The position numbers and the translations under genes were made by a program. A stretch of DNA of 28,809 nt from a virus. Positions 1 through 28,809 of the stretch are shown in pieces. The stretch lies in the IMG/VR virus record IMGVR_UViG_3300020060_000023, positions 1 through 28,809 of that record. The stretch is one strand, 5' to 3'. Position 1 is the stretch's first letter, and the number at the start of each line of letters is the position of its first letter. The notes below the pieces were generated by a model. The model searched no databases, was not told where the DNA came from, and saw nothing but the letters and a program-made list of their open reading frames with translations.

Positions 1-312
1 TCCGATCTCTGGGACGATCGCGATGTCCCCCTGACGCGCTACGCGGTGCGGCTGCTCAAACTGCTGCCGACAGGCGCCACGCCTGCGTTCGGGCTGGAGT
101 CCGGTTCTCGCGATGCGCTGTTCCGCAAGGCGCGCAAGGCAGCGCAGATTCCTGACCTTCACTTTCACGACAGCCGGGCCGAGGCGATCTGGCGGCTATC
201 GAAGAAACTGGACGTGTTGCAACTCGCGCGCATGGTCGGGCACCGGGATCTGAAATCGCTTCAGCTTTACTACGCGGAGCCGGCCAGCGAGACGGCCAAG
301 CTGCTCGGCTAG
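1..312 (+). CDS. int: Tyrosine recombinase (phage integrase), C-terminal part
   Basis: The frame is open from the first base, so the gene begins left of the window; 103 residues are visible. They hold the end of a tyrosine-recombinase catalytic domain: HFHDSR (the H-x-x-R box), the MVGHRD motif with the second active-site histidine, and LQLYYAEPA, whose second tyrosine is the likely nucleophile. Such enzymes integrate and excise temperate phages or islands at an attachment site. The usual HDLRH box reads HDSRA here, a modest departure. The stop codon overlaps the stop of the convergent excisionase-like gene (CTAG at 309-312), so integration and leftward genes meet tail to tail. The attachment site is not visible. 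Confidence 0.88.
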   Translation, partial: SDLWDDRDVPLTRYAVRLLKLLPTGATPAFGLESGSRDALFRKARKAAQIPDLHFHDSRAEAIWRLSKKLDVLQLARMVGHRDLKSLQLYYAEPASETAKLLG

Positions 313-542
313 GCCGCCTTCTTGCCGCGGTGCTTCTCCATCCACTCGTCCACCTCGGACGCTTTCCACCGCGGCTGCCCGAATCCACCGGGCCGTGACG
401 GCTTCGGGAAGTCTGGTAGCGGGGCGAGGCGCTCAAGCACGTACCTGCGTTCCTCGCTGATGCGTGCCGCTACGCCGGCCGCGTCCAGCCATATCGCGTG
501 CGTGACGCGCTCGTCCAGCTTGTCTAGGATTGGATCGCTCAT
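309..542 (-). CDS. Excisionase/AlpA-like small DNA-binding protein
   Basis: A 77-aa protein. Residues 18-70 look like a winged helix-turn-helix of the excisionase/AlpA type: a WLDAAGVAARI opening, a basic turn rich in R and P, then QPRWKASEVDEWMEKH, the usual 'write to the column, then specify' ending of these proteins. Known members direct excision or activate integrase genes. Position next to integrase supports this. The ATG at 542 overlaps the stop of the methyltransferase gene upstream (ATGA), so I preferred it over the longer open frame. A plain regulator is the alternative. Confidence 0.6.
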   Translation of the reverse strand: MSDPILDKLDERVTHAIWLDAAGVAARISEERRYVLERLAPLPDFPKPSRPGGFGQPRWKASEVDEWMEKHRGKKAA

Positions 543-1384
543 GCGGCCCCCGCGAACAGTTGTGTCGTCGGTGCGCGGTCTCTCGCCGCCGCGTTCAGCC
601 ATAGAGACTCAACACGGTCTCGCGCACCGTCCGCATGCGCCGCTCGGTCGACGCGATGCCAGCCCGCGAAAATGCCGTCGTAGAGTTCGCAGCGATACCC
701 CGAGACAATCACCATGCCCGACATTGTATTCAGCGCCGCCGCTAACTCAGCGTGCGCCGCATCATCCATCTCATGTCTGTAAGCCTTCCGAGTGACGGTG
801 CCGCGCACCTTCTCGCTTCGGGTTGTATGGACATATGGCGGGTCGCAGTAGTGCAGGGTATCCGTGGCGTCATGGTGCCGCATGCACGCAACCGCGTCGC
901 GCTGCTCGATGACGACGCCGCGGAGGCGGTCGACTGTGCGCGCGAGGCATTCTGGATAGTTGCGCCAGTCGTGCGCCGGCGTTGTCCCGCTACGATTGCT
1001 GTTGCTGCGAAACCCACTCGTCTCTCCGCATGCCGCGGCCGATCCGAACCCAGCGAAGGAACGAAACACGGTGCGTCTTGCTTGCTCCAGCGGATCGCCG
1101 GCAGGCTCATAGCTCTGCTTGAACTCGCTACGCGCGAACGGAGTAAGTTCCAGCGCACGCACTAGCTCGGCTCCGCGCTCGCGTGCAACGGTGAAGACAT
1201 TGACGATCTCTCCGTCAAGGTCGTTGTAAATCTCGCCGTAGGCCACGGGCTTGCGCAGCAGCACAGACCCGCCGCCGCCGAACGGCTCGACGTAGACGCG
1301 ATGCAGCGGCATGTGCGAAATGATCCACGGCGCTAGCTTCCACTTGCCGCCATGATATCGAACGATCGGACGAGTAACGCTCAC
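539..1384 (-). CDS. DNA N6-adenine methyltransferase (Dam/D12 class)
   Basis: 281 aa, normal size for this class. RYHGGKWKLAPWI near residues 9-21 is the N-terminal GGK signature; VEPFGGGGSVLL at 32-43 is the S-adenosylmethionine-binding FxGxG motif; CDPPY at 180-184 is the catalytic DPPY motif. The enzyme methylates adenine in a short DNA site; in phages this usually protects against host restriction or affects regulation. I chose the GTG at 1384 because GGAGGGTGGGCG directly precedes it and the GGK motif follows; a longer upstream frame adds only basic, low-quality sequence and runs under the neighbouring gene. It overlaps the excisionase-like gene by ATGA. Confidence 0.9.
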   Translation of the reverse strand: MSVTRPIVRYHGGKWKLAPWIISHMPLHRVYVEPFGGGGSVLLRKPVAYGEIYNDLDGEIVNVFTVARERGAELVRALELTPFARSEFKQSYEPAGDPLEQARRTVFRSFAGFGSAAACGETSGFRSNSNRSGTTPAHDWRNYPECLARTVDRLRGVVIEQRDAVACMRHHDATDTLHYCDPPYVHTTRSEKVRGTVTRKAYRHEMDDAAHAELAAALNTMSGMVIVSGYRCELYDGIFAGWHRVDRAAHADGARDRVESLWLNAAARDRAPTTQLFAGAA

Positions 1385-1418
1385 CGCCCACCCTCCAGCG
1401 TCAGTAGATCGGATGCGG

Positions 1419-1850
1419 TCATGCCGTCTCTTCGAGTGTGAAATCCTCGTCGCAATGTGGGCAGCGGATTTTCTGTCCCTTGATCGCGATCTCGGATTTT
1501 CGAGCCAGACCGTCATCTCCAATTGTCAGGAACCAGCGGTCTTCGATGCTCTCGCCCTGCGCCAGCAATTGACCCTCCAGACCGAATGTTGGGAACGCCT
1601 TGCGCATCTCGCGAATGATCGCGTTGACCGATTCGACAAGGTAGTACGTCTTCTCTCCGCCGTTCCATTTCAAGCCGCCGAAATCTTTCGTTAGCTCAAG
1701 GTCAATGTATCCGGCGGTGTGGCGATCGGCGTGCCAATCCGGATGATCGCGCAAGTCCTCTCCGAGCATCGCGCTAAGCACGGCAAGCTGCGGCGCAGTG
1801 GCCTCCGACTTGAACCGAAGCTCACCCTTGAACGATGTGTTGTAGCCCAC
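1419..1850 (-). CDS. Unknown phage protein with C-terminal zinc ribbon
   Basis: 143 aa, not recognised by name. It opens MGYNTSFKGEL and carries a central DLELTKDFGGLKWNGGEKT stretch. The tail ends with CPHCDEDFTL, a single Cys pair that could be half of a zinc ribbon. Similar 'GYNT' proteins occur among small accessory genes of temperate phages, but I cannot assign a role. It lies in the leftward operon, 34 bases before the methyltransferase start and 32 bases after the preceding gene, so it is probably co-transcribed with both. Confidence 0.72.
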   Translation of the reverse strand: MGYNTSFKGELRFKSEATAPQLAVLSAMLGEDLRDHPDWHADRHTAGYIDLELTKDFGGLKWNGGEKTYYLVESVNAIIREMRKAFPTFGLEGQLLAQGESIEDRWFLTIGDDGLARKSEIAIKGQKIRCPHCDEDFTLEETA

Positions 1851-1882
1851 GATAGTCTCCTATAGATTGCACGAATCGACAC

Positions 1883-2332
1883 TCACACCACCCCCTCTGC
1901 GCCCACGTCGGTATCGGCGCGGAGTGCGATCTTGAGTATCGGTGCGTAGCGATAGCACGTAGCCGGGAAGTCGGCACCGTATTCAGCGCATGAACACGAC
2001 TCCCCGCACCGCTCTTGCATCACGGTCGGAATCAACAGCCCGTGCTTGACGCCGAAGTCCTGTAGGTCGTCACCGCCTTCCTTTTCCCAGAACCCACGCA
2101 GGACATCGCGAGCAAACGCACGCAGTTGTTCCTTCTCCGCCTCCAACGCGCTGACCCTCTCGGTTAGGGTGGTGAGGATTTCCGGCAGATCGATATCGAC
2201 CCATGCGATTGCCTCGCCGAGGACATCCATTGCGGGCCGGCCACCGCACTCAAAGTCCAGGTTTCCGAACATGCCGATGGCTTTCAGTAGCGGGCCGATC
2301 GGCGGGACTTCTTCCCTCTCGCTCGCATCCAT
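1883..2332 (-). CDS. Unknown phage accessory protein with Cys-rich C-terminus
   Basis: 149 aa. The middle (about residues 52-85) is a charged heptad-like helix (TLTERVSALEAEKEQLRAF), probably a short coiled coil. The end has LLIPTVMQERCGESCSCAEYG followed by a fourth Cys (split here: LLIPTVMQER, then CGESCSCAEYG), an arrangement seen in variable accessory proteins of lambdoid-type prophages. Function unknown. Its ATG at 2332 overlaps the stop of the nuclease-like gene by one base (TGATG), indicating translational coupling. Confidence 0.72.
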   Translation of the reverse strand: MDASEREEVPPIGPLLKAIGMFGNLDFECGGRPAMDVLGEAIAWVDIDLPEILTTLTERVSALEAEKEQLRAFARDVLRGFWEKEGGDDLQDFGVKHGLLIPTVMQERCGESCSCAEYGADFPATCYRYAPILKIALRADTDVGAEGVV

Positions 2333-2907
2333 CAGGCGTCTCCGGTTGGATTCTTGCTGGCATAGGTTGCATGCATCTGTTCGTGCAGCGCCTCTCGTCC
2401 GTGCGTGAGTTGCAGGCGGTTGATCGCTGATAGCAGCATCGCTCGCTCGGCACGGATGCTGTACTCGACAAAGCGGAAATCGCTGGCGTGGTCAAGCTCA
2501 TAACGGGCCGGGTCTCGGCCACGCTCGATGGTGACCGTCGCTTGGTGCGCGTACAGCAGCCCCCACTTCGCCGGCAAGTCTTCGGCGCGAATGATTCCGG
2601 GTGGGCACATGAAGTAGCGGAACTGACCCATGCCACCCTCTGGATACCGTCGAAACGATTTCCTACGATCGGCGAAGAAATCAGCGCGGGATGTCTTGCA
2701 CTCGATGAGGTGGGACTCATCAAACGTGCCGCGCCAGCCGATGGCATCTGGGATTTCACCTTGGCAAGTGAACTCGGTCAGCACTACCTTGCAGCCTTTC
2801 GCACGCAGCCACTTCACCGCGCGCTTGCATAGCACGGAATGCACTGATTCATCACGGACCGCAGCAACCGGTTGCGCAACTACCTGCTGAATGTCGATGA
2901 CAGCCAT
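2332..2907 (-). CDS. MmcB-like / PD-(D/E)XK-type putative nuclease
   Basis: 191 aa. GEIPDAIGWRG followed by HLIECKTSRADFFADRRK gives the D...ExK arrangement of the PD-(D/E)XK nuclease fold (D in PDAIG, E and K in ECK). The sequence resembles MmcB-type DNA-repair proteins, which are putative endonucleases; in phages such small enzymes may act in recombination, repair or host DNA attack. A conserved core (FADRRKSFRR, GMGQFRYFMCP) supports a real enzyme. The ATG at 2907 was chosen because it overlaps the previous stop (TAATG). Family membership is inferred from motifs; substrate is unknown. Confidence 0.65.
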   Translation of the reverse strand: MAVIDIQQVVAQPVAAVRDESVHSVLCKRAVKWLRAKGCKVVLTEFTCQGEIPDAIGWRGTFDESHLIECKTSRADFFADRRKSFRRYPEGGMGQFRYFMCPPGIIRAEDLPAKWGLLYAHQATVTIERGRDPARYELDHASDFRFVEYSIRAERAMLLSAINRLQLTHGREALHEQMHATYASKNPTGDA

Positions 2908-3215
2908 TACTCCCCATCCCCCTCTGCAATCACAGGCTGCGGATCGCACCCCGGTAAGACCGTTCCTTCGGCGTCCCATGGGTGCGGGGTGCAGTCGGGT
3001 GATTGCTGGGTGGAATGGCGGGCGTAGGCGTACTCGATGCGCGATGTTCCAAGTTGCTCCAGCGTGATGTCGTCAGCCGTTGGCATGCCTTCGGTCGCAA
3101 CGTCAATCCACGATGCGCCGATGCGCGAAAGTGTCGGGTGCGTGTATCCGCCCGGATCATTGCAGACCCAGAGCCAAGCTACAGGACGATCCCGCTCAGC
3201 CGTGTCGGTGGTCAT
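2907..3215 (-). CDS. Unknown small phage protein
   Basis: 102 aa starting MTTDTAERDRPVAWLWVC. The motif VAWLWVCND...TLSRIG is common in short hypothetical proteins of proteobacterial phages; no catalytic motif is visible. Four cysteines are scattered. The frame is open further upstream, but that part overlaps a well-formed Cys-rich gene in another frame, and the ATG at 3215 follows that gene's stop by one base, so the shorter form is preferred. Confidence 0.6.
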   Translation of the reverse strand: MTTDTAERDRPVAWLWVCNDPGGYTHPTLSRIGASWIDVATEGMPTADDITLEQLGTSRIEYAYARHSTQQSPDCTPHPWDAEGTVLPGCDPQPVIAEGDGE

Positions 3216-3216
3216 G

Positions 3217-3393
3217 TCAGTATCCGAATTGTTCACGGGTTTCTCCGGGCCACAGTTGGCCGGGCAGTGGTTCTTTCCTGTAGCCATCGCATTCGTGATC
3301 ACACAGATACATGCCGAATGGAACACTACGGCCGATAGGCGCCTTGCGATGGCCGCAAACGACGCAGTACACGGCAACACCAATTTCGTCCAT
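3217..3393 (-). CDS. 58-aa zinc-finger-like protein
   Basis: Small gene of 58 aa. It has two Cys pairs, CVVCGHRKAPIGR and CDHECDGY, spaced as in a treble-clef or zinc-ribbon fold, then LPGQLWPGE and an acidic aromatic tail. Its start overlaps the stop of the upstream 335-aa gene (TGATG), and its stop is one base before the next ATG, which strongly supports translation. Similar small Cys-pair proteins occur in Burkholderia-type prophages as I recall them. Role unknown; nucleic-acid or protein binding is plausible. Confidence 0.65.
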   Translation of the reverse strand: MDEIGVAVYCVVCGHRKAPIGRSVPFGMYLCDHECDGYRKEPLPGQLWPGETREQFGY

Positions 3394-4400
3394 CACCCCA
3401 CCCCGCGCGACTCTGCGCTGGTGGGCGGAGGGGGCGCTGCGCCCGGCGTGTTTACGCGAAGGATGTCGTGGATAGCGTCGTGGAGAACGCCATCATCGCC
3501 AAGCTCGGTTATCTCTGGGTACGCGAGACGCAGGTCATTGCATACTTGGTGAGCGCGTTGGGCGCGTTGCTTCATCTCCCATAACGCGTTCTGTTGCGCA
3601 GCCACGCACTCCGCAGGTACGGCGGCTGGTTGTGCGGCTGTGGGTGGCTGGGAGGAACGGGCGCGTTCGGCGGCTGCACGATGCCACTGGTTTTGATTCC
3701 ATTCCGGCAACAGATTGAACGGGCAGCGCACGGCGTCCTTCGTGTTCGGATAGTTGGCTTCGTACATGATCTGCCCATCGCTCATTGCATCCGTCACCGC
3801 CTGCGCTGGTTGTGCATCGGACGGGGCGGATAGGGCGACAGCGGCTTCGTATTTTTCGCGGTAGTACTTGCCGAAAAATTCGTTAGCCACACCGGATGCG
3901 CGCATGTGACCGTCCTCATGGACAGCCCTCAACATCGCGTTGAAGTCACCGGGCGCACGGCGGAACTCGTCACACTGCTGATCGCTGAGCGGCATATACG
4001 TACTTGAAGCGACCAGATCACCAACCCCGCTTGCGGGCGCAACGGCAGGTGCGGCGGCGGGGAGGGATTCGAGGGCGGCGCGTGCGTAGGTTCTGGCCTC
4101 GGATTGTTTCAGGCTGTTGCCGCCGTCCACCCATGGGTATTGCTTCAAATCACCGGATGGCGTGAATTGCCAGTGCTCGTAGATCGCCTTCGCTGCAATC
4201 TCGATAGCATCCTCATCCCCAATCCGGGGATCACCGGGGGTGGGGTTTGTGTGTTCGTATGCCGCGCGATGCCACATCTCGGCCGACTTCACGACGACAT
4301 GGCCGGAAATTTCGATCCCAATTCCGCCGGCCAGCGTAACGAAGACTCGATACCCGTCTCCATGCCATACGGTCTTGTCGGTGTTGGCTTTGCCGATCAT
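3393..4400 (-). CDS. Unknown modular phage protein, 335 aa
   Basis: Residues 1-48 (MIGKANTDKTVWHGDGYRVF to EMWHRAAY) look like a small stand-alone phage domain. An Ala/Pro-rich linker near 113-126 then joins two further modules: a DQQCDEFRRAPGDFNAMLRA segment and an EANYPNTKDAVRCPFNLLP segment. The end is low-complexity Pro/Ala. This appears to be a mosaic of short accessory modules rather than an enzyme. It overlaps the genes on both sides (TGATG downstream, ATGA upstream), so it belongs to the leftward operon. Function not assignable. Confidence 0.65.
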   Translation of the reverse strand: MIGKANTDKTVWHGDGYRVFVTLAGGIGIEISGHVVVKSAEMWHRAAYEHTNPTPGDPRIGDEDAIEIAAKAIYEHWQFTPSGDLKQYPWVDGGNSLKQSEARTYARAALESLPAAAPAVAPASGVGDLVASSTYMPLSDQQCDEFRRAPGDFNAMLRAVHEDGHMRASGVANEFFGKYYREKYEAAVALSAPSDAQPAQAVTDAMSDGQIMYEANYPNTKDAVRCPFNLLPEWNQNQWHRAAAERARSSQPPTAAQPAAVPAECVAAQQNALWEMKQRAQRAHQVCNDLRLAYPEITELGDDGVLHDAIHDILRVNTPGAAPPPPTSAESRGVG

Positions 4401-5011
4401 GACTTCACCCCATCGTCGGCGTGTCCGCTACGGGCTGGGGGATGGGCGTTGCGAGCAGTGCAGATTGCGTGCGCGACTTCCGAATCTTCGGCCGATGCGA
4501 CAACGTAACCATTGGCGTTGATGGTGAACTCGCTGCGACGCTCGTCATACTGGAATGACCACGGCGCTTTGTACTGCGCGGGGACGTGAGCCCATATATC
4601 AATGACCGCCTGCTCGGGCTTGGCGGCCGGGAGTGATTTGAGGACGCACTTGATATAGTCCCACGCATGCGGATCAGCATAGAACGGCTCGCCGACATCA
4701 CCGCAGGCCGCTCGGCATTCCTCCATTCTCGCGACCGCTCGACACAAAGAAGCATCCTCAGCGGCCGCTTCCTTCAACGCAACATATTCCGCCCACGGAA
4801 TGTTGACCCGCTCATTTGGCAATGCAGATACACCGCCCAACGTCACCCGCCCCGCACCCTGTTCGCGGGATTGGGAGAGGGCTTCGAGACGATCGGCTAT
4901 GTGCGTGTAGGCATCGCCGATCGGTGCCGATGATCCCAATCGACGTGCCTGTCGCGCTTCCTCACGCAACTCCGAAACAATCGCAGAAATAGTGGCGACT
5001 TCGGTTGTCAT
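4397..5011 (-). CDS. Unknown phage protein, 204 aa
   Basis: Starts MTTEVATISAIVSELREEAR with a helical N-terminus containing IADRLEALSQ, a common opening of accessory proteins encoded in temperate phage early operons. The middle is WAEYVALKEAAAEDASLCRA; the end contains EVAHAICTARNA, typical of small phage proteins. No known catalytic motif. The ATG at 5011 overlaps the stop of the 70-aa gene upstream (ATGA), which decides the start against a longer Arg-rich frame. It overlaps the downstream gene by four bases. Confidence 0.65.
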   Translation of the reverse strand: MTTEVATISAIVSELREEARQARRLGSSAPIGDAYTHIADRLEALSQSREQGAGRVTLGGVSALPNERVNIPWAEYVALKEAAAEDASLCRAVARMEECRAACGDVGEPFYADPHAWDYIKCVLKSLPAAKPEQAVIDIWAHVPAQYKAPWSFQYDERRSEFTINANGYVVASAEDSEVAHAICTARNAHPPARSGHADDGVKS

Positions 5012-5220
5012 GGCTGATCCTTGGCGAGTTCGGCGAGTAGTGCATCGGCAAACTGAACTGCGGTCTGCGCGCATGTACGCGGATATTCAGGACCGTCGAC
5101 GCCGGTCACGAACCCCTGCATCGCCATTGCAGCGAACAACTCGCGCTTAGTCAGGCCGAACTGGCCGGGCCCGACGTTCGATGCGTAGGCTCCTTGGTTG
5201 CCGAGAGTCTTAGCGTCCAT
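5008..5220 (-). CDS. Unknown 70-aa phage protein
   Basis: The core LTKRELFAAMAMQGFVTG is a recurring signature of small hypothetical phage proteins, followed by a helical segment FADALLAELAK. Function unknown. It overlaps the Lar-like gene by 11 bases and couples to the next gene by ATGA. Confidence 0.65.
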   Translation of the reverse strand: MDAKTLGNQGAYASNVGPGQFGLTKRELFAAMAMQGFVTGVDGPEYPRTCAQTAVQFADALLAELAKDQP

Positions 5221-5764
5221 TTCCCGCCTCCTCCCCCGAACCGCGCGGATCGCGGGCGATGGCTACTGGCACCATCGCGCTTATTGATTGGAGTGCAGCC
5301 AGCATTCTTGGCGGCAACGGTTTGAATGCGCTGTCGTAAGCATCAGCAGCTTTTTCTGCATCTTCAATAGTCACAGGTCGATAATCCTTCGCATCCCTCA
5401 ACGCGGTTTCGGCGAGGGGTGTGCGGGCAAGGTCGTACTCCAGAATCGCATCGACAATCAGGCGCTTTGTATCGTTGCGCTCGGCGTCGCTGTCCTCATC
5501 GAAGGAGGTGCGATTCAAAATCGTGTTTGCGGCCTCCTCCATTAATAGGTGATCGCTGCGCTTGCAGCGGGTATTCCACGTTGACTGCGGGTTTATGAAA
5601 TCGTCATCGCTGAACACTACCCCGCACACAAAGCAGCCGACATGGTATGGAGGAACGTGTTGTCCACCGCTCCCAACTTCATCCGGCTTTAGCTTGGCCG
5701 CGCCGCCACAAAACGGACATGGTAAAAGTTCGATCGGCACTGCGTTCCCAGCGGGCGTGTTCAA
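5210..5764 (-). CDS. Lar-like restriction-alleviation / zinc-ribbon protein
   Basis: 184 aa. The N-terminal part has ELLPCPFCGGAAKL (CPFC), then HVGCFVCG (CxxC) and a STWNTR ending, the pattern of the Lar family. Known Lar proteins relieve type I restriction by modulating host methylation/restriction. Here a second half of about 110 residues follows the zinc module, rich in acidic helices, so the protein is longer than a typical Lar and may do more. The TTG at 5764 was chosen since GGGAGAGCAGC precedes it and it overlaps the upstream stop (TTGA). Confidence 0.65.
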   Translation of the reverse strand: MNTPAGNAVPIELLPCPFCGGAAKLKPDEVGSGGQHVPPYHVGCFVCGVVFSDDDFINPQSTWNTRCKRSDHLLMEEAANTILNRTSFDEDSDAERNDTKRLIVDAILEYDLARTPLAETALRDAKDYRPVTIEDAEKAADAYDSAFKPLPPRMLAALQSISAMVPVAIARDPRGSGEEAGNGR

Positions 5765-6387
5765 GCTGCTCTCCCAAGTCGTTGTAGGTAGTTCGCCTCG
5801 AACATGGCTTGCGCGAATCCTGGTGGCGTTGCACTGCGCAGGTTCGCCCGCTCCTCGCTCGGCGGCATGGTGTGTATGCGGGTGTCCGTGGGATCGATCC
5901 GTTGCTTCTGCGGCATGACGAGTCCGTTGCCGGTCCACAGGCACGTCTTCTTCGGATAGGTGTCGCCCTCTCCGCCCGGGTATCCGGCGTAGTCGCAGGG
6001 ATCGAACGTGTGATCCGCCTTGCGCCAGTAGGTGGAGATCGTGCTGACCGGGTTCTCGATGAAGTAGGGGACGCCGAGCGTTTCCAGGATGTCCGCGGAA
6101 TGGGCGAACAGTTCGATGGCCTCAGCCAGCGCGAACAGCCCCTTGCCCTTGAACCAGCGCGCGCCAGAGACTGCCAGATCGGTGCATGGTGTAAACGCGC
6201 AGCCGAATACCCAATCGCGCTGTGGCGCTCTCCAGCGGCGTATGTCGGCACCCACGCGGATGACGTTGCCAACCCGTGCCTCACCCTTCGGATGCTGCGA
6301 GTCAACCGACCAGCACTCCACGCCGGCATCAGCCCAAGGCTTAGCCATCGTGTCGGTCAGGTTGAACAGGAACAGCGCGGATTTCAC
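5761..6387 (-). CDS. DNA cytosine-methyltransferase-like phage protein
   Basis: 208 aa. FTPCTDLAVSGARWF and the ENPVS motif at about residue 113 resemble motif IV and the ENV-like motif VI of C5-cytosine methyltransferases as found in compact phage homologues; the later YPKKTCLWTGNGL block also fits that group. The classical PCQ loop is replaced by TPCTD. Known full enzymes are longer, so this may be a minimal or divergent enzyme, or one modifying another base. It lies next to the Lar-like gene, forming an anti-restriction pair. Confidence 0.62.
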   Translation of the reverse strand: MKSALFLFNLTDTMAKPWADAGVECWSVDSQHPKGEARVGNVIRVGADIRRWRAPQRDWVFGCAFTPCTDLAVSGARWFKGKGLFALAEAIELFAHSADILETLGVPYFIENPVSTISTYWRKADHTFDPCDYAGYPGGEGDTYPKKTCLWTGNGLVMPQKQRIDPTDTRIHTMPPSEERANLRSATPPGFAQAMFEANYLQRLGRAA

Positions 6388-6426
6388 AATCTCATTCCCT
6401 CTCTCATCGTGACAGTGGCGCGGGGG

Positions 6427-6693
6427 TTAGGCGGATGCTTTGGCGAGGGCTGCGCATACGGCGTGCCAATCGCTCGTAGGAATGCGACCGCCGGCCTCTA
6501 CCGCAGCTGCTAATCCGCGCAGCGCCGCAACAAGATCGTCATGCGCATTGCAGGCGCGAACGATGAAGTCGCGCGTCTCTTCCCAATTCGGGCAATTACT
6601 CACTTGCATCGTGCAGATGTTGTCGAAGGTCGGCCGATCAGCCCGAATCACTGTGCCAAAGGTTGTCCACGGCGTCTGCGTATGCATGCCCAT
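6427..6693 (-). CDS. Unknown small phage protein
   Basis: 88 aa. MHTQTPWTTFG near the start and EETRDFIVRACNAHDDLVAAL in the middle form the pattern of a common small protein of phage early regions. No function known to me. GGAGG stands nine bases before the ATG at 6693; a second ATG at 6687 is possible. First gene of the GC-rich leftward block. Confidence 0.6.
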   Translation of the reverse strand: MGMHTQTPWTTFGTVIRADRPTFDNICTMQVSNCPNWEETRDFIVRACNAHDDLVAALRGLAAAVEAGGRIPTSDWHAVCAALAKASA

Positions 6694-6774
6694 CTCCAAA
6701 ACCTCCAATGGTGTGAGTGGCGATTTGGGGGCGCTTACGCTGCGTACGATGACAACAGCAGGCCCCCGCGATTA

Positions 6775-7431
6775 TCAATCCGAGTGGTTGAGCGTCAGGC
6801 CCATGTAGCAGCTAGGACCGGCGCAGCCGAGAGCATCGACAGGAACAGGCTGGTTGAACCTGACCATGATGTAGAACCTCTGACCCGGCACGAGCCTAAA
6901 GTCGAAGTTGGAGACGGGGCTGTGCATCAGCTTCGCTGCCACCCCACCAGGACCTACACGCATACGTGTCTTGCCCGCAGCAAAGTCGCCGAGATTGGCA
7001 CTCACACAGCAATCAATGAACGGTCCCGGCATCGTCTCGCTGTGATAGAGCGACAACGACAGACTGGGAGGAATATCGAGAGGGACAACATCCGAAAAGC
7101 CAAACCATCCAGTCTTGGGAACGTTGTAGAACAGCGGATGGGAGCCCTGCGCATAAGGGAACGGCTGCAACGGGCTCGTAGCGTTGATACGCCCGAACAC
7201 GGGCTTCATGTCCGTGGTGTCAACGTTGTTGACGTTCTGCCCGTTCCCGTAGTTGTACGAGAGGTTCAGGCGAGTGATGCGGCCAGGGGGGACAGGGGGC
7301 GGTGGGTCGCTGGGACAAGCTCCGGCTACGGAGTTGGTGACGCTCAGGAAAGCACCGGGAACAGAGCCTTGGACATTGCCACAGACTGTTACGCCGTCTA
7401 CAGTGATGGTTCTACGGGATGTAGTTGTCAT
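6775..7431 (-). CDS. Unknown beta-rich protein, moron candidate
   Basis: 218 aa, not recognised. The sequence is rich in G, S, P and aromatic residues with alternating hydrophobic stretches (SLSLSLYHSE, DFRLVPGQRFYIMVRF), suggesting a beta-sandwich; a PPPPVPP linker lies near residue 50. There is no signal peptide or helix. It stands alone between two blocks, with 66 non-coding bases downstream and a structured 5' leader. The ATG at 7431 is preceded by GGAGACAAGCAAC, the leader seen at other first genes here. A host-surface or lysogeny-conversion role is one guess. Confidence 0.55.
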   Translation of the reverse strand: MTTTSRRTITVDGVTVCGNVQGSVPGAFLSVTNSVAGACPSDPPPPVPPGRITRLNLSYNYGNGQNVNNVDTTDMKPVFGRINATSPLQPFPYAQGSHPLFYNVPKTGWFGFSDVVPLDIPPSLSLSLYHSETMPGPFIDCCVSANLGDFAAGKTRMRVGPGGVAAKLMHSPVSNFDFRLVPGQRFYIMVRFNQPVPVDALGCAGPSCYMGLTLNHSD

Positions 7432-7708
7432 GAGGTGTTGCTTGTCTCCTTTTGTTAGCTCCCCTGTCGGGGATGAGTGCAGTCGAAAAGAAGACTGCGC
7501 GTGTTGCATGTAGCGTGTTCTGTGCAGTCTCTCCTGCTGTCACTAGTTGAACTGTTCTGTGCGCAATTCTCGTCGCTCGTCTAGTCGTCACGCTCGCTTG
7601 GAGGGTGTGGCGGTTAGCAACTTCCGCCGCTGTCTGTCTATGCAGCGCATTCCGAAGATTTCAGCTACTACGCTCCCGCGCCCTAGTTTCTTCGCACACC
7701 CGTAGAAC
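7432..7708 (-). other. Non-coding leader region with two stem-loops
   Basis: No gene seen. On the - strand, a perfect 6-bp stem GCAGTC/GACTGC with an 8-base loop and a CCCC/GGGG stem lie just upstream of the ribosome-binding site of the 6775-7431 gene. A GTAGAAC site (7702-7708) lies at the right end, just past the stop of the next gene. No convincing promoter was found. Confidence 0.4.
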
Positions 7709-8005
7709 TCAAATGGCCTCGTAGTCAACCAACTCTGCAATCTTCTGGAGGGTGCTATAATCTTTCACGCACCTAATCGCGTCTGCGATCTTCCCAGCGT
7801 GCGTGTTCACCCATTCATATCGATCGACTTCCTCCCGAGTAGCAAAGACGCCCCACGGCAACTCTCCCTTCTTCGGAAGTTTGGTGGTGTGATAGGACGG
7901 ACCCATGATCCAAGATCGGGAAGTCTCGCCGATGATCTCTCGTTCTTGCCACTCGCGTTTGTGTTGTCGGCCAAGAGAAGCCCACACTTTGTCACCGACT
8001 TTCAT
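7709..8005 (-). CDS. Unknown 98-aa phage protein
   Basis: MKVGDKVWASLGRQHKREW opens like a small beta-barrel (KOW/Tudor-like) domain in which a basic strand follows a V-W pair; EREIIGETSRSWI continues the strands. The second half is helical (ADAIRCVKDYSTLQKIAELV). No function recognised. Its ATG overlaps the stop of a 24-aa membrane peptide (ATGA), so it is the third gene of a three-gene coupled unit. Confidence 0.6.
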   Translation of the reverse strand: MKVGDKVWASLGRQHKREWQEREIIGETSRSWIMGPSYHTTKLPKKGELPWGVFATREEVDRYEWVNTHAGKIADAIRCVKDYSTLQKIAELVDYEAI

Positions 8006-8076
8006 AGCAGCGCTATCCCAAGCAGCGAAGCGCCTACTAAAACCAAGATACCTACCAACTGGTAGAGGAGTTTCAT
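8002..8076 (-). CDS. 24-aa hydrophobic membrane peptide
   Basis: The peptide reads MKLLYQLVGIL then VLVGASLLGIALL: one charged residue at the start, then a single transmembrane-length helix filling the rest. Start and stop both overlap neighbours by ATGA, and GGGAGCCCA precedes the ATG, so translation is likely. No family recognised. Such tiny membrane peptides in phages may affect lysis, superinfection or envelope stress. Confidence 0.5.
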   Translation of the reverse strand: MKLLYQLVGILVLVGASLLGIALL

Positions 8077-8393
8077 TGGGCTCCCTGCGGGATGAGCGAG
8101 ACGGACAGGTCTATGTCAAGCGAAGAGCCGCTGTCTGTCTGCGCATCGCTGGAGACTCCCCCAGAGGCCGAATGCTTCGGCCGATCAGAACAGATGGAGT
8201 TGTACCACTTGCGCTCACGGTGGCCGAGTTCAATACGACACTCGCCGTCAACCTTACCAATAGCCAGCCTTGCTTCATAACAAACGCTGGCGATCCGTTG
8301 GTCATACTCGTCGCCCTTGCGGCGCGCGGCCTCAACACTGAAGATGAGTGAGTTTGCCTGTTCCAGCGCGGCTAACTGTTCACGCGGTGTCAT
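8073..8393 (-). CDS. Unknown 106-aa phage protein
   Basis: Starts MTPREQLAALEQANSLIFSV, a helical N-terminus; ARRKGDEYDQRIASVCYEARL continues it. The last third is Ser/Asp-rich and probably disordered. First gene of a three-gene coupled unit, behind a TTGACA/CATACT promoter about 190 bases upstream. The ATG at 8393 is preceded by GGGAGACACGA, a variant of the shared leader. No function assigned. Confidence 0.58.
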   Translation of the reverse strand: MTPREQLAALEQANSLIFSVEAARRKGDEYDQRIASVCYEARLAIGKVDGECRIELGHRERKWYNSICSDRPKHSASGGVSSDAQTDSGSSLDIDLSVSLIPQGAQ

Positions 8394-8583
8394 TCGTGTC
8401 TCCCACTGTTTCTTGTTTCGGCCTGTACAGTATCTATCGCTCCGCTGCATAGCGTGGGCAACAGGAGGAAGTGATTCAAAGCTCCTAAGCTCTGTATCTT
8501 TGCTTTAATCATTTGATTTTAATAGGCTTTTAACATGGCTCTTAAAGAGCCTTAAGGAGTATTGTACCAAAGCCTACACAACC
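8394..8583 (-). other. AT-rich 5' leader with stem-loop
   Basis: No gene seen. This is the untranslated leader between the promoter at 8584-8612 and the first gene. It holds GGCTC/GAGCC with a five-base loop around 8538-8552, next to CTTAAG, possibly an attenuator or RNA-stability element. There is no T-run, so I do not call it a terminator. Confidence 0.35.
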
Positions 8584-8612
8584 AGTATGACATGCTAGTG
8601 TTCTACTGTCAA
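8584..8612 (-). promoter_or_regulatory. sigma70 promoter for leftward unit 8393 to 7709
   Basis: On the - strand TTGACA (8612-8607), a 17-base spacer, then CATACT (8589-8584). A GTTCTAC site (8600-8606) lies in the spacer directly after the -35 box, well placed for repression. Confidence 0.65.
8600..8606 (+). promoter_or_regulatory. GTTCTAC operator-like site
   Basis: GTTCTAC between the -35 and -10 boxes of the leftward promoter; extended match AGTGTTCTACTGT. One of the dispersed sites described in the findings. Confidence 0.4.
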
Positions 8613-8669
8613 CTGTTGGTTTCTCTTCGATGAGTAGAATGAGAAGAGTGTCACAGTTCTATTTGGTAA

Positions 8670-8879
8670 TCACTTCTGCTCATCTTTTTTCCTTGTGATA
8701 AGAGCCTCGCATACCGGACACCATTGGTACTGCGCGACACGCGCGGCAAGGGCACAAGCCGGACACGTTCCCAAATAGGCCAGTATGCCATCCCACGGCC
8801 CTTTCTTCACCTCAATAGCGTTTTCATTTCGACTCATGTGGCTCTCCGGCGTCGCGTCCTGAATGTCTCGTCTGTCCAC
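8670..8879 (-). CDS. 69-aa zinc-ribbon-like protein
   Basis: CPACALAARVAQYQWCPVC near residues 39-57 gives two CxxC pairs 12 residues apart, as in a zinc ribbon, followed by a Lys-rich tail. The GTG at 8879 is chosen because GGAGACAAGCAAC ends directly at it, the same leader and spacing as other first genes; an internal ATG at 8837 has no such signal. Function unknown; nucleic-acid binding is plausible. Confidence 0.6.
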   Translation of the reverse strand: MDRRDIQDATPESHMSRNENAIEVKKGPWDGILAYLGTCPACALAARVAQYQWCPVCEALITRKKDEQK

Positions 8880-8896
8880 GTTGCTTGTCTCCTGTT

Positions 8897-8917
8897 CTAT
8901 GCATCAATCTATGCATC
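8897..8917 (+). repeat. Tandem CTATGCATC repeat upstream of 8879 gene
   Basis: CTATGCATC occurs twice with a three-base spacer (8897-8905 and 8909-8917), a 12-base period. It lies directly before the leader of the - strand gene and contains the palindrome ATGCAT, so it could be a tandem operator. Confidence 0.45.
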
Positions 8918-8996
8918 GTAAGAGCTATCCGACTGATCCTCTTGTGATTGTCCTTCACAGTCCCATTCAGCGTAGCGACAACCAAAAGCCCCAACA

Positions 8997-9029
8997 CAGC
9001 GCCCTTCCATCACGAAGGCAAAGGCGCTG
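8997..9029 (-). terminator. Strong stem-loop after the 9041-9469 gene
   Basis: CAGCGCC (8997-9003) pairs with GGCGCTG (9023-9029), extended by CTTCC/GGAAG-type pairing with a short bulge. It lies just past the end of the - strand gene. The following T-tract is weak (TTGGGGCTTTTGG on the - strand), so termination is likely but not certain. Confidence 0.4.
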
Positions 9030-9040
9030 TAGTAGAACGT

Positions 9041-9469
9041 CTATTCGGTCACTCTACGTTTACGAGATGCTATCAATTCCTTCTCGGTGGGTTTCCGGAG
9101 CAGCTCGGCCCATGTATCAACACCTGCGTGAAGCCGATCTAGAACAATCGTCTCCTGAGTCCCTGCTTCCTTTGCTCTCCTTGTAACCTCCCCGCGAGTA
9201 ACACTCTGCCCTGCCACGATGTAGTTCTGTTGTACCCTGAAAACCAGTACCCCCTCTTTGGATGACTTCAAAGAGACCTTCACGTTCAGGCGCTTGGCCT
9301 GCGCGTACACTTTCGTGGACACATCCTTGAGTTCCACGTTCTTAAGCAGCAAAGCGTCCCCAACCAACTCCCCATTGATCTCTTTAGCTATCTGGAGATT
9401 TCCTAGAGGTAACGTTGATGCGGCTGCTCGATGTGGAGCTTTGGCGTTTCTCTTGATTGTGTAGTCCAT
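9041..9469 (-). CDS. Unknown 142-aa protein
   Basis: MDYTIKRNAKAPHR is basic at the start. The middle repeats short strands and charged turns (LKNVELKDVSTKVYAQAKRL), and VSLKSSKEGVLVFRVQQ suggests a mixed alpha/beta fold. The C-terminus is helical and basic (RKPTEKELIASRKRR). Not recognised; nucleic-acid binding is possible given the charge. The ATG at 9469 follows GGGAACAGCGACA, a variant of the shared leader, which favours it over a longer frame. Confidence 0.58.
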   Translation of the reverse strand: MDYTIKRNAKAPHRAAASTLPLGNLQIAKEINGELVGDALLLKNVELKDVSTKVYAQAKRLNVKVSLKSSKEGVLVFRVQQNYIVAGQSVTRGEVTRRAKEAGTQETIVLDRLHAGVDTWAELLRKPTEKELIASRKRRVTE

Positions 9470-9503
9470 TGTCGCTGTTCCCTCGTTGTCTGATGTTGCG
9501 AGC

Positions 9504-9531
9504 ACCATACTACCACGTAGGGTAAAAACAA
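9504..9531 (-). promoter_or_regulatory. Candidate promoter for the 9469-9041 gene
   Basis: On the - strand TTGTTT (9531-9526), 16-base spacer, TATGGT (9509-9504). A weak match, but it is the only reasonable one in the 69-base gap before the gene. Confidence 0.3.
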
Positions 9532-9538
9532 CACCCGT

Positions 9539-9832
9539 CTACAAGACTGGAGGTGTCTGTAATGGCTGACAAGCCCTGAGAGCCCGTAGGAACCTTCCAA
9601 TGCCGGAGACATTCACCCTCCAGTGGGCCGGAGTGTCGTCTGCCTCCTCGAATGCCAGCTCCAGGGCATTTCCAGCTTGTATCAATTCTGCAACTCGGAG
9701 CGTAGCGCGTGCCATATCGACCTCCCAGTCGTAAGAGCTTCCCTCTCTATCCTCCTGCACCATCCTCCCGAATCGGGTCATGACGGACAGGACATCCATT
9801 GGGGTGCGGCCTTTGTGCTGTTTCTCGTTCAC
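9539..9832 (-). CDS. Unknown 97-aa phage protein
   Basis: GTG start at 9832, preceded by GGAGACACC. RATLRVAELIQAGNALELAFEE is two helices; a basic stretch RFLRALRAC follows. Probably an alpha-helical small protein; function unknown. The stop of a putative 30-aa ORF lies nine bases upstream, so both may be read together. Confidence 0.55.
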   Translation of the reverse strand: MNEKQHKGRTPMDVLSVMTRFGRMVQEDREGSSYDWEVDMARATLRVAELIQAGNALELAFEEADDTPAHWRVNVSGIGRFLRALRACQPLQTPPVL

Positions 9833-9841
9833 GGTGTCTCC

Positions 9842-9934
9842 TTACTCTTTCAGGAAATAAGGATAGGTTGTGTTCAGGTAACTAAATATGAACAGATTGT
9901 GTGTTTGGGTGTCGCTTTGCTGTTTCTTACGCAA
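9842..9934 (-). CDS. Possible 30-aa peptide
   Basis: TTG start at 9934, 30 residues (MRKKQQSDTQTHN..., ending YPYFLKE), basic start and aromatic end. GGAGGACAAGCAAC lies upstream, matching the shared leader, but the spacing to TTG is longer than usual. Its TAA directly touches the GGAGACACC site of the next gene. It may instead be a decayed gene whose ATG was lost. Confidence 0.35.
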   Translation of the reverse strand: MRKKQQSDTQTHNLFIFSYLNTTYPYFLKE

Positions 9935-10064
9935 TGATAGTTGCTTGTCCTCCTGTGTAGCACTGTAGATGCCTCTGTGGCTGCGTAGAACGCTCTACAA
10001 GGCGATCTCTTGATTTAGAGCATACCGTGGCACTCTAGAACTAGAGAACGCCTTAGACAGCGGC
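9935..10064 (-). other. Non-coding gap with two palindromes
   Basis: No gene seen. Contains the GCGTAGAACGC site (9983-9993) and a perfect palindrome CTCTAGAACTAGAG with a two-base centre (10033-10046). A leftward terminator or operator region between two units. Confidence 0.35.
9983..9993 (+). promoter_or_regulatory. GCGTAGAACGC operator-like palindrome
   Basis: GCGT-AGA-ACGC is a hyphenated palindrome. The same 11-mer occurs on the opposite strand at 13816-13826, with flanking similarity. Confidence 0.4.
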
Positions 10065-10274
10065 CTAGGCTGTTTTAGAGGGGCCTGGTCTAAACGTCTC
10101 AGCGTCCTCAATTTCGGCGGCTTTTAAAACACGATAGACGACCTCACCCATTGGTTGAATGCGCGGGGTGCTGAAAATGCCCCACTCTTTTGCGCAGTCG
10201 GCAATATCGTTGTTCGTGATCCCGTCGCCTCTGTCGTTTGATTCCCAGCGCTTCTTAAACTGATCTTTAGTCAC
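10065..10274 (-). CDS. Unknown 69-aa protein, last gene of micro-gene operon
   Basis: Starts MTKDQFKKRWESNDRGDGITNNDIADCAKEWG (split: MTKDQFKKRWESNDRG, then DGITNNDIADC); this reads as a short helix-rich domain. VVYRVLKAAEIED ends it. The GTG at 10274 overlaps the stop of the zinc-ribbon gene (GTGA) with a GGAGAAA site upstream. Function unknown. Confidence 0.55.
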   Translation of the reverse strand: MTKDQFKKRWESNDRGDGITNNDIADCAKEWGIFSTPRIQPMGEVVYRVLKAAEIEDAETFRPGPSKTA

Positions 10275-10426
10275 GATATTTTCTCCGCTGTTTTGGGCTC
10301 TACGTCCTCTCGTTGACACTGAGGGCATGTGTCAGAAGCTACAGCCGTCCAATTCCCTGCCCAGCAGGCTCCACAGGAGCACTCGTAGGACAGCAGGTAG
10401 GTGGCAGACTTGTATTTGAAGCTCAT
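10271..10426 (-). CDS. 51-aa zinc-ribbon-like protein
   Basis: 51 aa with CSCGACWAG and CPQC separated by about 12 residues, a rubredoxin-like or zinc-ribbon arrangement. Preceded and followed by overlapping genes (ATGA upstream, GTGA downstream). Role unknown, possibly binding nucleic acid or protein. Confidence 0.55.
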   Translation of the reverse strand: MSFKYKSATYLLSYECSCGACWAGNWTAVASDTCPQCQREDVEPKTAEKIS

Positions 10427-10632
10427 TTGGGTGTCTCCCCTTCTGGGGACGGATAGCGCAGGTCGATGATCTCGTTCTTCAGCTCGTCTACTAGCTGGCT
10501 CAGCGCCTTACACCACGCGAACATTTCATCATCGAACGGACCCTGCCAGTGGTGGAACTTGCCGGGATGGTCAATGAGCCGCCAGTACCAGCGACCCGAG
10601 TTAAGCGGGAGCTGCGCTGTGTCGGGCCTCAT
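10423..10632 (-). CDS. Unknown 69-aa protein
   Basis: WYWRLIDHPGKFHHWQGPFDDE is an aromatic-rich beta stretch, then LSQLVDELKNEIIDLRYPSPEGETP gives a helix with an acidic turn. It resembles small phage proteins of unknown role. ATGA overlaps on both sides. Confidence 0.55.
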   Translation of the reverse strand: MRPDTAQLPLNSGRWYWRLIDHPGKFHHWQGPFDDEMFAWCKALSQLVDELKNEIIDLRYPSPEGETPK

Positions 10633-10691
10633 ACAGCCCCCTTCGCAATCATGATGACGGCAACAGTTAGCCAGGCGATCAGGCGATTCAT
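10629..10691 (-). CDS. 20-aa hydrophobic membrane peptide
   Basis: MNRLIAWLTVAVIMIAKGAV: a single hydrophobic helix of about 14 residues with an Arg near the start and a Lys near the end. Both ends overlap neighbours by ATGA. Its only support is position, coupling and composition; it could be a translational bridge rather than a functional product. Confidence 0.42.
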   Translation of the reverse strand: MNRLIAWLTVAVIMIAKGAV

Positions 10692-10873
10692 GCTGCCATG
10701 TCCCCAGCGGTAACGACTTCCCAAAGATCGGTAGAAGGCGCTGCGCTGTGTACTACGCCAAGCGTGCTCATTTCGATGCTCTCGCAGCGCAGGCATTCGT
10801 GGATGATCTCTTTCAGCCGATGGTCAATACGCGGCTTGGAGCGATGCGGGCAATTGGCTGGGCACTTGTTCAT
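10688..10873 (-). CDS. 61-aa Cys-pair protein
   Basis: MNKCPANCPHRSK has CxxxC, and CLRCES another Cys pair about 20 residues later, consistent with one zinc site. The remainder is Ser/Ala-rich. ATGA overlaps on both sides. No family recognised. Confidence 0.52.
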   Translation of the reverse strand: MNKCPANCPHRSKPRIDHRLKEIIHECLRCESIEMSTLGVVHSAAPSTDLWEVVTAGDMAA

Positions 10874-11121
10874 GCTGCACCGGCCTTACGGGACAGCGCC
10901 CGCAGATACTTCCGACCAGCAGCCGTCGCAATACAGCCGAAGTACGGCTGCTGCATGTGACCAGGCGGTTTGTCCATCGCCGGAACGATGTCGAGAAGAT
11001 CAGGCGCTTTCTTCTGGATTGAGCGGAGCCGGCCAGCATTGGCGTAGCCCCACACGTCTGCGCCTTTCACCACTCCGCGCAGCTCGGCGATTTCCTCGAC
11101 GGTGAGAGTCACGGCGCTCAT
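10870..11121 (-). CDS. Unknown 83-aa protein
   Basis: TLTVEEIAELRGVVKGADVW is a helical opening, and FGCIATAAGRKYLRALSRK is a basic C-terminal segment. Possibly a small DNA-binding or regulatory protein, but no motif proves it. ATGA overlaps on both sides. Confidence 0.55.
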   Translation of the reverse strand: MSAVTLTVEEIAELRGVVKGADVWGYANAGRLRSIQKKAPDLLDIVPAMDKPPGHMQQPYFGCIATAAGRKYLRALSRKAGAA

Positions 11122-11258
11122 GCCTGCGCCCTCGCCATTGCGTCTGCGTTGTGCTCTGCCAAGGCTTTGGCTAGGCGCGCATCCTGCGCAGCGGAGCGGG
11201 TCACAAAAAGATTGTGACTACGGATGTAAAGCTGATTGCGTAGGGACATGCGTTTCAT
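11118..11258 (-). CDS. 46-aa basic helical protein
   Basis: MKRMSLRNQLYIRSHNLF, then AQDARLAKALAEHNADAMAR, an amphipathic helix. AGGAGCTGCCAA precedes the ATG at a normal distance. ATGA overlaps on both sides. No function recognised. Confidence 0.52.
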   Translation of the reverse strand: MKRMSLRNQLYIRSHNLFVTRSAAQDARLAKALAEHNADAMARAQA

Positions 11259-11464
11259 TTGGCAGCTCCTTCGGATGCGTCCTGCACCCATCGAGCGCCT
11301 ACCTCCTCAAACCTCGCACCGTCCGCACCTTCGCTATCGGTGATCTCGCCTGCGAAGTCGCCGTCTATCCACAGGTGCGCGGGGCGGTCCCCGAAGAACA
11401 ACGAAGCGCCGTGCTTGTCCACCAACACAGCCAGATCAACTAGAAAAGCCTCTGTCTTGTACAT
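11255..11464 (-). CDS. Unknown 69-aa protein, first gene of coupled operon
   Basis: Starts MYKTEAFLVDLAVLVDKHG, a helix, followed by LWIDGDFAGEITDSEGADG, an acidic turn region. The leader GGAGACAAGAGAC ends directly at the ATG, matching other first genes. It leads eight overlapping genes to 10065. Function unknown. Confidence 0.57.
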   Translation of the reverse strand: MYKTEAFLVDLAVLVDKHGASLFFGDRPAHLWIDGDFAGEITDSEGADGARFEEVGARWVQDASEGAAK

Positions 11465-11595
11465 GTCTCTTGTCTCCTGTTACGTGTGTGGTGTTGCGTG
11501 TTCAGCGTGTAGCGGCTGACAGAGCCTTTTCAGGTGCTACGCATTGAAGCGAAGCGGAAAGCCCCCAAAAAGGCTCAAGCAGAAGCTATAGGGGA
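11465..11595 (-). terminator. Gap with decayed terminator module
   Basis: No gene. GAGCCTTTT (about 11521-11529) and AAAAGGCTC (about 11566-11574) form an inverted repeat; the strand also carries the repeated module GCATTG-AGCG-AGCGGAAAG-CCCAAAAAG that recurs at 12725-12757. Read on the - strand this follows the 11596-12000 gene and could end its transcript; the T-run is present, the stem weak. Confidence 0.35.
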
Positions 11596-12000
11596 TTAGC
11601 GTGTCCAGTAGGCCACGCAGGAAAACTCAACGGACGTGTAGTCCATCTGGAGTTCACGCGCTGCCTGTTCCCAATCGATGCAGGTAAAGGGCCACACATC
11701 GCAACCGGCAGGAGTGCCCAATTCCTCGCAAAGCTCTTGCGTGTAGGACTGGAAGTAACTGTCCCGTATGAGCGTGACCGGATACCAATCGCCTTCCCAC
11801 TGCTCATCTCCACCGTTGCCCTTGCACTCTTCTAGCAAGGCTTCAAGCTCTTGTAGCTCGGCGAAGAGCGTGTCTTGGTCCGCGTTGCTGTCTTCTCCGA
11901 GGTCTACGGGACCGGATTCGCGGAGCTGGCGGAGGTGCTCAACGCGCTCGATAACGTCGCGGAGGTCGATTACATCGTCTGTGTTGCTGATCGTTGCCAT
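11596..12000 (-). CDS. Unknown acidic phage protein, 134 aa
   Basis: The N-terminal half is an acidic helical region (VIERVEHLRQLRESG, LFAELQELEALLEE). The second half is a compact domain: VTLIRDSYFQSYTQELCEELG, then WPFTCIDWEQAARELQMDYT. The pattern 'I-x-x-x-x-F ... IDWE-x-AA-x-x-L-x-x-DY' recurs in proteins of many tailed phages as I recall; antirestriction has been suggested for similar ones but I cannot confirm it here. GAGGACACGCAAC ends at the ATG. A single-gene transcript is likely. Confidence 0.62.
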   Translation of the reverse strand: MATISNTDDVIDLRDVIERVEHLRQLRESGPVDLGEDSNADQDTLFAELQELEALLEECKGNGGDEQWEGDWYPVTLIRDSYFQSYTQELCEELGTPAGCDVWPFTCIDWEQAARELQMDYTSVEFSCVAYWTR

Positions 12001-12065
12001 GTTGCGTGTCCTCGGTTGTAACGTGTTGCGATGGGAAACATGGCCGTTAGGCCAGCTACCAAAAG

Positions 12066-12200
12066 CTATTCGCCCTCGTTATGCATTCGGCACAGAGAGC
12101 GAGCGGCGTACAAGTCGGTGACACTCTCGACCACTTCACCTGTCACGTCGTCAACCAGGTCGTATTCGCCTGTGTACTCATTGGGATGCACGATTGTCAT
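12066..12200 (-). CDS. 44-aa acidic protein
   Basis: 44 aa: NEYTGEYDLVDDVTGEVVES is a short beta-rich acidic stretch, then LYAARSLCRMHNEGE. GGGACAAGCAACA directly precedes the ATG, the shared leader. First gene downstream of the TTGACA/TATGAT promoter. Role unknown. Confidence 0.5.
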   Translation of the reverse strand: MTIVHPNEYTGEYDLVDDVTGEVVESVTDLYAARSLCRMHNEGE

Positions 12201-12218
12201 TGTTGCTTGTCCCTTGTC

Positions 12219-12232
12219 GATGCTACTCAGCG
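12219..12232 (+). repeat. Copy 1 of GATGCTACTCAGCG
   Basis: The 14-mer lies in the leader of the 12200 gene; the second copy is at 13316-13329, and flanking bases are also similar. Confidence 0.45.
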
Positions 12233-12271
12233 GTAGCGAATCCAACTAATCATGTCTCTTGTACAGGACCA

Positions 12272-12299
12272 ATCATACTCACTCTCTAACACTTGTCAA
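12272..12299 (-). promoter_or_regulatory. sigma70 promoter for the 12200 gene
   Basis: On the - strand TTGACA (12299-12294), 16-base spacer, TATGAT (12277-12272). A GTAGAAC site (12302-12308) abuts the -35 box on its outer side. Confidence 0.62.
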
Positions 12300-12301
12300 C
12301 A

Positions 12302-12308
12302 GTAGAAC
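12302..12308 (+). promoter_or_regulatory. GTAGAAC operator-like site at promoter
   Basis: Site ACAGTAGAACCGT touching the -35 box of the leftward promoter; one half matches the perfect operator at 13698 exactly. Confidence 0.4.
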
Positions 12309-12367
12309 CGTACTAAAACACTACCGTTCGTCGGCTAGCAAGATAAACAGCGACCACGAGAGCATCA

Positions 12368-12634
12368 CTACAGCGGCTTGTTGGCCCTGATGGCCTTGAT
12401 AACGTGCACAGGATCAACGCTTAGAGCTTTCAACAGCGCTCTGGCCGGTCCTTGCGGCTCTCTCCTCCCCTGTTCCCAATTACGGACAGTGGACACAGGA
12501 ACGTCTATGAGCTTGGCAAAGGATGCCTGGGATAGTCCTGTCCGCTCTCGAATGGAGCAGACATCCATCGCTCTTACGATGGCATCCATTTGGTGCATGC
12601 TCTCTACGAGCTTGCTAAAGAGCTTCTTGTCCAT
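12368..12634 (-). CDS. XRE-family helix-turn-helix regulator, NadS/HigA-like
   Basis: 88 aa. Residues 27-57 form a helix-turn-helix (IRERTGLSQASFAKLIDVPV), followed by TVRNWEQGRREPQGPARALL, the signature of the NadS/HigA antitoxin branch of XRE proteins. Known members repress their own promoter and neutralise a RelE/HigB toxin. No toxin-like gene stands beside it, so a solo phage regulator is more likely. It has its own promoter with repeated half-sites. The ATG at 12634 is chosen from protein alignment with family members; its ribosome-binding site is weak. Confidence 0.75.
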   Translation of the reverse strand: MDKKLFSKLVESMHQMDAIVRAMDVCSIRERTGLSQASFAKLIDVPVSTVRNWEQGRREPQGPARALLKALSVDPVHVIKAIRANKPL

Positions 12635-12667
12635 TGGTCCGCTTCGCTGCCTGGGAATGTGAGCAGC

Positions 12668-12695
12668 ATTGTACGCCAATGGCTTAGTGCGTCAA
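12668..12695 (-). promoter_or_regulatory. sigma70 promoter of the HTH regulator with repeat half-sites
   Basis: On the - strand TTGACG (12695-12690), 16-base spacer, TACAAT (12673-12668). CAATGGC occurs twice (12677-12683 and 12693-12699) with a 16-base period, and CGCCA/TGGCG form inverted half-sites, placed for autoregulation. Confidence 0.65.
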
Positions 12696-12699
12696 TGGC
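12677..12699 (+). repeat. Direct repeat CAATGGC inside the regulator promoter
   Basis: Two CAATGGC copies spaced 16 bases start to start, about one and a half helical turns, covering the spacer and the -35 box. A likely operator for the XRE protein. Confidence 0.45.
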
Positions 12700-12750
12700 G
12701 CATAGCGGCCTTCACGGTAGTGCGCATTGGAGCGCTAGCGGAAAGACACC

Positions 12751-12778
12751 CAAAAAGAACCCCTCACATGGAGGGGCT
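12751..12778 (-). terminator. Rho-independent terminator after the 12806-13033 gene
   Basis: On the - strand CCCCTC-CATGT-GAGGGG is followed by TTCTTTTT. It ends the transcript of the 75-aa gene and insulates the HTH gene behind it. Confidence 0.75.
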
Positions 12779-12805
12779 TGGAGTGAATGCGAGCTGGAAG
12801 GGGGA

Positions 12806-13033
12806 TTAGCTACCGAGAGGAGGATACCTACCCTGCATCCTCTCGATCCTTTCATTCTGCCGTATGGCACGCTCGTTAGCCTCTTCGGCCTTGAACGCCT
12901 TGAAGTACCAGCCGTTGAACTCACGGAGCGCATTGAATGCCCGACTGTAGCCGGCGCTTGCGCTCTTCCACGCCGGTGTAGCTTTCACGGAGTCAGGTGT
13001 TAGCCCAACGGCATTCCAAAAGAGACACAGCAC
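12806..13033 (-). CDS. Unknown phage protein, 75 aa
   Basis: GTG start at 13033. The middle SAGYSRAFNALREFNGWYFKAF is a helical segment resembling small phage proteins with an 'ALR-FNG-Y-KAF' pattern, followed by a basic charged stretch (ANERAIRQNERIERM). No function assigned. There is no clear ribosome-binding site; TATACT and TATAGT lie just upstream, so the mRNA may be nearly leaderless. First leftward gene from the central region. Confidence 0.5.
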   Translation of the reverse strand: MLCLFWNAVGLTPDSVKATPAWKSASAGYSRAFNALREFNGWYFKAFKAEEANERAIRQNERIERMQGRYPPLGS

Positions 13034-13315
13034 TATAGAGACCAGTATAGACAGCCGTACTACTGTTGCACTAGCTGCAGATGTGCAGATCGCTCCTACA
13101 GCGTGCTAAGGACTACACCAGGCTTGTAACAGGGCTGTGGTAGGCATCCACCATGTGTTCTACCCTCCTCCAAATCCTCTAGCAGCCCTCTCGCAGCCCA
13201 TGCCATTTCCCTTAACCCCCTGTAGACGCTCTTAAGCACAGAACCCAGGTAGTTAGATGCGATTCTAGCGGGCTAAGACATTGCTATGCCCCGGACTTCC
13301 TGTGTTCCTCACAGT

Positions 13316-13329
13316 GATGCTACTCAGCG
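13316..13329 (+). repeat. Copy 2 of GATGCTACTCAGCG
   Basis: Same 14-mer and orientation as 12219-12232; followed in both by a related AGCGA-A/T-CC segment. Confidence 0.45.
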
Positions 13330-13653
13330 TAAGCGATACCCAAATGCTATTGACAAGCCCATAAGTAGAACAGTTGTTTCATTTGTCATAACGTTGATTG
13401 CGTACTACAGGCCGACAGAGACAGCCCGTTGTGCTCATTACACAGGGTAGCCACGTACAGGCCAGTCAGCAGCCGTTTAGCTAGGCTTGAGGGCGGGGGT
13501 AGCAGTTGGGCTTGGACCTGTGGAAGTCGGGTGTGCCCCCTATACGTAGAGCAAACCTCAGCTCAAATCTCTCCCTGAACGGCTGTTCATCTATAGATAT
13601 ACGTGGCCTCTGCACCAAATCTATAGTTGCTCTACTCCCTTTCTGAGTATTCC

Positions 13654-13683
13654 TTGGACAAATGAGTTCTATTGTGTTATAAT
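13654..13683 (+). promoter_or_regulatory. Rightward sigma70 promoter
   Basis: TTGGAC/TGGACA (13654-13660), 17-18-base spacer, then TATAAT (13678-13683). It faces the + strand small genes. The palindrome at 13698-13710 lies about 15 bases past the -10 box, over the expected start. Confidence 0.7.
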
Positions 13684-13697
13684 GGTAGGATACTGCT

Positions 13698-13710
13698 ACT
13701 GTTCTACAGT
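13698..13710 (+). promoter_or_regulatory. Perfect operator-like palindrome ACTGTTCTACAGT
   Basis: ACTGT-TCT-ACAGT has perfect 5-bp arms around a 3-base centre. It sits just downstream of the rightward -10 box, the best of the dispersed GTTCTAC sites. Confidence 0.5.
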
Positions 13711-13726
13711 GGCAGATAGGCAGTAT

Positions 13727-13852
13727 TTGATATACGCGTTTGTGTGGGCGCTGACGCTGTTTCCTATGCTAGGCGCATACACCACAAAGGCATGGATACA
13801 GACGGGCCTTACAGAGCGTTCTACGCGGTCTGAGGGGCATTGTAGACAGTGA
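13727..13852 (+). CDS. Possible 41-aa membrane protein, first rightward gene
   Basis: TTG start at 13727 with AGGCAG six bases upstream. MIYAFVWALTLFPMLGAYTT is one membrane helix, followed by a hydrophilic, basic tail. A GTG at 13709 in the same frame is an alternative start. It ends 15 bases before the next gene. It contains a GTTCTAC palindrome in its coding part. Function unknown. Confidence 0.42.
   Translation: MIYAFVWALTLFPMLGAYTTKAWIQTGLTERSTRSEGHCRQ
13816..13826 (+). promoter_or_regulatory. GCGTTCTACGC operator-like palindrome
   Basis: GCGT-TCT-ACGC, inverted copy of the 9983-9993 site, with AAGGC on the same side in both. It lies within the small first gene of the rightward unit. 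Confidence 0.38.
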
Positions 13853-13867
13853 CAACGGAGGAGTGAT

Positions 13868-14074
13868 TTGGATAGCCGAGACTTGCCTTTGATACCGCTC
13901 GGATCGAAGGTCAACGGTGGGTACACGGTCGGGGCTGTGCTCTGGCTGGGAGAGCGGTATTACATGATGACCAAGGGTCGAGGTGACGTGGCGCTCATGC
14001 CTGCGGACAGCGTGGAGCTGGACACCCTAGAGGCTTCTGTTCCTTCTCGTTTGGGGGCTCCTTCGGATGATTAA
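13868..14074 (+). CDS. Unknown 68-aa protein
   Basis: TTG start with GGAGGAG upstream, a strong ribosome-binding site. The sequence is a small beta-rich domain (GGYTVGAVLWLGERYYMMT) followed by an acidic stretch. No family recognised. Its stop overlaps the next start (ATGATTAA). Confidence 0.55.
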   Translation: MDSRDLPLIPLGSKVNGGYTVGAVLWLGERYYMMTKGRGDVALMPADSVELDTLEASVPSRLGAPSDD

Positions 14075-14381
14075 CGCGCTGAGATCAGTAGCCGAAGAAC
14101 TGCGCCTTGAGGCTGACGAGAACATCGAAGGACAAAACTCTTGGCATCGAAGGCTCGCGTCCCGTATTGAGGCGGCTGTTGCCTCTGTGGCGTGGCAGCC
14201 AATCGAGACAGCCCCGAAGGACGGAACTTGGATATTGGCCGTAGCCCCTCAGAGTGTGTGCCCGCCAAAGCATCATGTTGTCAGGTGGACTAAGGGCGGC
14301 AATCTGGGCTGGTGGGGAGATTGGGGTGGTCACGAGTTCTTCGGATTCACCCAGTGGATGCACCTTCCACCGCATGCCTAA
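14067..14381 (+). CDS. DUF551-like protein
   Basis: 104 aa. The first 50 residues are helical. The rest, AWQPIETAPKDGTWILAV to FGFTQWMHLPPHA, matches the pattern of DUF551-type domains: W-P-I-x-x-x-P-K-D-G, central W residues, and a terminal W-M-x-L-P. The function of this domain is unknown but it is common in temperate phages. Overlaps both neighbours by eight bases. Confidence 0.7.
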   Translation: MINALRSVAEELRLEADENIEGQNSWHRRLASRIEAAVASVAWQPIETAPKDGTWILAVAPQSVCPPKHHVVRWTKGGNLGWWGDWGGHEFFGFTQWMHLPPHA

Positions 14382-14790
14382 GCGGGAAGAGGACAAGCCT
14401 GGTTGGTTTGGCACCCAATACGAGCTGGAAGGAAAGACGTATGGGACGTGTCTGTGGGCTGAGAGTCTTGAAGAGGCTTTTGGGGTCGCTTCGCTGCGCA
14501 ACATCGGGGAGACAGTGAGCGGCTATTGGTTTGCTCCCTTTGAGCTGCCTTCCAAGCTCTTGAGGAAGCGCACAGTGTCTCTAGAAGCCCTCCACGGAGC
14601 TGTCTTTGTAGGCTGGCTAGCATCGTGCGCAGGCGTAGCCGACTCCCAACAAATGCTCTCTGACACAGGCCTGATACATGAAATCATCCACTACATGCAA
14701 TACGGCCCTATCAACTACCCAAAGAAGGAGCTAATCAATAGAATGAAAGCCTTAGAGGAGAAAGTACCGGGTTTGGTAGCTCTTCGATGA
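14374..14790 (+). CDS. Unknown 138-aa protein
   Basis: Start ATG at 14374, overlapping the previous stop (ATGCCTAA). The N-terminus is basic (MPKREEDKPGWFGTQYELEG), then ESLEEAFGVASLRNIGETVS suggests a short alpha/beta domain; EALHGAVFVGWLASCAG is a hydrophobic helix. The end is helical. Not recognised. Coupled to a 42-aa membrane protein by ATGA. Confidence 0.58.
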   Translation: MPKREEDKPGWFGTQYELEGKTYGTCLWAESLEEAFGVASLRNIGETVSGYWFAPFELPSKLLRKRTVSLEALHGAVFVGWLASCAGVADSQQMLSDTGLIHEIIHYMQYGPINYPKKELINRMKALEEKVPGLVALR

Positions 14791-14915
14791 GTAGGACTGA
14801 CAGGGATGTGATGAGGCCCGGCGACGAATGGCGGGTACTCACATGGGGAGACTGGGCAATCATGATCTCAGCAATTGCCATCGAAATCGCCTTGATCCTC
14901 ACATTCGGTGTTTGA
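14787..14915 (+). CDS. 42-aa membrane protein
   Basis: A hydrophilic basic start (MSRTDRDVMRPGDEWR), then WAIMISAIAIEIALILTFGV, one transmembrane helix to the end. The start overlaps the previous stop by ATGA and the stop overlaps the next GTG by eight bases, so translation is very likely. Function unknown; the bordering genes give no hint. Confidence 0.55.
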   Translation: MSRTDRDVMRPGDEWRVLTWGDWAIMISAIAIEIALILTFGV

Positions 14916-15489
14916 CAAGTTCCTCGGGAAGCCCCCTCCCGTACAAAACATCGAAGAGCCCCCAAAAAGACCCGGAAGGCCCCGTAAGCCCGACTCAGAG
15001 CTGAAACAGCCTAGGAGAGACCCGGCCCGCTACTCCAAGATCACAGGCCGACTGCTTCCATCGAAGAGAAAACAAAAGCTAAAGCGCACCCACTACAAGA
15101 TCAGACGGAAGTGGTGGAGAGATAAGAGACGAGAAGTCAGAGCCGCTACAGGCTTAGCCTACGAAAGACAGTACAACGCTACGCTCAGAAGGAAGTACAT
15201 CCAGTCCCGCTCCATAGCCAAGCTCTACGCCAAGAGGAAGGGACTCGATCCCGACCAGTGGTACCAACTCACGTACGCACAGTGGGTGGTCTTGTGGGCT
15301 ACCAGCTCTGACGTAGAGCACCCCACCAAGGGACGATTGAAAGCAGCGCAAGCGACATCCAACCCCATCTCCTGCCGCTGGAAAGACTGCACATGGGCCT
15401 CTCAGATCGACAAGGAGAAGCCTTGGATGGCAGGGAATGTGGTGATTAGGTGGAATGGAGCAGCATTGCCCAACAAGCTAAGTGCATGA
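14908..15489 (+). CDS. Very basic DNA-binding-like protein, 193 aa
   Basis: GTG start at 14908. An RPGRPRKPD motif near residue 23 resembles an AT-hook. From residue 50 to 110 the protein is extremely basic and helical (RTHYKIRRKWWRDKRREVRA; KLYAKRKG). The end is less charged, with WYQLTYAQWVVLWATSS. I recognise no catalytic motif; HNH or GIY-YIG residues are absent. Possible roles are nucleic-acid binding, homing-type accessory protein, or transcription control of the genes that follow; this is inference. Confidence 0.6.
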   Translation: MFDKFLGKPPPVQNIEEPPKRPGRPRKPDSELKQPRRDPARYSKITGRLLPSKRKQKLKRTHYKIRRKWWRDKRREVRAATGLAYERQYNATLRRKYIQSRSIAKLYAKRKGLDPDQWYQLTYAQWVVLWATSSDVEHPTKGRLKAAQATSNPISCRWKDCTWASQIDKEKPWMAGNVVIRWNGAALPNKLSA

Positions 15490-15495
15490 TATATA
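15466..15495 (+). promoter_or_regulatory. Candidate promoter before the structural-gene block
   Basis: TTGCCC (15466-15471), 18-base spacer, TATATA (15490-15495), at the end of the basic-protein gene. A second TATAAA lies at 15561-15566 without a good -35. Confidence 0.3.
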
Positions 15496-15754
15496 ACACT
15501 ACCACTATATCACTCTACTTATTTGCACCAACTTGGGGAACTTTCGTCGCTCTTTGTTGTTATAAAGGGGTCCGTGGTGAATCTTAGCCGGGACGCATGA
15601 GGCGAAGCAGAGCCTCCGTGCACAAGCGGTAACACGTTAATCCCCCGCTATTACTTTCACGGTGTCTGCCCCGTCGCAACAAGACAGACTGGCGCCCCGC
15701 GGCGAAACATCAACAAGTAACAACAAACATCACTCTGCGGAGTGAGGAGACAAC
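15490..15754 (+). other. Structured 5' untranslated region
   Basis: No gene. Stems: GAGGC/GCCTC (15599-15616), AGCGG/CCGCT (15625-15649) and CACTC/GAGTG (15731-15744), the last abutting the GAGGAGA ribosome-binding site of the next gene, so it may control its translation. GGGACGC and CGTTAAT also occur in the structured block before the holin. Confidence 0.4.
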
Positions 15755-16090
15755 ATGGTAACAACCGAATATAGGGTGCGCCCTGTTCAACGTTACGTTC
15801 TCACCAAATACACCAGCACCACGTCAGACGACGCAGGCGTTGCCCTCGTCGGCGGCAGTCACCCCATCGGGGAGTTCGACAACCTTGAGCGTGCTCTCTC
15901 CGCCAAGGAAGCATTTGAGGCGATCCGTGAGTCTATTCCGGGCCACAAAGAACTATTCGCTGTGGTTGAACGTGGCTTCGACATTATCACCCAAGTCTTC
16001 TACGCCGACACGAAAGAATCGGCGGAAGCGCTCGCCAAAGAAATGTTCCAGAAGACCGGAAACGAGTGGCGAGTGTTCTACCCCGCATAA
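15755..16090 (+). CDS. Unknown 111-aa protein
   Basis: ATG preceded by GAGGAGACAAC, close to the shared leader. The protein alternates strands and helices: YVLTKYTSTTSDDAGVALVG, LERALSAKEAFEAIRE, ELFAVVERGFDIITQVFY and ESAEALAKEMFQKT. Possibly a small alpha/beta fold. First gene of the block that leads to the structural genes; abundance is suggested by the strong RBS. Function unknown. Confidence 0.58.
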   Translation: MVTTEYRVRPVQRYVLTKYTSTTSDDAGVALVGGSHPIGEFDNLERALSAKEAFEAIRESIPGHKELFAVVERGFDIITQVFYADTKESAEALAKEMFQKTGNEWRVFYPA

Positions 16091-16131
16091 CAAGCAACAC
16101 CCCTCCCCAACACGGCGACAAGCAACTCTCC

Positions 16132-16689
16132 ATGTCTACCCATCAAGCTCTCAGCGCTCTCATCACCCGCAACAAGGCGGTTGACGAATCCACCAACCGT
16201 CTGTCCCAGTTCCTCGTCCAGCGTTCAGTGCCGAACGTGGCACGCCTCACCACGGCGTTCACCGGCCCCGCTGCTGTTGATCTCGCGGTTGTCCCCGGCC
16301 TCCTCATCACCAACAGCGTCGGCTTCAACGGCGGTGCTGCTGTCGTTGGTGGGCGTACTTATTCGTTTCGAGCCTACCTGCCTTGCACCATCAACGGCAC
16401 CTCGGGCGGAACGATTGACTGGTCGGGCGGCACCGCCACGATCTCGGCGTTCCAAGCCACGGGCCTCAATCACATCACGGCCACAGCGCCGAACTTGCTG
16501 AAGACCACCACGTTGGCCGGTCTCACGATGAACGCTGCCGCTGCATACACCCTCTCGGTTGTCGAAGGTGTGTTCACTGCGTCCAGCTCGGGCTCGTTTG
16601 GTCCGCGCCTCGCGACGTTCACAGGCACGGCTACCGCTCCGATCCTCGGTGCCGGTGCGTACCTCGAACTGACTGAAATCGCTTCGTAA
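16132..16689 (+). CDS. Beta-rich probable virion protein, paralogue A
   Basis: 185 aa. Helical start (STHQALSALITRNKAVDEST), then a beta-rich Gly/Thr/Ala domain. It shares with the next gene the blocks RS-PN near residue 31, VGGR-Y-AYLP, GVF--S-SGS-G-R, and the ending AYLELTEIA. Two such adjacent copies suggest capsid decoration or tail-appendage subunits. GGCGACAAGCAACTCTCC precedes the ATG, the shared leader with a short insertion. Confidence 0.62.
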   Translation: MSTHQALSALITRNKAVDESTNRLSQFLVQRSVPNVARLTTAFTGPAAVDLAVVPGLLITNSVGFNGGAAVVGGRTYSFRAYLPCTINGTSGGTIDWSGGTATISAFQATGLNHITATAPNLLKTTTLAGLTMNAAAAYTLSVVEGVFTASSSGSFGPRLATFTGTATAPILGAGAYLELTEIAS

Positions 16690-16691
16690 GT

Positions 16692-17252
16692 ATGACCACC
16701 TCGCACCAGGCTCTCGGTAAAGCCGTCCAGCAAACGCTCAGCAACGCCGAGGACCTGAAGCTCGCACGGACGCTGATTGAGCGCAGCACTCCCAACATCG
16801 TCTACAGCACTGCCGCCCAAGTCGTTACAGGAGAGACGCTTACAGCGAGCACCTTCCTCCTGCTGACTCTCGGCACGGGGTTCAATTCCAATGCCGCTTG
16901 CGTGGGAGGCCGGGCCTACATCCTGGACGCCTACCTGCCGTTCGGTGGCCTAGGCGGCGGTGGCGGTATCAAGGTTGACCTCGCGGCCGGCGATGTCCAG
17001 ATAAGCAATGCGCAGTTCACGTACACGCAATGCACGTCCGATGATCCGTCTCTCGTCACTGTCACCAACACCAACTTGCTGAATACGCCTGTTGGGTCGG
17101 ACAACGTGGACATCATCGTCACTCGTATCTCGGGTGTCTTTGTAGTAACAGGCGGTGGGTCCATTGGGGTTCGCTTCGCTGAGAACACCGCCACGGATTC
17201 CGCCACGCTGCTCGGCAGAGCCTATTTGTCTATCACGGAGATTGCTCAGTAA
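16692..17252 (+). CDS. Beta-rich probable virion protein, paralogue B
   Basis: 186 aa, tandem relative of the previous gene: the same helical start (TSHQALGKAVQQTL), RSTPNIV, VGGRAYILDAYLPF, ISGVFVVTGGGSIGVRF and YLSITEIA. It is more Gly-rich in the centre (GGLGGGGG), so the two have diverged in surface loops while keeping ends. Its stop overlaps the next ATG (TAATG). Confidence 0.62.
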   Translation: MTTSHQALGKAVQQTLSNAEDLKLARTLIERSTPNIVYSTAAQVVTGETLTASTFLLLTLGTGFNSNAACVGGRAYILDAYLPFGGLGGGGGIKVDLAAGDVQISNAQFTYTQCTSDDPSLVTVTNTNLLNTPVGSDNVDIIVTRISGVFVVTGGGSIGVRFAENTATDSATLLGRAYLSITEIAQ

Positions 17253-17389
17253 TGTTCTATCTATTGGTTGCAGCCGCTGCACTGTGCGTTGTCTATCTGG
17301 GCATGAAGGCCCTTGGCTATAGCCCGAGTGCAGTGTGGAAAGCCGGCATCAAGTGGATAAAAGACACTTGGGCCAACTGGCAGAACTGA
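17252..17389 (+). CDS. 45-aa membrane protein
   Basis: MFYLLVAAAALCVVYLGMKA is one transmembrane segment, then a short basic aromatic region (WKAGIKWIKDTWANWQN). Start overlaps the previous stop (TAATG). It lies before a second membrane protein and the lysis genes, so a holin, pinholin or spanin-helper role is possible. Confidence 0.5.
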   Translation: MFYLLVAAAALCVVYLGMKALGYSPSAVWKAGIKWIKDTWANWQN

Positions 17390-17502
17390 TCGACTACGCC
17401 GCTTGGATAGTCGTCATTGCAATTGTAGTGACGGTGATTGTCTGGATTCGTATTCTTACAGGATTGTTCGGACTCTTAGGCAAGACCATCTGGAGACAAT
17501 GA
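17368..17502 (+). CDS. 44-aa membrane protein
   Basis: TTG start overlapping the previous gene by 22 bases. ELIDYAAWIVVIAIVVTVIV is a long hydrophobic helix, followed by WIRILTGLFGLLGKTIWRQ. Its stop overlaps the next ATG (ATGA), which is the main support; the ribosome-binding site is weak. Possible lysis or membrane accessory protein. Confidence 0.45.
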   Translation: MGQLAELIDYAAWIVVIAIVVTVIVWIRILTGLFGLLGKTIWRQ

Positions 17503-17633
17503 TGACTGGAACTGGTAACGGCATCACGAAGACAGGCGGCAGTCCTGAGAAGGGCACCACCGACTGCATCGAACGCGACAGCTTCATCGAACGAGACGAA
17601 ACATTCATGGGCTCTACGTCCAAAGGCGGTTAA
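17499..17633 (+). CDS. Unknown 44-aa hydrophilic protein
   Basis: Starts MMTGTGNGITKTGGSPEKG with TGGAGACA directly upstream. Hydrophilic and probably disordered, DCIERDSFIERDETFMG in the middle. Function unknown. Overlap ATGA with the membrane protein before it. Confidence 0.42.
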   Translation: MMTGTGNGITKTGGSPEKGTTDCIERDSFIERDETFMGSTSKGG

Positions 17634-17640
17634 CAAGTTT

Positions 17641-17993
17641 CAACCTGAGTAGTGCGGCGTGGAAGGACACGCGGAAAACCCCGTTAATGTTGGGACGCCT
17701 TACGGCAAGGGACGCCATCCGTAAGGTCTGGGGCTAGAGAGACTGCACAGTCGGAATCGGTATCAAGCCCGATCACTACTCGGGAATCTTTTCAGCAACG
17801 CGACACCCCCCTTACGCTTGGGCAGACAAAGGATTGTCTGACAAAGAACAAATCGTCACCTTTGAGACCGGCCGGATGAAAAGCCCGTCTCTCTGAGTCC
17901 TCGCGGTACACGGCCCTCCTCTATCTCTCGCCGTTGCCGATTCGATTTGTCCCAAGCACCTTTTGTTGGCGCTCCGCTGCGCAGCATCCCTCC
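17641..17993 (+). ncRNA. Candidate structured non-coding RNA before the holin
   Basis: About 350 bases with no supported gene and several perfect stems in order: GCGTG/CACGC (17657-17672), CCTTACGG/CCGTAAGG (17698-17726, 8 bp), GACT/AGTC (17741-17752), CCCGA/TCGGG (17768-17784), and CAGACA/TGTCTG (17823-17840). The block is flanked by direct repeats GTTTCAA (17637-17643, 18024-18030). I could not fit it to a known riboswitch or group I intron. It could be an untranslated regulatory RNA or mobile insert. Confidence 0.35.
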
Positions 17994-18027
17994 AGCCCCC
18001 ACTGTCTAGTCGGGGCTTTAATTGTTT
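17994..18027 (+). terminator. Terminator-like stem before the holin
   Basis: AGCCCC (17994-17999) pairs with GGGGCT (18012-18017), 12-base loop, then TTTAATTGTTT. It stands just before the holin, so may attenuate lysis-gene transcription. Confidence 0.42.
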
Positions 18028-18038
18028 CAAATCTCCTT

Positions 18039-18278
18039 ATGGAACATCCCGTTGCTGGCGAAGCGTTGAAAGCGACCCCTGTCGCTCTCTATGCCGCCGC
18101 CGATGCCGCTACCAGCTCTTTCAGTTTCACCATCCCTGAAATCATCAGCTATTTCACCTTGATCTACGCGACTGGTCTCGCGATTCAGACGCTCTGGAAG
18201 GGGTGCAAGTGGCTCCGAGAATATTGGGGCGAACGCCACATCAGACGCACCGAAAAGCGCCGTCGCAAGAGAACGTAA
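18039..18278 (+). CDS. Putative holin, one membrane span
   Basis: 79 aa. FTIPEIISYFTLIYATGLAI (residues 32-51) is a single membrane span, and KCKWL-REYWGERH plus a strongly basic tail RRTEKRRRKRT follow, typical of small phage holins with a cytoplasmic positive tail. It is one base before the endolysin gene. Class II/III topology is inferred. The ATG at 18039 has no purine-rich site (ATCTCCTT precedes), so initiation may depend on coupling or RNA structure; longer frames upstream lack better starts. Confidence 0.55.
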   Translation: MEHPVAGEALKATPVALYAAADAATSSFSFTIPEIISYFTLIYATGLAIQTLWKGCKWLREYWGERHIRRTEKRRRKRT

Positions 18279-18279
18279 T

Positions 18280-18747
18280 TTGGCTTCCCAGATTCGCTCC
18301 TTCGCAACGGGAGCAGGTAGTGCTCTAGCACTAGCAGCAACACTCGTCATGGCGTTCGAGGGGTACATCCCTATGACGTACCGTGATGCAGTCGGAATCA
18401 ATACAGCCTGCTTTGGTCACACAGGGCCGGATGTAACACCAGGCAAGACATACACGAAAGAGGAATGCGACCGCCTTCTGCATGGCGACCTCCTCGAAGC
18501 CTACACAGCGGTTCAGCAGTGTGTCCGCGTTCCACTGAAACCCACACAGTCTGCTGCCCTGGTTTCGTTCACGTTTAACGTGGGCACCAATGCCTTCTGC
18601 GGATCGACGCTCGTAAAGCGCATCAACGCAGGAGAGCTTCCCGCAGCCTGCGCAGAAATCTCCCGCTGGCACTACGCACGCGGCATCAGTCTCCGAGGGC
18701 TCGTCAAGAGACGCGCAGCAGAACGTGCGCTCTGTGAATCAGCGTAG
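18280..18747 (+). CDS. SAR endolysin, lysozyme (GH24) family
   Basis: 155 aa from a TTG. Residues 10-26 (TGAGSALALAATLVMAF) are a weakly hydrophobic Ala/Gly-rich signal-anchor-release segment. It is followed by E27-x8-D36-x5-T42 (FEGYIPMTYRDAVGINT), exactly the catalytic spacing of P21/P1-type GH24 lysozymes that cleave the peptidoglycan backbone. Length fits the family. Such endolysins are exported by the host sec system, held in the membrane and released on depolarisation by a (pin)holin. The cysteines at 44, 64 and others could make regulatory disulphides. Confidence 0.85.
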   Translation: MASQIRSFATGAGSALALAATLVMAFEGYIPMTYRDAVGINTACFGHTGPDVTPGKTYTKEECDRLLHGDLLEAYTAVQQCVRVPLKPTQSAALVSFTFNVGTNAFCGSTLVKRINAGELPAACAEISRWHYARGISLRGLVKRRAAERALCESA

Positions 18748-18775
18748 CGACTCCCACAACTAACAGCAGAACTCA

Positions 18776-19084
18776 ATGGCAGTAAATCCCCGATACCTTT
18801 CTGAGTCTTTCGACGAAACAGCCGCGAGTGAAAACATCCTCCAAGCTCGTCATGTCTTCGAGAAGGGCAACCCGCTCTACGCGCTAGTCCACGTCTCCAA
18901 CACCTTCACTGGCTCTGTGCAGCTTGAATGCTCCCCGCCTGATGCCGCCGCGTGGGTTGCTTGCGCTACGGCCATCACTGCCGCTGGCGCTGTCTCCGTT
19001 CTCATCCCCGCTGATGCTGACTACCGCTTCAACGTGACGATGGAATCGGGAGACATTGATTGCTTCATGGCTCTGCCGGCGTGA
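18776..19084 (+). CDS. Unknown beta-rich protein, 102 aa
   Basis: VSNTFTGSVQLECSPPDAAA and WVACATAITAAGAVSVLIPA give a beta-sandwich-like domain similar to small phage virion or appendage proteins. VTMESGDIDCFMALPA ends it. It precedes the tail-appendage-like genes and overlaps the next one by GTGA. Function unknown. Confidence 0.52.
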   Translation: MAVNPRYLSESFDETAASENILQARHVFEKGNPLYALVHVSNTFTGSVQLECSPPDAAAWVACATAITAAGAVSVLIPADADYRFNVTMESGDIDCFMALPA

Positions 19085-19854
19085 TTTGGCTTGCAGCCAC
19101 TCTTACATCAATCATAGGAATCGCAGCGATTGTAGCCGCATACAAGCGACGTGTAGTCAATGTCGCCACAGTTAACGAAGGCGTAGACGAGTTCTACGAC
19201 TTCATCGGGGGCACTGCTCCTTTTCAGGAACTCGTCAGTGGTGGTGGCTCGATCGTTAGCACGGTCAGCCCAACCCAGCATCCCGGCTATTACCCCGGCG
19301 CTGTAGCCACTTCGATTACATCGGCCGCTGATAGTGCAGGTTTGTTGTCCTACGGGACAACCGAACTCCGCCTCGATCAGGGATCGTCCGACCTCCAAGC
19401 GAGGCTATCGGCGCAGCTCGATCCGTTCCCGATCAACACGGCCCTCTACAAACGTAAAGGCGGCTTCGGCTTCTTTGAGCGCAACGCCAACACGGACATC
19501 CGAGACGGCACTGCTCTCGGTGCCTATTTCTACTTCGATGGTGACACGTCGGGCAACTGGATTTGTAAGGTTGTCTCCGCCGCTGCCACGAACACGTTCA
19601 TCACCACCCAGCCTGTTGAGTACGCTGATCTCTATCTGCGCATCATCGTCAACCCCGCGCAGACGTTCTTCTACGTCAACAACGTCCTCGTCTACACGGG
19701 GACACAGGGCGGCACCGCTCTAGCTGGAGTCTATTGCCAGTTTGGATTCCGCGAGTGGAAGACGGACAACGGCGCTGAAGTCGGCTCTTGCTACGACGCA
19801 ATCAAGCTCCTTCAGAAGCTCGCCACTCCGCGCCAGTTCGCAGCCGTAACGTAA
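19081..19854 (+). CDS. Probable appendage protein with N-terminal membrane helix
   Basis: 257 aa. IWLAATLTSIIGIAAIVAAY is a membrane helix followed by KRRVVNV. The rest is beta-rich (FFERNANTDIRDGTALGAYF; YADLYLRIIVNPAQTFFYVN) and could be a lectin- or jelly-roll-like domain. A membrane helix on a virion-type protein is odd: a secreted or membrane-anchored receptor-modifying protein is an alternative. GTG 19081 overlaps the previous stop (GTGA). Confidence 0.52.
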   Translation: MIWLAATLTSIIGIAAIVAAYKRRVVNVATVNEGVDEFYDFIGGTAPFQELVSGGGSIVSTVSPTQHPGYYPGAVATSITSAADSAGLLSYGTTELRLDQGSSDLQARLSAQLDPFPINTALYKRKGGFGFFERNANTDIRDGTALGAYFYFDGDTSGNWICKVVSAAATNTFITTQPVEYADLYLRIIVNPAQTFFYVNNVLVYTGTQGGTALAGVYCQFGFREWKTDNGAEVGSCYDAIKLLQKLATPRQFAAVT

Positions 19855-19858
19855 TCGT

Positions 19859-20611
19859 GTGCCGACCAACCACGTTCAGGACCGCACCCTCCTCGCCGGT
19901 CTAACAAGATTTAAGACGTTTGCCCAAAGAGCTATTACGTGGCTTTCTGGTGGTGTTGCGACAGGTGATCCTGGTTCTGTCACTGAAGTTGATTTCAGCA
20001 CCGGCCTCGCTGCTACACAGAATGGGAGCCGTCTCACCGTCGTCGCCTCGGGTGGCTCGGGAACGGTAACAAGCGTTGGGATCACAACCGGCTCCAGTGG
20101 CGTAGGAGTCTCCAACAGCCCGATCACCACCAGCGGCGACATTGACCTCGATCTCGGAACAGCAGCAGATCGCGATGTCCCCGCAGCAGGCGACGCCGGT
20201 CCTACAGAAGTAGTTCTCGGTAACGATTCGAGACTCGGCGGTGGCGGCTCCTCTCGTGTCATCGGCTTCGGAATCAACGGTGGCGGGATAGCCCTCACAG
20301 CAGGGCAGACCTCTCGCGCCGTGCGGGTCAAGGGCACAGGAACGATCTCGCTTTCGACGATCTTCCTCGATCCTGGTTCCGCAACAGCAGACTGCGTTGT
20401 AGACATTCTGACCAGCAACCTCGCCAACTACGACACCGGAACCTCGATCGTAGCTTCCGCCAACCCCACGCTCACTTCTGCAATCAAGGACGAAGACTCC
20501 ACGTTGACAGGCTGGACGACAACAATCGTGGATGGAAATTTCTATTGGATGGAGATCGTATCGGTAACTGGCGTCACGTCGGTGACGGTCAACCTCGGGA
20601 TTGATCCTTAG
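19859..20611 (+). CDS. Probable tail-fibre-like protein
   Basis: 250 aa, GTG start. ASGGSGTVTSVGITTGSSGV and SNSPITTSGDIDLDLGTAAD are repeated Gly/Ser/Thr short strands typical of phage tail-fibre shafts. The C-terminus (about 150-250) is a beta domain with DGNFYWMEIVSVTGVTSVTV, possibly the tip. Host-receptor binding is inferred. Precise fold unknown. Confidence 0.58.
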   Translation: MPTNHVQDRTLLAGLTRFKTFAQRAITWLSGGVATGDPGSVTEVDFSTGLAATQNGSRLTVVASGGSGTVTSVGITTGSSGVGVSNSPITTSGDIDLDLGTAADRDVPAAGDAGPTEVVLGNDSRLGGGGSSRVIGFGINGGGIALTAGQTSRAVRVKGTGTISLSTIFLDPGSATADCVVDILTSNLANYDTGTSIVASANPTLTSAIKDEDSTLTGWTTTIVDGNFYWMEIVSVTGVTSVTVNLGIDP

Positions 20612-20613
20612 TC

Positions 20614-21576
20614 TTGGCCTACTCAACTTTCGTCAACTTCGCCAGTACTGATGTGGGAGCCCCCGTGCTCGCCACGGTGAACGGTTCTGGCGTCACATGG
20701 GCCCGCTGGATACTTGTCACGAAGGGCGGCTGGACAGAAATATTCACCGGAACGAACTCAGCCATATTTCAGATGCCTGGCGGCAATGGCCGCGTCATTC
20801 GTGTGGTGCATGACAGCGCCGTCTCCGGGTCCACCGCCAAGATGACAGTGCGCGCCGCCGCCAGCGCGAGCGGCATCAACACGCTGGTCCAGCCGTGGCC
20901 CCTCGTCGCGACTATCGCTGATGCGAACTCGACGTGGAGCATCGTTGCCGGCGCGGCCTACCAAGGTATCGTCACCGAAGAGTTCGTTAGCGTCATGGTC
21001 GCACGCGCGGCAAATACATGGACGCTCTGGAACTTCTTCGGCGACGCCGAACCAGTCGCTGCCGGAGACACGAACAACACGGTTATCCGCGTGATGAACA
21101 ACCTCACGAACACGAGCGGCCTTGCGTGTCAGAACAGCCCGCCGAGTAACATTACTCTCGGATCGGTATCGCCGTTGTTCTTCGCGTACGCAACCTATGA
21201 CGGCGCCACGTTGGCGCCTGTTCTCAATTGCCACAACCCCGGCGTGCAGAACGTTCTCGGGTCCTGCCTCAGCTATACGAACCCAGAAAAGATATCGAAC
21301 CGCGTGCCATTCAACGAAATCTCACTCGGCGATCTCTACACGAACAACAGCGGCACATGGAATGCGACCAATGGGGCTGTGCGTCGCCTTGTCATACCCA
21401 ACATGTGGCAGGGATTGACCAGCGGATTCCCCACCGGCTATTCGCAGCTCGACACGATCAACGGCCCGGTTGGTGGGTCGTCCCTCACGATGTTCAGCGG
21501 TCTTGGTGATATGACCTCAGCGTCTGGCGGCATGGTCTACATGCAGACCACGAACGACTGGGCGCTGCTGACATGA
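20614..21576 (+). CDS. Probable tail-appendage protein, 320 aa
   Basis: TTG start three bases past the previous stop. Beta-rich throughout: YSTFVNFASTDVGAPVLATV, RVIRVVHDSAVSGSTAKMTV; alternating strands and turns continue to the end with GSSLTMFSGLGDMTSASGG. It resembles minor virion proteins of phage appendages. Function is inferred from position among tail-fibre-like genes. Confidence 0.55.
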   Translation: MAYSTFVNFASTDVGAPVLATVNGSGVTWARWILVTKGGWTEIFTGTNSAIFQMPGGNGRVIRVVHDSAVSGSTAKMTVRAAASASGINTLVQPWPLVATIADANSTWSIVAGAAYQGIVTEEFVSVMVARAANTWTLWNFFGDAEPVAAGDTNNTVIRVMNNLTNTSGLACQNSPPSNITLGSVSPLFFAYATYDGATLAPVLNCHNPGVQNVLGSCLSYTNPEKISNRVPFNEISLGDLYTNNSGTWNATNGAVRRLVIPNMWQGLTSGFPTGYSQLDTINGPVGGSSLTMFSGLGDMTSASGGMVYMQTTNDWALLT

Positions 21577-21899
21577 GTGCGCATACTGGTGGTTGGAGCA
21601 TACGAACCTGTTTGCCGATCTACCGCGACAAGCAGACCCTTGCGGACGGCTCCGGATTATCTACATTTGCCGGCGCTCCCATTCTTCTCGCCAATGAACT
21701 CGGATACCCGCTCTACAACACCTACACGCTCGCCGATGGCTCTTGGACGTTCTGGGACATCAATGCAGTTGACGGAACCTATTACGCCTACACAGTCGCA
21801 CTTGGTGAGGACTGGCGCATTGTCGTCACCAATCCCACGGCCGTAGTGACGCAGGTCCACTACGCTTCGCGCGCTTCGTCTCAGGCGTTCATAGGATGA
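21573..21899 (+). CDS. Unknown 108-aa protein near appendage genes
   Basis: GAPILLANELGYPLYNTYTL and WDINAVDGTYYAYTVALGED suggest a beta-rich virion-associated protein. It overlaps both neighbours by ATGA and is followed by the terminase genes. No family recognised. Confidence 0.52.
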   Translation: MSAHTGGWSIRTCLPIYRDKQTLADGSGLSTFAGAPILLANELGYPLYNTYTLADGSWTFWDINAVDGTYYAYTVALGEDWRIVVTNPTAVVTQVHYASRASSQAFIG

Positions 21900-22348
21900 G
21901 CGAAGAGAAGCGCGGCCCCGGTCGCCCCAAGAAAGAAGTCGAGAAAGACTTCAACGATCTCTCCGAGCCGGAGATGATCCTGTACCTCTACAAGAACGGT
22001 TGGACAGACTCTCAGGTCTGTGGCGACTTGCAGATGACCAAGGAAGAGTTCGACGAACGATTCAAGACGGACACGGAGTTTGCTCGCTGGATTTCATATG
22101 GCCGCATGCTCTGTCGTGCTTGGTGGGAAAACAAATACCGCGACTCGGCTGAAGGCGCGAAGCTCAATGCCCCGATGGTCAACTTCGCAATGAAGAACCT
22201 GTTCGGATGGGCGGAGAAGAGCGAGACCACGAACACAGACATCGCGCAGATCGGCGACATGTCCCGCGATGAGGCGATGCAGAAGCTCAGAGAACTGGGG
22301 CCAAAGATCGCAGACATCATTGAGATGAGGCCGAAGAAAACAGGGTAA
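21896..22348 (+). CDS. terS: Terminase small subunit
   Basis: 150 aa. A basic start (EEKRGPGRPKKE), then a helix-turn-helix-like region (LYKNGWTDSQVCGDLQMTKE) and helices ending LNAPMVNFAMKNLFGWAEKS, the typical small-terminase pattern. The protein recognises phage DNA for packaging and brings it to the large subunit. It overlaps the next start (TAATG) and its position before the ATPase supports the call. Confidence 0.78.
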   Translation: MSEEKRGPGRPKKEVEKDFNDLSEPEMILYLYKNGWTDSQVCGDLQMTKEEFDERFKTDTEFARWISYGRMLCRAWWENKYRDSAEGAKLNAPMVNFAMKNLFGWAEKSETTNTDIAQIGDMSRDEAMQKLRELGPKIADIIEMRPKKTG

Positions 22349-23163
22349 TGCTTCAAACCAACAAGGACCGTAAGGTCAGCGTCGAGGACCAAGGAAAGGT
22401 AGCTCGACTGCTCAGGAAGCTCGAATCCAAGCAGTCGAAGACGCTCACCACTAACCCAAAAGATTTGATGTATGCAGCGGCTCTCATCGAGCACTGTGAC
22501 AAGCTGCAAGAGACTGGCGGGCATCTCTACAAGATATTCCAGCCCGGCCCACTCTCCATAGAGAACTACTCGCACCACAAGGCGTTCTTCGACGCCACTG
22601 CCACCCACAAAGAAGTGCTGTTTCGCGCCGCGAATCGGGTCGGCAAATCAGTTGCAGGCGCTTACGCCTCAACGTGCTGGACAACGGGCCGCTACCCCGA
22701 GTGGTGGAAAGGCCGCGTGTTCGACAAGCCTACGAAGGGATGGGTGTGTGGCGACACCAACGACACCGTACGGACGATCCTCCAAGAGAAATTGCTGGGG
22801 CAACCGTACGGAACTGGGCTGATCCCGAAAGAGAACATTCTCGACATCGTAGTGAGGCCGAACACGGGCGGCACGGTAGACACGATCTACATACGCCACA
22901 CGCCGACGAAGAAAGTCTCACGAGTCAAATTCAAGACGTATCAATCCGGCGCTGAGTCGTTCTACGGCGATGACCCGGACTTCGGATGGATGGACGAAGA
23001 ACCGAGCGGCAAGGATGCGCAGCTCATCTGGAACCAAATGTACATGCGTCTTCTGACCACCAACGGATCACTTCTCATCACGTTCACTCCGCTCCTTGGT
23101 TGGACACCGCTGGTCCGTAGCTTCTCCGAGACCGCAGTCGATTTGACGCCGCAAGATGACTGA
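22348..23163 (+). CDS. terL: Terminase large subunit, ATPase half
   Basis: 271 aa. Walker A near residue 93 (RAANRVGKS), Walker B DFGWMDEE at 211-218, and coupling motif LLITFTPLLG at 242-251. This is the ATP-driven motor of DNA packaging; the usual single protein continues into a nuclease domain. Here the frame ends at TGA 23161-23163 and the nuclease continues from an overlapping ATG. An upstream TGA at 23144 in the other frame blocks simple in-frame fusion. Confidence 0.88.
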   Translation: MLQTNKDRKVSVEDQGKVARLLRKLESKQSKTLTTNPKDLMYAAALIEHCDKLQETGGHLYKIFQPGPLSIENYSHHKAFFDATATHKEVLFRAANRVGKSVAGAYASTCWTTGRYPEWWKGRVFDKPTKGWVCGDTNDTVRTILQEKLLGQPYGTGLIPKENILDIVVRPNTGGTVDTIYIRHTPTKKVSRVKFKTYQSGAESFYGDDPDFGWMDEEPSGKDAQLIWNQMYMRLLTTNGSLLITFTPLLGWTPLVRSFSETAVDLTPQDD

Positions 23164-23917
23164 ACTGTTTACCGGACGAGCGCTCATCACAGCAGGAATG
23201 AAGCACGCCGCCCATCTTTCCAAAGCTCAGATCGACGAAGCCAGAGACAAGACGCCTCAGTATCTCCGCGCTGCGGTGATCGACGGCGACCCCACGATGG
23301 GCGCTGGCAACGTGTATCAAGTCGTCCGATCTGACGTTGAATACGACTACATCAGAGACTCCAAAGGAAAGTACATCGAAGTCCCTGCGCACTGGAAGCG
23401 CATCGGCGGTCTCGACGTAGGGTTCAACTGCACAGCGTTTCTCGCTGGTGCTTACGACGCAGATAGCGACATCGTCTACATAACCGACGAGTTCTTCTCA
23501 CACAAGCAACCCCCCGCTGTCGTTGCCTCCGGTATCCGTCTTCGCAAAGGAGACAAGTACCCGATCATGACGGACTACGCGGGAACCGATCAGAGCGACG
23601 GTAAAAAGCTGATCGTTGAATACCGCAAGGAAAAGCTCGATTGCCGTCCCGCGGATAAAGCGGTTGAAGCAGGCACCCACGCCGTTTGGCACCGCCTCTC
23701 TACAGGTCGCTTGAGAGTCTTCAAGCACTGCACCGAGACCCTGCGCGAATACGAGCTGTATCAGCGCGACATCAACGGCCTCATCGTCAAAAAGAACGAC
23801 CACGGAATGGACGCTATGCGCTACCTCGTGATGGGTCTCAAACAGGCCAAGCTCATTTACCAGACCGATAAGTCTCCTAGTCCGTTCAAGTACCGCTACA
23901 ACTTCGCCGGAAGCTAA
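23156..23917 (+). CDS. Terminase large subunit, nuclease half
   Basis: 253 aa, ATG at 23156 overlapping the ATPase stop (ATGACTGA). RNase-H-like nuclease with three visible acids: D87 (IGGLDVGF), D140 (IMTDYAG) and D219 (DHGMDAMRY). It cuts concatemeric phage DNA at headful or cos-like ends. The first part, AAHLSKAQIDEARDKTP, aligns with the linker of single-chain terminases. All catalytic residues appear intact, so the pair may work as two chains. Confidence 0.85.
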   Translation: MTELFTGRALITAGMKHAAHLSKAQIDEARDKTPQYLRAAVIDGDPTMGAGNVYQVVRSDVEYDYIRDSKGKYIEVPAHWKRIGGLDVGFNCTAFLAGAYDADSDIVYITDEFFSHKQPPAVVASGIRLRKGDKYPIMTDYAGTDQSDGKKLIVEYRKEKLDCRPADKAVEAGTHAVWHRLSTGRLRVFKHCTETLREYELYQRDINGLIVKKNDHGMDAMRYLVMGLKQAKLIYQTDKSPSPFKYRYNFAGS

Positions 23918-23918
23918 T

Positions 23919-26327
23919 TTGAGTACGATTGCTACATCTCCCTCTGACGAAGAAATAGACGCGCTCGTTGCTGTCCTCAGCCCAGAGGATTTGGCGCGGC
24001 TAGAAGCGGAAGACGCCGAGTTCGAGGCGAAAGCGGCTGAAGAGAAAAAGCATCAGCTTGCGCTTTTGGCGAAAGAGATTGAGGGCAAGTTCAACGAAGA
24101 TGCTGCTCAGCGCCAGCGCAAAGAGATCGAGTGGTATTGGGCAGAGCGCCTGACCCTCGGCTCCATGTGGAAGCTGTACAACCGCTGGGGGTCTAACGAC
24201 AAACCGTTCGATGTCAAAACAGACATCACGGGTGACGACGACGAGAAGCCCGAGTTCAACATCGTCAAGCCGAAGCTCCGCATCGCTCAGTCTCAGTTGG
24301 AGATGATGCAGTTTGGTGCCGGCACGGACAAGAACTTCTCGATCAAAGCGAAGAAGCCTGCGCGTATGCAGGCTCAGATGAACTCCTCTGCTCCGCTGTT
24401 CCAGGCGGACGGACAGACCCCTATCGTCAATCCCGAGACCGGGCAGCCCATGACTATGGGCGAGGCTGTTGGTCTCAAGAACGCACAGGACGACGAACAA
24501 GCGCGTCAGATGGAAGAGACGTGCTGGTCGCAGATGCAGTCGGCCGGCTACGGCCAGAAGATGCGTCTGGGCTTTGCTGATCTCTCGACGTACGGCTCAG
24601 TGATTTACAAGGGGCCGATCAACTGCACTACGGGCAACAAAATCCGTATGCAGATGCAGCCGTCAGAAGGCCCCCCGATCTGGGTTACATCCTACTCCCA
24701 AGAGCGTAGGCCCGATTTCGAGCTGTGCAATCCGTGGCTGTTCTACCCAGACTATCGTGCTCTTACGATTGCGGAAGCCGAGCATGCCACCCTCCTCCAT
24801 ATCTACTCGCCGACACAGCTCAAGCTGCTCGCCGGTCAGGATGGCTTCGACAAGGCGGCAATCGCGGAGTGTCTGGCTCAGAAGCCGATTGGCGACTACT
24901 ACCAAGCCTTCCGAGCGAGAGCTGTCCGCTTTGACAACACCAAGTTCCTAGAGAACAAATACGTGTGCCTTGAGTGGCACGGCACCGTCGGCATGAAGCA
25001 GTTGGGTGATCTCGGCATTGATCCGCCGTACGAGAACCCGTTCGACATGTACAAGGCCGAGGTGTGGGTTTGCCAAGGCCGTGTGATCTACGCATGCCTT
25101 GAGATGCTGGAAGCAGAGCTTTGCCTGCCCTTCGCTCTCAACGTGTGGGAGCCTGACCCCTCTTCGATGTTCGGCTTCGGCGCGATCCTGCTCCGCGACG
25201 CGCAGCGTGTCGTGAACATGACGTACAAGATGGTCCTGGACAACGCCGGTCTCTGTGCTCTGCCTCAGGTCGCCATCGACCGCGAAGGCATCGAGCCTCA
25301 GAGCGGCAAGCCCGAGATTACGCCGGGCCAGGTGTGGAACAAAACTGAGAACGGAATGGGACGGCCGATCGGTGAAATGATCGAGTTCTTCTACGTTCCC
25401 GACAATCTCCAGATGCTCACGTCTGTCATGAACATGGCGCGAGAGTTCGGAGACGAAGAGTCTGGTACGCCGCTGATCGCTGGTGGCATGGGCGACCCTC
25501 AGGTGGGCGACACGGGCGCTACCGGCATGGCAATGATCATGCAGGCGAGCACAAGCGTCCTAAGCAGCAAAGCGCGCCAATGGGACGACAAGATCACTGG
25601 TCCGGTGGTCAACTGGTTCTACGAATGGAACATGCAGTATTCGTCCAAGGAAGAGATCAAGGGCGACTACGACGTAGACGTTCAGACCTCGACCGCCTAT
25701 CTCAACAAGGTGATACAGCAACGCGACCTTGAAAGGCTCTGTGTCGAATACGCGCAGAACCCGGAGGTCCAGAAGCGCATCCGTGGCAATGAGCTGTATC
25801 GCGCCCGCTTCTCTGCGATGAACATCCCGTTTGACTCTCTCGTCCGTTCGGAAGAGGAAGTCAAGCAGATTGAGATGCAGCAGGCCGAAGCTGCCAAGAA
25901 CAACCCCGATCCGGCTTCCCTGAAAGCACAGGCCGACCTGATCAACGCCAACGCTCACGCGCAAGACGTTCAGAACGACGCCAAGAAGCTGGAGTTTGAC
26001 GCCCATCAGGGCTTGGTGAACGCGGAGGCTGAGCGAGAGAACAACCTCGCCAACTACCAGACGCGCAACAACGAAGCGACAGCGCGTGCCATCGAGGCCA
26101 AGACCGAAGAGAACATCGCGATCATGTCTCTCGCGGCCAAGGACAAGCAAGAAGCCAGCAAACTCGTCGCCGAGCTGGACATCCACGACTCGACACAGCT
26201 CTCCGAGCAGTTCACGGCCGGTGTCCTCGCACAGCAGGGACAGAAGAAGCTGGAGCTGGAAGAGCGGAAGGTCAAGGCGACTGAGGACGAAATAGCCCTC
26301 GCCAAGAAGACCGGGAGCGGAATTTGA
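23919..26327 (+). CDS. Portal protein
   Basis: 802 aa, TTG start with GGAAG upstream. The N-terminus is acidic. From about residue 110 (NIVKPKLRIAQSQLEMMQFG) a portal fold follows. The last 160 residues are Ala/Gln/Glu-rich coiled helices, like the barrel extension of P22-type portals (about 725 aa). It forms the ring through which DNA enters and leaves the head. Position between terminase and scaffold is standard. Assignment rests on context, length and pattern. Confidence 0.82.
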   Translation: MSTIATSPSDEEIDALVAVLSPEDLARLEAEDAEFEAKAAEEKKHQLALLAKEIEGKFNEDAAQRQRKEIEWYWAERLTLGSMWKLYNRWGSNDKPFDVKTDITGDDDEKPEFNIVKPKLRIAQSQLEMMQFGAGTDKNFSIKAKKPARMQAQMNSSAPLFQADGQTPIVNPETGQPMTMGEAVGLKNAQDDEQARQMEETCWSQMQSAGYGQKMRLGFADLSTYGSVIYKGPINCTTGNKIRMQMQPSEGPPIWVTSYSQERRPDFELCNPWLFYPDYRALTIAEAEHATLLHIYSPTQLKLLAGQDGFDKAAIAECLAQKPIGDYYQAFRARAVRFDNTKFLENKYVCLEWHGTVGMKQLGDLGIDPPYENPFDMYKAEVWVCQGRVIYACLEMLEAELCLPFALNVWEPDPSSMFGFGAILLRDAQRVVNMTYKMVLDNAGLCALPQVAIDREGIEPQSGKPEITPGQVWNKTENGMGRPIGEMIEFFYVPDNLQMLTSVMNMAREFGDEESGTPLIAGGMGDPQVGDTGATGMAMIMQASTSVLSSKARQWDDKITGPVVNWFYEWNMQYSSKEEIKGDYDVDVQTSTAYLNKVIQQRDLERLCVEYAQNPEVQKRIRGNELYRARFSAMNIPFDSLVRSEEEVKQIEMQQAEAAKNNPDPASLKAQADLINANAHAQDVQNDAKKLEFDAHQGLVNAEAERENNLANYQTRNNEATARAIEAKTEENIAIMSLAAKDKQEASKLVAELDIHDSTQLSEQFTAGVLAQQGQKKLELEERKVKATEDEIALAKKTGSGI

Positions 26328-26527
26328 TCGACTCTCTCGGCAAAGACTGGCTGGAGATTACGGCCGAACTGGACAAGCTGACCACGGCCGCTCACAAAGC
26401 TCTGAGGGCCGGCGATCGCGGTAACGCACACAACGATTTGACAGCAACGTGGTTTGCCAGAGGGCAGATCGACATTCTGGAGCGCATAAGGAAGCTCCCT
26501 GATAAAACCAACCTACAACAGGATTAA
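26324..26527 (+). CDS. Unknown 67-aa head-region protein
   Basis: Overlaps the portal stop (TTGA). A helical protein: WLEITAELDKLTTAAHKALR and FARGQIDILERIRKLPDKTN. Possibly a minor head or scaffold-associated protein. No family recognised. Confidence 0.5.
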   Translation: MIDSLGKDWLEITAELDKLTTAAHKALRAGDRGNAHNDLTATWFARGQIDILERIRKLPDKTNLQQD

Positions 26528-26530
26528 CAC

Positions 26531-27643
26531 TTGAGCACGGAAGCAGCAGAAGTTAACGGTTACGGATTGACCGACGAAGAGACAAGAGAAGCGCGGAACT
26601 TTGCCAAGCAGTACCTCAAAGGTGAAGACCCCGCTCCCATCGAAGTAGAAGCTCCCCCTGAGAAGGCGGAGGAAGAGATTGAAACTGCGGCGGAAGTCGT
26701 AGTCGAGAAACAGCCGGGAACAGCCGAAGGCGAAGCCCCCGCTAAAGAAACAGAAGTAGTAGAAGAAGCCGACCCTCTCGCCGGATTGCCAGAGGAAACC
26801 CGAGTCAAGATTCAGGAAATCCTGGCTGCTCGGGAAAAGGAAGCGAAAGACCTCCAGCACAAAGAGTCATCGTCTCGTGGTCGATTGTCAGCTTTCCAAC
26901 GTCAAGCCTCGGAAGAACGCACCAAGCGACTGGAACTCGAAGCCAAGCTCGCCGGCCTTCAGACCAAGGAAGCACCCAAGCCGTTAAAGGAATCCGCCAC
27001 CACTCCGCGTCTAAAGGAGCTGGCTGAGAATGACCCGGCTTACCTAGAAGCTCTCGATGAGTTCCGCACCCTGCAACGAAAGGAGTGGGAAGAGGAACTG
27101 AAGGTTCGTGACGCCAAACTAGACGGATACACACAACTCCAAGAACAGACTCGTCAAGAGGAATACCACAACCAGTTTGTTGAAAAGCTGGATTCCGAAT
27201 TCGAGAACTGGAGGGAGGTCGTCTACAAGGTTGACGACAAGGGCGTGATACAGGTCAACGAGAAGAAGGAACCCATCTTCTCTGACGGCTACGCCCACTT
27301 CATCACTGATCAGCCTCCTGCCGTACAGAAAGCCATTCTCAATGTAGAGAGTCCAGACGATGCACTCTGGGCCATTCGGCAGTACGAGCAGTGGGGTAAG
27401 AGCAAAGGCTTCATCAAGACAGAGGACGCGACCGCAAAGGTCCCCAACCCTCAAGCCGATGCGATCAAGAATAAACGAGAGCAAGACCTAAAGAAGACTT
27501 CGGTTCCCAAGTCGAGTTCGACTCCCCTTGCCGTCAACACTCCGTTTGATCCGAGTGATGAGAAGGCAGTGGAGCGTCTGAGACGGGCAGCTCGCGAGTC
27601 AATTCTTAAGGGAGATTTGACAATCTTCAACAACGCTCGATAG
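26531..27643 (+). CDS. Scaffold protein
   Basis: 370 aa, TTG start with AGGATTAACAC. Very acidic N-terminus (EEEIETAAEVVVEK), a coiled-coil middle (EETRVKIQEILAAREKEAKD; EERTKRLELEAKLAGL) and a more basic end (ERLRRAARESILKG). This is the composition of phage scaffolds, which guide procapsid assembly and are then expelled. The gene sits directly before the capsid gene. Confidence 0.75.
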   Translation: MSTEAAEVNGYGLTDEETREARNFAKQYLKGEDPAPIEVEAPPEKAEEEIETAAEVVVEKQPGTAEGEAPAKETEVVEEADPLAGLPEETRVKIQEILAAREKEAKDLQHKESSSRGRLSAFQRQASEERTKRLELEAKLAGLQTKEAPKPLKESATTPRLKELAENDPAYLEALDEFRTLQRKEWEEELKVRDAKLDGYTQLQEQTRQEEYHNQFVEKLDSEFENWREVVYKVDDKGVIQVNEKKEPIFSDGYAHFITDQPPAVQKAILNVESPDDALWAIRQYEQWGKSKGFIKTEDATAKVPNPQADAIKNKREQDLKKTSVPKSSSTPLAVNTPFDPSDEKAVERLRRAARESILKGDLTIFNNAR

Positions 27644-27694
27644 CACAAGAAACAGCGCTAGCGACATCCCACAACCACAAGAGACAAGTAACAA

Positions 27695-28699
27695 ATGACT
27701 CAGCTAGTCAATACCTACGGTGGTATTGGTTCGCGTACGAACGTCTTTGCAGACGAGAAGTTCCTTAGCCATGCGCTTCCGCAGTTGGTTCTGGAACGGT
27801 ACGCAACCGTCAAGCCACTTCCGAAAAACAAGACCCTGACGATCGTCTTCCGTCGCTCGATTCCGTTCGACGTTACCGACGTTCCGCTTCAGGAAGGTGT
27901 AACCCCCACCCCGCTCGGCATGCAGTTTGAAGATGTCCGCGCCACGATGAAAGAGTACGGCGACTGGGTTCAGATCAGCAACATCATCGCTGATACCCAC
28001 GAAGACCCGGTGCTTAGTGAAGCTACCGAACTGCTCGGCGAAAAGGCCGGTCAGACTCGTGAGCTGATCAACTGGGGCAACTTCCGCTCCGGCACTTCCA
28101 TCTTCTACGCTTCGACGGCTGCGTCTCCGACGCTGCGCACTGACGTTAACGCTCCGATTAACCTCTCGCTGATCCGCAAGGTTGAGACGTTCCTCGACGG
28201 CCAGTACGCCAAGCGCATCACGAAGATGATCAACCCGTCTTCGGACTACGGCACCACAGCCGTTCCGGAAGGTTACGTTGCTATCGGCCACACCGATCAG
28301 CGCGGCGACCTGTACGACATCCCCGGCTTCCGTCGCAAGGAACTGTATGCGTCGGGTAGTCCGGAACCGAACGAAGTTGGTTCGGCTGATGGACTGCGCT
28401 TCGTCATCTCGGCGTTCCTCAAGCCCCTGCCTGGTGCTGGTTCGGCCACGCTCAACGGTATGCGCAGCACCAACAGCGCCGTTGACGTGTATTCGACCAT
28501 CGTCTTTGGTCAGGAAGCAATCGGCACGGTGCCTCTCAAGGGCATGAACGAAGCAATGATCAAGGTCCGCAATCCGGGCCAGATCGACTCCGGCGATCCG
28601 CTGGGTCAGCGTGGCTTCGTGTCGTACCGCATGTACCACACCTCTCTGATCCTCAACCAGAACTGGATTTCGAGAATTGAGGCGGGAGCGACGGCGTAA
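27695..28699 (+). CDS. Major capsid protein, N4-gp56 family
   Basis: 334 aa. Near the start FLSHALPQLVLERYATVKPL is followed by PKNKTLTIVFRR, then EGVTPTPLGMQFEDVRATMK and YGDWVQISNIIADTHEDPV, the N4-gp56 signature run. FLDGQYAKRITKMINPS and AIGHTDQRGDLYDIPGF continue it. These form HK97-fold shells. AGAGACAAGTAACAA before the ATG is a form of the shared leader. It is the most abundant virion protein as a rule. Confidence 0.9.
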   Translation: MTQLVNTYGGIGSRTNVFADEKFLSHALPQLVLERYATVKPLPKNKTLTIVFRRSIPFDVTDVPLQEGVTPTPLGMQFEDVRATMKEYGDWVQISNIIADTHEDPVLSEATELLGEKAGQTRELINWGNFRSGTSIFYASTAASPTLRTDVNAPINLSLIRKVETFLDGQYAKRITKMINPSSDYGTTAVPEGYVAIGHTDQRGDLYDIPGFRRKELYASGSPEPNEVGSADGLRFVISAFLKPLPGAGSATLNGMRSTNSAVDVYSTIVFGQEAIGTVPLKGMNEAMIKVRNPGQIDSGDPLGQRGFVSYRMYHTSLILNQNWISRIEAGATA

Positions 28700-28809
28700 T
28701 GGCTACCTTCAAATGTGATCTCGTAAAGAACCGGGATCGTGTCAACTGTGTCAACCACGGCTTTCACGTTCCTTTTGTTGCCACTGTCACCATTCCGGCA
28801 GGCACCGTT
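28699..28809 (+). CDS. Unknown gene after the capsid, partial
   Basis: ATG overlaps the capsid stop (TAATG); 37 codons are visible and the frame runs out of the window. MATFKCDLVKNRDRVNCVNH then HVPFVATVTIPAGTV. Likely a head-completion or connector gene by position, but nothing in the visible part identifies it. Confidence 0.5.
   Translation, partial: MATFKCDLVKNRDRVNCVNHGFHVPFVATVTIPAGTV

Follow-up and report, generated by a model that had tools for sequence, protein, structure and literature searches.

Do the copies of the heptamer GTTCTAC that lie among the leftward genes and in the control region of this phage form a set of regulatory sites, and if so, what would read them? The window, meaning the whole stretch of DNA analyzed, is a 28.8-kb virus record in which leftward genes occupy 6.8 to 13.0 kb and rightward genes start at 13.87 kb. 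Between the two blocks lies a large intergenic control region (13.03 to 13.87 kb). The IMG/VR contig 3300020061_000022 is 100% identical to the window over positions 4262 to 17840 and is the sole close relative of this region. It extends into two overlapping contigs, and from the offsets that these contigs share, the genome would be circularly permuted and measure roughly 66 kb. The major capsid protein is of the N4 type (41% to Stenotrophomonas phage StenR_269), and other phage genes encode a family A DNA polymerase, a T7-type helicase-primase, and an intein-containing class II ribonucleotide reductase. Given that a tyrosine integrase and an excisionase-like protein are encoded in the continuation contig, this podovirus-like phage is, judged by its gene content, temperate.

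Over-representation of GTTCTAC in non-coding DNA

The nine copies of GTTCTAC located in the preliminary description are all exact and all non-coding:

7702 to 7708, minus strand: leftward gene 7709-8005, immediately past its stop codon
8600 to 8606, plus strand: leftward promoter 8612-8584, within its spacer at roughly −29 to −23
9032 to 9038, minus strand: 2 nt past the stop codon of leftward gene 9041-9508
9985 to 9991, minus strand: contained in arm GCGTTCTACGC (9983-9993), on the upstream side of leftward gene 9539-9832
12302 to 12308, minus strand: leftward promoter 12299-12272, 2 nt upstream of its −35 at roughly −43 to −37
13157 to 13163, plus strand: within the large intergenic control region
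13365 to 13371, minus strand: control region, downstream of an isolated TTGACA
13701 to 13707, plus strand: inside palindrome ACTGTTCTACAGT (13698-13710), at roughly +11 to +17 relative to rightward promoter 13655-13683
13818 to 13824, plus strand: contained in arm GCGTTCTACGC (13816-13826), on the upstream side of rightward gene 13868

Three copies with one mismatch may be set beside them:

13057 to 13063, plus strand: GTACTAC, within CTACTGTTG, which is common to the 12302 site
13402 to 13408, plus strand: GTACTAC, in the control region
13666 to 13672, plus strand: GTTCTAT, in the spacer of promoter 13655-13683, a candidate second site

The over-representation claimed for the word was borne out when counts were compared with shuffles. 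The whole window holds 17 copies against 2.19 expected. Between 7.43 and 13.87 kb, nine copies are non-coding and none is coding, even though most bases in this stretch are coding; the chance that nine of nine copies would be non-coding is about 2e-4. In the 2.6 to 2.8 kb of non-coding DNA of this region, 0.36 copies (order-1, in 2.76 kb) or 0.68 copies (order-2) were expected, corresponding to Poisson p values of 2e-10 or 5e-8. GTTCTAC is the top-ranked over-represented 7-mer of this non-coding DNA, and its p was not matched in any of 300 order-1 or 300 order-2 simulations. The best p of any 7-mer in sets of 300 simulations was 8e-7 at order 1, 3e-7 at order 2, and 6e-9 at order 3. An independent gapless motif search with a width of 8 also arrived at GTTCTAC, outscoring 8 of 8 nulls. 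Seven of the eight further copies in the window are in-frame TTC-TAC (Phe-Tyr) codons and were set aside, since the protein sequence explains them; the eighth, at 7409, is antisense at the start of gene 6775-7431. Outside this region, the copies in the window, like those in contig G002, fall within coding sequence.

The conserved core is short and flanking conservation is slight. One-mismatch copies (GTACTAC, GCTCTAC, and GTTCTAT) are likewise commoner outside genes, with 16 non-coding against 11 coding despite fewer non-coding bases, and positions C4 and A6 are unaltered in all non-coding variants. The sites had been portrayed as hyphenated palindromes. Arms are indeed present at 13698-13710 (3 pairs) and at 9983-9993 and 13816-13826 (2 pairs each) beyond GT-TCT-AC, but the description was overstated: only three of the nine sites have them, two of which are near-duplicates, so the palindrome was rejected as the defining form. 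The 9985 and 13818 sites fall in one 35-nt inverted repeat (80% match, partner 13806-13840) and are therefore not independent, whereas the flanks of the remaining sites are unrelated. We conclude that the sites are real and non-random and that they probably have a regulatory role.

Placement at promoters and a proposed mechanism

Three promoters of the sigma-70 type are in contact with the sites:

12272 to 12299, minus strand: TTGACA-16-TATGAT, 11/12
8584 to 8612, minus strand: TTGACA-17-CATACT, 10/12
13655 to 13683, plus strand: TGGACA-17-TATAAT with TG, 11/12, leading into the rightward block of lysis and structural genes

Four sigma-70 promoters stand out as the best in the region, namely 12299(−), 13655(+), 12695(−), and 8612(−). 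The three above are among them, and 12695(−) is that of the gene for the XRE protein. The three contacts reported previously are correct: counted from the inferred transcription starts, GTTCTAC lies inside the RNA polymerase footprint (−50 to +20) at three of the four (permutation p of 0.03 with nine sites placed at random, or 5% with a wider window). Placement differs among them, being upstream (2 nt from the −35) at 12299, in the spacer directly after the −35 at 8612, and downstream (+11 to +17) at 13655. Six of the seven sites that can be classified are oriented along transcription (p of 0.06).

The restriction to non-coding DNA and the overlap with promoters support a dispersed operator set. 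We consider it somewhat better than an even chance that GTTCTAC marks the operators of a phage regulator, which would most likely repress initiation at the three promoters. We infer from the arrangement that a protein binds the sites, that it represses, and that it is encoded by the phage. GTTCTAC, or more loosely GTWCTAC, would be the recognition core of a sequence-specific regulator of the early and control region. Bound at the leftward promoters 12299 and 8612 and the rightward promoter 13655, the regulator would block initiation by the host RNA polymerase, and both transcription arms would thereby be kept silent, for lysogeny or for timing. The other intergenic copies may serve as secondary sites to strengthen the silencing, perhaps through a block on elongation, and the regulator itself would be a phage protein of an unrecognized family other than the XRE protein. 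The positional preference of the one-mismatch variants and the temperate gene content also speak for this reading; the short core with its slight flanking conservation and the unequal placement of the sites at the three promoters speak against it. Should the sites be operators, they mark out where lysogeny is controlled in an uncultivated lineage of temperate phages that have an N4-type capsid protein, and they imply a repressor that goes unrecognized by current family libraries. Operator-type sites are common in phages, and only a demonstration of elongation control or of a new repressor family would set these apart from known kinds.

The XRE protein and other candidate binders

The preliminary description had named the nearby XRE protein as a candidate binder, while noting correctly that its own promoter carries different repeats. 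The relevant features are as follows:

12368 to 12634, minus strand: XRE protein of the HigA/NadS/MqsA-like antitoxin type
12674 to 12700, minus strand: candidate XRE operators inside the XRE promoter (12695-12668), with CGCCATTGACG at 12690-12700 and the AGCCATTGGCG region at 12674-12683

This is the sole helix-turn-helix protein recognized nearby, and it was assigned with the HigA-2/NadS/MqsA-type antitoxins. The full-length proteins most closely related to it are antitoxins encoded in TA operons, at 52% identity for Salmonella and 39% for an Acinetobacter phage; it lacks 12 residues that those relatives have before the HTH, and no toxin partner was seen. That it should bind GTTCTAC is barely credible to us. 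In its favor are its standing as the only recognized protein of this class nearby and the precedent of SinR, an HTH repressor that reads the similar 7-mer GTTCTYT (PMC3163267). Its own promoter, however, has no GTTCTAC and carries CGCCATTGACG, an exact 11-mer found once in the window and also present about 10 to 55 nt upstream of the homologous TA operons of Salmonella and the Acinetobacter phage. The candidate was rejected because CGCCATTGACG recurs in these homologous antitoxin promoters. The conserved pairing of protein and putative operator is strong evidence that the XRE protein reads CGCCATTGACG and autoregulates, and does not read GTTCTAC. This result is useful in itself, as it assigns a specific operator to a HigA/NadS-like antitoxin family.

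When most of the other early and replication genes were scanned with PHROGs and Pfam, no further regulator emerged. No Rep-like match was obtained among the scanned early and replication genes, where a very divergent Rep could escape detection, and no SinR-like protein was present among the proteins scanned. Structure predictions of the candidate binders 10870-11121 and 14908-15489 were uninformative, with mean pLDDT values of 58 and 57.

A host regulator exploited by the phage could also bind the sites, and the fact that the XRE protein is the only phage DNA-binding protein recognized would fit this. We nevertheless hold it to be quite improbable, given that the sites are restricted to the control region and early genes of the phage and that a literature search for the word together with "phage" returned nothing. 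We know of no host motif that matches GTTCTAC.

Alternative readings and comparison with known systems

A further reading is chance or neutral over-representation, due in part to local duplication, of a word picked after looking. With no account taken of word expectation, the top 7-mer count for the region attains nine in 2 to 22% of nulls (for the whole 6.1 kb, in 7 of 300 shuffles and in about 13 to 22% of Markov-3/4 simulations), and the shared inverted repeat of the 9985 and 13818 sites is in line with duplication. Since these raw maxima are less impressive, the significance is carried by the non-coding restriction and the low expectation of the word. As a rough yardstick, the best non-coding 7-mer places the window about 20th among 64 loci, in a comparison where the automatic gene caller drops two sites and many of the higher loci are simple repeats; strong non-coding word signals are thus not rare, because other phage loci also hold strongly over-represented words. 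The expectation-corrected non-coding p is nevertheless below the best of any 7-mer in the order-1 and order-2 simulations, the other flanks are unrelated, and the ratio of non-coding to coding copies is 9:0, which makes an origin by chance rather unlikely. A positive element or a signal at the RNA level, such as part of a phage promoter or an antitermination or processing site, would suit sites that are mostly co-directional with genes. It appears very improbable, given that the sites lie variously upstream of, within the spacer of, and downstream of sigma-70 promoters; moreover, no strong companion element was found within 15 nt of the sites, and Rfam and tRNA scans gave no matches. A hairpin promoter for a virion RNA polymerase, an idea prompted by the 3-nt loop and by the virion RNA polymerase annotated in StenR_269, was dropped because most sites have 2-bp arms only; at 1545 aa the largest protein encoded by contig G002 has no Pfam match.

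The likeness to stoperators drawn in the preliminary description stands in part. The repressors of cluster A mycobacteriophages bind 13- to 14-bp asymmetric sites, 20 to 30 per genome, which are oriented with transcription and located in promoters and intergenic DNA (PMC9283540, PMC6550527). The operators and stoperators of L5, Bxb1, and TipsytheTRex likewise involve a short, asymmetric, dispersed, intergenic word in a temperate phage, with some sites in promoters and some by stop codons. The GTTCTAC set plausibly works like the operator part of such a system. The resemblance does not extend to number or size: here 9 to 12 sites are clustered within 6 kb and not 20 to 30 across the genome, the core and its conservation are confined to 7 bp and not 13 to 14 bp, with arms at three sites, and no Rep homologue was recognized in this podovirus-like phage with its sigma-70 type promoters. 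A full stoperator-type role, for which the asymmetric core, the 7702 and 9032 sites directly behind stop codons, and the prevailing orientation would speak, is a minor possibility. Against it are the small number of sites, the coding location of copies elsewhere, the missing Rep-like match among scanned genes, and the reversed 8600 site within a leftward operon; the directional rule of stoperators is not claimed, because the classifiable sites are too few.

Other systems bear on the operator reading that we prefer. SinR of Bacillus subtilis recognizes the 7-bp asymmetric GTTCTYT, whose number and orientation vary at promoters (PMC3163267), an example of a genuine regulator site that is asymmetric and only 7 bp long. 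It shares GTTCT with the word described here and differs in the last two bases, and SinR is a chromosomal biofilm regulator. The T1-like phages Stevie and TLS have asymmetric repeats of 21 to 22 bp, mostly intergenic, which were likened to stoperators with no assigned function (PMC4319613, PMC11447400). These are longer, unrelated in sequence to GTTCTAC, and clearly directional, and the phages that host them are lytic.

Counting the word in related phages, as had been proposed, lent no support. Searches of viral contigs, named phages, and plasmids with six proteins (capsid, terminase, XRE, ArdA-like, 10870-11121, and 9041-9508) and by DNA similarity returned no divergent relative that retains the control region. 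The capsid search of genome contigs gave distant relatives only. The control region is absent from the distant relatives, and enrichment of GTTCTAC is not clear in distant capsid relatives. Among 2.9 million viral contigs, GTTCTACTGTTGACA plus a −10 pattern was found only in the identical contig and in four AT-rich contigs with one or two GTTCTAC copies each.

StenR_269, the nearest named relative, has ten exact copies of TTTAACGTTAAA, mostly intergenic among early genes, a palindrome that to our knowledge has not been described previously. It is dispersed like GTTCTAC but is a perfect 12-bp palindrome of different sequence, and, unlike the phage studied here, the StenR_269 record has no integrase annotated. 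With little confidence, we envisage that a stoperator-like genome silencing system may have evolved in a lineage of temperate podovirus-like phages, independently of the mycobacteriophage Rep, with an unrecognized monomeric repressor that reads a word of 7 bp in promoters and in intergenic DNA. As StenR_269 uses the different word TTTAACGTTAAA, the lineage would then swap words as immunity groups do.

Palindromes and operator-like elements

The promoter of the XRE antitoxin gene carries CGCCATTGACG (within 12674-12700). The identical operator-like 11-mer is present in the promoters of homologous toxin-antitoxin operons, both in Salmonella (L110, L111) and in a phage of Acinetobacter (L112). 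The antitoxin of the window phage (12368-12634) is solitary and lacks 12 residues before the helix-turn-helix (HTH). Stenotrophomonas phage StenR_269 (L059/L060), the closest relative with a name, carries ten exact copies of a palindrome, TTTAACGTTAAA, among its early genes, intergenic for the most part, which was found in none of nine other relatives checked. The palindrome is an operator- or promoter-like element.

StenR_269 record positions 159, 3558, 4473, 5924, 7077, 8701, 13827, 16666, 21959, 24567: TTTAACGTTAAA

Repeats and an ArdA-like protein

Most copies of a conserved leader, AGGAGACAAGCAAC or a variant, lie directly 5' of leftward start codons; it is a repeated ribosome-binding leader. 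Imperfect repeats like TTTTGGGTGTCGCTTACGCTGAGTAGCATC are intergenic, the closest pair being 12219-12239 and 13316-13336 (90%). The two GCGTTCTACGC sites sit within a 35-nt inverted repeat (9969-10003 and 13806-13840, 80% identity). The ArdA-like protein belongs to phrog_25535, a group with members in Burkholderia, Mycobacterium, Gordonia and Caulobacter phages.

7437, 8880, 9940, 11465, 12001, 12202 (-): leader AGGAGACAAGCAAC or variant
8960-9000, 11530-11565, 12215-12250, 12715-12755, 13312-13350 (-): TTTTGGGTGTCGCTTACGCTGAGTAGCATC-like repeats
9900-9940 (+): TTTTGGGTGTCGCTTACGCTGAGTAGCATC-like repeat
11596-12000 (-): ArdA-like protein, phrog_25535

Differences from a nearly identical contig

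The left end of the window (1-4201), which encodes an integrase C-terminus (+ strand) and a D12/Dam methylase, differs from the otherwise identical contig G003, to which it has only short matches, and is a mosaic or assembly junction. Ten differences from G003 are clustered in 17 bases (17841-17857) of an almost identical stretch, possibly a hypervariable tract or an assembly error.

Follow-up and report, generated by a model that had tools for sequence, protein, structure and literature searches.

In the best-studied phages, the packaging enzyme that drives and cuts DNA is one protein. Large terminases (TerL) of the P22/Sf6 type, such as P22 gp2 (4dkw), Sf6 gp2 and D6E TerL (5oe8), carry an ATPase core and an RNase H-like fold, with their catalytic residues, on one chain, and their genes lie in a TerS–TerL–portal neighbourhood. 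The TerL of jumbo phages has been described as a two-domain protein (PMC7824862). In D6E TerL, Y213 and R224 belong to the lid, and residues 230–241 make up the linker; in current models an arginine of the P-loop moves the lid in cis (PMC5727402). The locus described here lies in a 28,809-base IMG/VR virus record that carries no completeness estimate, and we refer to this whole stretch of DNA as the window. Its TerL has the same folds, catalytic residues and gene neighbourhood as the P22/Sf6-type enzymes, but the ASCE core on the one hand and the lid and nuclease on the other are predicted to be separate gene products. The features concerned are:

21896–22348, + strand: small terminase (TerS); PHROG 309 terminase small subunit, E 1.2e-9
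22348–23163, + strand: large terminase chain 1, predicted to hold the ASCE ATPase core only (Terminase_6N, PHROG 31467, AlphaFold)
22624–22650, + strand: Walker A (P-loop), RAANRVGKS; N96, G99 and K100 columns invariant or nearly so
22987–23001, + strand: Walker B with catalytic Glu, WMDEE; D216 and E217 invariant or nearly so in 52 sequences
23080–23100, + strand: motif III (coupling motif), TFTPLLG; T245, T247, P248 and G251 invariant
23144–23146, + strand: TGA that shuts the nuclease frame upstream of the nuclease ATG (junction sequence)
23156–23163, + strand: 8-base overlap ATGACTGA, nuclease gene start and ATPase gene stop (junction sequence)
23156–23917, + strand: large terminase chain 2, predicted lid subdomain and RNase H-like nuclease (PHROGs 5653 and 2, AlphaFold)
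23414–23812, + strand: nuclease acids D87 (23414–23416), D140 (23573–23575) and D219 (23810–23812), identified by conservation
23919–26327, + strand: portal, directly downstream of the nuclease gene; PHROG 332 connector, E 3.4e-23
27695–28699, + strand: major capsid protein; PHROG 1357, E 1.5e-47

ORF calling in the window returned an intact ATPase gene of 271 amino acids and an intact nuclease gene of 253 amino acids that lie in different frames (a +1 relation), so that the two activities are not encoded on a single polypeptide. The ATPase stop codon is the TGA at 23161, and the overlapping nuclease ATG is at 23156. An earlier, sequence-only reading of this DNA had described the two-gene split with its overlap and the TGA at 23144, and had placed Walker A and B in gene 1 and the three nuclease acids in gene 2; the junction and the residue positions confirm this description. 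The order TerS–TerL–portal found in P22/Sf6-like phages is present, and the TerS and ATPase genes are themselves joined by a TAATG overlap. Elsewhere in the window are genes for a DNA methyltransferase (539–1522, − strand; PHROG 56), a Lar-like restriction alleviation protein (5210–5944, − strand) and an endolysin (18280–18747, + strand).

The first ORF matched Terminase_6N in Pfam (1.8e-6) and PHROG 31467 (7.9e-37), and the second matched the TerL PHROGs 5653 and 2. Pfam gave no match for TerS, the portal or the nuclease chain, all three of which were named by PHROGs. The latter collection contains families that cover a single half of the enzyme: the ATPase half alone is matched by PHROG 31467, a family of unknown function with 261 positions, and the nuclease half alone by PHROG 5653 (199 positions). 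All elements of a TerL P-loop ATPase (Walker A, Walker B, the catalytic glutamate and motif III) are present in chain 1, with G99 and K100 encoded at 22642–22647, D216 and E217 at 22993–22998, and TFTPLLG as the last conserved element. Chain 2 has the three metal-binding acids of an RNase H-like nuclease, which are invariant or nearly so in 52 sequences. The earlier reading had argued from intact active-site residues against decay, and these residues are indeed intact.

We modeled each chain alone with AlphaFold (pLDDT 89 for the ATPase chain and 86 for the nuclease chain), and both are predicted with confidence to fold as separate models. The ATPase chain model aligns to residues 11–200 of D6E TerL, 92–312 of T4 gp17 and 4–175 of Sf6 gp2 (Z 13–16), while the nuclease chain model aligns to the P22 gp2 nuclease (4dkw) with a Z score of 25.3 and to D6E TerL from residue 234 on. 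The sequence profile pairs residue 14 of the nuclease chain with D6E residue 198, which precedes the D6E lid, and the lid subdomain occupies the N-terminal part of chain 2 (helices 23–43). Given these alignments and the published positions of the D6E lid and linker, the models assign the ASCE core to gene 1 and the lid, linker and nuclease to gene 2. The cut is therefore placed by the models inside the ATPase domain, between the ASCE core and the lid, with the lid going with the nuclease. The sequence-only reading had held that single-chain terminases join their two domains at this point; that is roughly correct, but the join lies before the lid and not at the ATPase/nuclease border. By analogy with the D6E model, movement of the lid by the P-loop arginine would act between two chains in the window phage. 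In the model of chain 2 alone, the N-terminal stretch RALITAG is not part of any sheet; it is the likely strand by which this chain docks on the ATPase core.

With a profile for each half (A1 and A2), we searched the stop-to-stop ORFs of the window and of 265 loci, whose sources were viral contigs, phage records and bacterial genomes. Both halves were found in 216 loci, as one ORF in 144 and as separate ORFs in 72 (61 of them distinct); because the sample is biased to relatives of the seed alignments, this proportion of one third is not a population frequency. At the split loci the ATPase profile reaches its end and the nuclease profile begins at its first few positions, and every ATPase/nuclease break in the 61 distinct loci falls in one short linker. 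Breaks within a domain, which served as a control for error, were seen in only 2 contigs. The split cases come from metagenomic contigs and from prophages in bacterial genomes, including those of Kushneria, Halomonas, Chromohalobacter, Litchfieldella, Azospirillum, Acetobacter, Vibrio galatheae, Eilatimonas and Fulvimarina. No plaque-forming isolate with a split TerL was found, the cultured phages inspected all having one gene, and a second full-length TerL was absent from 22 records with split loci, one of which is deposited as complete and circular. In loci L101 and L104, unlike the overlap type, the halves share a frame and are separated by several stop codons, possibly marking decayed linkers or short inserts. 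In another split TerL, at L075:1894–3462, the ATPase half contains an in-frame insertion of ∼280 amino acids at the P-loop (profile 25–87, then 85–244) that is probably an intein.

In 36 loci, no more than 100 bases separate the ATPase profile match from that of the nuclease. Counted from where the ATPase stop codon ends, nuclease starts fall at −3 in 12 loci (ATGA type), at 0 in 7 (TAATG/TGATG type), and at −7 and −13 in 4 each, a clustering typical of coupled junctions such as ATGA and TAATG. A Shine–Dalgarno match of at least 4 bases precedes 38% of nuclease starts versus 12% of ATGs inside ATPase genes (Fisher p 1e-6). The nuclease ATG of the window at 23156 has no such match, and its use would therefore depend on termination–reinitiation.

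In about 20 loci the two halves flank whole genes, and the junction appears to act as an insertion site for cargo genes. The inserted genes include a Tad2-like (Thoeris anti-defence) gene in an Azospirillum prophage, which starts within an ATGA at the ATPase stop (L195:2334–2927), a Dam methylase (L117:6199–6804), an endonuclease VII (L122:2089–3003), a gp49/66-family protein and a beta-helix protein in the same locus (L189:863–1531 and L189:1824–3488), and a 702-amino-acid gene with no family match (L152:4481–6589). A small gene of 64–86 amino acids recurs between the halves in Halomonadaceae prophages (L187:3238–3498, L194:3265–3498 and L191:2732–2926); these genes also start within an ATGA at the ATPase stop and share a motif resembling RERGIKRG..IARKIDS...G..M.IAGAEFTV. 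In MW202785, a record deposited as complete and circular, the halves are separated by a 46-amino-acid HNH-endonuclease tail (PHROG 99, E 4.7e-5), a remnant that points to homing endonuclease insertion as one route to fission.

The nearest relatives of the window, L008 and L009 from two other metagenomes, are 63% identical to it in the ATPase and 59% in the nuclease, and have the same split in the same +1 relation with an overlap, ATGAGCACGATTAA, at the homologous place. Between these two loci there are 52 synonymous and 3 nonsynonymous changes in the ATPase gene (dN/dS 0.014), and 5 synonymous and no nonsynonymous changes in the nuclease gene; by these counts, the nearest split relatives are under strong purifying selection. 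Between the window and L008 synonymous sites are saturated, with pN/pS of 0.32 and 0.39. Synonymous divergence between L008 and L009 is itself uneven (0.28 in the ATPase gene and 0.027 in the nuclease gene), which suggests recombination, with its boundary likely to fall inside or close to this gene pair. The same split, which the sequence-only reading had proposed looking for in relatives, is thus present in L008/L009 and in many further loci. One continuous gene, which that reading would have taken as evidence against a natural split, is confined to remoter relatives, at no more than about 45% identity, whereas the nearest ones share the split.

With the linker left out of the alignment, a 163-locus tree requires 21 changes between single and split states under the most parsimonious assignment, of which 13 are forced by well-supported branches; a careful tree of 49 rows requires 8, of which 6 are forced, and these counts do not separate gain from loss. 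The split loci of the 49-row set form one clade in no bootstrap tree. The window and L009 (standing for L008/L009) fall inside a well-supported clade whose other TerLs are single-gene, and fission in the window, L008 and L009 was therefore probably a separate event of its own.

The split might be a sequencing or assembly indel, or mark a dead gene that is decaying, as the metagenomic source of the window would allow. A second assembly of the same phage (L002/L007) does lack 4 bases elsewhere in the nuclease gene (at L007:2545, about 23740 in the window), which breaks the frame and is either a real variant or an assembly error. That assembly is, however, identical to the window across the junction, the split is kept in L008/L009 at the low dN/dS given above, the active-site residues are intact, and breaks fall 61 times in the linker against 2 inside domains. 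The split shared with L008/L009 and the confinement of 61 breaks to one linker are far beyond chance. With identical or homologous junctions in independent assemblies, we reject the indel that the earlier reading had allowed for and consider error or decay very improbable; on sequence grounds the split looks like a genuine, repeated redesign. Rejoining of the halves by RNA splicing or a split intein has precedent in the introns and inteins known from other terL genes (PMC12363816 and PMC7156551), but the 8-base overlap of the window ORFs leaves no space for an intron, and a search of the 20 gapped relatives for Rfam intron families found none. A split intein in the window was rejected, since neither chain model has an extra domain at the break. 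We give rejoining by splicing almost no weight.

A frameshift that makes a fusion had also been raised by the earlier reading; it would be a programmed +1 (or −2) shift within 23147–23163, with the full-length fusion either as the sole product or together with the short chain. Both frames are open from the TGA at 23144 to that at 23161, so a shift in this interval would produce a continuous chain, and the same +1 relation is kept in L008/L009. On inspection, however, there is no slippery heptamer in 23101–23220, the codons before the stop (GAT GAC TGA) permit no cognate +1 re-pairing, and the junction sequence differs between the window and L008, with no shared shift site. Relatives show neither a conserved slippery site nor a constant frame relation (+1 in 22 loci, −1 in 29 and the same frame in 10), and in many of them whole genes separate the two halves. 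Mixed frames, intervening genes and the lack of a heptamer in the window indicate that a fusion product is not the common mechanism, and we regard a frameshift in the window as unlikely. For the other possibility that the earlier reading had named, two translationally coupled proteins, there is support in the conserved splits, the stop/start overlaps, the Shine–Dalgarno enrichment and the inserted genes in relatives.

We therefore favor, as very probable, fission of the TerL gene into two coupled cistrons whose products reassemble without a covalent link. The large terminase gene would have divided into two adjacent, translationally coupled cistrons, and a ribosome finishing chain 1 at the TGA at 23161 would reinitiate at the overlapping ATG at 23156, keeping the two chains in near equal amounts. 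The chains would pair non-covalently, most likely with the ATPase core as the docking surface for the lid and the orphan N-terminal strand of chain 2, and the resulting heterodimer would form a ring on the portal. For the window phage, separate translation, reinitiation, pairing, stoichiometry and motor function are all inferred from sequence. More tentatively, and with appreciable doubt, TerLs of a broad podovirus-like lineage may have undergone many breaks at the boundary between ASCE core and lid (the tree has at least 13 switches), producing a true two-subunit motor in which the power stroke would be coupled between chains, the lid–nuclease could be exchanged, regulated or present in a different number, and the gap would serve as a landing site for cargo.

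DNA packaging models take the core, lid and nuclease to belong to one chain, with the lid and nuclease set in motion when the core hydrolyzes ATP. If fission is the correct reading, a natural motor with a separate core and lid–nuclease, evolved repeatedly, would imply that covalent linkage is not needed, and each half could be added, removed or mutated alone, so that coupling, and the change from packing DNA to cutting it, could be tested directly. In many phages, annotation pipelines will overlook the TerL marker or take only half of it, and so will phage trees based on terL.

In the open-access literature we found no two-gene TerL without splicing, only intron and intein cases and other split enzymes. 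The terL of Jug phages is interrupted by group I introns (PMC12363816) and that of Mic1 carries inteins (PMC7156551); the frame is interrupted there as in the window, but is spliced back to one chain, whereas the window has no splicing element. In jumbo phages, RNA polymerase beta subunits and DNA polymerase III alpha occur as separate polypeptides (PMC7824862), and like the window TerL are thus single-chain enzymes in pieces. For ribonucleotide reductase, NrdA is described as genes in pieces (Friedrich et al. 2007, cited in PMC5418858), an essential phage enzyme made from two genes, with a break point that keeps function and a homing endonuclease as the splitting agent. Both cases place enzyme halves in two genes, and the HNH remnant of MW202785 parallels the homing endonuclease; NrdA is a different enzyme, however, and in the window the halves overlap, no insert is left, and the split TerL is a putative enzyme. 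The window TerL resembles genes in pieces in having intact complementary halves and no splicing element. By every feature tested except the single chain it would be classed as a TerL, and is best described as a gene-fission variant of that known enzyme.
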